Origin: a bacterium BMS3Bbin14
Lineage (GTDB): Bacteria > Desulfobacterota > Desulfobulbia > Desulfobulbales > Desulfobulbaceae
Direction: 5' to 3'
Length of the DNA: 64,000 nt
Assembly (NCBI GenBank): GCA_002897615.1
Contig: BDTX01000006.1
Coordinates: 186,001-250,000, forward strand
Shown here: piece after piece, positions 1 to 64,000 of the stretch
Layout: each line of letters starts with the position of its first letter
Numbering within the stretch: the first letter of the stretch is position 1
Notes under the pieces: model-generated
Seen by the model: only the letters and a program-made list of their open reading frames with translations
What the model was told of the DNA's origin: nothing
Databases searched by the model: none
Made by a program: the position numbers and the translations under genes

Positions 1-1125
1 CCGGTAAATAATACCGCTGTAGAAATCCACGTTGGGATAAAGATGCCGTTCGAGGAAATAGTCGTCTTTTAAAACGATCTCTTCCAGTTCCCGGGCAATG
101 TCAAGCAAGGGGTCGGAGACGTTGAGAGAGAGCAGGATATCGTCGCAGGCCTTTTTTATTATCTTCCCGCGTGGATCAAAGGTCTTGTACACCCGGTGAC
201 CGAAACCGGACAACTTGAACGGGTCGCTTCTATCCTTGGCCTTCTCGATGTATTTTTCAAAATTACTGTCATCGGCATAGATTCCCTCCAGCATATCAAT
301 AACCGCTTCGTTGGCCCCACCGTGCAGCGGTCCCCAGAGGGCGCTGATGGCGGCGGAGATGGAGGCGTACAGGTTGACCCCGGCGCTGCCGACCAGGCGG
401 ACGGTCGATGTGGAGCAGTTCTGTTCGTGGTCCGCATGCAGGATGAGCAGCTTGTTCAGGGTCGATACCAGTTCGGGCCGTACCTCGTAATTCCTGACCG
501 GCTTGTGAAACATCATGTTGAGAAAATTACCGCAATAGCACAGGTCCTGGCGGGGATAGACCAGCGGCTGGCCCAGGGATTTTTTGTAGGAAAAGGCGGC
601 AATGGTCCTGATCTTGGAAATCAGCCGCGCGGCCGTGATGTCAATGTTGGTCAGCGGGTCATCACTCATTTCTCTATAGAAATTACAGAGGGTGTTGACC
701 ATGACTGAAAGAATCGACATTGGTGAGGCGTTGGAAGGAAAATGGTCGAAGAAATGAATCATATCTTCGTGGACCAGGGCAAAGCCTTCAAGGAGCATCT
801 TGAAATTGTTGAGTTCCTCGGCACTGGGCAGTTTGCCGTGCAGCAGAAGATAGGCCACTTCAATAAAGACGCAGTTTTCGGCCAGGTCTTCGATGTCGTA
901 GCCGCGGTAGCGGAAGATGCCCTTGTCACCATCAAGATAGGTTATGGCGCTGGTACAGGAGCCGGTGTTCTTGAAACCGCTGTCAAGAGTTATGCAACCG
1001 GTGTCCCGCAGCAGGTTACTGATGTCGATTGCCCTGCATCCCTCGGTACCCTCGAGAATGGGCATTAAGTGAGATTTGCCATCTATGGTCAGTTCTGCCA
1101 TACGGCTGGCGGCGTTCTTGTTCAT
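1..1125 (-). CDS. gltA: Citrate synthase (3' end outside window)
   Basis: Condenses acetyl-CoA with oxaloacetate to citrate, the entry step of the TCA cycle, in the cytoplasm. 375 residues are visible on the minus strand from an ATG at 1125 to the window edge, with no stop reached. The type II citrate synthase landmarks are all present: GPLHGGAN with catalytic His268, GFGHRVYK with His310, and NVDFYSG with Asp367. These sit almost exactly where E. coli GltA has them (264, 305, 362), so about 50 C-terminal residues are missing beyond base 1. The start has an AGGA about 7 bases upstream. A good sigma70-like promoter lies 240 bases upstream, giving a long leader. Divergent from thiE. In sulfate reducers it can serve acetate oxidation or glutamate synthesis; the sequence does not say which. 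Confidence 0.95.
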   Translation of the reverse strand, partial: MNKNAASRMAELTIDGKSHLMPILEGTEGCRAIDISNLLRDTGCITLDSGFKNTGSCTSAITYLDGDKGIFRYRGYDIEDLAENCVFIEVAYLLLHGKLPSAEELNNFKMLLEGFALVHEDMIHFFDHFPSNASPMSILSVMVNTLCNFYREMSDDPLTNIDITAARLISKIRTIAAFSYKKSLGQPLVYPRQDLCYCGNFLNMMFHKPVRNYEVRPELVSTLNKLLILHADHEQNCSTSTVRLVGSAGVNLYASISAAISALWGPLHGGANEAVIDMLEGIYADDSNFEKYIEKAKDRSDPFKLSGFGHRVYKTFDPRGKIIKKACDDILLSLNVSDPLLDIARELEEIVLKDDYFLERHLYPNVDFYSGIIYR

Positions 1126-1498
1126 GGCTGGTCCTTATGTTTTTTTGCTGTTTCCGTCCAGTACGCAAGCGACGGGAGGTTTATGTCTCGATCCGGACTC
1201 GGGGAAAAACAGTGCGCGGAATGAGCTGTTCGGGTACTATGAAAATAATTTTTTTAGGGGAACATTTCGGACACAAGCTGGTCTGACCCGTGTGCAGATG
1301 AACCGGCACATCTGTTTTTTTATTCCCGGTCGTTTCCGGCCGTTTCAAAAAAACAGTAATATATAGAATACCGGATGTTCGTGTAAAATTCAAGCTGAAT
1401 GAATAGTTGCCATGGAGCGGGGGGGCGATCCCGCATCAGGATGGTAACGGCTCCCGGGGGCAATGCCCGGGGAGTTCGCCGGGAAGGATGTTGTTATA
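1126..1498. other. Divergent gltA/thiE intergenic region
   Basis: No gene is supported here. It holds the gltA promoter, a plus-strand terminator-like hairpin (CAGATG 1295-1300, CATCTG 1309-1314, then seven T), and a GC-rich hairpin just before thiE. In that hairpin CTCCCGGG at 1450-1457 pairs with the CCCGGGGAG ending near 1474. The latter could be a leader structure for thiE, but the conserved boxes of a TPP riboswitch are not recognisable. Confidence 0.5.
1365..1393 (-). promoter_or_regulatory. Probable sigma70 promoter for gltA
   Basis: On the minus strand TTGAAT (1388-1393) is followed by a 17-base spacer and TATTCT (1365-1370). Spacing is ideal and both boxes are close to consensus. 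It points towards gltA, leaving a leader of about 230 bases. Confidence 0.5.
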
Positions 1499-2200
1499 AT
1501 GGGAAAGGGTGAATTGTATCGGCGTCGGCAGCGGCAGTTCGTTGATGAAGTAACGGTCTATCCTGTTTCATGTGAACGGCTGGCGGCAGGACGCAGTGAC
1601 GAAGAGTGGCTTGATGCCGTCCTGCTCGGAGGCGGGCGGATTGTGCAGCTGCGCGACAAGGAGTCAGATGACCGGCGACTGCTTGAGAAGGCCAGGTATT
1701 TCCGCCGCAAGACGCGCGAGGCCGGAGCCCTGTTCCTGGTGAACGACCGCTTGGATATCGCCCTTCTGGCCGATGCCGACGGTGTCCACCTGGGCCGGAA
1801 CGATCTGCCGCCCGATGATGTCCGGCGGCTGGCCCCGGAGATGATCATCGGCCTTTCGTGCAACAGCGAGGAGCAGGCCCGGCAACTGGGCCGGCGGGAA
1901 AGGGCCGGCGACCTTTCTGTTTCCTATTACAATATCGGTCCGCTCTATCCCACCCGGACCAAGGCCGGGTTGGCGGAATTCATCGGGATCGGGGCTGTTG
2001 CCCGTTTTTCATCGCACCTGGGCCTGCCATTTACGGTCATGGGGGGGATCAAGCTGGAGCATGTAGAGGAACTGACCGCACATGGTGTCTGCCGTATTGC
2101 GGTCGTTTCGGCGTTGACCCAGGCCCCGGACATTGCCGGGGAAACAGCCCGCTGGGTGGACAGGATCAGAACCTTTGTTGCGGGAGATGGCAATGGATGA
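1499..2200 (+). CDS. thiE: Thiamine phosphate synthase (ThiE family)
   Basis: Predicted to join the pyrimidine HMP-PP and the thiazole phosphate into thiamine phosphate, in the cytoplasm. The TIM-barrel landmarks of the ThiE/TenI family are visible in order: VQLRDKE, FLVNDRLDIAL, ADGVHLGRNDLP, GLSCNS, YYNIGPLYPTRTKAG and a late VMGGI glycine/phosphate loop. The start chosen is the ATG at 1499, with GGGAAGGA about 10 bases upstream; an in-frame ATG at 1463 has no ribosome site and would add 12 residues. The product is 233 aa, slightly longer than usual because of a basic N-terminal stretch. It overlaps the next gene by 8 bases, so the two are probably co-translated. A TenI-like regulatory paralogue cannot be excluded, but the phosphate-binding TRTKAG motif favours the enzyme. 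Confidence 0.83.
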   Translation: MGKGELYRRRQRQFVDEVTVYPVSCERLAAGRSDEEWLDAVLLGGGRIVQLRDKESDDRRLLEKARYFRRKTREAGALFLVNDRLDIALLADADGVHLGRNDLPPDDVRRLAPEMIIGLSCNSEEQARQLGRRERAGDLSVSYYNIGPLYPTRTKAGLAEFIGIGAVARFSSHLGLPFTVMGGIKLEHVEELTAHGVCRIAVVSALTQAPDIAGETARWVDRIRTFVAGDGNG

Positions 2201-2864
2201 CAGGGCCGGCAGGAGAGAGGCTATCGAGAAGCTGATGGAATATGCGGTGCCGGAAGAGCGGCTGGCCGAGGCCCTTGATCTCCTGGAGATCTACCGGCAT
2301 GACAGGCTGGTCCTTGACCTGCTGCATGAATTTTACAGTTTTCTGCCCGAGGCCCGGCGCGACTGGATTCGGGAAATCAGGCTGGTTGCCCGCCGGCAGG
2401 GGGTTCTTCTCCTGGCGGCGATGACGGGAGCCGGCGGCTACCTCTACCTGGTGTCAAGTGAAGGCCTCGATTTCCAAGGTCTCCTGGCCGAGGGATTATG
2501 GGATCCGGAATTACTCGATTTTTTCGGTTTTGCCGACCGGGATGATTGTCAGCGGCTATGCGGAGCAGCCGAAGAGTTGAGCATCTATGCCCCCATAGAC
2601 GGGGATCTGGATGTCTGCCCGGCCTGTCATGCAGCCAGCGGCGAACTGCATGAACTGGGCTGCCCGGTGGAAATATGTCCCTGGTGCGGCGGGCAGCTTA
2701 TCAACTGCCCCTGTCGCTTTGACAAGCTGGAACTGGATCACCTCTCCAGCGAGCGGGATCTTGTCCGTTTCGAGGAGATGCTCAACGAACAGGGCCGCAT
2801 TCCCTATTCATCCGAACAGCGGCCGTCTTTTGCCGATGAGGGCTCAGGGGTGATCCTCGACTGA
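2193..2864 (+). CDS. Uncharacterised protein with C-terminal zinc-ribbon cysteines
   Basis: Not a family I can name. The 223-residue protein has a helical, acidic/Leu-rich N-terminal half with a short hydrophobic patch near residues 70-78 (GVLLLAAMTG). A cysteine-rich module follows: C142, C145, C157, C162, C165, C172 and C174, with CPAC, CPWCGG and CPC knuckles that look like a zinc ribbon. The ATG at 2193 lies inside the end of thiE (the thiE stop is at 2198-2200), with GGGAGA upstream, so translation is probably coupled. An ATG at 2187 is also in frame. The context suggests a partner or passenger of thiE; no function is assigned. Confidence 0.7.
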   Translation: MDDRAGRREAIEKLMEYAVPEERLAEALDLLEIYRHDRLVLDLLHEFYSFLPEARRDWIREIRLVARRQGVLLLAAMTGAGGYLYLVSSEGLDFQGLLAEGLWDPELLDFFGFADRDDCQRLCGAAEELSIYAPIDGDLDVCPACHAASGELHELGCPVEICPWCGGQLINCPCRFDKLELDHLSSERDLVRFEEMLNEQGRIPYSSEQRPSFADEGSGVILD

Positions 2865-3029
2865 TTTTTTTTGTTCGTTTCCTTAATGCCTCTGCCCATC
2901 AATAATGCATCCCGGCTTTGGGCCATCTTTGGCCGCGCCTCAATCACAAAATCATCGACGTAGCACTGCTATGCCTGCGGGGTTGTTCAATCGGTGCAAC
3001 CAAACCTGACCCATATCCGGGATCCGGGA

Positions 3030-3090
3030 GTGACCCAGGTACATTACTATTTTCCGAGTCCCTAACCAAAAGAAAGTGTCCCCGGGTCAC
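3030..3090. repeat. Imperfect inverted repeat downstream of the zinc-ribbon gene
   Basis: GTGACCCAGGTACATT at 3030-3045 is mirrored by AAGTGTCCCCGGGTCAC at 3074-3090, with about 13 of 17 positions complementary around a 28-base centre. The rest of 2865-3112 holds no gene. It could be a mobile-element scar or a small structured element. Confidence 0.4.
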
Positions 3091-3091
3091 A

Positions 3092-3114
3092 GGGCCCTGC
3101 GGCCCCGGTTTTTT
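3092..3114 (+). terminator. Possible terminator between convergent genes
   Basis: GGGCC (3092-3096), loop CTGC, GGCCC (3101-3105), then CGG and a T run, abutting the hflC stop codon. The stem is short, and the gene it would serve ends 230 bases earlier. Confidence 0.3.
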
Positions 3115-4057
3115 ATTTGCTCTTTTTGGTGCTGTCAAGATACTTGAACAGTTCCGAATTCGACGACAGGATCAGCGTGGTATTCTTGGTCAGAATTTTC
3201 TGGTAACTTGCCAGGCTTTTCTCAAAGGCATAAAATTCAGGGTGCTTGCTGTAGGTTTCGCCGTAAATTTCTGTCGCCTTGGCGTCCGCCTGGCCTTTGA
3301 TCATCGTCGCCTCTTTCTGGGCGGTGGAAGTTATTTCCTTGAGTTTTCGCTCGACCTGGCCGAGGATCTCGGCCTTGCGCCCCTCGCCCAGTGAACGTTT
3401 CTTCGCGGCTATCCGTTGCCGTTCCGAGATCATTCGTTCATAGACTTTTTTTCGGACCGACTCGATATAGTTTACCCGTTTGAACATGACATCGACCAGC
3501 TTGATGCCATACTTCTCGGTCATCTTGGATGCCACGTTCAGCACCCTCTGGCTGATTTTGTCCCTCCCCAGCTTGGGCGGGACCATCACGGCGTCTTCCT
3601 GCTTTTTGTTTGCCGCCATGTACGCCGGTGTCCAGTCGGAACTGCGAATAATTTCGATCAGGTTATTCTTGCTGACCAGGTCCCGCACCGTACCGTTGAT
3701 GATATCATCGAGCAGGGTCTGAGCCCTGTTTTCCGTGCCCACGGCCTGCAAAAAGCGAAGCGCATTGGCGATCCGCCAGCGGGCTGTCGTTTCAATATAG
3801 ATAAAGGTCTTATCGTTGGTGGGGATCTGGTTGGGTTCACCATCCCAGATCAGAATTCTTTTTTCAAAGAACTGGACATGCTGGATAAAAGGGGTCTTCC
3901 ACTTCAATCCGGCCGCGGTTATCGGGGTCCCGACCGGGGCGCCGAACTGGGTGATAATAGCCTGCTGGCCTTCTTGGAGGATGTAGAAGCCGTCCCATGC
4001 CGTGACAATGAGGCCGGCGACGATGACGAGCAGGATAATCTGGATAATTTTTTTCAT
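3113..4057 (-). CDS. hflC: HflC-like SPFH-domain membrane protein
   Basis: A stomatin/prohibitin (SPFH/Band 7) protein that with HflK forms the periplasm-facing HflKC assembly that surrounds and restrains the FtsH protease in the inner membrane. 314 residues: one N-terminal membrane segment (residues 4-22, IIQIILLVIVAGLIVTAW), then the Band 7 domain starting with EGQQAIITQFGAP, then a charged coiled coil (SERQRIAAKKRSLGEGRKAE) and an Ala/Glu-rich stretch near QADAKATEIYGE typical of HflC. The start at 4057 has AGGA 5-6 bases upstream. It is 58 bases downstream of hflK on the minus strand, the usual order. Confidence 0.9.
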   Translation of the reverse strand: MKKIIQIILLVIVAGLIVTAWDGFYILQEGQQAIITQFGAPVGTPITAAGLKWKTPFIQHVQFFEKRILIWDGEPNQIPTNDKTFIYIETTARWRIANALRFLQAVGTENRAQTLLDDIINGTVRDLVSKNNLIEIIRSSDWTPAYMAANKKQEDAVMVPPKLGRDKISQRVLNVASKMTEKYGIKLVDVMFKRVNYIESVRKKVYERMISERQRIAAKKRSLGEGRKAEILGQVERKLKEITSTAQKEATMIKGQADAKATEIYGETYSKHPEFYAFEKSLASYQKILTKNTTLILSSNSELFKYLDSTKKSK

Positions 4058-4115
4058 ATCGTCCTGTATGTAATGGTCAAGAATTATTGAAAGTTTTTCC
4101 CCTGAAAGGAGCGGT

Positions 4116-5237
4116 TTATTTTATTGACCGGGCTTTGGCCTTATCCTTACCGCTAAGGTCCAGGAACGGGAGCAGGGTCTGATTTTTTTTGTCCATTACG
4201 TAGACATGGTTCACGTTGGGCAGGGAGTCCTGCATGGCTTCGAGATACATCCGCCGCCGGGTTACTGCCGGGGCCTTTAAGTATTGGTTGACAATATCAT
4301 CGAATCGCGCCGTTTCACCCTGGGCCCGGTTGACCCGTTGCGCCGCATAGCCCTTGGCCTCTTCAACGATCTGCTTGGCACTGCCTTTGGCTTTGGGGAT
4401 GACCCGGTTGTATGTCGATTCGGCTTCGTTCACCAGCCGTTTCATGTCCTGGTCGGCCTCGTTTACCTCGTTAAAGGCCGGTTTAACCTGGTCAGGCGGA
4501 TTGATGTCGATGAGCTGCATGGTGAGTATCTTGACGCCGCACTGCAGCTTATTCAGGACGGCCTGCAGTTCATGTTTGGCGTTGTTGGCCAGGATTTCCC
4601 GGTTGCTCAGGATGTAATCAAAGTCCATGTTGCCGACGATGCGGCGGGTGACCATCTCCGAGGCATCATGCACCGCCTGGGGGACATTGCGGACCTTGAA
4701 TAAAAAGTGGACCGGATCGCTGACAATGTACTGCACGATCCAGGTTACGTCGATGACGTCCTTATCGCCGGTCAGCATCAGGGATTCTAGATTGAATCCC
4801 TGTTTATTGAAAACCGTGTTTTTGCCGGGCATGACGGTACGGAAACCGAATTCTTCCTTGCGCACCGACTGCACATCCACTTTGTCCAGCCCCTCAATGT
4901 AGGGAAGTTTGAAATGGAGTCCCGGTTCGGCGGTCCGGTTATACTTGCCGAAACGCAGGATAATGCCGACCTTGCCCGGTTCGATGGTGTAGAAGGAGGA
5001 GTAAACAAGCTGGAAAATAATGATGGCGGCAATAATCATTATGACCTTGCCGATTCCGGGAAAGGCAGCCTGGCCAGCCGGCGGGTGCTGCCCGCCGCCA
5101 CCGCCGCCCTGGCCGGAGTTGTTGTTTTGGCCGGTAAAGGCGTCTTTGATTTTCTGAATCAAGACCGCCAGTAAATCTTCCGGGGATGATGGGCGGTTTT
5201 TCTGCCCCCAGGGTGGTTGCTGATCATTCATTGACAT
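4116..5237 (-). CDS. hflK: HflK-like SPFH-domain membrane protein
   Basis: Partner of HflC in the HflKC complex that modulates FtsH. 373 residues. The N-terminal 50 residues are hydrophilic, with an Asn/Gly-rich run (NNNSGQGGGGGGQHPPAG) as is typical of HflK. A membrane segment follows (about 64-82, VIMIIAAIIIFQLVYSSFY), then the Band 7 core beginning EPGKVGIILRFGKY. A long coiled-coil arm carries ESTYNRVIPKAKGSAKQIVEEA and ends with YVMDKKNQTLLPFLDL. The start at 5237 has AGGA 6 bases before it; an in-frame ATG two codons later is the alternative. First gene of hflK-hflC. Confidence 0.9.
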   Translation of the reverse strand: MSMNDQQPPWGQKNRPSSPEDLLAVLIQKIKDAFTGQNNNSGQGGGGGGQHPPAGQAAFPGIGKVIMIIAAIIIFQLVYSSFYTIEPGKVGIILRFGKYNRTAEPGLHFKLPYIEGLDKVDVQSVRKEEFGFRTVMPGKNTVFNKQGFNLESLMLTGDKDVIDVTWIVQYIVSDPVHFLFKVRNVPQAVHDASEMVTRRIVGNMDFDYILSNREILANNAKHELQAVLNKLQCGVKILTMQLIDINPPDQVKPAFNEVNEADQDMKRLVNEAESTYNRVIPKAKGSAKQIVEEAKGYAAQRVNRAQGETARFDDIVNQYLKAPAVTRRRMYLEAMQDSLPNVNHVYVMDKKNQTLLPFLDLSGKDKAKARSIK

Positions 5238-5323
5238 AAAAGGTCCTGGTTTTTTGATTCACGTTGCCTGCGGATGCGGCTCGAATTTTTTCGCAAAATA
5301 GAAGTGATCGTAGGTGATCGTTT

Positions 5324-5410
5324 CAGGAGTTCGCTCGGAAATAAGTCCGCGGAATTGACGCTTGGATTCGGGATACGAAAGTGTGAAGTTATTTTTGAGC
5401 GGACCCTTAA
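5324..5410. repeat. Dispersed imperfect hairpin repeat, family 2, full copy
   Basis: About 87 bases. The left arm (AGGAGTTCGCTCGGAAATAAG) and the right arm (AAGTTATTTTTGAGCGGACC, up to 5405) are imperfect inverted copies. Nearly the same sequence recurs at 28294-28380, half copies occur at 17857 and 50541, and a diverged copy lies at 41468. Confidence 0.65.
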
Positions 5411-5504
5411 TGATGAAGAATACAGGAAACCGTCCGCTTTGCCAACTTTTTTTCCCATCCGGTGTTTTCTGGTCCCCCAGGCGTAACTCATCACAGGATA
5501 TATA

Positions 5505-5549
5505 ATAGCTAGGCGGTTTCACGTTGAGCACGTGAAACCGCCTAGCTAT
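5505..5549. repeat. Perfect 20-bp inverted repeat (hairpin)
   Basis: The 20 bases at 5505-5524, containing AGCTAGGCGGTTTCACGT, are perfectly complementary to 5530-5549, leaving a loop of TGAGC. No T run follows on either strand, so it is not a standard intrinsic terminator. It lies 73 bases past the rhomboid stop. Confidence 0.85.
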
Positions 5550-5564
5550 ATCGCTGTAAGTGGT

Positions 5565-5618
5565 CAGGGGTGCCGCATATTTGTGCAAGCGCGATCGTGC
5601 AAAGATGCGGTGCCCCTG
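5565..5618. repeat. Second long imperfect palindrome
   Basis: CAGGGGTGCCGCAT (5565-5578) pairs with ATGCGGTGCCCCTG (5605-5618), 12 of 14 positions, and the interior (TTTGTGCA against TGCAAAG) can pair further. It ends 4 bases before the rhomboid stop codon, so it could act as a 3' stabiliser of that transcript. Confidence 0.7.
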
Positions 5619-5622
5619 AAAC

Positions 5623-6534
5623 TTACCCCCAGGCCAGTATCCAGCAGCCAACGACGATGAACAGAGACAGCAGGTATAAGGCCCGTTGAAAACGGTCATT
5701 GCCGGCCAGGCGCAGGAGACCGAAATAGCGGATGACCATGCCGCCGCCGATACCGCAGAGAAGGCCGAAAAAATGAGCGCCCAGGTCGGTGTGTTTGCCG
5801 CCCGCGCCCAGGAGGGCGAGCAGCCCCGCTCCCGCGCCCAGGGGCATGAGCAGGTCTCTGATCTTTATCCGGCGGCCGGCGTATATCTGCAGACCGCTGA
5901 AGATACCGATGGCGGCAAAAATGGCCGTGGAAAAGCCGATGGAGTAGTGTACCGTGTCCCGGACCGCAATGTTGATCAGGTTCCCAAGTGCTCCCAGCAG
6001 GATAACGGACAGCCATGCCAGGCCTGAGCCGGTCGTTCTGCACAGGAGGTGGATCATAAAGCCGCCGATGATACAGTTGCCGAGCAGGTGGACTTGAGTG
6101 GCGTGCAGGGTCAGGGCGGTAACGAGCCGCCACCACTGTCCCTGCTGCAGAATGGCCCGGCTGTCGATGGCGCCGATCTGGAACCAGGTTGAGTTGCCCT
6201 GCCAGGGACCGGTAACCCAGAATAGAATGACCAGGCCGCCGATCATCAGCAGGGTGGGCGGGTTGCCGGTCTGCACCTGGACGGGCAGGGAAGTCTGTAC
6301 TTGCGGCCAGTCGGCGTTTTCCGCAAAATAGGCCAGGATCTGCCGGTCGGCCGTGTCGGCATCTTTTTCCGGGACCGTCAGGACCCCCTCCCGGGCCAGG
6401 AGCGAGTGTGCAATCCCGACGGCTTCAAGGACCAGCGAACAGAGTGCCAGGTGCTCCGCTGAGCCCGAGGCAACGATGCGGCCCGGATCGCCCTCCGGTT
6501 GTTCCGGATTGTGAGGGGTGGTGAGATTCGACAT
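5623..6534 (-). CDS. Rhomboid-family intramembrane serine protease
   Basis: Predicted to cleave membrane-spanning substrates within the lipid bilayer. 303 residues. The first 90 are soluble and of unknown role. A rhomboid core of about six membrane helices follows, with the signature WWRLVTALTLHATQVHLLGN (134-153), a catalytic serine in GFSTA (Ser202) and a catalytic histidine in GAHFFG (His254). The serine motif is GFST rather than the usual GASG, but the Ser/His pair and spacing are kept. A seventh hydrophobic helix closes the C-terminus. The ATG at 6534 has AGGTAA about 12 bases upstream; the AGG belongs to the terminal repeat of the adjoining miniature element (6547-6793). Substrates are unknown. 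Confidence 0.85.
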   Translation of the reverse strand: MSNLTTPHNPEQPEGDPGRIVASGSAEHLALCSLVLEAVGIAHSLLAREGVLTVPEKDADTADRQILAYFAENADWPQVQTSLPVQVQTGNPPTLLMIGGLVILFWVTGPWQGNSTWFQIGAIDSRAILQQGQWWRLVTALTLHATQVHLLGNCIIGGFMIHLLCRTTGSGLAWLSVILLGALGNLINIAVRDTVHYSIGFSTAIFAAIGIFSGLQIYAGRRIKIRDLLMPLGAGAGLLALLGAGGKHTDLGAHFFGLLCGIGGGMVIRYFGLLRLAGNDRFQRALYLLSLFIVVGCWILAWG

Positions 6535-6546
6535 ATCTAAAGATTA

Positions 6547-6793
6547 CCTGGATCCGTGAGCGTTCGAGAACGGTGCAGATGCAAGGCGGCAACGATGTTG
6601 ATTATCTTGCGTTATTTGTCACTTGACATGACACTGGTATGATATCAACTTTGTTGCCAACGCAGCAGAGGTGCCGTTATCGGTCGCCCCGCAGTCCGGC
6701 GCGGTGAAGACCAGGAAACACGTTAATTTGTAAATAATACAATAGGTCTCATATGTTGCATGAAATGTTACCTCAAGCCGTCATGGATACAGG
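6547..6793 (+). mobile_element. Miniature inverted-repeat element, degenerate copy with insertion
   Basis: Diverged member of the 219-bp family. The left end is CCTGGATCCGTGA and the right end TCATGGATACAGG. The flanking pentamers are GATTA and GAGTA, a target duplication now differing at one base. The 28 extra bases compared with the 219-bp copies lie in the left half and contain TTGTCACTTGACATGACAC. It sits 12 bases upstream of the rhomboid start. Confidence 0.8.
6616..6643 (+). promoter_or_regulatory. Possible promoter created inside the miniature element
   Basis: TTGTCA (6616-6621), 16-base spacer, TATGAT (6638-6643), directed towards the MFS gene. The -35 box lies in the segment found only in this copy. 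Confidence 0.3.
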
Positions 6794-6942
6794 GAGTACC
6801 TTTTCCAGGGTACATTAAACATGAAAAGTAAAAAAGGAAAGTAACGCAACCGTCCGCCCTCTGTCCCTGCTGTCGCGGGGAAGGTCGGAGCGGCGGTGAA
6901 CGTGGCAATAAACCGGAGTGCTGCCCTTAACCTCGGACAATA

Positions 6943-6960
6943 ACCTCAAGCCGTCACGGA
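6943..6960 (+). repeat. Isolated end of the miniature element
   Basis: ACCTCAAGCCGTCACGGA matches the inner right end of the 219-bp element and stops 6 bases before the MFS start codon. The rest of 6794-6966 shows no gene. Confidence 0.6.
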
Positions 6961-6966
6961 ATAATA

Positions 6967-8187
6967 TTGAAAGCAAAAACAAGGCCCGTTGTCCACTATG
7001 GCTGGATCATCGTCCTGGCCGGCTGTCTAAGCATTTTCGCCGCGATAGGTCTGGGACGTTTCTCCATCGGCATGCTGTTGCCGGCCATGGGTTCCTCGCT
7101 GCACCTGAGTTATTCGCAGATGGGCCTGGTCTGTACCTGCAACTTTATCGGTTACCTGGCCGCCGTCCTTTTTTGCGGCCGGCTGCAGGCCGTGCTGGGG
7201 GCGAGAAGGCTGATTCCCCTGGCCCTCGTGCTGGTCTCCGTTTCCATGATGTTGATCGGGCTGGCCCGCGATCTGCCGACGGTGGCATTGCTTTATACCC
7301 TGACCGGCATCGGCAGCGGGGCCGCTAATATTCCCGTGATGGGCCTGGTCTCGGCCTGGTTTGTCAGTCGTTTGCGGGGCCGGGCCGCCGGTTTTATCGT
7401 GACCGGCAGCGGTTTTGCCATCCTGTTGGCCGGCCAGCTGATCCCGTTTTTCAATGCCCTGCGGCCGGAGGGTTGGCGCTTGAGCTGGTTCGTCCTGGGG
7501 GCGATTGTCCTGGTGATCGCTGTTTTCTCCCTGGTCATTTTGCGAAACCGGCCGCAAGACATCGGCCTGCAGCCAGTAGGGGCGGATAAGGGGCTGGCCG
7601 GAGAGGAGTTGCGGCCCGGCTTCAGACCGTTCAATAAAAGGGTGATCCTGAATTGCGGGCTGATTTATTTTATTTTCGGCTGTACCTACGTTATTTATGT
7701 GACCTTTATCGTTACGGTTCTCGTGCAGGAGCATGGCTTTTCAGAGGCGGCTGCCGGTTCTTTCTGGTCCTGGGTTGGATTTCTCAGCCTGTTCTCCGGC
7801 CCGGTCTTCGGTACGCTTTCGGATAGATTGGGCCGCAGAACCGTCCTGATGATCGTTTTTTCCATCCAGACACTGGCCTATCTCCTGGTCGGCCTGAAGC
7901 TGCCGAACATCGCCCTGATCCTGTCGATCGGCAGTTTCGGCATCGTTGCCTGGAGCATTCCCTCCATTATGATCGCCCTGATCGGCGACCTGGTCGGCGT
8001 CCATAACACGGTCAGGGTGTTTGGCTTTATCACTTTTCTTCTCGGGATCGGGCAGGTAATAGGACCTTTTTTTGCAGGCCTGCTGGCCGAGACAACCGGT
8101 GATTTTTCGGTTGCCTTCCTGATGGCGGCGGGGATGACCTCGGTGGCCGTCCTGTTGGCATCACGTTTGCAAGTGGATGTAGAATAA
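6967..8187 (+). CDS. Major facilitator superfamily transporter
   Basis: A 12-helix inner-membrane secondary transporter of 406 residues; the substrate cannot be read from sequence. Helix 1 is HYGWIIVLAGCLSIFAAIGLG. The N-half has the cytoplasmic-loop region GRLQAVLGARRLIPLAL, and the C-half repeats the pattern with GTLSDRLGRRTVLMIVF, a good match to the MFS loop motif. The overall pattern (FGRFSIGMLLPAMG-like start, IPVMGLVSAWF in helix 4/5) resembles the YbfB/YjiJ group, by recall only. The start is TTG at 6967, with GGA from an isolated miniature-element end 6-7 bases upstream; the next ATG would delete the first helix. A hairpin (TTCTGCC...GGCAGAA, near 8193-8225) follows the stop but has no T run. 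Confidence 0.85.
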   Translation: MKAKTRPVVHYGWIIVLAGCLSIFAAIGLGRFSIGMLLPAMGSSLHLSYSQMGLVCTCNFIGYLAAVLFCGRLQAVLGARRLIPLALVLVSVSMMLIGLARDLPTVALLYTLTGIGSGAANIPVMGLVSAWFVSRLRGRAAGFIVTGSGFAILLAGQLIPFFNALRPEGWRLSWFVLGAIVLVIAVFSLVILRNRPQDIGLQPVGADKGLAGEELRPGFRPFNKRVILNCGLIYFIFGCTYVIYVTFIVTVLVQEHGFSEAAAGSFWSWVGFLSLFSGPVFGTLSDRLGRRTVLMIVFSIQTLAYLLVGLKLPNIALILSIGSFGIVAWSIPSIMIALIGDLVGVHNTVRVFGFITFLLGIGQVIGPFFAGLLAETTGDFSVAFLMAAGMTSVAVLLASRLQVDVE

Positions 8188-8337
8188 GGCGGATTCTGCC
8201 AGCCGGCAAGGCCGGAGGCGGCAGAAAGTAGAAATACGCAGATATAGTGCACGCGGGGAGTTCCGGCGGGTTGCTTTAAGCCGCCAACTGGTTTATGAAT
8301 AAAGTCGGCTGCGGCGCGTCAGCAGGGAGAAAAAGAA

Positions 8338-8366
8338 AGGGCGGAAATCCTTTGGATTTCCGCCCT
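8338..8366 (-). terminator. Terminator of tRNA-Leu
   Basis: AGGGCGGAAATCC (8338-8350) and GGATTTCCGCCCT (8354-8366) form a perfect 13-bp stem with a 3-base loop. Read on the minus strand it is followed by TTTCTTTTT and lies 17 bases past the tRNA. Confidence 0.85.
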
Positions 8367-8382
8367 GTTATAATACTAATCT

Positions 8383-8469
8383 TGGTGCCGAAGGGGAGAG
8401 TCGAACTCCCACGAGCGTACGCCCACTAGACCCTGAACCTAGCGCGTCTACCAGTTCCGCCACTTCGGC
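8383..8469 (-). tRNA. tRNA-Leu (CAG)
   Basis: An 87-base class II tRNA on the minus strand. Acceptor GCCGAAG pairs with CTTCGGC, the discriminator is A, and CCA is encoded. The anticodon loop TTCAGGG carries CAG between the stems CTAGG and TCTAG. A long variable arm (GGGCGTACGCTC region) and the T arm GGGAGTTCGACTCTCCC are present. It has its own promoter and terminator. Confidence 0.97.
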
Positions 8470-8803
8470 AAGAAGTGTTAGCGAATATGATAGTCAAACC
8501 GGGATTTGTCAAGTATTTCTTCGCGTGGCAATAAAGAAATTTACAGGTCCGGTCTTCTCTCGTGGCCGGACGATGCACGAACTGTTTGCGAGTTTTGTCC
8601 GGCCGTAGTACATAACTCGCTCTGCCCTTGAACAGGCATATAACCGATGGCCCGGTAAAAAAAGGTCCGGCTTGTCGCCGGTTCGGCCGGGCGGAGGAAG
8701 GTAAAGGTGAGGGCGATAAACGCATTGCCATAAATAATATATTATATAGTGTAGCGCCATTTTTATGGCCTCTTTAAGAAAACGAAATCCGGATGGGACC
8801 TCG
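8470..8803. other. Intergenic region between tRNA-Leu and ribF
   Basis: 334 bases with the tRNA promoter at one end. The middle has several GGCCGG-type short inverted repeats but no gene. An AT-rich stretch at 8730-8757 (ATAAATAATATATTATATAG) is a plausible promoter zone for ribF, though I cannot fix its boxes. Confidence 0.45.
8484..8512 (-). promoter_or_regulatory. Promoter of tRNA-Leu
   Basis: On the minus strand, perfect TTGACA (8507-8512), 17-base spacer, CATATT (8484-8489). The predicted start is a few bases before the mature tRNA 5' end. Confidence 0.65.
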
Positions 8804-9775
8804 ATGGAGCTTTTTACACGTCTTGCCGACATAAAAAAACCGTTTGCCCATGCCTGCGTCACCATCGGCAACTTCGACGGCGTGCATCTCGGGCATCAGC
8901 TCCTGTTCAGGGAAGTTGTCAAGCTGGCTCACCTGCACCACGGAACCAGCGTCGCCGTGACCTTTGATCCTCATCCCCTGAAGGTCCTGCGGCCGGGGGG
9001 GATCAGGTTGATTTCCACGACCCGGCAGAAGATCGAATTGATCGAGGCTGCCGGGATCGACGTGCTGGTCGTTATCCCCTTTGACCTGGATTTTGCCGCC
9101 ACCACGGCGGAACAGTTTGTCGACGATATCCTGGTCGGTACCATCGGCGTCCGGGAACTGGTGGTCGGCTATGATTATGCCTTTGGCCGGGGCCGCCGGG
9201 GCAATATCGATTTCCTCAAAGAACGGGGCCGGGAAAGTGGTTTCCCGGTGACCGTGGTTGACGCCCTTTATGAAGGCGGCATGCTGGTCAGCAGCACCAA
9301 GATCCGGGAACTGGTCGCCGAGGGGCGGATGCGTGATGTGCGCCGCCTGCTTGGCCGCTATTACCAGATTCGCGGTGAGGTCCAGCGGGGGAGGCAGCGT
9401 GGCGGGCGGGTGGTCGGTTTTCCCACGGCGAACCTGAAAATTTCCGAAGAAGATCTCTGCCCGAAGCGCGGAGTCTACGTGACGCAGGTCGTCTATGACG
9501 GCAAGTGCTACGGCGGTGTTTCCAACATTGGCTATAATCCGACTTTCGGCGGAGACCGGCTGGTCGCCGAAACCCATATTTTTGATTTCGACGATGATAT
9601 TTACGGCCGGCCAATCAAGATTAACCTGTTACGCCATCTGCGGGGCGAAAAGAAATTCAGCGGTACGGATGAGCTTGCCGCGCAGATTCGCCGCGATATC
9701 GAAGTTGCGCACAAGGTCCTGGAGTCGGCGCGGAAGGAACAGTTGCTCTGCGGTGATGAGCGGTCGCCCCGGTGA
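8804..9775 (+). CDS. ribF: Bifunctional riboflavin kinase / FAD synthetase
   Basis: Phosphorylates riboflavin to FMN and adenylylates FMN to FAD in the cytoplasm. The N-terminal FAD synthetase half shows VTIGNFDGVHLGHQ (nucleotidyl transferase HxGH-type motif) and TFDPHPLKVL. The C-terminal kinase half shows RGEVQRGRQRGGRVVGFPTANL, YVTQVVYDGKCYGGVSNIGYNPTFGG and ETHIFDFDDDIYG. The ATG at 8804 (GGATGGGA upstream) gives 323 aa and aligns with the family's usual start. An in-frame ATG at 8765 would add 13 residues with no ribosome site. It stands alone but feeds from the rib genes 2.6 kb downstream; cofactor demand from AprA, QmoA and QmoB fits. Confidence 0.93.
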   Translation: MELFTRLADIKKPFAHACVTIGNFDGVHLGHQLLFREVVKLAHLHHGTSVAVTFDPHPLKVLRPGGIRLISTTRQKIELIEAAGIDVLVVIPFDLDFAATTAEQFVDDILVGTIGVRELVVGYDYAFGRGRRGNIDFLKERGRESGFPVTVVDALYEGGMLVSSTKIRELVAEGRMRDVRRLLGRYYQIRGEVQRGRQRGGRVVGFPTANLKISEEDLCPKRGVYVTQVVYDGKCYGGVSNIGYNPTFGGDRLVAETHIFDFDDDIYGRPIKINLLRHLRGEKKFSGTDELAAQIRRDIEVAHKVLESARKEQLLCGDERSPR

Positions 9776-9869
9776 TCGAGGGTGTTCAAGCCGGCGGGGA
9801 AATCGGGGCCGGAGCGGCAGGCCGATGGTGCGAGCCGGCAAATAAGAGTTGTCCTTTACGGTTTGGAAC

Positions 9870-9897
9870 TTGCCTCGCAACGGTTTATGCCTATAAT
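9870..9897 (+). promoter_or_regulatory. Probable promoter of the TPR-rib-nusB-ftsK operon
   Basis: TTGCCT (9870-9875), 16-base spacer, consensus TATAAT (9892-9897). A small hairpin TTCCGG-CCT-CCGGAA follows in the leader before the TPR gene at 9966. Confidence 0.55.
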
Positions 9898-9965
9898 ATA
9901 GAAAATTTTTCCGGCCTCCGGAACAAGATAATTTAAAGACAGCCTCTTTTGAAAAAGGAAAAACA

Positions 9966-10604
9966 ATGTCAGATACGCAGAAAAAAATTGATCTCGCTAC
10001 AGTGATTACAGAGCTTGAGAAGGCCTGCACGGAGAAGCCCGACAGTGTCTTTGTCCATCATCAGTTGGGCCTGGTGTACCGTCAGGCCGGCCGGGTTGAC
10101 GATGCCGTCCGTGAGCTGAGCAAGGCGATCGAGCTGGACGACCAGTCCGTGGAAAGTTTGATTAATCTCGGGGCTATTTTCTTCGACAAGGGTGACGTCG
10201 ATCGGGCTCTGGAGCTGAATGAACAGGCCTTGAAAGTTACGCCGAACATGGCAGAAGCCCATGTCAACATCGGCCTGATCCGGCAGCGCCAGAACCTGAT
10301 TGACGAGGCGATTGAGTCATACACCAGGGCTACGCAGATCATTCCCGACCTGGTGACCGCCTGGATCAACCTGACCTCGGCCCTGACCATGAAAGAAGAG
10401 GACGAAAAAGCGGTTGAGGCGGCGCGTCAGGCCGTGACGATTGAACCCGACTCGGCCATGGCCAGAAATAACCTGGCAGTGGCCCTCTATTTCAAGGGTG
10501 ATTTCGAGGAAGCGAAGAAGAACGTGGAAAAGGCCCGCGAACTCGGCTACCCGGTTGACGACCGGTTTGCGCAGGCCCTGGAAGAAAAACTCGGTCACAG
10601 TTGA
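9966..10604 (+). CDS. TPR-repeat protein
   Basis: 212 residues made almost entirely of five consecutive 34-residue TPR units from about residue 28 (VFVHHQLGLVYRQAGRVDDA, then units starting QSVESLINLG, MAEAHVNIGL, LVTAWINLTS and SAMARNNLAV). These form a protein-binding superhelix. No signal peptide, so cytoplasmic. Start ATG 9966 follows GAAAAAGGAAAAACA. First gene of the operon; its stop overlaps the region where the next gene starts. The partner is unknown. With the next two genes it forms a TPR/HEAT/TPR scaffold trio ahead of riboflavin genes. Confidence 0.85.
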   Translation: MSDTQKKIDLATVITELEKACTEKPDSVFVHHQLGLVYRQAGRVDDAVRELSKAIELDDQSVESLINLGAIFFDKGDVDRALELNEQALKVTPNMAEAHVNIGLIRQRQNLIDEAIESYTRATQIIPDLVTAWINLTSALTMKEEDEKAVEAARQAVTIEPDSAMARNNLAVALYFKGDFEEAKKNVEKARELGYPVDDRFAQALEEKLGHS

Positions 10605-10606
10605 GC

Positions 10607-11758
10607 ATGGAGAATCATCGCACAGTCAAACCGTGGTGTCCTTTCTGCGGTATGGACGTGGGCCGGGCCACGGACGCCATAGAGCGGAAAATGACCGAGT
10701 TCCCGCTGGGCAGCTGTGAATGCGGGGCGGTTTACGTCTGTGAAGCCACCGGCTATAATGTAGGTGCCGCCATAGTGGAATGTCTGGTCTATGCCTGTAA
10801 CGGTGACTGGGACCTGGCCTGGGAACTCCTGCCGGAAGATGATTACCTGACCGGCCGGGTCGAGCACTATGACGAACAGACCCACCAGGTCGTCGAGGCC
10901 GGGAATCTGGACGGCCGCGTGGTTAACGGGGTGTTGTACTTTGTCAGGCTGCACAAGGATGTGGCCGAGATTGCCAATCGGTTCCGGGACAACAACGGGC
11001 AGCAGGGCGAAGCGGGCCGGAAAACCGCGGCCGAACCTGCTGTCGCTGCCCGGCCGGCAGTCGAAGCGCAGCGCGATCCGCAGCGGCAAAAGAAGCGGGC
11101 CGACAAGCCCCTGGTGAAAAAACTGGCCGCGGAAGGCGATATCGACGCCCTGGTGGATTATTGTTTCGATGACCGGCGGACCCTGCGTTTTTTACAGCGC
11201 CTGCTTTACGATCCGGACGAGGCCGGTCGTTATCATACGGCCTGGGTTATCGGCCAGGTCTGTGCCCGGGTGGCCGACCGCGAGCCCGGACCGGTGGCGG
11301 ATCTCCTCCACCGGCTTTTCGAGGCCTGCGCCGATTCGGCGGCGACCTCCTGGGGCATGGTCGAGGCGATCGGCGCGATCATTGCCGCGCGTCCCGACAT
11401 CTATGGCGCCTTTACCCGCCATCTGCTCAACTATATGGGCGATCCCGCAACCCAGGAACAGGTGGTCTGGGCCCTGGGCGAGATCGCGGCAGTGCGGCCC
11501 GACCTGGTCAGGAATACGCCATTTTACGGGACCTTTCATTTTCTGGGGCATCCGAACCCGGTAGTGAGGGGTCTCATGGCCAGGCTGCTCGGTCGTCTTC
11601 GGGCTGCCGAGGCGGCTTTCCAGGTTATGGGCCTGGAAAATGATCAAAGTGAAATAGTCATCTATGAGCAGGGTCGGCCCGTGCGGTTCACGGTAGCGGA
11701 ACTGGCGGTCCGGGCCGGAGAATTGATCCATAATCAGGGGGGAAAGACAAGTGAGTGA
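10607..11758 (+). CDS. Zinc-knuckle plus HEAT-like repeat protein (resembles DVU0298 family)
   Basis: A 383-residue cytoplasmic protein. The N-terminus has a compact cysteine module, WCPFCGMD (C11, C14) and SCECGAVYVCE (C37, C39, C46), likely zinc binding, followed by a conserved-looking NVGAAIVECLVYACNGDWDLAWEL segment. After a charged linker (about 125-165), the C-terminal half is helical repeats of HEAT/PBS-lyase type (ADLLHRLFEACADSAATSW, EAIGAIIAARPDIYGAF, EQVVWALGEIAAVRPDLV, PVVRGLMARLLGRLRAAEAA). The architecture recalls the proteins called the DVU0298 family in sulfate reducers; this is from memory, not a search. A TTG at 10601 is an alternative start. No function is assigned. Confidence 0.7.
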   Translation: MENHRTVKPWCPFCGMDVGRATDAIERKMTEFPLGSCECGAVYVCEATGYNVGAAIVECLVYACNGDWDLAWELLPEDDYLTGRVEHYDEQTHQVVEAGNLDGRVVNGVLYFVRLHKDVAEIANRFRDNNGQQGEAGRKTAAEPAVAARPAVEAQRDPQRQKKRADKPLVKKLAAEGDIDALVDYCFDDRRTLRFLQRLLYDPDEAGRYHTAWVIGQVCARVADREPGPVADLLHRLFEACADSAATSWGMVEAIGAIIAARPDIYGAFTRHLLNYMGDPATQEQVVWALGEIAAVRPDLVRNTPFYGTFHFLGHPNPVVRGLMARLLGRLRAAEAAFQVMGLENDQSEIVIYEQGRPVRFTVAELAVRAGELIHNQGGKTSE

Positions 11759-12356
11759 GCAGCTGCAACCATTGAATTCAATCGGCCCCGTGGGGGACTC
11801 CCAGGCGAAGAAAGACGAGGCGCTCAATGATCCGGCCAAGGCGGATTACAAGGCCGGCCGGGATTTTTTGCAACAGGGCGAATATGCCCAGGCCGCCAAT
11901 GCCTTCCACAATGCCCTGCTGGGTTTTGAAGAGCAGGGCGATGAACAGGGGATAGCCAACGCCTCTGACCGCCTTGGCGATGTCTGCGTCGCCAGGGAAG
12001 AGTACGGGATGGCCCTCGAACATTTCCGCCGCGTTGTTGCCATCTGCGAGAAAGAACAGGATGCCCTGTCCATCCAGGCCCTCAACAAGAAGATGGCCGG
12101 TATCTATAAAAGACTTGGCGAGCTGGACAAGGCGCTGGATCTTCTCTTCGATATCATTGATTATTATGCCGTGACCCGGAATCCCAAGGGGACCGTGGAG
12201 ATTCTCGAGGTCATTGCCGAGGTTTACATGGAGCAGGGGGAAAAGGAGAAGGCGGCCGATGCCCTGCGCACTGTTGCCTCCATCCATACCAACTTCAAGC
12301 ACCGCGACGAGGCCCGTGAATTTGCCGAGCGTGCCGCCATGGTCGAACAGGGGTAG
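11751..12356 (+). CDS. TPR-repeat protein
   Basis: 201 residues with TPR units at about 28-60 (ADYKAGRDFLQQGEYAQAAN), 68-100 (QGIANASDRLGDVCVAREEY), 106-138 (LSIQALNKKMAGIYKRLGEL) and 146-180 (KGTVEILEVIAEVYMEQGEK). Probably a cytoplasmic adaptor. The GTG start at 11751 overlaps the preceding stop by 8 bases, and its stop is 3 bases from the ribE start, so translation looks coupled across all three genes. The partner is unknown. Confidence 0.8.
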   Translation: MSEQLQPLNSIGPVGDSQAKKDEALNDPAKADYKAGRDFLQQGEYAQAANAFHNALLGFEEQGDEQGIANASDRLGDVCVAREEYGMALEHFRRVVAICEKEQDALSIQALNKKMAGIYKRLGELDKALDLLFDIIDYYAVTRNPKGTVEILEVIAEVYMEQGEKEKAADALRTVASIHTNFKHRDEAREFAERAAMVEQG

Positions 12357-12359
12357 CGA

Positions 12360-13016
12360 GTGTTTACCGGTATTGTCCAGGGCCGGGGGGCGGTGGTCCG
12401 GCAGCGGCCGGCCGGCGGCGGCATGGTTTTCCGCCTGGAGGCTGATTTCGTCCTGGATGACCCCGAAGAGGGGGAGTCCATTGCCGTAAACGGTGTCTGC
12501 CTGACGGCCCTCGATATCCGGGAAAACCGCTTTACGGTGGATGTGTCGCCGGAGACGCTGTCCCGGACGGGACTCGGCGCCCTGCGGGTGGGCGCCATGG
12601 TCAACCTGGAGCGGGCGCTCAGGCTCAGCGACCGGTTGGGCGGCCACCTGGTCAGCGGTCATGTCGATGGGCGGAGCCGGGTTGTCGACCGCCGGGCAGC
12701 GGGAGATTTTACCCTGTTTTCCTTTTCTTTGGCTCGCAGTCTGGCAAAATATGTTATTGAAAAGGGATCGGTGGCCATTGACGGGGTCAGTCTCACGGTC
12801 AACAGCTGCGAGGGTGAGCGGTTTTCGATCTCCATTATTCCCCATACCCTGGCCATGACGACCCTGGGCGCCTTGAAACCGGGGGACCTGGTGAATGTCG
12901 AGGTTGACATCATCGGCAAGTACGTGGAAAAATTGTTGGCGGAAAAATCAGCGGGGCCCGAAAAGGGCGGCGGTATGAGTTCCTCGTTCCTGGCGGAACA
13001 CGGTTTTTTGAAATAG
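12360..13016 (+). CDS. ribE: Riboflavin synthase, alpha chain
   Basis: Dismutates two 6,7-dimethyl-8-ribityllumazines to riboflavin plus a pyrimidinedione. 218 residues with two lumazine-binding barrels in tandem: the first starts [13 protein letters not shown] and has [11 protein letters not shown], the second starts [12 protein letters not shown] and has [16 protein letters not shown] start at 12360, three bases after the TPR stop. No FMN riboswitch is recognisable upstream. Followed by ribBA and ribH in standard order. Confidence 0.95.
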
Positions 13017-13050
13017 AACTCCACCTCCGGGTTGGGAGTTGAGGTATGAC

Positions 13051-14298
13051 ATGACAATCAGTGCAATTGAAGATGTGGTAGAGGATATCCGGGCCGGGAA
13101 AATGATCATCCTGGTGGATGACGAGGACCGGGAGAATGAGGGTGATCTCTGCATGGCCGCGGAGGCGGTCACGCCCGAGGCCATCAATTTTATGGCCACC
13201 CACGGCCGCGGTTTGATCTGCCTGGCCATGAGTCCGGATATGATTCAGCAACTGAATCTGCCCATGATGGTGCAGGATAACAAGTCGCCCTATGGCACCG
13301 GTTTTACCATCAGTATCGAGGCCAGCACCGGGGTGACGACGGGAATTTCCGCCGCCGACCGGGCCCGGACCATCAGCGCCGCGGTGGCGCCGGATGCCCG
13401 GCCGAGTGATATCATCAGTCCCGGCCATGTCTTTCCGCTCAAGGCCAAGGCCGGCGGGGTCCTGGTCCGGACCGGCCAGACCGAAGGCTCGGTGGACCTG
13501 GCCCGTCTTGCCGGTATGCGTACCGCCGGGGTCATTTGCGAAGTCATGAAGGAAGACGGCACCATGGCCCGAATGCCGGATCTGCAGAAATTCGCCGCCG
13601 AGTATAATATCAAGATCGCCGCCATCGCCGACCTGGTTGCCTACCGGCTGCGCATGGATATCCTGGTTCACCGGGCCGCCGAAGCCCGCCTGCCCACCCG
13701 TCACGCCGGAGAGTTCCGGGCCATAGTCTATACGAACGATGTGGACAGCTTTGAACATCTTGCTTTAGTGAAGGGCGAGATAGATTCGACAAAACCGGTC
13801 ATGGTCCGCGTGCATTCCGAGTGTTTGACCGGCGATGTCTTTGGCTCGGCGCGCTGCGACTGCGGCTCCCAGCTCCATGCAGCCATGCGCATGGTCGACC
13901 AGGAGGGTGTCGGGGTGATCCTTTATATGCGCCAGGAGGGGCGGGGCATCGGCCTGGTGAACAAGCTCAAGGCGTATACGCTCCAGGATGAGGAAGGGCT
14001 TGATACGGTTGAGGCCAACGTCCAGCTCGGCTTCAAGCCGGACCTGCGCGATTACGGTATCGGCGCCCAGATCCTCCGTGATCTCGGAGTACGGAAGATG
14101 CAGCTTCTGACCAACAATCCCAAGAAGATCGTCGGCCTGGAAGGCTACGGCCTCGAGGTGGTGGACCGCTTCCCCATCGAGATTATCTGTGAGCCGGAAA
14201 ACAAGGAATATATGAAATGCAAGCGGGACAAGATGGGGCATATCCTGGAGATCTATGGTGAGGAGCCATCCCTTGAAGACGTATCGGGAGATCCGTGA
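13051..14298 (+). CDS. ribBA: DHBP synthase / GTP cyclohydrolase II
   Basis: A bifunctional enzyme. The N-terminal RibB domain turns ribulose 5-phosphate into 3,4-dihydroxy-2-butanone 4-phosphate; the C-terminal RibA domain opens GTP to the pyrimidine precursor. RibB signature [16 protein letters not shown] (residues about 26-41) and [11 protein letters not shown]. RibA signature [24 protein letters not shown], with the three zinc cysteines, and [11 protein letters not shown]. The ATG at 13051 has GGAGTTGAGGT upstream. 415 aa, normal for RibBA. Downstream of ribE, upstream of ribH. RibD, needed for the next step, is not in this window. Confidence 0.96.
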
Positions 14299-14375
14299 TT
14301 GCCGGGAGACGCAGGTAAACGGGCGGCGCCTTGCCGTACAACAATTCGGGAGTCGGGACGAAATTAGAGGCGGAT

Positions 14376-14846
14376 ATGGCACATTATATTGAAGGAAGTC
14401 TGCAGGGCACGGGAAGAAAACTTGGAATTGTCGTTGCCAGGTTTAACTCGTTTATTGCGGAAAAATTGCTGGAAGGGGCCCTTGACAGTCTGGTCCGCTC
14501 CGGGGTGAATGACGATGATATCGACGTGGCCCGGGTGCCGGGCGCCTTTGAGATACCGCTGGTCGCCCAGAAGATGGCCAGGTCGGGCAGGTACGATGCC
14601 GTAATCGTGCTGGGGGCCGTTATCCGCGGCGCAACTCCCCATTTTGACTATGTGGCCGGGGAAGTGGCCAAGGGCACGGCCCAGGTTATGCTGGATGCCG
14701 GCGTGCCGGTGCTGTTCGGGGTGCTGACCACGGAAAGCATTGAACAGGCCATTGAACGGGCCGGTACCAAGGCCGGCAACAAGGGCTCGGATGTGGCGGT
14801 TGCCGCCCTGGAAATGATCAACCTGCTTGGCAAGCTGGAGAGTTGA
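14376..14846 (+). CDS. ribH: 6,7-dimethyl-8-ribityllumazine synthase
   Basis: Condenses the RibB product with the ribitylamino-uracil to lumazine, the substrate of RibE; typically an icosahedral or pentameric assembly. 156 residues with [42 protein letters not shown] (catalytic His) and [19 protein letters not shown]. The ATG at 14376 has GAGG nearby; an upstream in-frame ATG at 14331 would add 15 residues that do not look like the family. Confidence 0.95.
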
Positions 14847-14955
14847 AAGTTTATAGGTGGTGTGTATCCAACCGGCAACGCCCGGATCTCTGTTTGGGGG
14901 GCTACGGAGCCTGATGAACCATATAAACTTGACAACTTTTAACTGAAACTGAAAC

Positions 14956-15372
14956 ATGGGATTACGTCGTAAGTCCAGGGAAATTGCCCTGCAGTTTCTG
15001 TTCGGCCATGATTTTCAACAGCGTTCCGGCGACCTGGAATCCATTGAAATGGAACTGGCGGAGTTCGGTGCCAATTTTGATGCCGGCAGGAAAGCGCTGC
15101 CCTATGTCCAACAGCTGGTCCGCGGTATTTGCGGCCATCTGGATGAGATCAATGCCTTGCTCGCCGGTCATTCCCATAACTGGCGTCTTGAGCGGATGTC
15201 CCTGGTGGATCGGAATATCCTGCGCATTGCTGTTTTCGAGATGCGTTATTGCGACGATGTCCCGGCCCGGGTTGCCATCAACGAGGCCCTGGAGATTGCC
15301 AAGCGCTATTCCATTGCCGATTCCGTTTCCTTTATCAACGGTATTCTGGATGCGGTGCAGGAAGATTCCTGA
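14956..15372 (+). CDS. nusB: Transcription antitermination factor NusB
   Basis: Binds boxA RNA with NusE (S10) in antitermination of rRNA and other operons. 138 residues, all-helical, starting GLRRKSREIALQFLFGHDFQQ and ending with the typical ARVAINEALEIAKRYSIADSVSFINGILDAV. The ribH-nusB adjacency is common in bacteria. No clear ribosome site precedes the ATG. 110 bases of gene-free spacer separate it from ftsK. Confidence 0.95.
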   Translation: MGLRRKSREIALQFLFGHDFQQRSGDLESIEMELAEFGANFDAGRKALPYVQQLVRGICGHLDEINALLAGHSHNWRLERMSLVDRNILRIAVFEMRYCDDVPARVAINEALEIAKRYSIADSVSFINGILDAVQEDS

Positions 15373-15482
15373 GATTTTTTCCGCCTCTAAGGGGCGGTCT
15401 ATGATTTCTGTGCCGATTTTTTTAAGCAAGAGTAAAAAGGTTCCGTCAATGCCCATGCCCCTGTTCGCTTATCAGAAAGATT

Positions 15483-17642
15483 ATGCCGCTGCCTAAGAAG
15501 AAGAAACCGGGCGCCAGGCAGGAAGTCGTGGCGATGTTCTGTCTCTTTCTCGCCCTTTTCCTCCTGCTCTGCTTTGTCAGCTATGCCCGGCCGCTGCTGG
15601 CGGAACATCCGGCCCTCCAGGCGCCGGCGGCGAACTGGTGCGGCTCCATCGGCTACTATGTTGCTCGCTATCTGTTCAGTTTTTTCGGCCTGACCGCCTT
15701 TTTCCCGGTCCTGATCCTGATCTATACCTCGATGTCCGTCCTCATGCCCGGCGGGAGCGCCAATCGGCTGCCTTTTGTTGTTGCCGGTATTACCGGCATC
15801 CTGATCTCCACCAGCGGTCTGCTGGCAACCACTGCCCAGCTTGTTTTCCCGCCGGAATTTATTACCCCGGGCGGCTACCTCGGCGGGCTGATCTGGAGGT
15901 TGCTCGGCCGCTTTATGGGAGAGGCCGGCTCCGTCCTCCTGTTGCTGCTGGTACTCGTTTTTTCTCTCATGGCCGCAGTGCGTTTTTCACCCCTTGGCGC
16001 CGGCAAGTGGTTGTGGCGGACGGGGGGTAAGGTGGGGAAGCGCCTGCCGAAAACATTGCCCGCGAGTCCGGCGGCCAGGAAAAACGGCAACAGTAAGCAG
16101 GAACCCGTGGTCGGCAACTCCTCCCCCGCCGCGCGGCGGGCGGCGGTGCCGGCCGTACACGAGCCGGTGTTGCTGAAACTGGCGGCCGAGACGGAAGACG
16201 AAGAGTTTACCCCGCGGCCGCCGCGGAGCGGTGATTATCAGTTGCCGCCCGTGACTCTGCTGGCCCGCCACGATCAGCAGGAAATCCGTATTGATAAGGA
16301 ACATTTTTACCGGGTCAGCAAGGTCCTCGTGGCCAAGCTCGAAGATTTCGGCGTCTACGGGAACGTGGAGGGGATTTCGCCCGGTCCGGTCGTGACCACC
16401 TATGAGTATGCGCCTGCCCCGGGAGTTAAAATCAACAAGATCGTTTCGCTGGCCGACGACCTGGCCATGGCGCTCAAGGTAGACCGGGTCCGGATTGTCG
16501 GCTCCATCCCCGGCAAGGCAGCCCTCGGGATTGAAATCCCCAACCCGGTCCGCAAGACCGTTTTTCTCCGCGATATTCTCCTGACGGAGGAGTACGGGAA
16601 CTCAAGCTCACGGCTCAGCCTGGCCCTGGGGCTTGATGTGGTCGGCCACCCGGTTGTCGCCGATTTCACGAAAATGCCGCATCTGCTCATTGCCGGGGCC
16701 ACCGGCGCCGGCAAATCGGTGGCCATCAATGCCTTTATCGCCTCCATCCTTTTCAAATCGACGCCCGACGAGGTCCGGCTGCTGCTGGTCGATCCCAAGC
16801 GGATTGAGCTCTCTGTCTACGAGGACATTCCGCATCTGCTGCACCCGGTGGTGGTGGAACCGAAAATGGCCAGCCGGGCGCTTATCTGGGCGGTCAGGGA
16901 GATGGAGCGGCGCTATCGTCTGCTGGAGGAAAAAAGGGTCAAGTCTTTTCTTTCCTACAACGAGGTTGCCGAGGAAAAACTGCCCTATATTGTTATCATT
17001 GTGGATGAGCTGGCAGACCTGATGATGGTGGCCTCCAAGGATGTGGAAAACTCCATCGCCCGCCTGGCCCAGATGGCCCGCGCGGCCGGTATGCATATCA
17101 TGCTCGCTACCCAGCGGCCCTCGGTTGATGTCCTGACTGGACTGATCAAGGCCAACTTCCCGACCCGGATTTCTTTCAAGGTCGCCTCCAAGGTGGACTC
17201 CAGGACGATCCTGGACGGCAGCGGCGCCGAACACCTGCTCGGCGACGGCGACATGCTCTTCCTGCCGCCCGGGGCGGCCAAGCTGCAACGCATCCACGGC
17301 GCCTATATCTCCGAGGAGGAAACCGAGCGGATCGTGACCTTTCTCAAGAAACAGGGCAAGGCGGAGTATGACGAAGCCGTACTCCGGGGTGTCGAGGACG
17401 AGTCGGCAACGGATGACGACGAGGTCTTGGAGTATGATGAAAAGTACGACGAGGCCGTGGCCATTGTTACCGAAACCGGCCAGGCTTCAATCTCCATGGT
17501 CCAGCGCCGGCTGCGGGTGGGGTATAATCGCGCGGCCCGGATGATTGAAATGATGGAAAAGGAGGGAATAGTCGGCCCGTCCGATGGTTCCAGGCCACGT
17601 GAGGTTTTTGTTCGCGCCGGTTACTCGGACCTGAATCCGTGA
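15483..17642 (+). CDS. ftsK: DNA translocase FtsK
   Basis: A septum-located motor that pumps DNA and activates chromosome dimer resolution during division. 719 residues. Four N-terminal membrane helices (about 14-36, 57-85, 95-122, 148-167), a short charged linker (170-250), the RecA-like motor with Walker A GATGAGKS (405-412) and Walker B IIVDEL (505-510), and the winged-helix gamma domain (about 655-712, QASISMVQRRLRVGYNRAAR) that reads KOPS. The linker is short, closer to SpoIIIE than to E. coli FtsK. The last four codons and the stop (LNP-stop region) are formed by the terminal repeat of the miniature element at 17630. Confidence 0.95.
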   Translation: MPLPKKKKPGARQEVVAMFCLFLALFLLLCFVSYARPLLAEHPALQAPAANWCGSIGYYVARYLFSFFGLTAFFPVLILIYTSMSVLMPGGSANRLPFVVAGITGILISTSGLLATTAQLVFPPEFITPGGYLGGLIWRLLGRFMGEAGSVLLLLLVLVFSLMAAVRFSPLGAGKWLWRTGGKVGKRLPKTLPASPAARKNGNSKQEPVVGNSSPAARRAAVPAVHEPVLLKLAAETEDEEFTPRPPRSGDYQLPPVTLLARHDQQEIRIDKEHFYRVSKVLVAKLEDFGVYGNVEGISPGPVVTTYEYAPAPGVKINKIVSLADDLAMALKVDRVRIVGSIPGKAALGIEIPNPVRKTVFLRDILLTEEYGNSSSRLSLALGLDVVGHPVVADFTKMPHLLIAGATGAGKSVAINAFIASILFKSTPDEVRLLLVDPKRIELSVYEDIPHLLHPVVVEPKMASRALIWAVREMERRYRLLEEKRVKSFLSYNEVAEEKLPYIVIIVDELADLMMVASKDVENSIARLAQMARAAGMHIMLATQRPSVDVLTGLIKANFPTRISFKVASKVDSRTILDGSGAEHLLGDGDMLFLPPGAAKLQRIHGAYISEEETERIVTFLKKQGKAEYDEAVLRGVEDESATDDDEVLEYDEKYDEAVAIVTETGQASISMVQRRLRVGYNRAARMIEMMEKEGIVGPSDGSRPREVFVRAGYSDLNP

Positions 17643-17848
17643 CGGCTTGAGGTGATATTCCAGGTAATATATGGAATTTATTGTATTATATGTCGAATAA
17701 ATGCATTCTCCGGTTTTCACGCGCCGCCCTGCGGGGTGCCCGAGAACGGCGCATCTGCGGCGTTGGCAACTCGTTGATATCACACCAGGATAATCAACCT
17801 CGTTGCCGCCTTGCATCTGCACCGTTCTCGAACGCTCACGGATTCAGG
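17630..17848 (-). mobile_element. 219-bp miniature inverted-repeat element, copy in ftsK 3' end
   Basis: The ends are CCTGAATCCGTGA and TCACGGATTCAGG, flanked on both sides by TCGGA (17625-17629 and 17849-17853), a perfect 5-bp target duplication. Inverted relative to the copies at 47090 and 51992. Internal hairpins include the GCGCCGCCCTGCGGGG block and a GGCAAC...GTTGCC stem. The left end overlaps the ftsK stop codon. Confidence 0.93.
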
Positions 17849-17856
17849 TCGGAATA

Positions 17857-17905
17857 AGGATTTGTGCAAAGAAATAAGTCCGCCGAATCGGCGCCCGGAT
17901 TGTCA
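17857..17905. repeat. Family 2 hairpin repeat, left half only
   Basis: AGGATTTGTGCAAAGAAATA and the following AAGTCCG resemble the left arm of the repeats at 5324 and 28294. The matching right arm is absent. Confidence 0.45.
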
Positions 17906-17935
17906 GTCTATCCACCTGAGTCGTTACGATTTTTC

Positions 17936-17964
17936 TTGACATTGATTGTGCAACAAATTATATG
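17936..17964 (+). promoter_or_regulatory. Promoter of the apr operon
   Basis: Perfect TTGACA (17936-17941), 17-base spacer, TATATG (17959-17964). Strong sigma70-type geometry, fitting an abundant enzyme. The spacer contains TTGTGCAACAA, a short palindrome (TTGT/ACAA) that could be an operator half-match; this part is speculative. Confidence 0.7.
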
Positions 17965-17970
17965 CTAAAA

Positions 17971-18207
17971 GTATTCGAAAATGAGTGACTGTTCATTTAT
18001 TTTTTTGCAGTTATAACTGGAAGGAAAGCCCAGCAGAATTAATATGTTGCCCCGTTCGGTTGTTATGTCGGATGAGTGGGGACGTACGCAGTGGTATCTG
18101 CGTTGTTCCTGCCTGTCGGCAGAGAAAATTAGAAGAAATGAACAGAGGATATTGTGGTTGCGCAGGCGCGCCGCCAAAATGGAAAATTAAAGTGAGGAGG
18201 TAGTTTA
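17971..18207 (+). other. Long structured leader of aprB
   Basis: About 235 bases between the predicted transcription start and aprB with no gene. It contains AAATGA (17979-17984) pairing with TCATTT (17993-17998) followed by a T run (weak early terminator), ACGCAG (18086-18091) with CTGCGT (18098-18103), and CTGCC (18109-18113) with GGCAG (18118-18122). The aprB ribosome site GAGGAGGT closes it. Confidence 0.45.
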
Positions 18208-18633
18208 ATGCCAAGTTACGTAGATCCTGAAAAATGTGATGGGTGCAAGGGCGGCGACAAGACGGCCTGCATGTACATCTGCCCGAACGACCTCATGGTT
18301 CTCAATACTGAGGAGATGAAGGCCTATAACCAGGAGCCTGATGCATGCTGGGAGTGCTATTCCTGCGTAAAGATCTGCCCGCAGGGTGCTATCGCCGTTC
18401 GCGGTTATGATGACTTTGTGCCTATGGGCGGCCAGGTTGTGCCCCTGCGGTCTTCGGACTCCATTATGTGGACCATCAAGTTCCGTAATGGCAACATCAA
18501 ACGCTTTAAGTTCCCGATCCGGACCACGGCGGAGGGTTCTGCCAATGAGTATCCCGGCCAGAAGGGTGACAACCTCGATGACTGTAAGCTGTTTCTTGAG
18601 GGCGAGTTGAAATCGCCGACCAAACTGGCGTAA
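18208..18633 (+). CDS. aprB: Adenylylsulfate reductase, beta (iron-sulfur) subunit
   Basis: Carries two [4Fe-4S] clusters that pass electrons to the FAD of AprA during two-electron reduction of APS to sulfite and AMP (or the reverse). 141 residues. Cysteines C10, C13, C21, C25 and C47, C50, C53, C57 are in ferredoxin-like order with the family's enlarged loop CKGGDKTAC. The C-terminal tail (WTIKFRNGNIKRFKFPIRTT onward) wraps AprA in known structures. ATG 18208 follows GAGGAGGTAGTTTA. 67 bases upstream of aprA. Confidence 0.98.
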   Translation: MPSYVDPEKCDGCKGGDKTACMYICPNDLMVLNTEEMKAYNQEPDACWECYSCVKICPQGAIAVRGYDDFVPMGGQVVPLRSSDSIMWTIKFRNGNIKRFKFPIRTTAEGSANEYPGQKGDNLDDCKLFLEGELKSPTKLA

Positions 18634-18700
18634 GCGAGTTTGAGTCCTTGGCACAACCTGAACAATTCAATTCTTAACTATATTTATAGGAGATAGGAAT

Positions 18701-20713
18701 ATGGCATTACCAAATAAGCCGAGAGGCGAGATCGCCGCGGTTGTCAATCCTGAAGTCGTTGAGCATACCTGTGACGTGCTCATCGTCGGCGGCGGTATGT
18801 CCGCCTGCGGAGCAGCATTCGAGATCAAGAAATGGGCTTCCGATGATTTGAAAATCATCCTCTGCGACAAGGCCGCCATGGAGCGTTCCGGTGCTGTTGC
18901 CCAGGGTCTGTCTGCTATCAATACCTATATCGGCGAAAACGCTATCGAAGACTACGTCAAGATGGTGCGCAATGACCTGATGGGTGTTGTGCGCGAGGAC
19001 CTGATCTATGACCTCGGCCGTCACGTTGACGAGTCGGTCAAACTGTTTGAGGAATGGGGCCTGCCGATCTGGAAGAAGGCCGAGGACGGCTCCAACCTGG
19101 ACGGCGCCAAGCCTGCTGCCACCCTCCGTGAGGGCGGCCAGCCGGTACGGACCGGTAAATGGCAGATCATGATCAACGGCGAGTCCTACAAGTGCATCGT
19201 CGCCGAGCCGGCCAAGAAGGCGCTGGGCGAAGAAGCCATCATTGAGCGTGTTTTTATCGTCAAGATGCTGCTGGACAAGAACCGCCCGAATACCATTGCC
19301 GGCGCGGTTGGTTTCTCCGTCCGCGAGAACAAGGTTCATGTCTTTACCTGCAAGACCGCCATGGTTGCCTGCGGTGGTGCTGTTAATATCTTCCGTCCCC
19401 GGTCTACCGGTGAGGGCAAGGGCCGTGCCTGGTATCCGGTATGGAATGCCGGCTCCACCTACACCATGTGTGCCCAGGTCGGTGCGACGCTGACCATGAT
19501 GGAAAATCGTTTCACCCCTGCCCGTTTCAAGGATGGTTACGGCCCGGTCGGTGCCTGGTTCCTCCTGTTCAAGGCCAAGGTCCAGAATGGTCTGGGCGAG
19601 TTCTATGCCGGCAGCGACGCCGCCAAGGAAGAACTCAAGAAGTTTATGCCCTATGGCGCCTCCGCCGTTACCCCGACCTGTCTGCGTAACCACTTGATGG
19701 TTAACGAGTTCAAGGCCGGCCGCGGTCCGATTTACATGGCCACCGACGTTGCCCTGAACGCCTTTCTGGACGAGAAGAGAGCCGCCGGTCTGGATGAAAA
19801 GGCCGTGAAAAAGTACTGGAAACATCTCGAGTCCGAGGCCTGGGAAGACTTTCTTGATATGTCTGTCGGTCAGGCCGGTCTCTGGGCCGGGGCCAATATC
19901 GAGCCTGAGAAGGTCGGCTCCGAGATCATGCCGACCGAACCTTATATGCTCGGTTCTCACTCCGGTTGCTGCGGCATCTGGACTTCCGGTCCGAACGAGG
20001 ACTGGGTCCCGACTGTAGACGGCACCCGGGCTCATCAGTATAAATGGGGCTATAACCGGATGACCACGGTTGACGGCCTGTTCACCGCCGGTGACGGTGT
20101 CGGTGCCTCCGGCCATAAATTCTCCTCCGGTTCTCATACCGAGGGTCGTATTGTTGCCAAGGAGATGGTCAGGTATTGCCGTGACAATACCTATACCACC
20201 GAGCTGGCACAGTCCGCCCAGGAACTGGCCGATGAGATTTATGCACCGGTTAAACGTTACCATGAGTTCGTCGGCGCAACTACTGCCGCTGACGTGAACC
20301 CCAACTACTGCAAGCCGGCCGGTATCATGATGCGCCTGATGAAGGCTACCGATGAGTACGGCGGCGGTGTTGCTACCTACTACATGACCTCGGGTAAGCT
20401 GCTGGGCATCTGCATGGATCTTCTGGAGATGCTACGTGAAGATGCCGCCAAGATGGCTGCGGGCGACCTGCATGAACTGATGCGCGCCTGGGAAAACTAC
20501 CATCGTATCTGGTGTGTTGAGGCTCATATCCGTCACATTCAGTTCCGTGAAGAGTCCCGCTATCCGGGATTCTACTACCGGTCTGACTTCCCGACCGTTG
20601 ATGATGAGAACTGGAAGTGCTTTGTCAACTCCACCTACGATCCGCAGGCCGCTGAGTGGAAGTGTGAGAAGGTTGAGTGCATTAACATTATCGAAACCGA
20701 GCCTTGGCTGTAA
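18701..20713 (+). CDS. aprA: Adenylylsulfate reductase, alpha (FAD) subunit
   Basis: Catalytic subunit of the cytoplasmic APS reductase. 670 residues of the succinate dehydrogenase/fumarate reductase flavoprotein fold. The FAD-binding start is CDVLIVGGGMSACGAAFEIK; the conserved AMERSGAVAQGLSAINTYIG, NHLMVNEFKAGRGPIYM and GDGVGASGHKFSSGSHTEGR regions are all present. Length and character fit AprA of sulfate-reducing Desulfobacterota. Codon use is strongly biased, as expected for an abundant protein. Followed by a perfect intrinsic terminator, so aprBA can be a separate transcript from qmo. Direction (reduction or oxidation) cannot be proven from sequence. Confidence 0.98.
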   Translation: MALPNKPRGEIAAVVNPEVVEHTCDVLIVGGGMSACGAAFEIKKWASDDLKIILCDKAAMERSGAVAQGLSAINTYIGENAIEDYVKMVRNDLMGVVREDLIYDLGRHVDESVKLFEEWGLPIWKKAEDGSNLDGAKPAATLREGGQPVRTGKWQIMINGESYKCIVAEPAKKALGEEAIIERVFIVKMLLDKNRPNTIAGAVGFSVRENKVHVFTCKTAMVACGGAVNIFRPRSTGEGKGRAWYPVWNAGSTYTMCAQVGATLTMMENRFTPARFKDGYGPVGAWFLLFKAKVQNGLGEFYAGSDAAKEELKKFMPYGASAVTPTCLRNHLMVNEFKAGRGPIYMATDVALNAFLDEKRAAGLDEKAVKKYWKHLESEAWEDFLDMSVGQAGLWAGANIEPEKVGSEIMPTEPYMLGSHSGCCGIWTSGPNEDWVPTVDGTRAHQYKWGYNRMTTVDGLFTAGDGVGASGHKFSSGSHTEGRIVAKEMVRYCRDNTYTTELAQSAQELADEIYAPVKRYHEFVGATTAADVNPNYCKPAGIMMRLMKATDEYGGGVATYYMTSGKLLGICMDLLEMLREDAAKMAAGDLHELMRAWENYHRIWCVEAHIRHIQFREESRYPGFYYRSDFPTVDDENWKCFVNSTYDPQAAEWKCEKVECINIIETEPWL

Positions 20714-20741
20714 GCATACGGCAATATTGATTGGTTCAATG

Positions 20742-20777
20742 AAAATCTCCAGGCTCCTCCGGGGCCTGGAGATTTTT
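20742..20777 (+). terminator. Terminator after aprA
   Basis: AAAATCTCCAGGC (20742-20754) and GCCTGGAGATTTT (20764-20776) form a perfect 13-bp stem, with the T run overlapping the 3' arm. 28 bases past the aprA stop. Confidence 0.93.
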
Positions 20778-20815
20778 CATATTGACTCCTCGATTTTTGG
20801 TAATTTTTTTGTTTG

Positions 20816-20858
20816 AGTTGACGCGAAGAGTTGTTCGTGTTTATTTTTCGCGTCAACT
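20816..20858. repeat. 12-bp inverted repeat in qmo leader
   Basis: AGTTGACGCGAA (20816-20827) is perfectly complementary to TTCGCGTCAACT (20847-20858) across a 19-base loop. It lies 48 bases before qmoA and could be an operator or an mRNA hairpin. The left arm contains TTGACG, which might double as a -35 box, but no convincing -10 follows. Confidence 0.6.
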
Positions 20859-20906
20859 GAACCAGAAATTATTTTTCATCAATACCAGCAGTTATGGAGG
20901 ATTGTC

Positions 20907-22160
20907 ATGAGTGACACTGCAGGAACTGGTGCGGTACTGGTTGTGGGCGGCGGCATGAGTGGTCTTACGGCTGCTCTGGAGGCTGCGGAAGTCGGTAACG
21001 ATGTATATATCATCGACAAGAACCCCTACTTCGGTGGGCGTGTAGCCCAGCTCAACCGGTATTTCCCAAAACTCTGTCCACCCACCTGTGGTCTGGAAAT
21101 CAACTTCAGGCGGATCAAGGACAACCGGAAGGTCAGGACTTATACAATGACGACTGTTAAGTCGGTCTCCGGCGGTCCCGGCAATTATGAGGTGCAACTG
21201 GAAACGGCACCCAGGTATGTCAACTCGAACTGTACCGCCTGCGGCGCCTGTGCCGAAGCCTGTACCGACGAAATCGACAATGCCTTCAACTTCGGCATGA
21301 ACCGGACCAAGGCAATATACCTGCCCCATGAAATGGCCTTCCCCCGCCGTTTTGTGCTGGATAAGGACGCCTGTTCGAGTGCCTCTCTTGAGGCCGTGAA
21401 AGCCGCCTGTAAGTATGATGCCATTGATACCGAGATGCAGAGCAAGGCCTTTACGGTCAACGTGGCATCCATTGTCTGGGCAACCGGCTGGAATCCCTAT
21501 GACCCGACCAAGATGGACAATCTCAAGTTCGGATCATCTCCCGCCATTATCACCAACATGATGATGGAGCGTATGGCCGCCCCCAATGGCCCGACAGGCG
21601 GCAAAATCCTGCGGCCCGGCGATGACAAGGAACCTGAATCGTTCGCCTTTGTTCAATGTGCCGGCTCCCGTGACGAGAATCACCTGGAATTCTGTTCCTA
21701 CGTCTGCTGCATGGCTACTTTTAAGCAGATGACCTATATTCGCGAGCGCTACCCTGAAGCCATGATTTATGTCTTTTACATTGATCTGCGGACACCGGGC
21801 AAATATGAGCATTTCCGCGAGAAACTCATGGGTGACGAAAAAGCGCAGTTCATCAAGGGCAAGGTTGCCGATATCATTGCCGAGGACGACGGCGGGGTGA
21901 CCGTGGTCGCCGAGAATGCCGTGACCGGTGCCAAGATTCAGCAGAAGGTTGATATGTGCATACTGGCAACCGGTATGCAGCCGGCCCTTGGCGAGCAGGG
22001 AAAAGCTTTTGGTGTCGACATGGATGGTAACGGTTTCGTTGTCTCCGATCCGGATAAGGGCATGATTGCCGCCGGCTGCGCCAAATCACCGGCTGACGTC
22101 TATACCTGTGGTCAGTCTTCAACCGCGGCAGCCCTTAAAGCAATTCAGATCGGACGGTAG
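20907..22160 (+). CDS. qmoA: QmoA, HdrA-like flavoprotein of the Qmo complex
   Basis: Cytoplasmic flavin subunit of the quinone-interacting membrane-bound oxidoreductase that links menaquinol to APS reductase. 417 residues. The FAD-binding Rossmann start is AVLVVGGGMSGLTAALEAAE (9-28), with an HdrA-like FGGRVAQLNRYFPKLCPPTC. One ferredoxin-type motif has C109, C112, C115, C119. The C-terminal dinucleotide region ends with a GQSSTAAALKAIQIGR signature. The ATG follows ATGGAGGATTGTC. 11 bases before qmoB. Confidence 0.95.
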   Translation: MSDTAGTGAVLVVGGGMSGLTAALEAAEVGNDVYIIDKNPYFGGRVAQLNRYFPKLCPPTCGLEINFRRIKDNRKVRTYTMTTVKSVSGGPGNYEVQLETAPRYVNSNCTACGACAEACTDEIDNAFNFGMNRTKAIYLPHEMAFPRRFVLDKDACSSASLEAVKAACKYDAIDTEMQSKAFTVNVASIVWATGWNPYDPTKMDNLKFGSSPAIITNMMMERMAAPNGPTGGKILRPGDDKEPESFAFVQCAGSRDENHLEFCSYVCCMATFKQMTYIRERYPEAMIYVFYIDLRTPGKYEHFREKLMGDEKAQFIKGKVADIIAEDDGGVTVVAENAVTGAKIQQKVDMCILATGMQPALGEQGKAFGVDMDGNGFVVSDPDKGMIAAGCAKSPADVYTCGQSSTAAALKAIQIGR

Positions 22161-22171
22161 GAGGAAAGTCA

Positions 22172-24433
22172 ATGGATAATGTATATGGTGCATATCTCTG
22201 TACTGGTTGTGGCATTGGCGATGTCCTTGATATAGATGGACTCAAGGCCGCCGCCTCCGAATCGGGTATGGAAATGAAGGATCATTCCTGCCTGTGCGGA
22301 GCAGATGGCCGCTCCTTTATTGAAAAAGACATGGCCGACAACGGGATTAATACCCTGGTCATTTGTGCCTGCTCTCCGCGGGTGATGCAGAAAGAATTTA
22401 ATTTTGGCGATCAGACCATTACTATCCGCGGCAATCTGCGGGAGCATGTGGCCTGGACCGCCAGCAAACCGGCAGAGGGCGAAGAGGCCGCTGAAGGTGT
22501 GGATGAGTTTCTGCAGGAGATGGGTTGCGACTATGTGCGCATGGCCGTTACCCGTGCGCAGAAGACGACGCTGCCCGAGCCGTACCTGCTGGAGTCGATC
22601 AGCAGGAAAATCCTGGTTATGGGCGGCGGCATCGGCGGTTTGACGGCGGCCAGGGAGGCGAGCAAGGCCGGTTACCAGGTCACCCTGGTGGAGAAGACCG
22701 GCGTGCTCGGCGGTAAGGCCCTGAACTGGCGGAAGATGTTTCCGACCAGGTATCCTTATGCCGAACTCGAGACACCGTCTGTAGGGCAAATGATTGCCGA
22801 CGTTACCTCGGATTCCAACATTACCGTTAAGACCGAGACCGAGGTCGCCAGGATTTCAGGCGCTCCCGGTCAATTTGTCGTGACCTTCAAGACGGCAGGG
22901 ACGAAAAGCGAGTGGGATGCCCCGGCCAAGGTGGGCGCTGATGAGCAGGACCGTATCGACAAGGGCGAGATGGAAGACCCCAATGCGGGGCTGAAGGCCT
23001 ACACCGAACAGAATCCCGACGGCGAGATGTACGGGGCGGTTGTTCTGGCCACCGGCTGGTCGCCGGCCGACGTCTCCGAATATGAGCATCTTGGCTACGG
23101 CACCTTGAAAAATGTGGTGACCAACGCCGAGTTCGAGAAGCTTGCCAAAGAGGGCAAGGTTCCGGCCAACGTGGCCTTTATTCAAAGCCCGGGCGGCAAG
23201 GAAGACGACCGTGATTTTCCGTATTGCAACTCGGTCACCTCCATGGTCGCTCTGAAGCAGGCGCAGTATGTCCGCGATGACAACCCCGACGGTAAAGCGT
23301 ATATTCTGTATCAGCACATGCGCACTCCCGGTAACACCGAGTTGTTCTACAAGGCCATGCAGCAGAATGACGGTGTCTTCCTGACCAAGGCCGCGGTGAC
23401 CAAGGTTGAGGAAACTGGTAACGGACTTGCCGTTCAGGCCGCAGACACCCTGTTTGGCGAAGATTTGACCCTGAATGTGGATATGGTGGTCCTGGCCGCC
23501 GGTATGGTGCCGACGACCGTTGACGAACCGACCATCAACCTGGCCTATCGTCAGGGACCCGGATTCATGGACCTGGATCTTTTCGACGGCTATGCGGATT
23601 CCAACTTTATCTGCTTTCCCTACGAGACCCGCCGGACCGGTGTTTACACCTGTGGCGGTGTCCGGAAGGCGGAAACCATGGAAGAGACGATAGACGATGC
23701 CACCGGGGCCGCACTCAAGGCCATCCAGTGTATCGAGTCCGCCAATCGCGGGGTTGCGGTTCATCCGCGCTCCGGTGATCAAACCTATCCGGACTTTTTC
23801 TTTACCCGTTGCACCCAGTGTAAGCGTTGTACCGAGGAGTGCCCCTTTGGCGCCCTTGACGACGATGAGAAGGGGACGCCGTTGCCGAACCCGACCCGCT
23901 GTCGCCGTTGCGGAACCTGCATGGGTGCCTGCCCTGAGCGAATTATCGGTTTTGCCGATTACAATGTCGATATGATCGGCTCCATGGTGAAGGCCATCGA
24001 GGTCCCGGATGACGATGAGGACAAACTGCGGGTTGTGGTCTTTGTCTGCGAAAATGATGCCTATCCGGCTATCGATATGTCCGGCATGCACCGCAACAAG
24101 GTCAACAGACTGGTTCGTTTTATTCCGGTCCGCTGTCTCGGTTCGGTCAACATGGTCTGGATCAAGGATGCCATGTCCGCAGGTATGGATGGTGTATTGC
24201 TTCTTGGCTGCAAGTGGGGTGATGATTACCAGTGCCACTTTGTCAAGGGCTCGGAGCTGGCCGACCGCCGGATGCAGAATATCGGCGAAACCCTGGGGAC
24301 GCTTGGCCTGGAGCCGGAGCGCTGCGCGGTGAAGCAGATCGCCATTTCCGATTACGACGCGATCCCGGCGATCATCGACGAGTTTGTCGAAGAGATTGTT
24401 GAACTGGGGCCGAACCCGTTCAAGGGTTTCTAA
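22172..24433 (+). CDS. qmoB: QmoB, HdrA/MvhD-like subunit of the Qmo complex
   Basis: Second flavoprotein of Qmo. 753 residues. An N-terminal cysteine region (LCTGCGIGD; CACSPRVM) is followed by the FAD domain with ILVMGGGIGGLTAAREASKA (147-166), then two [4Fe-4S] motifs (C547, C550, C553, C557; C577, C580, C583, C587). The MvhD-like C-terminal domain begins near VVVFVCENDAYPA (621-633), with further cysteines RCLG and GCKWGDDYQC. This fusion layout is typical of QmoB. GGAGGAAAGTCA precedes the ATG. A strong terminator separates it from qmoC. Confidence 0.95.
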   Translation: MDNVYGAYLCTGCGIGDVLDIDGLKAAASESGMEMKDHSCLCGADGRSFIEKDMADNGINTLVICACSPRVMQKEFNFGDQTITIRGNLREHVAWTASKPAEGEEAAEGVDEFLQEMGCDYVRMAVTRAQKTTLPEPYLLESISRKILVMGGGIGGLTAAREASKAGYQVTLVEKTGVLGGKALNWRKMFPTRYPYAELETPSVGQMIADVTSDSNITVKTETEVARISGAPGQFVVTFKTAGTKSEWDAPAKVGADEQDRIDKGEMEDPNAGLKAYTEQNPDGEMYGAVVLATGWSPADVSEYEHLGYGTLKNVVTNAEFEKLAKEGKVPANVAFIQSPGGKEDDRDFPYCNSVTSMVALKQAQYVRDDNPDGKAYILYQHMRTPGNTELFYKAMQQNDGVFLTKAAVTKVEETGNGLAVQAADTLFGEDLTLNVDMVVLAAGMVPTTVDEPTINLAYRQGPGFMDLDLFDGYADSNFICFPYETRRTGVYTCGGVRKAETMEETIDDATGAALKAIQCIESANRGVAVHPRSGDQTYPDFFFTRCTQCKRCTEECPFGALDDDEKGTPLPNPTRCRRCGTCMGACPERIIGFADYNVDMIGSMVKAIEVPDDDEDKLRVVVFVCENDAYPAIDMSGMHRNKVNRLVRFIPVRCLGSVNMVWIKDAMSAGMDGVLLLGCKWGDDYQCHFVKGSELADRRMQNIGETLGTLGLEPERCAVKQIAISDYDAIPAIIDEFVEEIVELGPNPFKGF

Positions 24434-24454
24434 CCTCTTGATCATGTTGAATCA

Positions 24455-24497
24455 GTTGCCATCCGGTTTTTTGTAAATCCGGATGGCAACATTTTTC
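24455..24497 (+). terminator. Terminator-like hairpin between qmoB and qmoC
   Basis: GTTGCCATCCGG (24455-24466) and CCGGATGGCAAC (24479-24490) make a perfect 12-bp stem followed by ATTTTTC. It lies inside the qmo cluster, 22 bases past the qmoB stop. Confidence 0.85.
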
Positions 24498-24561
24498 ATT
24501 TTCTGATATAGAGAATACGTTTTACAGATATGGATCACGATTTTCAACACAGGAGGAGAAA

Positions 24562-25767
24562 ATGTCTATGAACGTGCAACCCGATCTCGATTTTATTAAA
24601 GATATAAAGAGTGCGGGCGGCGATACTTTGAAAAAGTGCTTTCAGTGTGCTACCTGCTCCGTGGTTTGCCCGCTCTCTTCCGATGATAATCCTTTCCCCC
24701 GGCGGGAGATGGTTTTTGCCCAGTGGGGCCTCAAGGAGAAACTGGTCGGCGATCCCAACATCATGCTCTGTCATCAGTGCGGTGACTGTACCGCCTATTG
24801 TCCGCGCGGTGCCAAACCCGGTGATGTGCTTGGTGCCATTCGTGCCTATACCTACAAGTATTTCGGCTGGCCGGCCGGTCTGGCAAAGCTGGCAAGTGCC
24901 GGCAAGAATATGCCGGTCTTGATCGGTATCCCGGCCGTCATTATTTTTGTCGTCTGGCTGATATCCGGCGGTATGACCATCCCGTCGGCTGCGGAATTCG
25001 CCCGTGACGGTTACGGCCATTTTTTTGGTCACTGGGATTTTCGCTGGCTGGCCAAGAATGTTTTTTTCATTGATTTGATTATCCTGCCCACGGTTGCTCT
25101 GTCAATCTATGCGGCCTACCGGGGCGTCTCGGCCATGTGGCAAAAGATGGCCGAAGGTGCCGGGGTCGGCGAGGCCCTTTATCGTCCCTCCGTCGCTCAG
25201 TTTGTCAAGGAATTGCTCTGGCCTTCGCTTGTGGAGATTGTTCAGCACACCCGCTTTAAAAAGTGTGTCGCCAACGCGGACCGGATTAAAGGTCATCTGC
25301 CGTTGCTGCTCTCCTTTCTGGCGCTTTTTTTTGTTACCGTCTATTCGGCGTTTACCCAGGATTTCCTCGGCATCTTTATTCCGTCCATGCATGGACCGCT
25401 GTCCATGTGGAACCCGGTTAAGATTCTGGCTAACGTTGGCGCCATCGCCCTGATTGTCGGCGTTGGCATCCTGTGGGGTAATCGTTCCCGCATGGAGATG
25501 GATGGGCAGGCCACCCACACCTTTTATGATTGGTTTTTGATCTGGATGATTATGGGCGTTGGTGTTACGGGCCTGGCTGCGGAGCTGCTCCGGTTGATCG
25601 GCGTTGCTTCGGTCGGTTATGTTGTCTACTACCTTCATTTGATTTCGGTCATGATGCTTTTTCTGTATATGCCCTATACGAAATTTGCCCACCTGGTCTA
25701 TCGGACCTTTGCCATGGCCTTTGAGCGCTATCGCGATAGCGCTTATGTGAAAAATCCATTGAACTGA
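24562..25767 (+). CDS. qmoC: QmoC, HdrC/HdrE-like membrane subunit of the Qmo complex
   Basis: Membrane anchor that exchanges electrons with menaquinone. 401 residues. The N-terminal HdrC-like domain has two [4Fe-4S] motifs: C26, C29, C32, C36 and C70, C73, C76, C80. The C-terminal half is a cytochrome b / HdrE-like bundle of about six membrane helices (VLIGIPAVIIFVVWLISGG; FIDLIILPTVALSIYAAYRG; LPLLLSFLALFFVTVYSAF; ILANVGAIALIVGVGILWG; WMIMGVGVTGLAAELLRL; VYYLHLISVMMLFLYMPY) with candidate heme histidines. Start ATG with AGGAGGAG upstream. Has its own downstream terminator. Confidence 0.95.
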   Translation: MSMNVQPDLDFIKDIKSAGGDTLKKCFQCATCSVVCPLSSDDNPFPRREMVFAQWGLKEKLVGDPNIMLCHQCGDCTAYCPRGAKPGDVLGAIRAYTYKYFGWPAGLAKLASAGKNMPVLIGIPAVIIFVVWLISGGMTIPSAAEFARDGYGHFFGHWDFRWLAKNVFFIDLIILPTVALSIYAAYRGVSAMWQKMAEGAGVGEALYRPSVAQFVKELLWPSLVEIVQHTRFKKCVANADRIKGHLPLLLSFLALFFVTVYSAFTQDFLGIFIPSMHGPLSMWNPVKILANVGAIALIVGVGILWGNRSRMEMDGQATHTFYDWFLIWMIMGVGVTGLAAELLRLIGVASVGYVVYYLHLISVMMLFLYMPYTKFAHLVYRTFAMAFERYRDSAYVKNPLN

Positions 25768-25780
25768 AAAATTATTAAAA

Positions 25781-25852
25781 TCAGGATTGAAAATATTTTT
25801 CCAATCCTGCAGCCGTGCAAGCCGGGGACGTTGGTTCCCCGGCTTTTTTTTT
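25781..25852 (+). terminator. Tandem terminator after qmoC
   Basis: Two hairpins in series. CAGGATTG pairs with CAATCCTG around an A/T-rich loop (about 25783-25810). Then AAGCCGGGGA (25819-25828) pairs with TCCCCGGCTT (25836-25845), running into nine T. The second is a textbook intrinsic terminator. Confidence 0.9.
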
Positions 25853-25855
25853 ATT

Positions 25856-25875
25856 CTGAATCCGTGACGGCTTGA
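25856..25875. repeat. Isolated end of the miniature element
   Basis: CTGAATCCGTGACGGCTTGA is identical to the end of the copy at 17630. No second end is seen nearby. It lies between the qmoC terminator and the tRNA promoter. Confidence 0.7.
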
Positions 25876-25884
25876 AAAAAGTAG

Positions 25885-25912
25885 TTGATTTTTTCGCTCA
25901 AGCGGATATAAA
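25885..25912 (+). promoter_or_regulatory. Probable promoter of the tRNA-tuf operon
   Basis: TTGATT (25885-25890), 16-base spacer, TATAAA (25907-25912). The predicted start is just upstream of the first tRNA at 25926. Confidence 0.55.
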
Positions 25913-25925
25913 TGCAAAGTTTAAC

Positions 25926-26001
25926 GCTGGCGTAGCTCAATTGGTAGAGCAGCTGATTTGTAATCAGCAGGTTGCGGGTTCAAGTCCCATCGCCAGCTCC
26001 A
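25926..26001 (+). tRNA. tRNA-Thr (TGT)
   Basis: 76 bases. Acceptor GCTGGCG pairs with CGCCAGC, the discriminator is T, and CCA is encoded. The anticodon loop TTTGTAA carries TGT. T arm GCGGGTTCAAGTCCCAT. First of four tRNAs before tuf1. Confidence 0.97.
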
Positions 26002-26007
26002 ATGCAG

Positions 26008-26090
26008 AAGTCAGAACGCAGAAGTCAGAGATTAGAAGTCAGAAACTGGGAACTGAACGTCCTGCCGGTTTCTGACTTCTGGTTTTTTTT
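26008..26090 (+). terminator. Repeat-built terminator-like hairpin between two tRNAs
   Basis: AGAAGTCAGAAAC (26034-26046) pairs perfectly with GTTTCTGACTTCT (26068-26080), followed by GG and eight T. The left arm exists in three near-tandem copies (AGAAGTCAGA at about 26007, 26020 and 26034), any of which could pair with the right arm. It lies inside the tRNA operon, so it may be an attenuator or a processing site. Confidence 0.65.
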
Positions 26091-26096
26091 ATATGT

Positions 26097-26181
26097 GGAG
26101 GGGTTCCCGAGCGGTCAAAGGGAACAGACTGTAAATCTGTCGGCGGAGCCTTCGGAGGTTCGAATCCTCCCCCCTCCACCA
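26097..26181 (+). tRNA. tRNA-Tyr (GTA)
   Basis: 85-base class II tRNA. Acceptor GGAGGGG pairs with CCCCTCC, the discriminator is A, and CCA is encoded. Anticodon loop CTGTAAA with GTA and a long variable arm (CGGCGGAGCCTTCG). Confidence 0.97.
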
Positions 26182-26233
26182 TATAATACAATAACGCCTG
26201 GGTCGGAGCGAAGCGGACGGTCCTTCATTATGA

Positions 26234-26309
26234 GCGGGAATAGCTCAATTGGTAGAGCATCAGCCTTCCAAGCTGAGGGTTGCGGGTTCGAGTCTCGTTT
26301 CCCGCTCCA
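26234..26309 (+). tRNA. tRNA-Gly (TCC)
   Basis: 76 bases. Acceptor GCGGGAA pairs with TTCCCGC, the discriminator is T, and CCA is encoded. Anticodon loop CTTCCAA with TCC. Confidence 0.97.
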
Positions 26310-26371
26310 AGTGCAGAGAGTAACGAAAGGGCACCTAGTGTCGTGACGGAGCAATTTAAACAGGTACCGGC

Positions 26372-26447
26372 GCCCACGTAACTCAGTCGGTAGAGTACTT
26401 CCTTGGTAAGGAAGAAGTCACCGGTTCGAATCCGGTCGTGGGCTCCA
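26372..26447 (+). tRNA. tRNA-Thr (GGT)
   Basis: 76 bases. Acceptor GCCCACG pairs with CGTGGGC, the discriminator is T, and CCA is encoded. Anticodon loop TTGGTAA with GGT. 68 bases before tuf1, the classical tRNA-tuf arrangement. Confidence 0.97.
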
Positions 26448-26515
26448 CTCGTATCAGTCGATAGTCATAATTTCGGCTGGGTTGAATAGAACCTTGAGCC
26501 TGAGGAGACGGAAAG

Positions 26516-27706
26516 ATGGCAAAGGAAAAGTTTGAGCGGACAAAACCGCATGCCAACGTAGGTACGATCGGACATATTGACCACGGCAAGACCACGCTGA
26601 CGGCCGCGATCACCCGTGTCCTTGCGACCAAGGGGCAGGCAGTATTTACGGATTTCAGCGAGATCGACAAGGCGCCGGAAGAGAAGGAGCGCGGGATCAC
26701 CATCGCGACGGCGCATGTGGAGTACGAGACGGACAAGCGGCACTATGCGCATGTCGACTGTCCCGGTCATGCCGACTATATAAAGAACATGATTACCGGC
26801 GCGGCGCAGATGGACGGGGCGATCCTGGTCGTCGGCGCCGATGACGGTCCGATGCCGCAGACCCGTGAGCATATCCTGCTGGCGCGTCAGGTCGGAGTTC
26901 CGGCCATTGTTGTTTTTTTGAACAAGTGCGACATGGTTGACGACGAGGAACTGATCGAGCTGGTGGAGATGGAGCTGCGGGAGCTGCTTGACAAGTACGA
27001 GTTTCCGGGCGACGAGGTGCCGATTATCAAGGGTTCGGCGCTGCAGGCGCTGGAGAATCCCGAGGACCCGGAGAAGGCCAAGTGCATCTGGGAATTGATG
27101 GAGGCGATCGACAACTATATTCCGCAGCCGGAACGTGAGATCGACAAGCCTTTCCTGATGCCGGTTGAGGATGTGTTCTCGATCTCCGGTCGCGGCACGG
27201 TGGCGACCGGTCGTGTGGAGCGCGGCCGGGTCCATGTCGGCGACGAGATCGAGATTGTGGGAATCAATGACACTGCCAAGACCACGGTTACCGGGGTGGA
27301 GATGTTCCGCAAGATTCTCGACGAGGGTCAGGCCGGCGACAATATCGGAGTTCTGCTGCGGGGGACGAAGCGCGAGGAAGTGGTTCGGGGCCAGGTACTG
27401 GCTGCTCCGGGTTCGATCACGCCGCACAAGAAGTTTAAGGGCGAGGCCTATATCCTGAACAAGGAAGAGGGTGGTCGTCACACACCGTTTTTCAACGGTT
27501 ACCGGCCGCAGTTTTATTTTCGGACGACGGACGTCACCGGGGTCTGTACCCTTGAGGATGGGGTGGAGATGGTAATGCCGGGCGACAACGTGCGGGTTGA
27601 AGTTGAGCTGATCACGCCGATAGCCATGGAGGAAGGCCTCCGTTTTGCCATCCGTGAAGGTGGCCGTACCGTCGGCGCCGGTGTTGTCGGCAAAATTATC
27701 GAGTAA
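26516..27706 (+). CDS. tuf: Elongation factor Tu (copy 1)
   Basis: GTPase that delivers aminoacyl-tRNA to the ribosome. 396 residues. P-loop GHIDHGKT (18-25), DCPGHADY (switch II, about 80-87), NKCDM (about 135-139), then the two beta-barrel domains. The ribosome site TGAGGAGACGGAAAG and 32 bases of leader are identical to those of the second copy at 43906. The only visible coding difference is Gly392 here against Ser392 there. Heavily codon-biased. Downstream of four tRNAs, upstream of rpmG. Confidence 0.98.
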
Positions 27707-27799
27707 GAATCGAGTTCATTCGGATTTCTAATTATAAAGCGGTGAGACCAGCCTGCAGTTGAATCTGTTTACCTGCAGGACTCCTCCGGGGCTAGAGAA

Positions 27800-27949
27800 A
27801 TGAGAGATATTATAACGCTTGCCTGCCAGGATTGTAAGCAACGCAACTATACAACGACTAAAAATAAACGGACGGTTCCGCACAAACTGGAATTGAAAAA
27901 ATTCTGTCCGTTCTGCAAGACGCACACTTTGCATAAGGAAACCAAGTAA
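27800..27949 (+). CDS. rpmG: 50S ribosomal protein L33 (zinc form)
   Basis: A 49-residue large-subunit protein. Starts [17 protein letters not shown] and ends [15 protein letters not shown]. Cysteines C9, C12, C36 and C39 make this the zinc-binding type. The tuf-rpmG-tRNA-Trp-secE order is standard. A CCTGCAG/CTGCAGG hairpin lies upstream in the 93-base gap after tuf1. Confidence 0.95.
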
Positions 27950-28210
27950 GAGGGGTAAGCAAGCCCTTGGAATTAGTGCCCTGATTAAGGTCGGATCGGG
28001 TCGATTCAATTGCCCGGAACCGCAGAACGAGCAGTGTTCATTTGAGGTTGCTGTGATTGAGCGGCGGCTCGTGACGCCTTTGAGCATGGGTGCTGAAACG
28101 ATGCCTTGTTTATTGTATCCCCCGTGAAGATAAAAGGCAGGAAGTCCGAATAAGCCGCGTTCAGTGGGCAGGTCAACTTTTACAACCTTTTCATTTTCCA
28201 AGGTTCGCGC

Positions 28211-28286
28211 AGGCCAGTAGCTCTAACGGTAGAGCATCGGACTCCAAATCCGAGGGCTGGGGGTTCGAATCCCTCCTGGCCTGCCA
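28211..28286 (+). tRNA. tRNA-Trp (CCA)
   Basis: 76 bases. Acceptor AGGCCAG pairs with CTGGCCT, the discriminator is G, and CCA is encoded. Anticodon loop CTCCAAA with CCA. 261 gene-free bases precede it after rpmG. Confidence 0.97.
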
Positions 28287-28293
28287 CCTTTTC

Positions 28294-28380
28294 AGGGTTT
28301 GCGCAGAAATAAAGTTCACAGAGCTTGGGACCGAAGCCGTGATGCGAAAATGTGAAGTTATTTTTTTGAGCGGACTCTGA
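28294..28380. repeat. Family 2 hairpin repeat, full copy
   Basis: 87 bases. Left arm AGGGTTTGCGCAGAAATAAA, right arm AAGTTATTTTTTTGAGCGGA; the arms are imperfect inverted copies. The segment GATGCGAAAATGTGAAG matches the 5324 copy. It lies between tRNA-Trp and secE. Confidence 0.65.
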
Positions 28381-28425
28381 GTGTCAGGGTGTGTTCTCAA
28401 TATTTCAAACTTGATCCACGGTATT

Positions 28426-28686
28426 ATGGTGAGCAAAAAAAAAGGGCAATCCGGCAAGGGCAAGGCAGACGAGGCCGTTGTTCAGAAAAAATTCTTATTT
28501 TCACCCTCAAACGTTCGGGAATTTATCCGGGAGGTCGAGGCTGAGTTTAAGAAGATTGTCTGGCCGGTCAGAAAGGTCACCTTCGGTCTGACCGGGTTTG
28601 TCATCGTTTTGGTTATTATCATTGCCATTTATCTCGGATCCGTCGACCTTCTTCTGGGCAAACTTGTTTCCTGGGTCCTGAAATAA
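28426..28686 (+). CDS. secE: Preprotein translocase subunit SecE
   Basis: Small essential clamp of SecYEG in the inner membrane. 86 residues. A charged N-terminus is followed by the conserved amphipathic EFIREVEAEFKKIVWPVRKV and one membrane helix (TGFVIVLVIIIAIYLGSVDL). A single-helix SecE is the common form outside enterobacteria. The ATG at 28426 has only a weak ribosome site; the GTG next to it at 28429 is possible. Followed by nusG. Confidence 0.93.
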   Translation: MVSKKKGQSGKGKADEAVVQKKFLFSPSNVREFIREVEAEFKKIVWPVRKVTFGLTGFVIVLVIIIAIYLGSVDLLLGKLVSWVLK

Positions 28687-28710
28687 ATGGTTGAACTACA
28701 GGCTTAAATA

Positions 28711-29241
28711 ATGGCAAAAAAATGGTACATCATCCATACCCACACCGGCTTTGAAGATAAGGTGCGGACGGCTTTGCTCGAGCGGATCCACCTTGCCGGC
28801 CAGGAGGATCTGTTCGGCGAAATCCTGGTTCCCACGGAAAAGGTCGTGGAGATGGTCAAGGGGAGTAGAAAGACATCCTTGCGCAAGTTCTTCCCCGGCT
28901 ATATTCTCGTCAGCATGGAGCTCAATGACGAGACCTGGCACACGGTTCAGGAGACGCCCCGGGTGACCGGGTTCGTCGGTGATAATCTCAATCCGCAGCC
29001 CCTGCCCGAGCAGGATGCTCTGAAAATTATCAGCAGGATTGAAGAGGGCGCGAGTACACCCAAGCCCAAGGTGGTCTTTGAAGAGGGCGATGTGGTACGA
29101 GTTATTGAAGGGCCGTTTGCCAATTTTCAGGGGGTTGTTGATGACGTCTATCCCGACAAGGGAAGAGTGCGGGTCATGGTTTCCATCTTCGGCCGGTCGA
29201 CTCCGGTTGAACTCGAGTATATGCAAGTCAGTAAAAACTAG
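28711..29241 (+). CDS. nusG: Transcription termination/antitermination factor NusG
   Basis: Binds RNA polymerase and links it to Rho or the ribosome. 176 residues: NGN domain (KWYIIHTHTGFEDKVRTAL; PGYILVSMELND; TGFVGDNLNPQPL), then the C-terminal KOW domain (FEEGDVVRVIEGPFANFQGV). 24 bases after secE and 31 bases before rplK. Confidence 0.97.
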   Translation: MAKKWYIIHTHTGFEDKVRTALLERIHLAGQEDLFGEILVPTEKVVEMVKGSRKTSLRKFFPGYILVSMELNDETWHTVQETPRVTGFVGDNLNPQPLPEQDALKIISRIEEGASTPKPKVVFEEGDVVRVIEGPFANFQGVVDDVYPDKGRVRVMVSIFGRSTPVELEYMQVSKN

Positions 29242-29272
29242 ATTCCAATCGTTGCGCTTGGGGGCGTGAACA

Positions 29273-29698
29273 ATGGCAAAAAAAATACAATCATATGTCA
29301 AACTGCAGATTCCCGCCGGTAAGGCTAACCCTTCGCCGCCGGTTGGGCCGGCGCTTGGACAGCACGGCGTCAACATCATGGATTTCTGTAAGGCTTTCAA
29401 TGCTCAGACCCAGTCTCAGGGGGATACCATCGTGCCGGTGGTGATCACCGTTTATGCCGATCGGTCCTTCAGCTTTATTACCAAGACGCCGCCGGCCTCG
29501 ATCCTTTTGCTCAAGGCCGTCGGTCTGGCCAAAGGCTCGTCCAATCCGAAGCGTGAACGGGTGGCGGAACTCGGCCGTGACAAGATCAGGGAGATCGCGG
29601 AAATCAAGATGCCGGACCTGAATGCCTATGATGTTGAGCATGCCATGCGGATCATTGAAGGTACCGCAAGGAGTTGCGGCATTACCGTGGTTGATTGA
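29273..29698 (+). CDS. rplK: 50S ribosomal protein L11
   Basis: Part of the GTPase-associated centre and needed for stringent factor activation. 141 residues with [30 protein letters not shown] and the C-terminal rRNA-binding domain ([20 protein letters not shown]). An unusually long gap of 253 bases separates it from rplA. Confidence 0.97.
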
Positions 29699-29951
29699 GC
29701 GGCCTTTTTGCGGCCGGGAACATGTAACAGGTCACCAGGGGCGACAACCCCGGGGGATACTCAAGCCCGTACAAGTTCACCAGTGCCTTGGATTCGTTCG
29801 TTTGGGACGCCGAATCTATCCTTGGCGGATGTGAGGAGGCCAAAACGGGCGAAGATGAGGTGCTGGTGAACTTGTACTGGAATATTTAATTCGTTATAAC
29901 CTGTACCCGGGGTAACCCACCGGATCAGGGAGAACAGAGAGGGTGAGGATT
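29699..29951. other. Structured insertion between rplK and rplA
   Basis: rplK and rplA are usually a few tens of bases apart. Here 253 bases intervene without a gene. GTACAAGTTCACCAG (29769-29783) is perfectly complementary to CTGGTGAACTTGTAC (29873-29887), enclosing 89 bases with an inner GACGCCGA/TTGGCGG hairpin. Outer CCCCGG blocks at about 29748 and 29906 may extend the fold. It could be a small mobile element or an L1/L11 regulatory structure. Confidence 0.6.
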
Positions 29952-30656
29952 ATGCCGAGAAGAGGAAAGAAATACAGGAATAGCGTTGAGGGTCTTGACC
30001 GGACCAGGACTTATGAGCTGGCAGAGGCTGTTGCCGGGGCACTGAAAGCCAGGTATGCCGGTTTCGACGAATCTTTTGATATAGCGGTCCGCCTTGGGGT
30101 TGATCCCCGCCATGCCGACCAGATGGTCCGTTCAAGTGTCATGCTGCCGCACGGGACAGGGAAAGAACTTCGGGTCCTTGTTTTTGCCAAGGGTGAAAAA
30201 GAGACTGAGGCCAAAGAGGCCGGTGCCGATTATGCCGGCTCCGACGAGCTGGTCGCCAAGATCAAGGATGGCTGGCTTGAGTTTGACAAGACCGTGGCCA
30301 CCCCGGATATGATGGCCGAAGTCGGCAAGATCGGTCGTATTCTTGGCCCCCGCAACCTGATGCCCAATGCCAAACTGGGCACGGTAACCTTTGATATCGA
30401 ACGAGTCGTCAAGGAAATCAAAAAAGGTAAGGTCGATTTTCGCGTTGACAAGGCCGGTATTGTTCATGCGGCTGTGGGCAAAGCCTCGTTCGGGACGGAT
30501 AAGCTGGTCGAGAATATCAGCGTTTTTATGGACAGGATTATTCAGCTGAAACCATCCTCGAGCAAGGGTGTGTATCTGCGGAGCATTACGCTGTCCACCA
30601 CCATGGGGCCCGGCGTCAAGGTTGATCCGCTTCAGGTTCGTTCTCTCCTTAAATAA
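29952..30656 (+). CDS. rplA: 50S ribosomal protein L1
   Basis: Forms the L1 stalk at the tRNA exit site; in many bacteria it also represses its own operon. 234 residues from the ATG at 29952 ([16 protein letters not shown]), the family start; a GTG at 29943 would add three residues. Signature [20 protein letters not shown] and the final [20 protein letters not shown] are present. Confidence 0.97.
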
Positions 30657-30663
30657 TATAATA

Positions 30664-30790
30664 CCTGAATCCGTTATCGGGCGCCCCGGAGGGCGGCGCG
30701 GTGAAGAATATAAAATGCATTTATTCGTCAATAATGCAATAAATTCCAGATATTGCATGAAGTGTAATCGCAAGCCGTCACGGATTTAGG
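30664..30790 (+). mobile_element. Miniature element, internally deleted copy
   Basis: 127 bases with ends CCTGAATCCGT and TCACGGATTTAGG. Compared with the 219-bp copies, the 92 bases from after the left-end CCGT to the internal CCGT (of GCCGTTATCGGG) are missing, so the deletion joins two CCGT tetramers. No clear target duplication (TAATA against AGATC). Confidence 0.85.
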
Positions 30791-30857
30791 AGATCTGATT
30801 AGCACTCTGTTTATCGGGGTTTTTTTTATATTGGAATTGTTGTACGTCGTCTAACTT

Positions 30858-30950
30858 GGGACGGTCAGAGACAGCAGGTACGAGAGTTTAATTACGGCCA
30901 CGGGATTTTTTTGTATCCCCGGGGCCGTATCCTGCCGAGACCACGAACCG
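30858..30950 (+). ncRNA. Ribosomal protein L10 leader
   Basis: Contains the conserved pieces of the L10-L12 binding leader in order: GGTCAGAGACAGCAGGTAC, a GAGAGTTTAAT internal loop, a CGGGGCCGT closing hairpin and CCTGCCGAGACC pairing back to GCAGG. Its position upstream of rplJL fits. Bound L10(L12)4 is known to repress translation of this operon in several phyla. Confidence 0.75.
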
Positions 30951-31056
30951 CTTGCATGCAGAGTTTGCCGCATGACATCGGTCGGTGTCTTTGTTCTATC
31001 GAATCTGTTTCTTACTGATTATCCCGTGACCATCATTCAAAAAGGAGGTGTACCAG

Positions 31057-31575
31057 TTGAATCGCGATGAAAAGGCCTCAATGGTCAGTGACCTGAACGA
31101 GAGTTTCAGCCGGGCCAAGTTCGCGGTAGTAACTGATTATCGCGGGCTGAAAGTTACTGAGTTGGAGAAACTGCGCCGTAACCTGAGACAATGTGATGCG
31201 CGGTTTAGAATCGCCAAGAACACGCTGCTCAGGCTGGCGGTCAAGGGAACCGGCTGTGAACCACTGACCGAGTCCTTGACCGGGACGACGGCGGTGGCGA
31301 TCGGCTTTGATGATCCGGTGGCCTCGGCCAAGGCTTTGTTCGAGTTCGCCAAGGAGTATAAAGCGCTGAACATCCGTTCGGCGGTCCTTGACGGCAGCGT
31401 CCTGAGTGTTGACGATGTCGAGGCTCTCTCCATGCTGCCCGGTAAGGATGTCCTGCTGGCTAAACTGCTCGGTACCATGGCCGCAGTTCCGACGGGCCTG
31501 GTCCGGGTGCTGAACGCCGTACCGCAGAGTTTCGTCTATGCGCTGCAGGCGATTAAAGAACAGAAGGAAAACTGA
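31057..31575 (+). CDS. rplJ: 50S ribosomal protein L10
   Basis: Base of the ribosomal stalk that holds L7/L12. 172 residues, [20 protein letters not shown] onward, with [19 protein letters not shown]. The start is TTG at 31057, eight bases after AAAGGAGG. An in-frame GTG at 31048 lies inside the ribosome site itself and is rejected. Likely autoregulated through the L10 leader upstream. Confidence 0.96.
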
Positions 31576-31612
31576 TCAATTTACATTTAAGTATATATTC
31601 GGAGGAATGAAG

Positions 31613-31996
31613 ATGGCTGTGACCAAAGAAGAGGTAATTGAATTTATTTCCAGTATGAGTGTTCTTGAACTCTCTGAACTGATTAAAGAACTTGAGGATA
31701 AGTTTGGCGTTTCAGCGGCCGCCCCGGTTGCCGTTGCCGCCGTGGGTGCTCCTGCCGCCGGTGGCGGTGATGTCGCCGAGGCGCAGACGGAATTTACCGC
31801 AGTGCTGACCGCTGTCGGCGACCAGAAGATCAAGGTTATTAAAGAAGTTCGGGCTATAACTTCTCTCGGCCTGAAAGAGGCCAAGGCCCTGGTTGAAGAC
31901 GCGCCGCAACCTATTAAAGAGGGCGTTTCCAAGGATGAAGCCAACGAAATCAAGGAGAAAATCGAGGCCGTTGGCGGTTCCGTTGAAATCAAGTAG
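31613..31996 (+). CDS. rplL: 50S ribosomal protein L7/L12
   Basis: Flexible stalk protein that recruits translation factors. 127 residues from the ATG at 31613 (GGAGG seven bases upstream). N-terminal dimerisation helix, Ala-rich hinge ([18 protein letters not shown]) and the C-terminal factor-binding domain ([22 protein letters not shown]). Acidic and strongly codon-biased. 37 bases after rplJ. Confidence 0.97.
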
Positions 31997-32067
31997 AACG
32001 CTTACTCCTACCGTTGGCCGGCCCGGGACCTCCGGTCCGGTCGGCGGCTTTGCTCTAAGCACAAGGT

Positions 32068-32098
32068 AACGCTACGGGGTCCTTTCCCTCGTAGCGTT
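32068..32098 (+). promoter_or_regulatory. Hairpin between rplL and rpoB
   Basis: AACGCTACGGGG (32068-32079) pairs with CCCTCGTAGCGTT over 12 positions (one G-T) and has no T run. A second GC-rich hairpin (GCCGGCCCGGGACC against GGTCCGGTCGGC) precedes it at about 32017-32049. The position matches the attenuator/RNase III processing zone known between rplL and rpoB in E. coli. Confidence 0.5.
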
Positions 32099-32216
32099 CC
32101 TGCGTTTGTGGGCAAACCGGCGTATTGTGACAGGGCCCAGGTATGCTTGTTATTTGTTTTTATAAGGATTACAGCTACATTACGTCTGAATTTCGCTGAT
32201 TGTTTTGAGGGAGATT

Positions 32217-35200
32217 ATGAACAGAGTACGAAAAAGTTTTGCCAAGGCAAGCCTGGTTATTGAGCCGCCACATCTTATTGCCATGCAGAGGCATTCCTAT
32301 GAGCTCTTTATGCAGCGTGATATCGACCCTGATGCGCGTAAGGATATCGGACTGCAGACAATTTTCAAAGAAATTTTTCCCATAAACGATTTCAACGGCC
32401 TCTGTTCGCTCGAGTTTGTCCGCTACAGCTTCCGTGAGCCGAAGTATACGGTTGAAGAATGTATTGAACGCGGCATGACCTATGAGGTGCCGGTCAAGAT
32501 TACGGTTCGGCTCATTACTTTTGATGTTGATGAGGCAACGGGTGTGCAGTCCGTTCGTGACATCAAGGAGCAGGATGTCTTTCTCGGTTCTCTGCCCCTG
32601 ATGACCCGGGATGGTGTTTTTGTGATCAACGGGACAGGCCGGGTGGTGGTGAACCAGCTGCAGCGTTCCCCGGGTCTCTTCTATACGCATGACAACGGTA
32701 AATCCCATGCCAGCGGCAAACGGCTGTATTCGGCCAGGATTATCCCCGTGCGCGGCTCCTGGCTTGACTTTGAATTTGACATTAAAGACATTCTCTATGT
32801 CCGTATCGACCGCCGCCGCAAACTGCCGGTCACGACCTTGCTGAAAGCCCTTGGTTACAACTCCGAGGAGCTGCTCAGAGAATTTTATAAAGTCGACACG
32901 GTCCGGGTCAAGGATGGGAAATATTCCCTGGCCTTCAAACCTGAAACCTTTATCGGTCAGCGTTTGACGATGGACCTGGTTGACCCGCAATCCGGCGAGG
33001 TCCTCGGCAAGGAGGGGCGCAAGATCAGCAAAGCGCTGGCCGCGCGGATCGGCAAGGCCGGGATAAAATTTGTTGATATCGACCCGCAATACCTGCTGGG
33101 ACGTTTTCTGGCCTGTGACCTCGTGGCCCCGCAGAGCGACGAGGTCATCGGCAGGTGCAATGAGGCCCTGACCGAAACCATGCTCAAGGCGATAGAAGAG
33201 GCAAAGATTCCGGAGTTTGAACTTCTTTTTATCGACGGGGTCAGCGTTTCCGAGTCATTTCGCAAGACCGTTGCCATCGACAAGGTGGCTTCCACCGAAG
33301 AGGCCCTGGTCGAGATTTACCGCCGGCTGCGGCCCAGCAGTCCGCCGACCCCGGAAATCGCCGCCGCCTTTTTTGAAAAGTTGTTTTTCACGCCGGCGAC
33401 CTATGATCTGTCCGAGGTCGGCCGCTATAAGATTAACGCCAAGCTGAACCTGGACACGCCCATCGATCAGCGAACGCTGACCAAAGAGGACATTATCAAA
33501 AGTGTCAAATACCTGGTCAGGCTCAAAGATGAACTGAAGGAAGGTGACGATATCGATCATCTCGGCAACCGCCGGGTCAGGACGGTCGGCGAGCTGGTGG
33601 AAAATCAGTACCGGATGGGACTGGTGCGGATGGAGCGGGCCATCAAGGAGCGGATGTCTCTGCAGGAAGTCGAGACCATGATGCCCCATGACCTGATCAA
33701 TCCCAAACCGGTCACCGCCGCCATTAAAGAATTTTTCGGGACCAGCCAGTTGTCGCAGTTCATGGATCAGACCAATCCCCTGTCCGAGGTGACGCATAAG
33801 CGCCGTTTGTCCGCTCTCGGACCAGGCGGTCTTTCCCGCGAACGGGCCGGTTTCGAGGTCCGCGATGTCCATCCGACTCACTACGGCCGCATCTGCCCGG
33901 TTGAAACGCCTGAAGGGCCGAATATCGGCCTCATCGTCTCCCTGGCCACCTATGCCCGGGTCAATCCGTACGGTTTTATCGAGACACCGTATCGCCGGGT
34001 TGAAAACCGCAAGGTGTCGGAGGAAGTGAAATATTTGAGCGCCCTGCAGGAGCAGAACCAGGTGATCGCCCCGGCCCAGGTGACCTTGAAAAATCACATG
34101 ATCGTTGATGATAACCTGATTGCCCGGCAGGACGGCGAGGTGGTCATTGTTCCCTTTGACCAGGTCACCATGATGGACGTGGCTCCCAATCAGCTGGTCT
34201 CCGTTGCCGCCTCGCTGATCCCGTTTCTGGAAAATGACGATGCCAACCGGGCCCTGATGGGCTCCAACATGCAGCGTCAGGCCGTGCCGCTCATGAAACC
34301 TGAGTCCCCTCTCGTGGGTACCGGGGTTGAAAAATACGTGGCCCGTGATTCCGGCGCCTGTCTGCTGGGCGAGGGTGACGGCGAGGTAGTGGACGTTGAC
34401 GCCAACCGCATTGTCGTTCGCTATGACGAGCCCGGCACCGCCGGTTTTGATACCGGGATCGCGATTTACCATCTTATGAAATACAGAAAGACCAACCAGA
34501 ACACCTGTTTCAATCAAAAACCCCTGGTTATGCCCGGTGAGCGGGTCACCAAGGGATTGGTCCTGGCGGACGGACCGTCGACGGAAATGGGTGAACTGGC
34601 CCTGGGCAAGAACGTGACCATCGCCTTCATGCCGTGGCGGGGGTATAATTACGAGGATTCCATCCTGATCAATGAGCGGCTGCTTAAAGAGGATACCTTT
34701 ACCTCGGTCCATGTCGAGATCTTCGAGACCCTGGCCCGTGATACCAAGCTCGGCAAAGAAGATATCACCCGTGATATTCCCAATGTGGGCGACGAGGCCC
34801 TCCGCAACCTGGATGATTCGGGTATTGTCCGGATCGGCGCGGAAGTCAAGGCCGGTGACATGCTGGTGGGCAAGGTGACTCCCAAGGGGGAGACCATGTT
34901 GTCGCCCGAGGAGAAACTGCTGCGCGCCATATTCGGCGAAAAGGCCGGAGACGTGAAAGATTCTTCCCTGCGCGTTCCGCCCGGCGTGGAAGGTGTTGTT
35001 ATCGACGCCAAGGTTTTTTCCCGCAAGGGCGTTGATCGGGATGAGCGCGCCCTGATGATCGAGGAAATGGAAATCGAGCGCCTGAACCGGGACATGGAGG
35101 ACGAACTGAAGAGCCTGAAAAAAGGTGTGCGTCAGGCCATGTCAGCGGTGCTGGTGGGTAGAACCGCGAAAAATGAGATCAAGGACAAAAAAGACCGGAT

Positions 35201-36290
35201 CCTGCTGAAGCTGGGCAAGAAGCTGACCGCCAAGGTGATCGAACAGGTTGAATTTGACAAGCTGCGCGGCCTTGATTTTTCCGAACGGCGGAAATATGAG
35301 GATGAAATCGATGCTATCTACAGCCGATATCAGAACCAGGCCCAGCAGATCCGGGATCGCTACCAGGGTATCGTGGAGCGCATGGAGAAGGGCGATGACC
35401 TGCAGCCGGGCGTTGTGAAAATGGTCAAGATCTATATCGCCACCAAGCGCAAGCTGTCCGTCGGCGACAAGATGGCCGGCCGCCACGGCAACAAGGGCGT
35501 TGTTTCGCGGCTCCTGCCGGAAGAGGATATGCCTTTCTTCGCCGACGGCTCGACCGTGGACCTGGTCCTCAATCCCCTGGGTGTTCCCTCCCGAATGAAT
35601 GTCGGCCAGGTCCTTGAGTGTCATCTCGGGATTGCCGCCAGGAGACTGGGAGAACAGATTCAACAACTGGCGGAGAAGCAGGCGGTCAAAGAGGTCAGGA
35701 AACGGTTCCAGGAAATTTATTCCAAGGAAGAGTTCAAGCTGTTGACCGAAGGCCTGAGTGATGAACAGCTCATTGAGCTTGGCCGCAGGTACGGACACGG
35801 TGTCCATGTCGCCACCCCGGTTTTCGACGGGGCCTCCGAGGCCGAGATTCGCGAACAGCTCGTACTTGCCGGCCTGAGCGAGGTCGGGCAGACCACTCTT
35901 TATGATGGTTTGACCGGTGAACCTTTTGATAACCAGGTGACCGTCGGGGCCATGTATATGCTGAAACTGCATCACCTGGTTGACAACAAAATTCATGCCC
36001 GTTCCACCGGACCCTATTCACTGGTCACCCAGCAGCCGCTTGGCGGCAAGGCCCAGTTCGGCGGGCAGCGCCTGGGCGAGATGGAGGTCTGGGCCATGGA
36101 GGCGTATGGCGCCGCCTACACCCTCAAGGAATTCCTGACCGTCAAGTCTGATGATGTTGAGGGGCGGACCACCATGTATGAAAAGATTGTCAAGGGGAAT
36201 AATTTCCTTGATACGGGGATGCCGGAATCATTCAACGTGCTGGTCAAAGAGTTGAAGGCACTTTGCCTCGATGTGGAACTGCTGGAATAA
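32217..36290 (+). CDS. rpoB: RNA polymerase beta subunit
   Basis: Catalytic beta subunit. 1357 residues from ATG 32217 (GAGGGAG upstream; a TTG at 32205 in frame is less likely). The rifampicin region reads [20 protein letters not shown] then [20 protein letters not shown], wild type at the usual resistance positions. The active-site flanks [24 protein letters not shown] and [15 protein letters not shown] are present. No large lineage insertion is evident beyond a coiled segment near 1000. Confidence 0.98.
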
Positions 36291-36393
36291 CGGCAGACGA
36301 AATACCGGGGAGAGAAATCAGGAAGCAGACGGGAGACGCCCAGGGCACCGCCTGCTTTTGTCGCAGTGATACCAATAGGAAAAGGTGATTTTC

Positions 36394-39300
36394 GTGGAAG
36401 AACTCTTTAGTTTCTTTACAAAACCGAAAGGACCGGTCAAATTTAACAAGGTCAAGGTTTCCCTGGCCTCACCGCAGAAGATCAGAGAGTGGTCGCACGG
36501 AGAAGTCAAAAAACCGGAGACCATCAATTACCGCACCTTTAAACCGGAGCGGGATGGGTTGTTCTGCGCCAAGATATTTGGTCCGGTCAAGGATTACGAG
36601 TGCAACTGCGGTAAGTATAAACGAATGAAGCACCGCGGCGTAGTCTGTGAAAAATGCGGAGTCGAGGTTATTCAGTCCAAGGTCCGCCGTGAGCGCATGG
36701 GGCATATCGAGCTGGCGGCGCCGGTGGCCCACATCTGGTTTCTCAAGAGCCTGCCGAGCAAGATCGGCACCATCCTTGATATGACGCTCAAACAACTGGA
36801 ACGGGTTCTCTATTTTGAATCCTATGCCGTGGTCCATTCCGAGGTTGAGTCGCTGCCGGTGGGCAGTCTGCTGAACGAGGACCGCTACCGCGCTGCCCTG
36901 GAGCAATATCCCGGTCAGTTTCGGGTCGGCATCGGGGCCGAGGCCATTCAGGAAATGCTGGCGGCCCTCGATTTACATGGCCTGTCAGACCGGTTGCGCC
37001 AGGAAATGAAGGATACCGGGTCGGTTACCAAGCGCGCCAAGCTGGGTAAACGTCTGAATGTGGTCAAGGCCTTCCGGGATTCCGGCAACCGGCCGGAGTG
37101 GATGATCCTCCAGGTTATTCCGGTCCTGCCGCCGGATCTTCGCCCGCTCGTTCCTCTTGAAGGCGGCCGTTTCGCTACCTCGGACCTGAACGATCTGTAT
37201 CGGCGGGTCATTAACCGCAACAACCGGCTCAAACGTCTCTTGGAGCTTGATGCCCCGGATATTATCGTTCGTAATGAAAAACGAATGCTGCAGGAAGCGG
37301 TGGATGTCCTTTTCGATAACGGCCGCCGGGGGCGGACCATCACCGGTCCCAATAAACGGCCGCTGAAGTCGCTTTCGGACATGCTCAAAGGGAAGCAGGG
37401 TCGTTTCCGGCAGAATCTGCTCGGTAAGCGCGTCGATTATTCCGGTCGTTCGGTTATTTCGGTTGGGCCCCATCTGCGTCTGCACCAGTGCGGTCTGCCC
37501 AAGAAAATGGCGCTGGAGCTGTTTAAGCCGTTTATTTACAATAAACTTGAGTTGCTCGGTTACGTGACCACCATCAAGAGTGCGCGTAAAATGGTGGAAA
37601 AGGGCGCCAAGGAAGTCTGGGATGTGCTCGACGACATCGTCCGCGAATACCCGGTTCTCCTTAACCGTGCCCCCACCCTGCATCGCCTGGGTATGCAGGC
37701 CTTTGAAGTGGTGTTGATCGAGGGCAAGGCCATCCAGCTCCATCCCCTGGTCTGCACCGCCTTCAATGCCGACTTTGACGGTGATCAGATGGCCGTCCAT
37801 GTGCCGTTGTCCGTAGAGGCGCAGGTGGAATGCCGGGTTTTGATGATGTCCACCAACAATATTTTATCACCGGCCAACGGCGGTCCGATCATTATCCCGT
37901 CGCAGGATATTGTTCTGGGCCTCTACTATATGACTCGTGAACGTTTCGGGGCTGCGGGCGAGGGTTTGATCTTCAGCGGCCCGGAAGAGACTCGGATTGC
38001 CTATGATAACGGCGCCGTCCATCTGCAGGCCAGGGTCAAGGTCCGGATCAACGGTAAGCTGGTCGACACCACCATCGGTCGTGTTCTGGTGAAGGACCTG
38101 CTGCCCGAACAGGTCCCCTTCAGCCTGGTGAACAAGGAGCTGTCCAAGAAAGAACTGTCCTTTCTGATCGACTACACCTATCGGCACGCCGGGACCAAGG
38201 CCACCGTTATCCTGGCCGATCGCCTGAAGGACCTGGGCTACGAACAGGCAACCAGGGCCGGTATCTCTATCTGTATCAATGATATGAAGGTGCCGATCGG
38301 CAAGGAAGAATTAGTCGAGGCGGCCGAGCAGGAATCCCGTGACGTTGAACAGCAGTATTCCGACGGCCTGATCACCGACGGTGAGAAATACAATAAGGTC
38401 GTCGACATCTGGTCCAAGGTTACCGATCAGGTTGCCAAGGAGATGATGGACGAGATGGCCGTTGAGTATCAGCGCGACAGCAACAACAAACTGATCGAGG
38501 CCAAGAGTTTTAATTCGGTTTTCATCATGGCCGACTCGGGTGCCCGGGGCTCCAAGGACCAGATCCGGCAGCTGGCCGGCATGCGGGGCCTGATGGCCAA
38601 ACCTTCCGGGGCGATTATTGAGACGCCGATCAAGGCGAATTTCCGCGAAGGCCTCAATGTCCTCGAATATTTTATTTCAACGCACGGCGCCCGCAAGGGT
38701 CTGGCCGATACCGCCCTCAAAACGGCGAACTCCGGCTATTTGACCCGGCGCCTGGTCGACGTTTCCCAGGATGCCATCATTGTCATCAAGGACTGTGAAA
38801 CGCTCCGGGGCATGATGGCCGAGCCGCTCATTGAGGGCGGCGAGGTTATTGTCCGCATCGGTGATCGTATTCTCGGCCGGGTCGCGCTCGAGGACGTTGT
38901 TGATCCTCACTCGGGCGAGGTCCTGGCGGAGATGAATCAGGAAATTACCGAAGACAAGGTTGAGGCCATCGAGGCGGCCGGTATCGATCGGGTTTTGATT
39001 CGTTCCGTCCTGACCTGCGAAGCAAAACGCGGTATCTGCGCCATGTGCTACGGCCGGGACCTGGGGCGCGGCCATATGGTCAATATCGGCGAGGCCGTCG
39101 GTATTATCGCCGCCCAGTCTATCGGTGAACCGGGAACCCAGCTGACCATGCGGACCTTCCATATCGGTGGTACGGCCAGCCGGAGTGTTCACCAGGCCGA
39201 GGTCCGTACCCAGCGAGGGGGCGAGGTCAGGTACAAGAATCTGCACTCGGTCGGGAATGCGGCTGGTTTTGAGATCGTCATGAACCGGAATGCCGAAATT

Positions 39301-40458
39301 ACGGTACTCGACGATCAGGGTATTGACCGGGAGCGTTTTCCCGTGCCCTATGGTGCGGAACTCAAGGTGCCGGAGGGCGCCCGGGTCGAACCCGGAACAA
39401 TTATCGCCGACTGGGATGCCTTTTCCATTCCCATTGTCGCGGAGATCAGCGGCAAGATCAAGTACGGCGATATTGTTGAAGGTGAAACCATGCAGGAGCG
39501 GGTCGACGGCGTCACCGGCAAGGCAAGCAAGGTTATTACGCCGGCCGCCGCCTCCAAGCAGGAAAATCCGCGCATTACTATCAAGGATGATCGGGGCAGA
39601 ACCATGAAACTGCCAAACAGCGGTCTGCCGGCGCGCTACCCCTTGCCGGTAGGTTCGATCATCACCGTGAACGAGGGGACGGTCATCACTCCCGGGACGG
39701 TGGTCGCGAAGATTCCGCGCGAGACAACGAAGACCAAGGATATTACCGGTGGTCTGCCCCGGGTCGCCGAACTTTTCGAGGTGCGCAAACCCAAAGAGCG
39801 GGCGATTATCAGTGAGATCGACGGCCGGGTTTCATTCGGCAAGGAATTGAAGGGGAAACGGCGGATCGTCGTGACTCCGGAAACCGGTGAGCCCAAGGAA
39901 TATCTTATTTCCAAGGCCAAGCATATCAACGTCCATGAGGGCGATTATGTCAAGGCCGGGGAACAACTGATGGAAGGCTCTGTCCTGCCGAACGATATTC
40001 TCAGCGTCCTCGGCGCCGAGGAGCTGGCCCGGTTCCTGGTCAACGAGGTCCAGGAAGTGTATCGGCTTCAGGGCGTGCGGATCAACGACAAACATATTGA
40101 GACGATCGTCAGGCAGATGCTCAAGCGGGTGCAGGTCACCGAAGCCGGTGATACCCGGTTTATGATGGGCGAGCAGGTTGAGTGGTGGGTCTTCCAGGAG
40201 GAAAATGAGAAGATCATCAGCGAAGGTCTGCAGCCGGCGGCGGCAGAGCCGCTGCTGCTCGGGGTGACCAAGGCGTCGTTGTCAACGGATTCTTTTATTT
40301 CCGCGGCGTCCTTCCAGGAAACCACCAAGGTGCTGACCAATGCCGCCATGGCGGGTAAGGTTGACTATCTGACGGGATTGAAAGAAAATGTTATTACCGG
40401 ACGGTTGATTTCCGCCGGTACCGGCCTGGAGATGTATCGGCTGAAACCTGAGCGATAA
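36394..40458 (+). CDS. rpoC: RNA polymerase beta' subunit
   Basis: 1354 residues. The GTG at 36394 (AAAGGTG upstream) gives [20 protein letters not shown]; an earlier in-frame GTG at 36385 overlaps the ribosome site. Zinc site 1 [20 protein letters not shown], the catalytic Mg loop NADFDGD at 458-464 (the E. coli numbering), zinc site 2 around [13 protein letters not shown], and the bridge-helix/trigger-loop region [19 protein letters not shown]. 94 bases after rpoB. Confidence 0.98.
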
Positions 40459-40470
40459 GCAACTTTCCTC

Positions 40471-40499
40471 TTGACAGATAAGCCGTTGGAAGATACTAT
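40471..40499 (+). promoter_or_regulatory. Promoter of the str operon (rpsL)
   Basis: Perfect TTGACA (40471-40476), 17-base spacer, TACTAT (40494-40499), 12 bases past the rpoC stop. The leader carries a CGTCC/GGACG hairpin. Confidence 0.7.
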
Positions 40500-40582
40500 A
40501 TTTTGTTTTCGTGTTTGCGTCCGTAAGGGACGGCAGGGTGCAGAGAACCTCGTGTTCTATTGATGAAGAAGGAGTAGTTTGT

Positions 40583-40954
40583 ATGCCGACAATCAATCAG
40601 CTTGTTCGGAGTAGACGGAAAAAGGTGACCAAACGGTCAAACACCCCGGCTCTGCAGAATTGTCCGCAGAGGCGCGGGGTTTGCGTGCGGGTCTATACGA
40701 CCACGCCCAAGAAGCCGAACTCGGCCCTGCGTAAAGTGGCCAGGGTACGGTTGACCAACGGGATTGAGGTCACTTCATATATCCCCGGTATCGGGCACAA
40801 CCTGCAGGAGCATTCGGTGGTGTTGATTCGGGGCGGGCGAGTCAAGGACCTGCCCGGGGTGCGCTATCACATCATTCGCGGCACCCTGGATACGCTTGGG
40901 GTCAGTGATCGCCATCAAGGCAGATCAAAGTATGGAACCAAACGGCCGAAATAA
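40583..40954 (+). CDS. rpsL: 30S ribosomal protein S12
   Basis: Decoding-centre protein. 123 residues from ATG 40583 (AAGGAG upstream): [34 protein letters not shown] contains the streptomycin-relevant Lys in its sensitive form, and [16 protein letters not shown] is intact. First gene of rpsL-rpsG. Confidence 0.98.
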
Positions 40955-40989
40955 TGACTCGGCAGTGCACTCATGTGGAGTTTTGAGAT

Positions 40990-41463
40990 ATGCCTAGAAA
41001 GAAATTAATTAATAAAAGACCCGTGCAGCCGGATCCGAAATTTAACAGCGCGCTGGTCTCCAAGTTCACCAATGGCTTGATGCTTGACGGTAAGAAAACC
41101 CTGGCCCGGCGTCTCTTTTATGATGCCATGGACCTGGTTGAGAAGCGGGTGGATGACGAGGCGCCGCTGGCGGTTTTCGAGAAGGCCATGGATAACGTGC
41201 GGCCCCGGGTCGAAGTCAAGTCCCGGCGGGTCGGTGGTGCAACCTACCAGATCCCGATTGAAGTCCGCCCTGAGCGCCGTAACGCCCTGGCCATTCGCTG
41301 GATCATAAGCTTTGCCAAGAGCCGCTCCGGCCGGACCATGTCCGACAAGCTTGCCGCGGAGCTGATTGATGCCTTTAATAACCGGGGCGCCTCGGTAAAA
41401 AAACGTGACGACACCCACAAGATGGCAGAGGCGAACAAGGCCTTTGCCCATTACCGCTGGTAA
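40990..41463 (+). CDS. rpsG: 30S ribosomal protein S7
   Basis: Binds the 3' major domain of 16S rRNA and organises the head. 157 residues, [20 protein letters not shown] to [17 protein letters not shown], typical length and ends. 35 bases after rpsL. Confidence 0.98.
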
Positions 41464-41467
41464 GGAG

Positions 41468-41545
41468 GCGCGTAAAATTAAGTTGGCCGGGATTGCGCTC
41501 AGATTCAGGTGAGATGCAAGATGTCCAAGTTATTTTTACGCACCG
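41468..41545. repeat. Family 2 hairpin repeat, diverged copy
   Basis: GCGTAAAATTAAGTTGG (41470-41486) against CCAAGTTATTTTTACGC (41525-41541), an imperfect inverted pair. The right arm shares AAGTTATTTTT with the other members. Confidence 0.45.
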
Positions 41546-41585
41546 ATTAAGTTTTGCTTTTGTCGGGCGCAGACTCAAAAGATCA

Positions 41586-41614
41586 TTGACAAGCTCTGCC
41601 GACTGCTGTAGATA
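41586..41614 (+). promoter_or_regulatory. Promoter of fusA
   Basis: Perfect TTGACA (41586-41591), 17-base spacer, TAGATA (41609-41614). The leader of about 170 bases precedes the GTG start of fusA. Confidence 0.65.
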
Positions 41615-41792
41615 AAGCAACATTTTTTGTAACTGTTTGGCCGCATTTCATCTCATTCCATCTGCGGCCGCTCGGGCCGCCTCGCATGGTCATTCTGTGG
41701 GCTGAAATGTGAAGCATGCTCGAACGGTTACGGGCCGAAGTTTGGTAGTAGGTCGTTACAAATCATGAGAGTAAAGAGAGCGGGAAAACAAA

Positions 41793-43871
41793 GTGGCTGT
41801 TGGAGAATCGTTATCCAACCTGCGCAATATCGGCATAATGGCCCATATCGATGCGGGGAAAACCACGACAACCGAACGTATTCTTTATTATACCGGCCGC
41901 TCGCATAAGATCGGCGAAGTCCATGACGGCACGGCGGTTATGGACTGGATGGAGCAGGAGCAGGAGCGGGGTATAACGATAACCTCGGCCGCGACAACCT
42001 GTTTCTGGAAAGACCATAGAATAAATATAATTGATACGCCGGGGCATGTCGATTTCACGGTTGAGGTGGAACGCTGCCTTCGGGTGCTGGATGGTTCGAT
42101 TGCAATTTTCTGCGCAGTCGGCGGGGTCGAGCCCCAGTCGGAAACCGTCTGGCGGCAGGCTGACCGGTATCGGATTCCGCGCATTGCCTTTGTCAACAAG
42201 ATGGATCGCATCGGTGCTGACTTTGAACAATGTGTAGACGAGATACGGGAAAAACTTGGTGCCAACCCGGTGCCGATCACTCTGCCTGTCGGGAGTGAAG
42301 AGAACTTTTCAGGTATTATTGATTTGGTCAAAGAGAAGCTGATTCGCTTTGATGAGTCAACTCAGGGCCTGAAAGTTACTGAAGAAGAAATTCCTGAAGA
42401 TTTAAAAGACAAATCATTGGCCGCCCGGATGGCACTCCTCGAGAAGTTGGCCGACTTCGATGAGGGTGTCATGGAAAAATATCTGGAAGAAGAAGAAATT
42501 GCGCCTGACGAGGTGTACAGGGCTTTGCGTAAGGCAACCCTGTCGCTTGATCTGGTGCCTGTTCTCTGTGGCGCTGCCTTTAAGAATAAGGGAGTGCAGC
42601 CCCTGCTGGATGCCGTGATTCGGTATCTGCCTTCACCGATGGATATTCCATCGGTCGAGGGGGTGGGTAAAGATGGAGAACCGGTGGTTCGGCAGGCGAC
42701 CGACGCGGAAAAATTATGCGCCTTGGTGTTTAAGCTGCAGGCTGATCATTTTGTCGGCAACCTCTCGTTTGTCCGGGTTTATTCCGGTGAGCTCAAGGTT
42801 GGGGCCAAGGTCTTCAACCCGGTTAAGCGCAAGAAGGAAAAAATTGCCAAGCTGCTCAAGCTTCATGCCAATAAGCGGGAAGAGGTCGAGCGGTTGGGCG
42901 CCGGTGATATCGGCGCTATCGTGGGGCTGAAGTTTACAACCACCGGTGATACGCTCTGCGGCTCGGGAGATTTTATTACTCTTGAACGGATTCATTTCCC
43001 CGAGCCGGTGATCGGCATTGCCATCGAGCCGAAGTCCAAGGCGGATGAGGCCCGGCTGGCCGAAAGCCTTGACAAGGTGGCGCGGGAAGATCCGAGCTTC
43101 AAGATTTCGCTGAACGAGGAAACCGGGCAGACGATTATTTCCGGGATGGGGGAACTGCATCTCGAGGTTATCGTCGGCAGGTTGGTCCGCGAGTTCAAGG
43201 TGGCGGCAAATGTGGGACGTCCTCATGTCGCCTACCGGGAAACACTGACCGGGCCGGCGGTGGCGGTGGGGCGCTTTGAACACCAGGCCGGCGGTAAAAA
43301 TCAGTATGCCCATGTTGAGATCGAACTCCTGCCCGCCGAACGCGGCAGTGGCGTACGTTTTGAAAATATGGTGGCCGGGGAGACAATTCCGCCGGAATTT
43401 GTAGGGGCCATAGAAAAGGGCGTTCGTGATTCCATGGATTCCGGTCCGTTGATCGGCTATCCCCTGGTTGACGTGACGGCCCGGCTGATCGGCGGCTCCT
43501 ATGACGAAGAGAGTTCAACGGAACTGGCCTTCGGGGTCGCGGCAACCATGGCCTGCCGCAAGGCGGCCAGCGAGGCGGCTCCGGCTCTGCTGGAACCGAT
43601 CATGGCGATTGAGGTCCTGACCCCGGATGAATATCTCGGTGAGGTCATCAATGATCTCAATAAAAAACGGGCGCAGATAGATGGAGTTGCGGCGGACCGG
43701 GGCCATCAGGTAGTTAATGCGAGGGTGCCCCTGGCCGAAATGTTCGGCTATTCGACAAGCCTGCGGTCAGCGACCCAGGGCCGGGCAACCTTTACTATGC
43801 GGTTTGAAGAATTTGCCGAAGTGCCTGCCAGGCAGGCGGAGGCAATTATACATAAGATTCGAGGCGTTTGA
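41793..43871 (+). CDS. fusA: Elongation factor G
   Basis: Translocase GTPase. 692 residues. P-loop [15 protein letters not shown] (17-31), DTPGHVDF (81-88), [10 protein letters not shown], then domains II-V with the [20 protein letters not shown] region and [20 protein letters not shown] near the end. GTG start at 41793 with GGGA about nine bases upstream. 34 bases before tuf2. Codon bias is visibly weaker than in tuf. Confidence 0.97.
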
Positions 43872-43905
43872 CAGAATAGAACCTTGAGCCTGAGGAGACG
43901 GAAAG

Positions 43906-45096
43906 ATGGCAAAGGAAAAGTTTGAGCGGACAAAACCGCATGCCAACGTAGGTACGATCGGACATATTGACCACGGCAAGACCACGCTGACGGCCGCGAT
44001 CACCCGTGTCCTTGCGACCAAGGGGCAGGCAGTATTTACGGATTTCAGCGAGATCGACAAGGCGCCGGAAGAGAAGGAGCGCGGGATCACCATCGCGACG
44101 GCGCATGTGGAGTACGAGACGGACAAGCGGCACTATGCGCATGTCGACTGTCCCGGTCATGCCGACTATATAAAGAACATGATTACCGGCGCGGCGCAGA
44201 TGGACGGGGCGATCCTGGTCGTCGGCGCCGATGACGGTCCGATGCCGCAGACCCGTGAGCATATCCTGCTGGCGCGTCAGGTCGGAGTTCCGGCCATTGT
44301 TGTTTTTTTGAACAAGTGCGACATGGTTGACGACGAGGAACTGATCGAGCTGGTGGAGATGGAGCTGCGGGAGCTGCTTGACAAGTACGAGTTTCCGGGC
44401 GACGAGGTGCCGATTATCAAGGGTTCGGCGCTGCAGGCGCTGGAGAATCCCGAGGACCCGGAGAAGGCCAAGTGCATCTGGGAATTGATGGAGGCGATCG
44501 ACAACTATATTCCGCAGCCGGAACGTGAGATCGACAAGCCTTTCCTGATGCCGGTTGAGGATGTGTTCTCGATCTCCGGTCGCGGCACGGTGGCGACCGG
44601 TCGTGTGGAGCGCGGCCGGGTCCATGTCGGCGACGAGATCGAGATTGTGGGAATCAATGACACTGCCAAGACCACGGTTACCGGGGTGGAGATGTTCCGC
44701 AAGATTCTCGACGAGGGTCAGGCCGGCGACAATATCGGAGTTCTGCTGCGGGGGACGAAGCGCGAGGAAGTGGTTCGGGGCCAGGTACTGGCTGCTCCGG
44801 GTTCGATCACGCCGCACAAGAAGTTTAAGGGCGAGGCCTATATCCTGAACAAGGAAGAGGGTGGTCGTCACACACCGTTTTTCAACGGTTACCGGCCGCA
44901 GTTTTATTTTCGGACGACGGACGTCACCGGGGTCTGTACCCTTGAGGATGGGGTGGAGATGGTAATGCCGGGCGACAACGTGCGGGTTGAAGTTGAGCTG
45001 ATCACGCCGATAGCCATGGAGGAAGGCCTCCGTTTTGCCATCCGTGAAGGTGGCCGTACCGTCGGCGCCGGTGTTGTCAGCAAAATTATCGAGTAA
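43906..45096 (+). CDS. tuf: Elongation factor Tu (copy 2)
   Basis: Same 396-residue EF-Tu as at 26516, and identical by eye in all stretches compared except base 45079 (A for G at 27689), giving Ser392 instead of Gly392. The shared block runs from 43874 (32 bases before the ATG) to two bases past the stop, 1225 bases in all. Sits between fusA and rpsJ, the classical second tuf position. Both copies look functional; the near identity implies ongoing gene conversion. Confidence 0.98.
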
Positions 45097-45106
45097 GAGG
45101 AACACG

Positions 45107-45421
45107 ATGATCCCTACAGATAAGATTCGTATCCGGTTAAAGGCTTACGACCACAAGCTCCTTGACCAGTCGACACGAGAGATACTTGACACCGCACGGC
45201 GTACCGGGGCAACGGTAGTCGGGCCGATTCCGCTGCCGACGTCCATCAACAAGTACACGGTGTTGCGTTCTCCCCATGTTGACAAGAAATCACGGGAACA
45301 GTTTGAGATGCGTACCCACCGCCGCCTTCTTGACATCCTTGAGCCGACTCAGCAGACCATTGATTCGCTGATGAAACTCGAGCTGTCGGCCGGCGTTGAT
45401 GTAGAGATCAAGCTTCCCTGA
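45107..45421 (+). CDS. rpsJ: 30S ribosomal protein S10 (NusE)
   Basis: First gene of the S10 operon; also the NusB partner in antitermination. 104 residues from ATG 45107 (AAGAGGA upstream): [20 protein letters not shown], with [20 protein letters not shown]. Ten bases after the tuf2 stop. Confidence 0.97.
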
Positions 45422-45503
45422 GACAGTGGGGGAGCGGTGCAGGTATACGAGGGTGTCCACAGGACACTGTTGAGTAGAGATTTTAGAGCTGACAGGTAGA
45501 CAA

Positions 45504-46136
45504 ATGCCGAAAACAATGGGAATACTTGGACGGAAGATTGGAATGACCCGGGTTTTTAACGAAGAGGGGCGTTCGATTCCTGTGACCGTAATTGAGGCCG
45601 GTCCCTGTACGGTGCTGCAGAAGAAAACCGCAGACCAGGAAGGATATGATGCCATCCAGGTCGGCTTTCTGGAGAAAAAGGCTTCGCGCCTGAACAAACC
45701 TGAAGCCGGACACGTCAAACGCTCCGGGGGTAAGGGGTTTTATCATGTGCGTGAGTTCCGGGTCGCGGATGCGGCGGCCTATGAGCTGGGCCAGCAGATT
45801 GCACTTGCCGAAATCGTGAACATCGGCGACAAGGTGCATATCTCGGGAAAATCCAAGGGCAAAGGCTTTCAGGGCGTCGTCAGGCGCTACGGTTTTGCCG
45901 GCGGCGGGGCAACGCATGGATCAATGTTTCACCGCGCTCCCGGCTCCATCGGTTGCAGTGCCTCGCCCTCCAGGGTATTCAAGGGCAAGAAACTGCCCGG
46001 TCGCATGGGTAATTTTTTAAAGACCCAGAAAAACTTGACGGTTGTCGACATCAGGAATGATGATAACCTTTTGCTGGTTGAGGGGTCGGTGCCGGGTTCC
46101 AGGAATGGCCTGATCACCATCTTTACAAAAGAGTAA
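45504..46136 (+). CDS. rplC: 50S ribosomal protein L3
   Basis: Early-assembly protein near the peptidyl transferase centre. 210 residues, MGILGRKIGMTRVFNEEGRS near the start and the loop KGFQGVVRRYGFAGGGATHG. 82 bases after rpsJ. Confidence 0.97.
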   Translation: MPKTMGILGRKIGMTRVFNEEGRSIPVTVIEAGPCTVLQKKTADQEGYDAIQVGFLEKKASRLNKPEAGHVKRSGGKGFYHVREFRVADAAAYELGQQIALAEIVNIGDKVHISGKSKGKGFQGVVRRYGFAGGGATHGSMFHRAPGSIGCSASPSRVFKGKKLPGRMGNFLKTQKNLTVVDIRNDDNLLLVEGSVPGSRNGLITIFTKE

Positions 46137-46166
46137 CCGGCCCTTATCGCTTTCGAGGAAAAGTAA

Positions 46167-46790
46167 ATGACAGTATGCGATGTGAAAAATATCTCGGCCG
46201 AAAAAGTTGGAGAAGTAGAACTCCGCGATGAGCTTTTTGCTGTCGATGTCCGGCCCGGTATCCTCCACGATGTGGTGTGCATGCAGCGTGCCAACGCCCG
46301 CCGGGGTACCGCATCGACCAAGACCCGCGGCGAGGTTCGCGGCGGCGGTGCCAAGCCCTGGCGTCAGAAAGGGACAGGCAGGGCGCGTGCCGGGACGAAA
46401 AATTCACCGATCTGGCGCGGCGGCGGCGTGGCCTTCGGCCCCAAGCCGCAGGATTACAGCTATAAGCTGCCCAAAAAGGTTCGCCGGCTCGCCTTGCGCA
46501 TGGCACTGAGTGCCCGCCTGGGAGAGGGGAACCTGGTTATTATTGATGAATTTAACCTGCCGTCGATCAAGACCAAAGAATTTGTCAATGTTATGGGCAA
46601 TTTCAACTTTGACAACTGCCTCGTGATTATCGGGGAGGACAATGCCACGGTCAAGCTGTCTGCCCGTAATGCCGTGGGCTACAAAATTCTGCCCGTAGCC
46701 GGCCTCAATGTTTATGACATTCTGAAATATTCAAAGCTGATGCTCGTGCAATCCTCACTGGCACCGCTTGAAGAGAGGTTGATGGTATGA
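46167..46790 (+). CDS. rplD: 50S ribosomal protein L4
   Basis: Lines the exit tunnel; in enterobacteria also the S10 operon repressor. 207 residues with QRANARRGTASTKTRGEVRG and GGGVAFGPKPQDYSYKLPKK. Overlaps rplW by four bases (ATGA). Confidence 0.97.
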   Translation: MTVCDVKNISAEKVGEVELRDELFAVDVRPGILHDVVCMQRANARRGTASTKTRGEVRGGGAKPWRQKGTGRARAGTKNSPIWRGGGVAFGPKPQDYSYKLPKKVRRLALRMALSARLGEGNLVIIDEFNLPSIKTKEFVNVMGNFNFDNCLVIIGEDNATVKLSARNAVGYKILPVAGLNVYDILKYSKLMLVQSSLAPLEERLMV

Positions 46791-47077
46791 AGGTTCTGTT
46801 TGATGTGATCAAGAGGCCCAGCCTGACCGAGAAGAGCAATCTTCTCCAGGAGATCCATGGAACCATTGTGTTCAAGGTTCATCCGAAGGCCAACAAGATT
46901 GAAATCAAAAGGGCTGTTGAGGAGCTGTTCAACGTTAAGGTTCAAAACGTGAGGACCGCGATGCTGCATGGCAAAAAACGCCGTGTCGGCATTAAATCGA
47001 CAGGCTTTACCAGTAACTGGAAAAAAGCCTATGTCACCTTGTCAGAAGGTGAAATTAACTTTCTTGACGAACTGTAG
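46787..47077 (+). CDS. rplW: 50S ribosomal protein L23
   Basis: Docking site for trigger factor and SRP at the tunnel exit. 96 residues, VIKRPSLTEKSNLLQEIHGT and FKVHPKANKIEIKRAVEELF. The start overlaps the rplD stop. A 219-bp miniature element follows 12 bases after its stop. Confidence 0.97.
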   Translation: MKVLFDVIKRPSLTEKSNLLQEIHGTIVFKVHPKANKIEIKRAVEELFNVKVQNVRTAMLHGKKRRVGIKSTGFTSNWKKAYVTLSEGEINFLDEL

Positions 47078-47089
47078 AATTCACTGAAC

Positions 47090-47308
47090 CCTGAATTCGT
47101 GAGCGTTCGAGAACGGTGCAGATGCAAGGCGGCAACGATGTTGATTATCCTGGTGTGATATCAACGAGTTGCCAACGCAGCAGCTGTGCCGTTATCGGGC
47201 GCCCCGCAGGGCGGCGCGGTGAAGACCAAAAAAAGTGTTTATTCGCCAATAATACAATAAATTCCATATGTTGTATGGAACATCACCTCAAGCCGTCACG
47301 GATTCAGG
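47090..47308 (+). mobile_element. 219-bp miniature element between rplW and rplB
   Basis: Ends CCTGAATTCGTGA and TCACGGATTCAGG, flanked by TGAAC on both sides (47085-47089 and 47309-47313). Internal stems: GGCAAC...GTTGCC (about 47129-47172), GCGCCCC/GGGCGGCGC, and TTCCATA/TATGGAA. It is co-oriented with the S10 operon and must be transcribed within it. Confidence 0.95.
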
Positions 47309-47374
47309 TGAACGTGATCCGCGGAAAAGGGCAGAGTAAGGCAAATATTTCAAGGCAGAGCAACGGGAAGAACA

Positions 47375-48199
47375 ATGGCAACCAAAACCCATAAACCGAC
47401 ATCACCGGGCAAGCGGCACCAGGTAACGGTACTGCAGCCTGATATATCAGACAAGGCCCCTGAAAAGAGCCTGCTCCGGCCGCTGAAGAAAACCGGCGGC
47501 AGGAATTGCTACGGCCGTATTACCTCCAGGCATCGGGGCGGCGGTCACAAGAAAAAGTACCGGCTCATTGACTGGAAAAGAAATAAGATCGGGGTCGCGG
47601 CCAAAGTGGTTGCCATCGAGTATGATCCGAATCGCTCGGCCAACCTGGCGCTGCTGACCTATAAAGACGGCGACAAGGCCTATATCCTGGCGCCCAGCGG
47701 CTTAACGGTTGGCGATCAGGTGGCGGCCGGTGAAACCGTCGATATCAAACCCGGTAACTGTCTGCCCATGACCAACATTCCCCTTGGTACCGTTATTCAC
47801 AACGTGGAGATGAAAATCGGCAAGGGGGCGCAGTTGGTTCGCAGTGCCGGAACGGCGGCGCAGCTCATGGCCAAAGAGGGTGAGCATGTCCTGGTCAAGC
47901 TGCCCTCGGGCGAGGTGCGCAGATTCAACAAGCTGTGCCGGGCCTGCATCGGCCAGGTCGGCAACTCGGAGTATGGCAGCGAGAAACTTGGCAAGGCGGG
48001 CAGGAGCCGCTGGCTGGGTAGAAGGCCGCATGTTCGCGGTGTGGCCATGAACCCGGTCGATCATCCCATGGGTGGCGGTGAAGGGAAGAGCTCCGGCGGC
48101 CGGCATCCGTGCAGTCCGTGGGGTATCCCGGCCAAGGGCTATAAGACCAGGAGCCGCAAGGGTTCTGATCGTGATATTGTCACCAAACGTAAGAAATAA
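47375..48199 (+). CDS. rplB: 50S ribosomal protein L2
   Basis: Core protein needed for subunit association. 274 residues, with [20 protein letters not shown] and the C-terminal [20 protein letters not shown] containing the conserved histidine. The ribosome site GGGAAG lies outside the upstream miniature element. Confidence 0.97.
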
Positions 48200-48217
48200 T
48201 ATCAGGAGAATATAACG

Positions 48218-48493
48218 ATGTCTCGTTCTGTCAAAAAGGGACCATTTGTTGACGGGCACCTTATGAAAAAGGTTGAGAGTGCCCAGGAATCAGGATCGCG
48301 CAAGGTTATTAAAACCTGGTCGCGCCGATCGGATATTATCCCTGATATGGTCGGACTCACATTGGCCGTCCATAACGGTAAGAAATTTATTCCTGTTTAT
48401 GTGTCTGAGAACATGGTTGGGCATAAGCTCGGTGAATTTTCACCGACCAGGACCTTCTACGGTCATGCCTCTGACAGGAAAGGCTCGCGGTAA
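48218..48493 (+). CDS. rpsS: 30S ribosomal protein S19
   Basis: Head protein of the small subunit. 91 residues, [20 protein letters not shown] to [20 protein letters not shown]. 18 bases after rplB. Confidence 0.97.
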
Positions 48494-48531
48494 TTCCGCC
48501 GCCGCTTGCAACAGCGATTAGGAGAACATCG

Positions 48532-48864
48532 ATGGAAACAAAGGCCGTCGCCAAATATATTCGCATCTCCCCGCAGAAAGCCCGTCTGGTAGCCGATGTG
48601 GTGCGGGGAATGGATGTTGACAGTGCTCTAACCACGTTGAAGTTCATGCCCAAAAAAGGGGCGCGGATACTGCGCAAGGTTATCGAGTCGGCAGTTGCCA
48701 ATGCAATACAGACCGAAACAATTGATGCTGATACCTTGTATGTCAAAAGCATTTTGATTGACGGTGGTCCCATGCTGAAACGGATGCGTCCGCGGGCCAT
48801 GGGGCGGGCCACAAGAATTTTGAAGCGTACCAGCCATATTACCGTGGTTGTTGACGAGGCCTGA
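48532..48864 (+). CDS. rplV: 50S ribosomal protein L22
   Basis: Tunnel-lining protein. 110 residues, KYIRISPQKARLVADVVRGM and the beta-hairpin region MLKRMRPRAMGRATRILKRT, wild type at macrolide-relevant positions as far as can be judged. Confidence 0.97.
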   Translation: METKAVAKYIRISPQKARLVADVVRGMDVDSALTTLKFMPKKGARILRKVIESAVANAIQTETIDADTLYVKSILIDGGPMLKRMRPRAMGRATRILKRTSHITVVVDEA

Positions 48865-48922
48865 AAGGTCTTGGCGCAGCAGAGAATAAGAGATCAACAG
48901 GCAGTGGGAACGGAGGACAACC

Positions 48923-49573
48923 TTGGGACAGAAAGTTAATCCTATTGGATTTCGGCTTAACATTACCCGCACATGGGAATCAATCTGGTATGCGGATAAG
49001 AATTATGTCCGCAACCTGCATGAGGATCAGAAGATTCGGCAGTATCTGAAGAAACGTCTATATCACGCAGGTATCTCTCGTATCGTTATCGAGCGGACCG
49101 GAGAAAAAATCCGGATCAAGCTCTTTACTGCCCGGCCCGGCATTGTTATCGGCAAGAAGGGGACGGAGATCGAGACGCTGAAAATGGATATTGAACGGCG
49201 GTTCGGCCGCGAATGTTTGATCGATATCCAGGAAGTCCGTCGCCCTGAGGCTGATGCCCAGCTGGTCGCCGAGAACATAGCCATGCAGCTCGAGCGTCGT
49301 ATCGCTTTTCGCCGGGCGATGAAGAAATCTATTAACTCGGCCCTGCGCTTTGGCGTCAAAGGGATCAAGGTCTCCTGTGCCGGCCGTCTCGGCGGCGCCG
49401 AGATGTCACGAACGGAATGGTTCAAGGAAGGCCGCGTGCCCCTCCATACCCTTCGGGCCGATATCGACTATGGTATGGCGGAGGCCAAGACGACCTACGG
49501 CATCATCGGTGTCAAGGTCTGGATTTTTAAGGGTGAAGTCCTTGCCGAATCCGAAATGGCGGCCTTTGCTTGA
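48923..49573 (+). CDS. rpsC: 30S ribosomal protein S3
   Basis: mRNA entry helicase region of the 30S. 216 residues, [22 protein letters not shown] domain ([20 protein letters not shown]) and [23 protein letters not shown] start after GGAGGACAACC. Confidence 0.96.
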
Positions 49574-49609
49574 TAGGTAAAGATACTTCCTTCACAGGAG
49601 TGCAGAACA

Positions 49610-50026
49610 ATGTTAAGTCCACGCAAAGTAAAATACAGAAAGCAGCATAAGGGCCGCATGAAGGGCACCGCCTATCGCGGCTCCGATCTCAACTTTGGTG
49701 ATTTTGCTCTCAAAGCCACGGAGTGCGGCAGGATGAGTGCTGCTCATATTGAAGCCGCCCGTATTACCATTAACCGGAAAATTAAACGTGGCGGCCAGAT
49801 GTGGATTCGTGTTTTCCCGGACAAGCCCATCACCAAGAAGCCTGCCGAAACCCGGATGGGCAAAGGAAAGGGTGTGCCGGAATACTGGGTCGCCGTGGTC
49901 AAGCCCGGCAGGATTTTATACGAGTTGAGCGGTGTCCCCGAAGAGCTGGCCATCGAGGCCTTGAAGCTTGCCGGGTACAAGTTGCCGTTTGCCACCAAGG
50001 TGATCTCGAGGAGCACCACGATATGA
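49610..50026 (+). CDS. rplP: 50S ribosomal protein L16
   Basis: Positions A- and P-site tRNAs. 138 residues, [20 protein letters not shown] and [20 protein letters not shown]. Stop overlaps the rpmC start (ATGA). Confidence 0.97.
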
Positions 50027-50214
50027 AGTTGAAAGAAATACGAGAGATGACCCCGGACGAACTGAAAAAGAAGGAGCTGGACCTGCGGGAGGATCTGTTT
50101 AAGTTGAAGTTCCAGCATGGCACGCGCAGCCTGGAGAACCCGGCGCGCCTGGCTCAGCTCCGCAAGAACATTGCCAGGGTACGGACCATCATGAATGAGA
50201 AGGCCCGCGCTTAA
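50023..50214 (+). CDS. rpmC: 50S ribosomal protein L29
   Basis: A 63-residue two-helix protein at the tunnel exit, [20 protein letters not shown] with [20 protein letters not shown]. Overlaps the rplP stop by four bases. Confidence 0.95.
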
Positions 50215-50251
50215 ACGGGTCGAGAAAAAAATATCCACTGGACTGTAAAGA

Positions 50252-50512
50252 ATGAGCGACAGGAACAAGACAAGAAAGACACGACAGGGATCCGTTGTCA
50301 GTAACATGATGGAGAAAAGTATCGTTGTCCAGGTTGAGCGGAAAGTCCGTCATAAGCTGTACGGTAAGTTTATCCGGAGCCGGGTTAAGTACATGGCCCA
50401 TGATGCGGCAAACGAGTGCAACATCGGCGATATCGTCCTCATTGAGGAGTGCCGTCCGTTGAGCAAGAATAAGCGCTGGCGGGTGATTAATATCGTCGAG
50501 CGCGCCGTTTGA
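50252..50512 (+). CDS. rpsQ: 30S ribosomal protein S17
   Basis: Primary 16S-binding protein. 86 residues, [20 protein letters not shown] and [20 protein letters not shown]. Followed by a TCGGGCC/GGCCCGA hairpin (50515-50534) and a half copy of the family 2 repeat. Confidence 0.96.
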
Positions 50513-50540
50513 TATCGGGCCGGTTGCGGCCCGACCAAAG

Positions 50541-50593
50541 ACAGCCGAATCCGGGATGCGCAAATTTTAAGTTATTTTTGAGCGGACCCTAAG
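50541..50593. repeat. Family 2 hairpin repeat, right half
   Basis: GAATCCGGGATGCG then AAGTTATTTTTGAGCGGACC and CTAAG, almost identical to the right arm of the copy at 5324. The left arm is missing. It lies in the rpsQ-rplN gap, inside the spc region. Confidence 0.6.
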
Positions 50594-50658
50594 CCCACTT
50601 TTATGTAAAACCAGGCTTAACGAACGGCCCGGGACAGGGAAGTTCATCAGGTGAGACC

Positions 50659-51027
50659 ATGATTCAAACAGAAACAGTACTCAATGTCGCCGACAATTCC
50701 GGAGCGAAGAAGGTTCTCTGCATCCGGGTTCTTGGCGGCACTCGCAAGCGATACGCCAGCATCGGCGATGTGATCGTTGTGACGGTGAAGGAAGCGATTC
50801 CGCACGCCAAGGTAAAAAAAGGTGATGTCATGAATGCGGTTATCGTTCGGACCAAGAAGGAAATCAAACGTCCCGAAGATACAACGCTGCGTTTTGATGA
50901 CAATGCCGCGGTCCTGCTTGCCGAGTCCGGAGAACCGGTGGGCACCCGTATTTTTGGGCCTGTAGCCAGGGAACTTCGTTCGCTGGGATTTATGAAGATT
51001 ATATCTCTTGCACCGGAGGTACTGTAA
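50659..51027 (+). CDS. rplN: 50S ribosomal protein L14
   Basis: Subunit-interface protein. 122 residues, [20 protein letters not shown] and [20 protein letters not shown]. Separated from rpsQ by 146 bases carrying a hairpin and a repeat. Confidence 0.97.
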
Positions 51028-51084
51028 TTCGCGTCCTTGGGACGTGAATCGGTATCTCGGCAGCGAGAAACGGGGAATTAAATA

Positions 51085-51423
51085 ATGCGCCAGGGACAGA
51101 CAAGGTTGCAGAAAAACGATCAGGTTGAAGTGATCGCCGGCAAAGATAAGGGCCGTGTTGGTAAAATCCTCAAGATTGACAGACAGGCAAACAGGGTGGT
51201 GGTTGAGCGGATCAATATGATCAAGAAGCACATGAAAGCCACAGATGCCTCGCAGCCTGGACAGATTGTCGACCGGGAGGCTTCCCTGCATATCTCCAAC
51301 ATTATGCTGGTTTGCTCGGAATGCGCCGAAAAGGTGCGGATCGGCAAGAAAATACTTACGGATGGCACCAAGGTCAGAGTTTGCAGGAACTGCGGCGCAA
51401 CCATAGAAACAAAGAAAAAGTAG
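51085..51423 (+). CDS. rplX: 50S ribosomal protein L24
   Basis: Assembly initiator. 112 residues. KOW motif [20 protein letters not shown], and a C-terminal extension with C77, C80, C100 and C103 that resembles a zinc ribbon, as in many non-enteric L24 proteins. Confidence 0.96.
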
Positions 51424-51444
51424 GACGATGTTGTTCGGGAGTTT

Positions 51445-51990
51445 ATGATGAGCACACTGAAAAAACATTATGAAAGCGCATGTAGACCGCAGCTTCAGGA
51501 ACAACTCAATTATAAGAATGTGATGGAGATTCCGCGGCTGGAGAAGGTCGTCCTGAATATGGGTTTGGGCGAGGCCGTTCAAAACCCGAAGGTTGTGGAT
51601 AGCGCGGCACAGGAGTTGAGCCTGATCGCCGGTCAGAAGTCGGTTGTGACCAAGGCCAAGAAATCCATCGCCGGTTTTAAACTGCGCGAGGGGATGCCCA
51701 TCGGCTGCCGGGTTACTCTGCGCCATGAGAAAATGTTTGATTTTCTCTCCAGATTGATCAATATCTCTCTGCCCCGGGTTCGTGACTTCCGCGGTGTCTC
51801 GCCCAAGGGCTTTGATGGCCGGGGCAACTATTCGCTGGGCATCAAAGAGCATATTATTTTCCCGGAAATTGATTTTGATAAGATCGACAAGATCCGGGGG
51901 CTGAATATTACCATAGTAACGACGGCTAAAACCGATAATGAGGGACGTGCCCTGTTGCGACTGCTGGGTATGCCTTTCAGAGAGAAGTAA
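51445..51990 (+). CDS. rplE: 50S ribosomal protein L5
   Basis: Binds 5S rRNA. 181 residues, [20 protein letters not shown] and [20 protein letters not shown]. An ATG three bases later (51448) has better spacing from GGGAG. A miniature element starts two bases after the stop. Confidence 0.97.
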
Positions 51991-51991
51991 A

Positions 51992-52210
51992 CCTGGATCC
52001 GTGAGCGTCCGAGAACGGTGCAGATGCAAGGCGGCAACGATGTTGATTATCCTGGTGTGATATCAACGAGTTGCCAACGCAGCAGATGCGCTGTTATCGG
52101 GCGCCCCGTAGGGCGGCGCGGTGAAGACCAGCAAATGAGTTTATTCGGAGATCATGCAATAAAATCCAGATATTGCATGAAATATTAACTCAAGCCGTCA
52201 CGGATTCAGG
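51992..52210 (+). mobile_element. 219-bp miniature element between rplE and rpsN
   Basis: Ends CCTGGATCCGTGA and TCACGGATTCAGG, with GTAAA on both flanks (51987-51991 and 52211-52215). The left duplication overlaps the rplE stop codon. Co-oriented with the operon; same internal stems as the 47090 copy. Confidence 0.95.
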
Positions 52211-52271
52211 GTAAACTGTATCCGGCATAGAGCCGGTTCGTGCCAGTAATTGAATTCTGCAGGAGGAAGGT

Positions 52272-52457
52272 GTGGCAAAAAAATCTCTTATTGCCAAGGC
52301 GAAACTTAAACAAAAGTTTAAGGTTCGCACATATAATCGTTGTCCGTTTTGCGGCCGGTCCAGGGCATTTATCAGGAAATTCGGTATGTGCCGGCTGTGC
52401 TTCAGGAAGCTTGCCTCTCATGGAAAGATAACCGGCGTGACCAAGTCAAGCTGGTAG
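52272..52457 (+). CDS. rpsN: 30S ribosomal protein S14, zinc type
   Basis: 61 residues with C24, C27, C40 and C43 ([16 protein letters not shown]), the short zinc-binding form (rpsZ type). GTG start eight bases after AGGAGGA. Confidence 0.95.
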
Positions 52458-52568
52458 AATGTTCAATTATCGGTTTTATAGTAACGGCTCCATGTTTGTT
52501 CGGGCTATATATATGCAGTTGATGAACATGATTAACATTCATTTTCAACGTGATTAATTGGTGAAAAT

Positions 52569-52967
52569 ATGTCTATGAGTGATCCGCTGGCGGATATGCT
52601 GACCAGAATTAGAAACGCCGTGATGGCCCATTTTGATACGGTTGATATGCCGTTGTCGAAATTGAAACTGGGCGTTGCCAAAACCCTCAAGCAGGAGGGG
52701 TATATAAGAGATTATCAGGTCCTGAAAGATGACGTTCAGGGCACCTTGAAGATTGATCTTAAGTATGGTCCTCATAATGAGAAGGTTATTACCGGGATTC
52801 GCCGTATCAGCAAACCGGGACTGCGGCAGTACCAGAAGGCCGACCGGATCCCGAAAGTTATGAGCGGTCTTGGTGTTGCCATTCTTTCAACCTCCCACGG
52901 CATTATTACGGACCGTGAGGCACGTCATCGCAATGTCGGCGGTGAGGTTCTGTGTGAGGTCTGGTAA
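52569..52967 (+). CDS. rpsH: 30S ribosomal protein S8
   Basis: Binds 16S helix 21; in E. coli also the spc operon repressor. 132 residues, [20 protein letters not shown] and [20 protein letters not shown]. Preceded by 111 gene-free bases. Confidence 0.97.
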
Positions 52968-52997
52968 TAATGATCGGACTGAGGAGAGGGAGAAAAG

Positions 52998-53540
52998 ATG
53001 TCTAGAATCGGTAAGCAGCCTATTACAATACCCTCCGGGGTCAAGGTTGAGATAAAGGGAAGCCATGTTACGATTACCGGCAGGAGGGGGTCGCTCGAAC
53101 GTGACATCCGCCCGGAAATCGAACTCAAGCTTGACGGTGATCAGCTTGTCGTGTCGCCCAAGGGCAACAGCAAGCGGGTAATGGCTTTCTGGGGAATGAC
53201 CAGGACCTTGCTCAACAACATGGTTATCGGGGTAGAAAAAGGCTTTCAGAAAAAACTGGTTATTGAGGGAGTCGGCTTCCGGGCAAATGTTGCCGCCGCC
53301 GTCCTGACCCTTTCCGTCGGCTATTCCAACCCGGTTGAATTTCAATTGCCGGATGGAATCACTGCCGATGTTGATAAGGATAATACCATTACCATTGACG
53401 GGATTAACAATGAGACCGTCGGCTTGACAGCCGCACGGATCAGGGCGATTCGGAAACCTGAGCCTTACAAGGGCAAAGGAATCCGCTATGCTGATGAACA
53501 TATCGTTCGCAAGGTCGGCAAGTCCGGCGGTTCCGCCTAA
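52998..53540 (+). CDS. rplF: 50S ribosomal protein L6
   Basis: Near the sarcin-ricin loop. 180 residues, MSRIGKQPITIPSGVKVEIK and the C-terminal RKPEPYKGKGIRYADEHIVR. AGGAGAGGGAG upstream. Confidence 0.97.
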   Translation: MSRIGKQPITIPSGVKVEIKGSHVTITGRRGSLERDIRPEIELKLDGDQLVVSPKGNSKRVMAFWGMTRTLLNNMVIGVEKGFQKKLVIEGVGFRANVAAAVLTLSVGYSNPVEFQLPDGITADVDKDNTITIDGINNETVGLTAARIRAIRKPEPYKGKGIRYADEHIVRKVGKSGGSA

Positions 53541-53565
53541 AAAATAAAAGAGTTGTGGTGCTATA

Positions 53566-53931
53566 ATGGCAAAGACAAGCCCAAAATTAACGGCGCGGAC
53601 CAAGCGCGTTCAGCGCATTCGGACCAAGATATCCGGTACTGCGGATAAACCGAGGATGCGTGTGTTCAGGAGTAATCGTCATATATATGCCCAGATTATT
53701 GATGACATCAAACAGACCACCCTGGTCGCCATGTCGACGCTCGACAAGGAGTTTGACGGATCGGAAATCAAGGATAAGTGTGACGCTGCTAAAAAAGTTG
53801 GAGAGTTGATTGCCAGGCGCGCTAAAAGTGCCGGTATCAACCAAGTCGTATTTGACCGTGGGGGCAACCTGTATCACGGCAGGATCAAGGCATTATCTGA
53901 CGGAGCCCGTGCAGGCGGCCTCGACTTCTGA
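53566..53931 (+). CDS. rplR: 50S ribosomal protein L18
   Basis: 5S rRNA-binding. 121 residues, [20 protein letters not shown] and [20 protein letters not shown]. Confidence 0.97.
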
Positions 53932-53988
53932 TGCGCTTTATTCCTGATGATTATCAAGTGAACAAATTAAAAGCAACGGGGGTGTTTC

Positions 53989-54501
53989 TTGGCTGATTTT
54001 AAACGAGCTAAAGACGGGAACCAGGAAGAACTCATTGAAAAGATAGTTTTTATCAACCGGGTTGCCAAGGTCGTCAAGGGCGGTCGTCGCTTCAGTTTCA
54101 GTGCTATCGTTGTTGTCGGTGATGGCAAGGGAAAGGTTGGTTATGGCCTGGGCAAGGCAAACCAGGTGCCGGAGGCTATCCGCAAGGGAGTCGAGCGCGC
54201 CAGAAAGGATATGCAGATGGTTTCGCTGACCGAGGTCTCGATTCCCCATGCAATCCAGGGCAAGTTCAAGTCGGGTTCAGTCATGCTGAAGCCGGCCTGC
54301 GACGGTACCGGTGTTATTGCGGGCGGCGCTGTTCGCGCGGTCCTGGAAGCCGCCGGGGTGCAGAACATCCTGACCAAGTGCCTTGGCTCCAATAATCCCC
54401 ATAACCTGGTAAAGGCGACAATGGACGGCTTGAGAAGACTGCGGACGTCTGAAGAGATAGCCAGGCTGCGCGGTCTTAAAGTCGATGAGATGGTCGCCTG
54501 A
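53989..54501 (+). CDS. rpsE: 30S ribosomal protein S5
   Basis: Accuracy and mRNA-entry protein. 170 residues, [20 protein letters not shown] and [23 protein letters not shown] start at 53989 with GGGGGTG upstream. Confidence 0.96.
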
Positions 54502-54530
54502 GATCAGGCAAAGAACAGACAGGTTGAACC

Positions 54531-54710
54531 ATGAGCGATACGATAACAATACGTCAGTTTAAAAGCGCTATTGGCAGTACGAAAAAAATCAGAGCAACCC
54601 TGGTCGGTCTTGGACTGACCAAGATGAATAAAGCCGTTACCAGAAAGGACACCCCTGAACTTCGCGGTATGCTGAACAAGGTCAGGCACCTGGTACGGGT
54701 GGAGGAATAG
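54531..54710 (+). CDS. rpmD: 50S ribosomal protein L30
   Basis: 59 residues, MSDTITIRQFKSAIGSTKKI, with LGLTKMNKAVTRKDTPELRG and NKVRHLVRVEE. Between rpsE and rplO as expected; three bases before rplO. Confidence 0.94.
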   Translation: MSDTITIRQFKSAIGSTKKIRATLVGLGLTKMNKAVTRKDTPELRGMLNKVRHLVRVEE

Positions 54711-54713
54711 AAT

Positions 54714-55157
54714 ATGCTCACGCTGAATAATCTTTCGCCGGCCGCCGGCTCCCGCCGCAATAAAAAGAGGGTGGGCCGGGGCCCGGGCAGCGGACACGGC
54801 AAGACTGCCACCCGTGGTCATAAAGGTGCGCTCTCGCGCTCGGGCTATACGCAGAAGCTGGGTTTTGAGGGCGGCCAGATGCCCTTGCACCGCCGGCTGC
54901 CCAAGCGCGGTTTTACCAATATCTTCAAGAAAGAGTATGTCCTGGTGGGCCTCAGTGACCTGAACCGGTTTGAGAGCGGCAGCACGGTCAACCGTGAGGC
55001 CCTGGTCAAGGCCGGCGTAATCAAGAAATCGGACGCCATCATGGTCAAGGTGCTGGCCAACGGCGACATTTCGATCTCCATTACCCTTGAGGTGGATAAA
55101 GTCAGCGCCGGCGCCCGGGCAAAAATTGAAGCTGCAGGCGGATCGGTAAAGGAATGA
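54714..55157 (+). CDS. rplO: 50S ribosomal protein L15
   Basis: 147 residues, [20 protein letters not shown], the Gly-rich [20 protein letters not shown] and [19 protein letters not shown]. Five bases before secY. Confidence 0.97.
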
Positions 55158-55161
55158 GCCG

Positions 55162-56466
55162 ATGAGTGGTCTTGCCAGCGCGGCCAATATCCCGGAACTC
55201 CGCAAACGGGCGATTTTTACCCTGTTGATGCTCTTTGTCTACCGGATGGGAGTGCAGATCCCCACCCCTGGTATTAACGGCGACGCCCTGGCGGCATTTT
55301 TCCAGCAGAATGCCAGTACGCTCTTCGGCATGTTTAACATGTTTTCCGGCGGCGCCCTGCAGCACTTTTCTATTTTTTCCCTGGGCATCATGCCCTACAT
55401 CAGTGCCTCTATTATTATCCAGCTGCTGACCGTTGTCATTCCCCAGCTGGAAACGCTCTCAAAAGAGGGTGAGGCCGGGCAACGCAAGATCACCCAGTAT
55501 ACGCGCTACGGCACGGTGGGACTGTCCATTATCCAGGGATTCTTTATTGCCACCGGTCTTGAGAGTATGGCCGGGCCGGACGGAACTCCCATTGTCATGG
55601 TCACCGGCATGCAATTCAAGCTGATGACCGTTTTAACCCTGACAACCGGCACCGCCTTTATCATGTGGCTTGGCGAGCAGATGACCGAGCGCGGCATCGG
55701 CAACGGTATCTCCCTGATCATCTTTGCCGGTATTGTCGCCAGGATGCCCGCCGGCATCGGCAACACGATTCAGCTCGTCAAGGCCGGTGAGCTGCCGTCT
55801 ATTTTTGTCCCGTTTTTGCTGGTGGTCATGTTCGCCGTGATCGCTTTTATTGTTTTCGTTGAAACCGCGCAGCGCCGCATTCCGATCCAGTATGCCAAAC
55901 GGGTCGTCGGGAGACGGGTCTATGGCGGCCAGTCCAGTCATCTGCCCCTGAAGATCAATATTTCCGGCGTTATTCCCCCGATTTTTGCCTCATCGATCAT
56001 GATGTTCCCGGCCACGATCGGCAGTTTTATTAAAGTCGACTGGGTCCAGCGGGCTTCGGCAATGCTGTCGCCCGGCACCGTGTCGTACTATATCCTCTAT
56101 GTCGCCTTGATTGTCTTTTTCAGTTTTTTCTATACGGCAGTGACTTTCAAGCCTGATGATGTCGCGGAAAATCTAAAGAAGAACGGTGGTTTTATCCCCG
56201 GTATCCGCCCCGGCAAGAGGACCTCGGAATTTATTGACAAGGTGCTGACCCGCCTGACCGTGATCGGCGCGATTTACCTGAGTGCTGTCTGCGTCATGCC
56301 GACGATACTTATTCATAAATTTAACGTCCCATTTTATTTCGGCGGTACGGCATTGCTCATTGTTGTCGGGGTGGCGATTGATACTATTTCCCAGATCGAG
56401 TCCCACCTGGTCATGCGCAATTACGAAGGGTTTATGAAATCAGGCCGGCTCAAGGGACGGCATTAA
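55162..56466 (+). CDS. secY: Preprotein translocase subunit SecY
   Basis: Protein-conducting channel of the inner membrane. 434 residues with ten membrane helices. The N-terminus has VYRMGVQIPTPGINGDALAA, the plug region FNMFSGGALQHFSIFSLGIM, GNGISLIIFAGIVARMP, and the C-terminal loop GGFIPGIRPGKRTSEFIDKV. Directly after rplO. No adk lies between secY and map, unlike in many bacteria. Confidence 0.98.
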   Translation: MSGLASAANIPELRKRAIFTLLMLFVYRMGVQIPTPGINGDALAAFFQQNASTLFGMFNMFSGGALQHFSIFSLGIMPYISASIIIQLLTVVIPQLETLSKEGEAGQRKITQYTRYGTVGLSIIQGFFIATGLESMAGPDGTPIVMVTGMQFKLMTVLTLTTGTAFIMWLGEQMTERGIGNGISLIIFAGIVARMPAGIGNTIQLVKAGELPSIFVPFLLVVMFAVIAFIVFVETAQRRIPIQYAKRVVGRRVYGGQSSHLPLKINISGVIPPIFASSIMMFPATIGSFIKVDWVQRASAMLSPGTVSYYILYVALIVFFSFFYTAVTFKPDDVAENLKKNGGFIPGIRPGKRTSEFIDKVLTRLTVIGAIYLSAVCVMPTILIHKFNVPFYFGGTALLIVVGVAIDTISQIESHLVMRNYEGFMKSGRLKGRH

Positions 56467-56479
56467 ACAAGCCCGGACC

Positions 56480-57283
56480 GTGACCGATCAGAGCAGGGCA
56501 ATAATCGTCAAGACGCCTGACGAGATCCAGGTCATGTTCGAGGCGAACCAGATTGTGGCCGGTGCCCTTGATTTGCTCCGGCAGCGTCTGCAGCCGGGGG
56601 TGACGACCTACCGGCTTGACAGGTTGGCTGAAGAATTTTGCCGGGCACACCATGCTGTTCCCGCATTCAAGGGTTACCGGGGATTCCCGGCCAGCCTTTG
56701 TATCTCCATCAATGAAGAGGTCGTGCACGGTATCCCGTCGAAGAAGGTGTTTGTCCGTGAGGGTGATATCGTCAGCATGGATTTCGGCGTCAAGTATAAA
56801 GGATTTTTCGGCGATTCGGCGCTGACGCTTGCCGTCGGCAGGGTTTCGGCTGAAAAGGAAAAATTGATGCGGGTGACCCGGGAGTCACTTGACCTGGCCA
56901 TTGAGCAGGTCAGAATCGGCAACCGTATTTCTGCTATATCCCGCGCTATCCAGCGTCATGTCGAAAAACATGGATTCTCGGTAGTCAGGCAGTTTGTCGG
57001 TCATGGGGTCGGGGCGAGTTTGCACGAAAGTCCGGAAGTTCCCAATTATGTGCAAAAGCACCAGGCCTCGCCGCGAATCGTCGAGGGGATGGTTGTGGCC
57101 ATCGAACCGATGGTCAATGCGGGGACCTATAAGGTCAAAGTCCTGCATGACAACTGGACCGTGGTGACTGCCGACCGGCAACCGTCAGCCCATTTTGAGC
57201 ATTCGGTCGCCGCGACCGCTGACGGACCGTATGTCCTCAGTGCCCGGACCACTGATCCCGAATCCTTGACGGATTCAGGGTGA
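56480..57283 (+). CDS. map: Methionine aminopeptidase, type I
   Basis: Removes N-terminal Met from nascent proteins. 267 residues with the pita-bread metal ligands in context: MDFGVKYKGFFGDSALTLA (two Asp), GHGVGASLHESPEVPNY (His), VVAIEPMVNAG (Glu) and HFEHSVAATADGPYVLSA (Glu motif changed to HSVA). GTG start. The last residues (about PESLTDSG) and the stop are encoded by a CCCGAATCC/GGATTCAGGG palindrome that looks like two fused miniature-element ends. The final metal Glu is normally in an FEHTV/xxTEDG context; here AATADG replaces TEDG, so activity should be checked. Confidence 0.9.
   Translation: MTDQSRAIIVKTPDEIQVMFEANQIVAGALDLLRQRLQPGVTTYRLDRLAEEFCRAHHAVPAFKGYRGFPASLCISINEEVVHGIPSKKVFVREGDIVSMDFGVKYKGFFGDSALTLAVGRVSAEKEKLMRVTRESLDLAIEQVRIGNRISAISRAIQRHVEKHGFSVVRQFVGHGVGASLHESPEVPNYVQKHQASPRIVEGMVVAIEPMVNAGTYKVKVLHDNWTVVTADRQPSAHFEHSVAATADGPYVLSARTTDPESLTDSG
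57257..57280. repeat. Fused miniature-element ends at map C-terminus
   Basis: CCCGAATCC, spacer TTGAC, GGATTCAGGG: both terminal repeats with almost nothing between them, in frame with map and immediately before its TGA. Confidence 0.55.
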
Positions 57284-57362
57284 TGACAACCGGGGCTAAG
57301 CATTGAATTTTTTGAGCGAATGATATGATTATGTCGTTTTTAACGAAATGGTAAAATAAAAG

Positions 57363-57391
57363 TTGTAAAAATACCTTTTGTCCGATATAAT
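57363..57391 (+). promoter_or_regulatory. Promoter of infA and the alpha operon
   Basis: TTGTAA (57363-57368), 17-base spacer, perfect TATAAT (57386-57391), in an AT-rich 147-base gap after map. Confidence 0.75.
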
Positions 57392-57430
57392 TTAAGTTTT
57401 TGACCTGTTTATTTTTTGGGGTAGAGGTGT

Positions 57431-57676
57431 ATGGCCAAAGAAGATGCCATTGAAGTTGAGGGGACGATTATTGAGCCCTTGCCTAATGCAATGTTCCGCG
57501 TTGAACTTGATAATGGGCACAAGGTTCTGGCGCACATATCAGGCAAGATGCGCATGCACTATATCAAGATTCTGCCCGGAGACCGGGTTACGGTTGAACT
57601 TTCTCCCTATGATTTGACTCGGGGCAGAGTAACCTTCCGGTCCAAGGGTGGTAAGGGAAAAAACAGTAGGACTTAA
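57431..57676 (+). CDS. infA: Translation initiation factor IF-1
   Basis: OB-fold factor that blocks the A site during initiation. 81 residues, [20 protein letters not shown] and [20 protein letters not shown]. Slightly longer than E. coli IF-1 through a Gly/Lys tail. Confidence 0.97.
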
Positions 57677-57696
57677 TATAGCGGGGAGACTTGGCC

Positions 57697-57810
57697 ATGA
57701 AGGTAAGGGCGTCAGTTAAGAAGATCTGCAGTGAATGCAAGATCTTTAAACGTAAAGGGATTGTTCGGGTAAGCTGCAAGAACAAAAAGCACAAGCAGCG
57801 CCAGGGATAA
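57697..57810 (+). CDS. rpmJ: 50S ribosomal protein L36
   Basis: 37 residues, [20 protein letters not shown] then [17 protein letters not shown]. Zinc ligands C11, C14, C27 and H32. GGGGAGACTTGGCC upstream. Confidence 0.95.
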
Positions 57811-57850
57811 ACCGGGAAAAGATATAAGAATCAAGTAAAGGAGCACGCTC

Positions 57851-58216
57851 TTGGCACGTATATCAGGTGTTGATTTGCCTAGAAACAAGCATATGGATCG
57901 AGCACTCACCAGTATCTTTGGTATTGGGTTGAGCTCGGCGCGCGAAATTCTTGATAAGGTCGATTTGCCTTATCAGATGAACAGCGATGATCTGAACAGT
58001 GATGATATCACTCGGATCAGGAAGATCATTGAAGATGATTACATCGTTGAGGGTGACCGGCGTCGCGAGGTCTCCATGGATATCAAACGGCTCATGGACC
58101 TCGGGTCTTATCGGGGACGCCGGCATCGTACAGGTTTGCCTTGCCGTGGTCAGAGAACCAAGACGAACGCCAGGACCAGGAAAGGTCCGCGGCGCGGTGC
58201 GGCCGGCAGGAAGTAG
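57851..58216 (+). CDS. rpsM: 30S ribosomal protein S13
   Basis: Bridges the head to the 50S. 121 residues, [20 protein letters not shown] and [23 protein letters not shown] start eight bases after AAAGGAG. Confidence 0.97.
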
Positions 58217-58282
58217 CAGGTCGTTTAAGATCATCGACTGCAGGTCTTGTTGCCTGTTGATTTGAACATTTTCGGAGCGGTT

Positions 58283-58681
58283 ATGGCAAAGGCGAGTAAG
58301 GGCGCAGGGAAGGGAAAGCGCCGGGAGAAAAAGAATATTTCCGAAGGGATAGTTTTTATCTATTCCACTTTCAATAATACGATTATCACGATTTCCGATC
58401 GGCAGGGTAATGTTCTTTGCTGGTCCAGTGCCGGGGTTATCGGCTTTAAGGGATCGCGCAAGTCAACCCCGTTTGCCGCGCAGAATGCCTTAAGTGATGC
58501 GGTTAAGAAAGCCAAGGAGTACGGGATCCGAAAGGTTGAGGTCAAGGTGAAGGGTCCCGGCCCGGGTCGCGAATCCGCTCTGCGGGCGTTGGCCACGGTA
58601 GATCTTGAAGTGAGTAGAATTTGTGATGTAACACCTGTTCCTCATAACGGTTGTAAGCCGCCGAAACGGAGAAGAGTCTGA
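58283..58681 (+). CDS. rpsK: 30S ribosomal protein S11
   Basis: Platform protein. 132 residues from ATG 58283 (GGAGC upstream): basic N-terminus, then [20 protein letters not shown] and [15 protein letters not shown]-like end (here [15 protein letters not shown]). Confidence 0.97.
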
Positions 58682-58777
58682 GCGGCGAAGCAGGTATCAG
58701 TTTACCGGTTTGAGGCGGGTTTTATATAAAAAAAATCCGGGAAAAGAACCGTATGTCTTTTTTTATGGAGGATTGAC

Positions 58778-59407
58778 TTGGCCAGATATACAGGAGCATC
58801 CTGCCGCATGTGCAGGCGCGAAAACCTGAAATTGTACTTAAAGGGTGAGAGGTGCTACTCGGATAAATGTGCGTTTGAGAGACGCTCGTTTGCCCCGGGG
58901 CAGCATGGTCAGAATCGTTTCCGGAAAGTTTCCAACTATGCCATCCAGCTGCGTGAGAAGCAGAAGGTTAAGCATATGTACGGCATGCTCGAGAACCAGT
59001 TTCGTCTCTATTTTCACAAGGCCGATCAACTTCGCGGGGTAACCGGCGAGAACCTCCTGTCCCTGCTCGAAAGACGGCTGGATAATACCCTCTACCGTCT
59101 TGGTTTTGCCTGTTCGAGAGACCAGGCCCGGCAGCTGGTGCGCCACAATCATTTCTTAGTCAACAACAAAAAGGTCAATATCCCTTCCTTTCAGGTCAAG
59201 GTCGGAGATGTGATCTCCCTGAAAGAAAAGAGCCGTAAGAACGAGTTGATTGCCGACAACCTCGACGGCGTTGCCCGCCGTGGTGTCCCCAGCTGGCTTG
59301 AACTGGATCAGGCCGGTTTTCAGGGTACGGTCAAGGCTCTGCCCAACAGGGAAGAGTTAACCATGCCGATTCAAGAACAGCTTGTTGTTGAGCTGTACTC
59401 CAAGTAA
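58778..59407 (+). CDS. rpsD: 30S ribosomal protein S4, zinc form
   Basis: Primary 16S-binding protein; regulates the alpha operon in E. coli. 209 residues, [20 protein letters not shown], cysteines C9, C12, C26 and C31 (zinc form), and the S4 domain [23 protein letters not shown] start after ATGGAGGATTGAC. Confidence 0.97.
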
Positions 59408-59428
59408 CTCTAAGAAACCAGGTACAGC

Positions 59429-60472
59429 ATGGGACAAAAAACACGGGAAGACATTCCTTTTTACAAAAACTGGTATGAGCTGATTAAACCGACACGTTTG
59501 GAGGTCAGCAAGGAAAGTCATACTGATAGATATGGCAAGTTTGTTTGTCAGCCCTTTGAGCGCGGTTTTGCCATCACTATCGGCAATTCGTTGCGCCGCA
59601 TTCTCCTGTCGTCCATCAGGGGGGCCGCCATTACCTCGGTCAAGCTTGAAAACGCGCTGCATGAATTTACCGCTATTGATGGGGTTCACGAGGATGTTGC
59701 CGATATTATCCTGAATTTCAAGCAGGTCCGCCTTAAGCTGAATGGTCCTGATGCCCAGACTGTGGTGATTGAGAAAACAGGTCCCGGCCAGGTGACCGCC
59801 GGTGATATCAACGGCGGGGCCTATGTCGAGGTCATGAATCCCGACTCGCCGATTTGTACCATTACCGGTGATGTGACCTTTCGCGCCGAGCTTGAAGTAA
59901 AGTGGGGCAAGGGCTATGTCCCGGCCGAACGGAACAAGCAGGAGGACCAGGCTATCGGCGTCATCCCCATTGATTCCGCCTTCGCGCCCATCAAGCGGAT
60001 TCAGTACGTTGTCAGCCAGGCCCGGGTTGGTCAGCAGACCGACTATGACCGGTTGACCATTGAGATTGAGACCGATGGCAGTGTAACTCCCGAGAATGCG
60101 CTGGCCTATGCCGCCAAGATTCTCAAGGAGCAGATGACCATTTTTATCAATTTTGATGAAGAAGGGGTCGAGCCGGCCTTTGACGAAACTACCGAGAGAG
60201 GGACTGAAGATTACCCGCCGTTTCTCGATAAGAACGTGGAGGATCTCGAACTTTCAGTGCGCTCGGCAAATTGTCTGAAGAATGCCAAGATTCAGTTTAT
60301 TGGTCAACTGGTTCAGAAAACGGACGCCGAGATGCTGAAAACCAAGAATTTCGGCCGCAAGTCGTTGAACGAGATCCGGGCTCTTCTCTCGGAGCATAAT
60401 CTCTCCCTGGGGATGAATGTTGAGGGCTGGGTTTCCCCTGAAAAACGTGGAGAGGGAAACGAAGAGGGGTAG
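59429..60472 (+). CDS. rpoA: RNA polymerase alpha subunit
   Basis: 347 residues. NTD for assembly (FVCQPFERGFAITIGNSLRR; HEFTAIDGVHEDVADIILNF) and CTD for UP elements and activators (LELSVRSANCLKNAKIQFIG; FGRKSLNEIRALLSEHNLSL). A slightly long acidic/Glu-Gly tail. 142 bases with an unusual hairpin separate it from rplQ. Confidence 0.98.
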   Translation: MGQKTREDIPFYKNWYELIKPTRLEVSKESHTDRYGKFVCQPFERGFAITIGNSLRRILLSSIRGAAITSVKLENALHEFTAIDGVHEDVADIILNFKQVRLKLNGPDAQTVVIEKTGPGQVTAGDINGGAYVEVMNPDSPICTITGDVTFRAELEVKWGKGYVPAERNKQEDQAIGVIPIDSAFAPIKRIQYVVSQARVGQQTDYDRLTIEIETDGSVTPENALAYAAKILKEQMTIFINFDEEGVEPAFDETTERGTEDYPPFLDKNVEDLELSVRSANCLKNAKIQFIGQLVQKTDAEMLKTKNFGRKSLNEIRALLSEHNLSLGMNVEGWVSPEKRGEGNEEG

Positions 60473-60518
60473 TTGGCGCGATTGCCGTACCCTCTGTTTC
60501 GTTCACAACAATGAAGAT

Positions 60519-60596
60519 AATCGGCTTTCACTCAATCGGTGCAACGACAGCAGATCTGGGTCCAGGCGTTAGCGGGCCGATTTTTTTTGAGTGAAA
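60519..60596 (+). promoter_or_regulatory. Nested hairpins before rplQ (possible attenuator)
   Basis: TTTCACTCAA (60526-60535) is perfectly complementary to TTGAGTGAAA (60587-60596). Inside it TCGG (60536-60539) pairs with CCGA (60577-60580), which is followed by eight T. AATCGGC (60519-60525) could instead pair with GCCGATT (60576-60582). Two exclusive folds around a T run look like an attenuator. Confidence 0.5.
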
Positions 60597-60614
60597 ACCC
60601 TGAGGACTTAAACC

Positions 60615-61010
60615 ATGAGACATAGAAAAGACGGCCGGAGACTCGGCCGCACCGCCTCCCACCGCAAGGCCATGTTACGCAACATGGTCACCTCACTTTT
60701 TGAGCATGAGCGTATTGTAACTACGGTACCCAAGGCCAAGGAGGCCCGCCGGGTCGCGGACAAAATGATTACCCTGGCCAAACGGGGCGACCTGCATGCC
60801 CGGAGACAGGCTTGCTCGTATATCCAGAGCAAGGCCATCGTCGCCAAGTTGTTTGATGAGACCTGCCAGCAATATAGCGACCGTCAGGGAGGATATACCC
60901 GGATTATTCGGACCGGTATGCGGGCCGGCGATGCTTCTCCCATGGCTATTCTCGAACTTGTCGGTTATGAAGAGGTCTACGAGACCGATGAGGCCGGCGA
61001 CGAGAAGTAA
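60615..61010 (+). CDS. rplQ: 50S ribosomal protein L17
   Basis: 131 residues, [20 protein letters not shown] and [20 protein letters not shown]. Last gene of the alpha operon, closed by a strong terminator. Confidence 0.97.
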
Positions 61011-61044
61011 CCCGGACCTCCGCATCGTCTCTGCCGACCAGGAC

Positions 61045-61080
61045 AAAGCTGATATGATTCGTTTCATATCAGCTTTTTTT
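61045..61080 (+). terminator. Terminator after rplQ
   Basis: AAAGCTGATATGA (61045-61057) and TCATATCAGCTTT (61064-61076), a perfect 13-bp stem with loop TTCGTT and a T run to 61080. Confidence 0.95.
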
Positions 61081-61688
61081 ATGCCGCAATGCCATTGTCA
61101 TAAGCGGCGATACCCCTGGCGCTACGCTTTCCGCATTTTCGGCCTCCGGGAATTGAAATTTTCTTTCAATCTCTTGCATCTCTCCCGAATCTCACACCTC
61201 CTTTTCCTCCCCGCCTGTCGGTGAACAGGAGAGGAGGGCGGGTTGGAGTTCTCGATCATTTTTCAGCTCAATGCTGGTTATGTCACGTCAAAGCTTGAAC
61301 CTGAATCAGTGACGGCTAGAGGTGACACTCAGTGCAATATTTGGAATTTATTGCATTATTTCCAAATAAATGCATTTTATGGTCTTCACCGCGCCGCCCT
61401 GCGGGGCGCCCGATAACGGCACAGCTGCTGCGTTGGCAACTCGTTGATATCACACCAGGATAATCAACATCGTTGCCGCCTTGCATCTGCACCGTTCTCG
61501 GACGCTCACGGATTCAGGTTGAAGTTGTGCGGAAATTATGGTAGAAAAAAAGATTAAAACTTTATCAGGTGGTCCGGCGCGTCCTTGTTCGGGCCATATA
61601 TCACACACATCCCACTTGTGTCCTTTGGTGTCCGTTTGCAGCGGATTGGACAGAGGGATGGAGGAACAACCATAAATATGGAGAAGTT
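61081..61688. other. rplQ-rpsB intergenic region
   Basis: 608 bases without a supported gene. 61081-61299 holds ATTGAAA/TTTCAAT and CCCGCC/GGCGGG inverted repeats. 61300-61518 is a miniature element. 61519-61688 is the rpsB leader, in which I cannot place a convincing promoter although one is needed after the rplQ terminator. Confidence 0.6.
61300..61518 (-). mobile_element. 219-bp miniature element upstream of rpsB
   Basis: Ends CCTGAATCAGTGA and TCACGGATTCAGG, flanked by TTGAA on both sides (61295-61299 and 61519-61523). Same inverted orientation as the 17630 copy. Confidence 0.95.
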
Positions 61689-62675
61689 ATGACACAGGTA
61701 ACGATGAGACAGATGCTCGAGGCCGGGCTGCATTTCGGTCACCAGACCAGGCGCTGGAATCCGAAAATGAAACCGTATATCTACGGTCCCCGCAACGGGA
61801 TATATATTATCAATCTGGACGCCACCATGAGGCAGTTCAAAAAGGCCTATAACTATATGGTCGATGTCACCGCCAATGGCGGTACCGTCCTCTTTGTCGG
61901 GACCAAGCGGCAGGGGCAGGAGATTATTGCCGAGCAGGCCGAACGCTGCGGCATGTATTTCGTAAACCATCGCTGGCTGGGCGGCATGATGACCAATTTT
62001 CAGACCATTAAACACTCTGTTGAACGTTTAAAGAAAATTGAAGCCATGCAGGAAGACGGGTCAATCAATCGCTTTCCCAAGAAAGAGATCCTGCAGATGG
62101 AAAAGCAGCGCATCAAGTTAAACCGCAGCCTGGGCGGCATCAAGAACATGAGAAGTCTGCCGGATGTGCTTTTTGTTATTGATCCGAAGAAAGAGGAAAT
62201 CGCGGTCAGCGAGGCCCGTAAATTATCAGTTCCCGTCGTGGCCCTCACCGATACCAACTGTGACCCTGACGGTATTGATTATCTTATTCCCGGTAATGAT
62301 GACGCTATTCGTTCCATCAAGTTGCTGACTTCCCTGATGGCCGACGCCGTGCTTGAAGGTAAGGCCCGCCGTGGTGAAGAAGAGGCGGTCAGCGCCGGGG
62401 AAATGGAAGCCGCCATGCTCAAGGAGTCCGAAGGCCAGGTCCCGGCCGCGGTAGAGAGCCCGGAGTCCACGGAGCCGGTCGCGGCTGCGGTAGAGAGTCC
62501 GGAGTCTCCGGAGCCGGTCGCGGCTGCGGTTGAGACCCCTGAGTCTCCGGCCCCGGCTGCTGCCGCCGTCGAGACCCCTGAGTCTCCGGCCCCGGCTGCC
62601 GCCGCCGTCGAGACCCCGGAGTCTCCGGCCCCGGCCGAAGCTGAAAGCCCGAAGTCCCCGGATCAAGCAGAGTAG
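61689..62675 (+). CDS. rpsB: 30S ribosomal protein S2 with repetitive acidic C-terminal tail
   Basis: Small-subunit protein needed for S1 binding. 328 residues from ATG 61689. Residues 1-225 are ordinary S2 ([60 protein letters not shown]). After an acidic linker, residues about 253-318 are five tandem copies of a 13-residue unit of type [13 protein letters not shown] (39-nt DNA repeats at about 62445-62643). Acidic, Ala/Pro-rich, surely disordered. An in-frame upstream ATG at 61569 is not used, given the S2 start. Confidence 0.95.
62445..62643 (+). repeat. 39-nt tandem repeat coding the S2 tail
   Basis: Five units of 39 bases (GAGACCCCTGAGTCTCCGGC-type core). Units three to five are almost identical in DNA, units one and two more diverged. 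In-frame, so copy number changes would only lengthen or shorten the tail. Confidence 0.8.
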
Positions 62676-62705
62676 AATCGTTCCGACGATACAGTGGAAT
62701 TTTTC

Positions 62706-62730
62706 AAGGGGCCTTGAGCCCCTTCTTTAT
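62706..62730 (+). terminator. Hairpin between rpsB and tsf
   Basis: AAGGGGC (62706-62712), loop CTTGA, GCCCCTT (62718-62724), then CTTTATATT. A weak terminator or partial attenuator; in E. coli a terminator-like element also lies between rpsB and tsf (from memory). Confidence 0.5.
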
Positions 62731-62775
62731 ATTGCGACTAGACGATTTGATAAGGAATTTGATAAGGAGAGTGCT

Positions 62776-63369
62776 GTGAAAATTACAAGCCAGATGGTCA
62801 AAGAACTGCGCGATAAGACCAGTGCCGGCATGATGGATTGCAAACGGGCCCTGGGCGAGACCGATGGTGACATGGAAAAGGCCATTGACCTGCTGCGGCA
62901 GAAAGGGCTGGCCGTGGCCCAAAAGCGGGCCGATCGTGCTACCAAAGAGGGTGTCGTCGAATGTTATATCCATGCCGGTGGCAAGCTCGGGGTCATGGTG
63001 GAAGTGGGTTGTGAGACCGACTTCGTGGCCAAAACCGATGATTTCAAGGTCTTTGCCCGGGATGTCGCCATGCAGATTGCGGCTGCCGGACCCGTGGCTG
63101 TGAGTCGTGACGAAGTCCCGGCCGCCATGCTTGAACGGGAGAGAGAGATTTATTCCGCCCAGGCCCTGGATTCCGGTAAACCGCAGAATATTGTCGAGAA
63201 GATCGTTACCGGGAAGATAGAAAAGTACCTGGCCGAGGTCTGTCTGCTGGAACAGAAGTTTGTCAAGAATCCGGACCTGTCCGTGCAGGACCTGCTCAAC
63301 GAACTCATTGCCAAAATGGGCGAAAATATCTCGATTAAGCGCTTTGCGCGTTTTCAGATCGGGGCGTAA
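62776..63369 (+). CDS. tsf: Elongation factor Ts
   Basis: Nucleotide exchange factor for EF-Tu. 197 residues, the short form of the family, MKITSQMVKELRDKTSAGMM, with the Tu-contact EVGCETDFVAKTDDF and C-terminal KFVKNPDLSVQDLL. GTG start after AAGGAG. The ribosome site lies in a perfect tandem duplication, ATTTGATAAGGA twice at 62745-62768. Confidence 0.95.
   Translation: MKITSQMVKELRDKTSAGMMDCKRALGETDGDMEKAIDLLRQKGLAVAQKRADRATKEGVVECYIHAGGKLGVMVEVGCETDFVAKTDDFKVFARDVAMQIAAAGPVAVSRDEVPAAMLEREREIYSAQALDSGKPQNIVEKIVTGKIEKYLAEVCLLEQKFVKNPDLSVQDLLNELIAKMGENISIKRFARFQIGA

Positions 63370-64000
<631 letters not shown>

Follow-up and report, generated by a model that had tools for sequence, protein, structure and literature searches.

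Three adjacent genes in the genome of the Desulfobulbaceae bacterium BMS3Bbin14, here called TPR1, MID and TPR3, are probably an overlooked part of building or running dissimilatory sulfite reductase, because the trio of its relatives travels with the genes of that enzyme. In sulfate respiration the key enzyme is DsrAB, which carries several cofactors. The association of the trio with dsr genes is well supported. Our favored explanation, which we advance tentatively and with somewhat less than even confidence, is that TPR1, MID and TPR3 serve the reductive-type DsrAB (with DsrD and DsrN) as an accessory module, a soluble complex that would bind DsrA and DsrB during their assembly. Linked to dsrAB/dsrD in 13 families, the trio constitutes a testable candidate for DsrAB assembly or regulation, and it provides a first context for the DVU0298 family, which has no assigned function, and for an unclassified Cys4 domain.

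Organization of the locus

The window analyzed here is a stretch of 64,000 nucleotides. TPR1 (9966..10604, + strand) encodes a 212-aa protein and lies downstream of ribF (8765-9775). It is followed after 2 bp by MID (10607..11758, + strand; 383 aa), whose product has a Cys4 domain at its N-terminus and, at its C-terminus, a HEAT/ARM solenoid belonging to the DVU0298 family. TPR3 (11751..12356, + strand; 201 aa, Pfam TPR_12) overlaps MID by 8 bp and ends 3 bp before ribE (riboflavin synthase, 12360..13016, + strand), which is itself followed by ribBA, ribH, nusB and ftsK. A preliminary description had presented the trio as scaffold-type genes leading into ribE-ribBA-ribH-nusB-ftsK through overlapping or near-overlapping junctions. 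We verified these coordinates and this gene order; TPR1 and TPR3 match Pfam TPR families. The interval originally delimited (9966-13016) takes in ribE besides the trio; we did not judge this gene to be part of the functional module and treat it as a neighbor. A putative promoter-like site, defined by consensus matches only (10 of 12), is located between ribF and TPR1 (9870..9897, + strand). Further downstream, aprB and aprA (APS reductase, 18208..20713, + strand; labels read from their translations) are genes of sulfate respiration. Using the window copies as tblastn queries, we found that both also follow the trio in many relatives.

The trio as a unit

The order Desulfobulbales was represented by 57 genomes. 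A match was found in 55 of them when a HEAT-only paralogue of MID is counted, and full-length MID was found in 51. MID is split over two contigs in G024, only a paralogue-level match and no MID was detected in G019, G041 and G053 (97, 91 and 97% complete, respectively), and G011 and G029 presented no MID match. We fetched 49 of the 51 loci with full-length MID, omitting the window's own genome and G021. The ORF caller overlooked genes in L063, L079, L179, L180 and L184, which were recovered with tblastn.

TPR1 and MID adjoin on the same strand in all 49 of these loci, so this arrangement is not due to chance. MID and TPR3 can be a single polypeptide: TPR3 is fused to the C-terminus of MID in eight genomes of five other families. 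A structure model of such a natural fusion was poor (pLDDT 72.8, pTM 0.46). The position of TPR3 is more variable. In 4 of the 49 loci it is not within 10 kb of MID, and in further loci (L052, L055 and L056; cable-bacteria-type and others) it is found with ribE, some kb away from TPR1-MID; outside the order, only 18 of 32 loci showed TPR3 near MID. TPR3 gave one match at E 1e-5 in the source genome. Together in most of the relatives examined, the three genes form a unit. The preliminary description had regarded a scattered and unlinked trio in relatives as evidence against its proposal; this pattern was not observed in our survey, since the genes are mostly together and MID and TPR3 are fused in the genomes mentioned above, although TPR3 stands apart in some loci.

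Domains and predicted fold of MID

The N-terminal domain of MID (10607..10972, + strand; approximately residues 1-122) contains a CPFC...CxC pattern followed by a conserved alpha/beta part and did not match any Pfam or NCBIfam family. The preliminary description had presented MID as a five-cysteine module combined with HEAT-like repeats. The repeats were recovered, but only four of the cysteines (C11, C14, C37 and C39) are invariant in 50/50 sequences, whereas C45 is present in 28/50; these counts, and the HMMs built from the same alignment, include the L032 MID row, which overran its stop into TPR3 and was left out of A1 and A4. The N-terminal domain was also found without the HEAT part in 14 other genomes of the phylum, in open frames of ~118-179 codons, and G342 carries the domain and lacks dsrA.

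The HEAT/ARM solenoid (11114..11716, + strand; residues 170-370) matched the NCBIfam DVU0298 family (NF045662) with 194.7 bits for a domain-level cut-off of 75, and MID narrowly exceeded the Pfam cut-offs for HEAT_2 and HEAT_EZ (30.2 and 27.7 bits). The AlphaFold2 model of MID had a mean pLDDT of 91.3 and a pTM of 0.67. Foldseek searches with this model yielded nothing at E 0.001 or better and the top rows were ARM/HEAT solenoids. The VIA-align rows cover residues 156-382, with Z values that helical repeats reach by their common arrangement. Among sequences of the PDB (E up to 1), the best 60 of 134 matches were, by name, natural HEAT/ARM proteins, designed repeat proteins and a few unnamed proteins. 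Overall, the fold comparison, which concerns mainly the HEAT part, returned generic HEAT/ARM solenoids and no sign of sirohaem or DsrAB binding. Pfam and NCBIfam scans of TPR1, MID and TPR3 recognized no DNA-binding or enzyme family and no envelope-specific family over curated cut-offs (for the TPR proteins, among the best 25 matches). With the TPR families of TPR1 and TPR3 and the ARM/HEAT superhelix predicted for MID, the trio resembles TPR/HEAT scaffold proteins in general; what distinguishes it is that these three genes are specifically associated, as a set, with the dsr locus of the reductive type.

Distribution and linkage with dsr genes

All distribution counts cover one phylum, the Desulfobacterota. 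Full-length MID, as judged from match ranges, was found in 57 of 297 genomes, of which 55 are dsrA+ (best E < 1e-100; 144 genomes; 143 are over the family cut-off) and 56 possess dsrD. For the co-occurrence of MID and dsrA in the 297 genomes, Fisher p is 4.6e-18; this value is uncorrected for kinship and overstates independence since the genomes share ancestry. Both MID genomes that gave no dsrA match are incomplete (62% and 67%); one, G097, does carry dsrD, together with a dsrB-like frame that sits next to TPR1 at the end of a contig. The distance between MID and dsrA is at most 10 kb in 30 of the 57 genomes and in 13 of 20 families; neither the source genome nor any other sampled member of its family has the trio near dsrA. 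Among the loci fetched outside the order, 26 of 32 present dsrA, but this is not a rate because L171-L197 were mostly selected for nearby dsrA; the rate is 30/57. Full-length MID was not found in 89 of the 144 dsrA+ genomes, and the trio therefore cannot be generally needed for making DsrAB.

The TPR1 profiles match many TPR proteins (78 of 99 genomes of a phylum sample at E 1e-20), so that only neighborhood counts as evidence for this gene. In the same sample, 25 of 47 dsrA+ genomes have their best TPR1 match no more than 10 kb from dsrA, with TPR1 on the same strand and 0.2-0.5 kb upstream in G094, G129 and G112; no TPR1 match was found near dsrA in the other 22. Fifteen of the 25 are without full-length MID, and the TPR1 ORF scored at least 120 bits in 10 of these 15. 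TPR1 in L228, L229, L231, L235 and L236 is a profile match alone because the ORF caller took an antisense frame. MID is thus tied to dsr by distribution and neighborhood, and TPR1 by neighborhood.

Other genes recur near the trio. Genes similar to dsrP and dsrO are found close upstream of MID in some families (within eight genes, based on Pfam: NrfD-type in 7 and 4Fe-4S in 6 of 55 clustered loci). We had considered that the trio accompanies dsrN/dsrAB rather than dsrMKJOP, and dropped this idea in view of these genes. A ykgJ-like gene (CxxCxxCC, with PF03692 matches) was found near the trio in 22 of the 32 loci outside the order, mostly picked as dsr-linked, and a gene termed c6 in 13 of 32; both are close to the trio in only 2 of the 49 loci of the order.

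Riboflavin genes as a lineage-specific neighborhood

The riboflavin linkage of the trio is not kept across lineages. Of the 49 loci of the order, 30 have ribE and 12 have dsrA no farther than 10 kb from MID; no locus has both and 7 have neither. Outside the order no rib gene was found within 10 kb of MID in any of 32 loci, most of which were picked as dsr-linked. Other families of the order present the arrangement dsrN< TPR1> MID> TPR3> dsrD< dsrB< dsrA<. The link to riboflavin genes is therefore lineage-specific and most likely reflects a derived rearrangement that affected part of the order. The preliminary description had placed the trio in the position of ribD and suggested a flavin- or envelope-related assembly. 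The tight coupling of the trio to ribE in the window, like the presence of ribE near MID in the 30 loci above, is in line with this suggestion. On the other hand, ribD is present on the same contig, ~120 kb away, and the trio is no replacement for it; an Rfam scan of positions 6500-20800 (E up to 1) identified only a tRNA and no riboswitch, FMN type included; and rib genes are absent from the 32 outside loci and never occur together with dsrA near MID. On these grounds, we rejected a role in flavin assembly and consider a flavin- or envelope-related function very improbable.

Possible roles in sulfite reductase assembly

As an accessory module of DsrAB, TPR1, MID and TPR3 would form a soluble solenoid complex in the cytoplasm that contacts DsrA and DsrB while these assemble. 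The HEAT groove and Cys4 domain of MID might hold either the apoprotein or amidated sirohaem, in whose formation DsrN assists, and TPR1 and TPR3 would serve as adaptors. The outcome would be completed cofactor loading or heterotetramer assembly. On this reading the trio would act while DsrAB matures, and would neither regulate the enzyme nor take part in its work. A more specific version, which we consider rather doubtful, is a dedicated DsrAB maturation complex in which MID takes up the amidated sirohaem that the DsrN step yields and, alongside two TPR co-chaperones, loads it into DsrA/DsrB. Amidation of sirohaem is considered to require DsrN (PMC10504309). If true, such a complex would, within the literature searched, be the first machinery to be proposed for assembling this key enzyme.

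A possible working analogy is offered by the E/F-type phycobilin lyases (CpcE/CpcF, PecE/PecF), HEAT-like-repeat proteins reported to guide a tetrapyrrole onto its protein in a chaperone-like manner (PMC2327270). MID shares with them a HEAT-like repeat solenoid; no lyase family was among its Pfam and NCBIfam matches. Covalent attachment is not expected for sirohaem. The genes dsrD and dsrN are neighbors of the trio in relatives. DsrD, DsrN and DsrT belong to protein families unrelated to the trio and, unlike it, are named in the portions of the literature consulted, which treat the genes of DsrAB at length. The trio was not described in the parts searched of PMC2901600, PMC8528874, PMC10504309, PMC10102598, PMC4215793, PMC10591310, PMC2327270, PMC2702500, PMC13047784 and PMC9751629.

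It is possible, although somewhat unlikely, that the trio is instead a working scaffold that holds active DsrAB with DsrC, DsrD or Apr/Qmo and DsrMKJOP, channeling intermediates or tuning activity without any part in maturation. Linkage and distribution fit such a scaffold just as well, as does the presence of dsrD in all but one of the MID genomes. The dsrMKJOP-like genes beside the trio in some families likewise make a role in the working enzyme equally fitting, and in the rib-linked arrangement 23 of the 49 loci of the order have aprA no more than 10 kb from MID. TPR and HEAT proteins, however, are equally suited to a chaperone. We regard it as unlikely that the trio regulates or modifies on behalf of the dsr locus, as a module that, with the YkgJ-type protein and c6, would sense metals or redox state and either control the synthesis of DsrAB or modify the enzyme. 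The frequent ykgJ-like and c6 neighbors outside the order, the PF03692 matches and the Cys4 domain of MID point in this direction; the near absence of both neighbors within the order and the lack of recognized DNA-binding or enzyme families among the matches of the trio considered above point away from it.

The generic binding expected of TPR and HEAT proteins, and the shifts of the trio among rib, dsr and other contexts, are also consistent with general proteostasis or another housekeeping function, with the trio being only a passenger in the dsr locus that sulfate reducers carry. We find this improbable: full-length MID occurs without a dsrA match in just two genomes, both incomplete, and the dsr linkage extends across 13 families. 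The accessory module of DsrAB remains our preferred, if tentative, reading.

Relation to the DVU0298 family

MID resembles the DVU0298 family (NF045662) in the match of its solenoid and in a strong tie to dsrA+ genomes, which account for 122 of the 127 genomes with this family. G111, a complete genome, possesses a DVU0298-family gene and no dsrA match. MID differs from the family by its additional N-terminal Cys4 domain and by its separate side of the tree from the HEAT-only proteins: in a 48-row tree, a single branch (support 100/99) separated the 37 rows of full-length MID from the 11 HEAT-only ones. The source genome carries a separate HEAT-only paralogue besides MID. We considered MID as the equivalent of DVU0298 and rejected this, because the two separate in the tree and a single genome contains both. 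Based on ORF sizes and first residues, no common context was recognized among the neighbors of the HEAT-only paralogue, and neither NCBIfam nor the parts of the literature searched attach a function to the DVU0298 family. In G095, ~60 bp separate TPR1 from a HEAT gene of the DVU0298 family that lies downstream of it. The sole mention of DVU0298 in the literature searched places it among CO dehydrogenase genes, which in our opinion is a misprint.

Organization and conservation of the trio

Three genes, encoding a TPR protein (TPR1, 9966-10604), a two-part protein that we call MID (10607-11758) and another TPR protein (TPR3, 11751-12356), follow ribF (8765-9775), which itself lies downstream of a tRNA gene on the minus strand (8386-8469). 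The junctions (TPR1/MID, +2 bp; MID/TPR3, -8 bp; TPR3/ribE, +3 bp) bear out the close spacing noted in the preliminary description, with the three genes running directly into ribE (12360-13016), ribBA, ribH, nusB and ftsK. A promoter-like site, called by consensus match alone, lies inside the 190-bp gap between ribF and TPR1, and putative aprB and aprA genes, labeled from their translations, come after ftsK.

TPR1 and TPR3 match generic TPR models. Residues 170-370 of MID match the DVU0298 family (NCBIfam NF045662; 194.7 bits) and its first 120 residues presented no match in Pfam or NCBIfam. The AlphaFold2 model of MID is confident (mean pLDDT 91.3). In it, a small alpha/beta N-terminal domain is joined to an ARM/HEAT superhelix through a linker that is itself weakly predicted (about residues 131-150). 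Four cysteines of the proposed five-cysteine module (C11, C14, C37 and C39) are present in 50/50 homologues and look like a putative metal site; the fifth, C45, is kept in 28/50. The trio's folds are of known kinds, and the HEAT part of MID is a member of a family that has a name but no assigned function. No description of the trio was found in the accessible literature searched, and the accessible part of a 2026 survey of cable-bacteria sulfur genes gives a dsr set without the trio genes (PMC13047784).

A search of relatives recovered full-length MID in 51 of 57 genomes; in the remaining six, MID was split over two contigs (G024), matched at paralogue level only (three genomes) or had no match (two). 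The idea that the three genes form a unit was confirmed: among 49 loci fetched from these 51 genomes of the window's order, TPR1 and MID are always adjacent on the same strand, and 45 of the loci have TPR3 no more than 10 kb from MID. Some members of the window's family, among them contigs titled Electrothrix and Electronema, keep TPR3 in front of ribE but have TPR1-MID at a distance from it. Eight loci, spread over five other families, encode MID and TPR3 as a single polypeptide (557-583 aa). Across the phylum, an open frame of at least 556 codons was found in 11 of 57 genomes with full-length MID, and its TPR3 part was confirmed in 8.

Association with dsr genes

The trio's context is dsr more than riboflavin. 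Grouped by the gene found within 10 kb of MID, the 49 order loci comprise 30 with ribE, 12 with dsrA and 7 with neither; no locus has both. The dsr-linked families of the order present the arrangement dsrN< TPR1> MID> TPR3> dsrD< dsrB< dsrA< (arrows give orientation); in two loci, TPR3 and dsrD are separated by a YkgJ-type gene. In a survey of 297 genomes of the phylum, 55 of the 57 genomes with full-length MID possess dsrA and 56 possess dsrD. The two without a dsrA match are 67% (G097) and 62% (G132) complete, and G097 has dsrD and, next to TPR1 where a contig ends, a dsrB-like frame. The distance from MID to dsrA is at most 10 kb in 30/57 genomes and 13/20 families; both are on one contig in 37 genomes, 31 of them with at most 20 kb between the two. 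Neither dsrA nor dsrD is linked to the trio in the window's genome, and the same holds for the rest of its family in the sample. The simplest history is that the dsr context is ancestral and that the trio later moved to a rib/apr neighborhood in part of the Desulfobulbales, a direction suggested by the breadth of spread of each context rather than by a dated tree.

The N-terminal domain of MID was found without the HEAT part in 14 other genomes of the phylum, most of which encode a separate HEAT protein elsewhere. The two parts are separate in the dsrA-bearing genomes G163, G263, G134, G217, G305, G099, G191, G062, G241, G284 and G326, and no dsrD match was found in these genomes.

TPR1 and the DVU0298 family beyond MID

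The best TPR1 match was located in each genome of a 99-genome sample. Of the 47 genomes with dsrA (best E below 1e-100), 25 have this match no more than 10 kb from dsrA and 22 do not; full-length MID is absent from 15 of these 25. In G094, G129 and G112, TPR1 and dsrA share a strand, with TPR1 0.2-0.5 kb upstream, and the order TPR1, c6, dsrA, dsrB is found in G137, G102, G091 and G126. The c6 protein (370-430 aa; e.g., L179:9392-10543, minus strand; also L065, L069, L171, L222, L223, L230 and L233) recurs in dsr loci, following MID or between TPR1 and dsrA. It has no Pfam match above cut-off and, by eye, recalls a kinase-like fold. TPR3-like ORFs occur a few kb from dsrA in three loci of genomes without full-length MID (L228:12636, L229:6264 and L235:13583; 82, 80 and 50 bits, respectively).

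DVU0298-family proteins were detected in 127/297 genomes, 122 of which have dsrA; the other five comprise four genomes of 62-76% completeness and the complete genome G111. Conversely, 22 genomes with dsrA are without the family. One tree branch (100/99) parts full-length MID from HEAT-only proteins. A HEAT-only paralogue is encoded in the window's genome (G000:C30:17135-17797, 225.5 bits), and the neighbors examined offered no clue. In G095, a TPR1 homologue precedes a DVU0298-family HEAT gene by ~60 bp, a pair (C5:185873-187225, L237) joining TPR1 with the other HEAT subfamily.

Possible roles of the trio

The trio is a unit, MID and TPR3 can be fused, and distribution links MID, and neighborhood both MID and TPR1, to dsr. 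The products may form a solenoid complex in the cytoplasm that acts on DsrAB. We favor a role in DsrAB maturation or assembly on three grounds: TPR1 and MID accompany dsrN and dsrABD across many lineages; the sirohaem of DsrAB is amidated, and DsrN is considered essential for this (PMC10504309); and E/F-type lyases, a possible analogy for MID, offer a case of HEAT-repeat proteins serving a tetrapyrrole as chaperones (PMC2327270). Full-length MID is missing in 89 of the 144 dsrA-bearing genomes, which counts against this role and implies that the trio can be essential in some lineages only, or has a substitute in the others, possibly TPR1 together with either a DVU0298 protein or c6. The data suit a scaffold for the active enzyme almost equally, since dsrO/dsrP-like genes lie close upstream of the trio in some families. 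The trio may also have a regulatory role.

Outside the order, YkgJ-type CxxCxxCC proteins (PF03692; e.g., L185:9542-10180 and L175:10713-11378, both plus strand) were found near the trio in 22 of 32 loci, mostly chosen as dsr-linked. Four loci with a dsr-linked trio also have a RimK-like ATP-grasp protein nearby (e.g., L185:12195-13055, plus strand).
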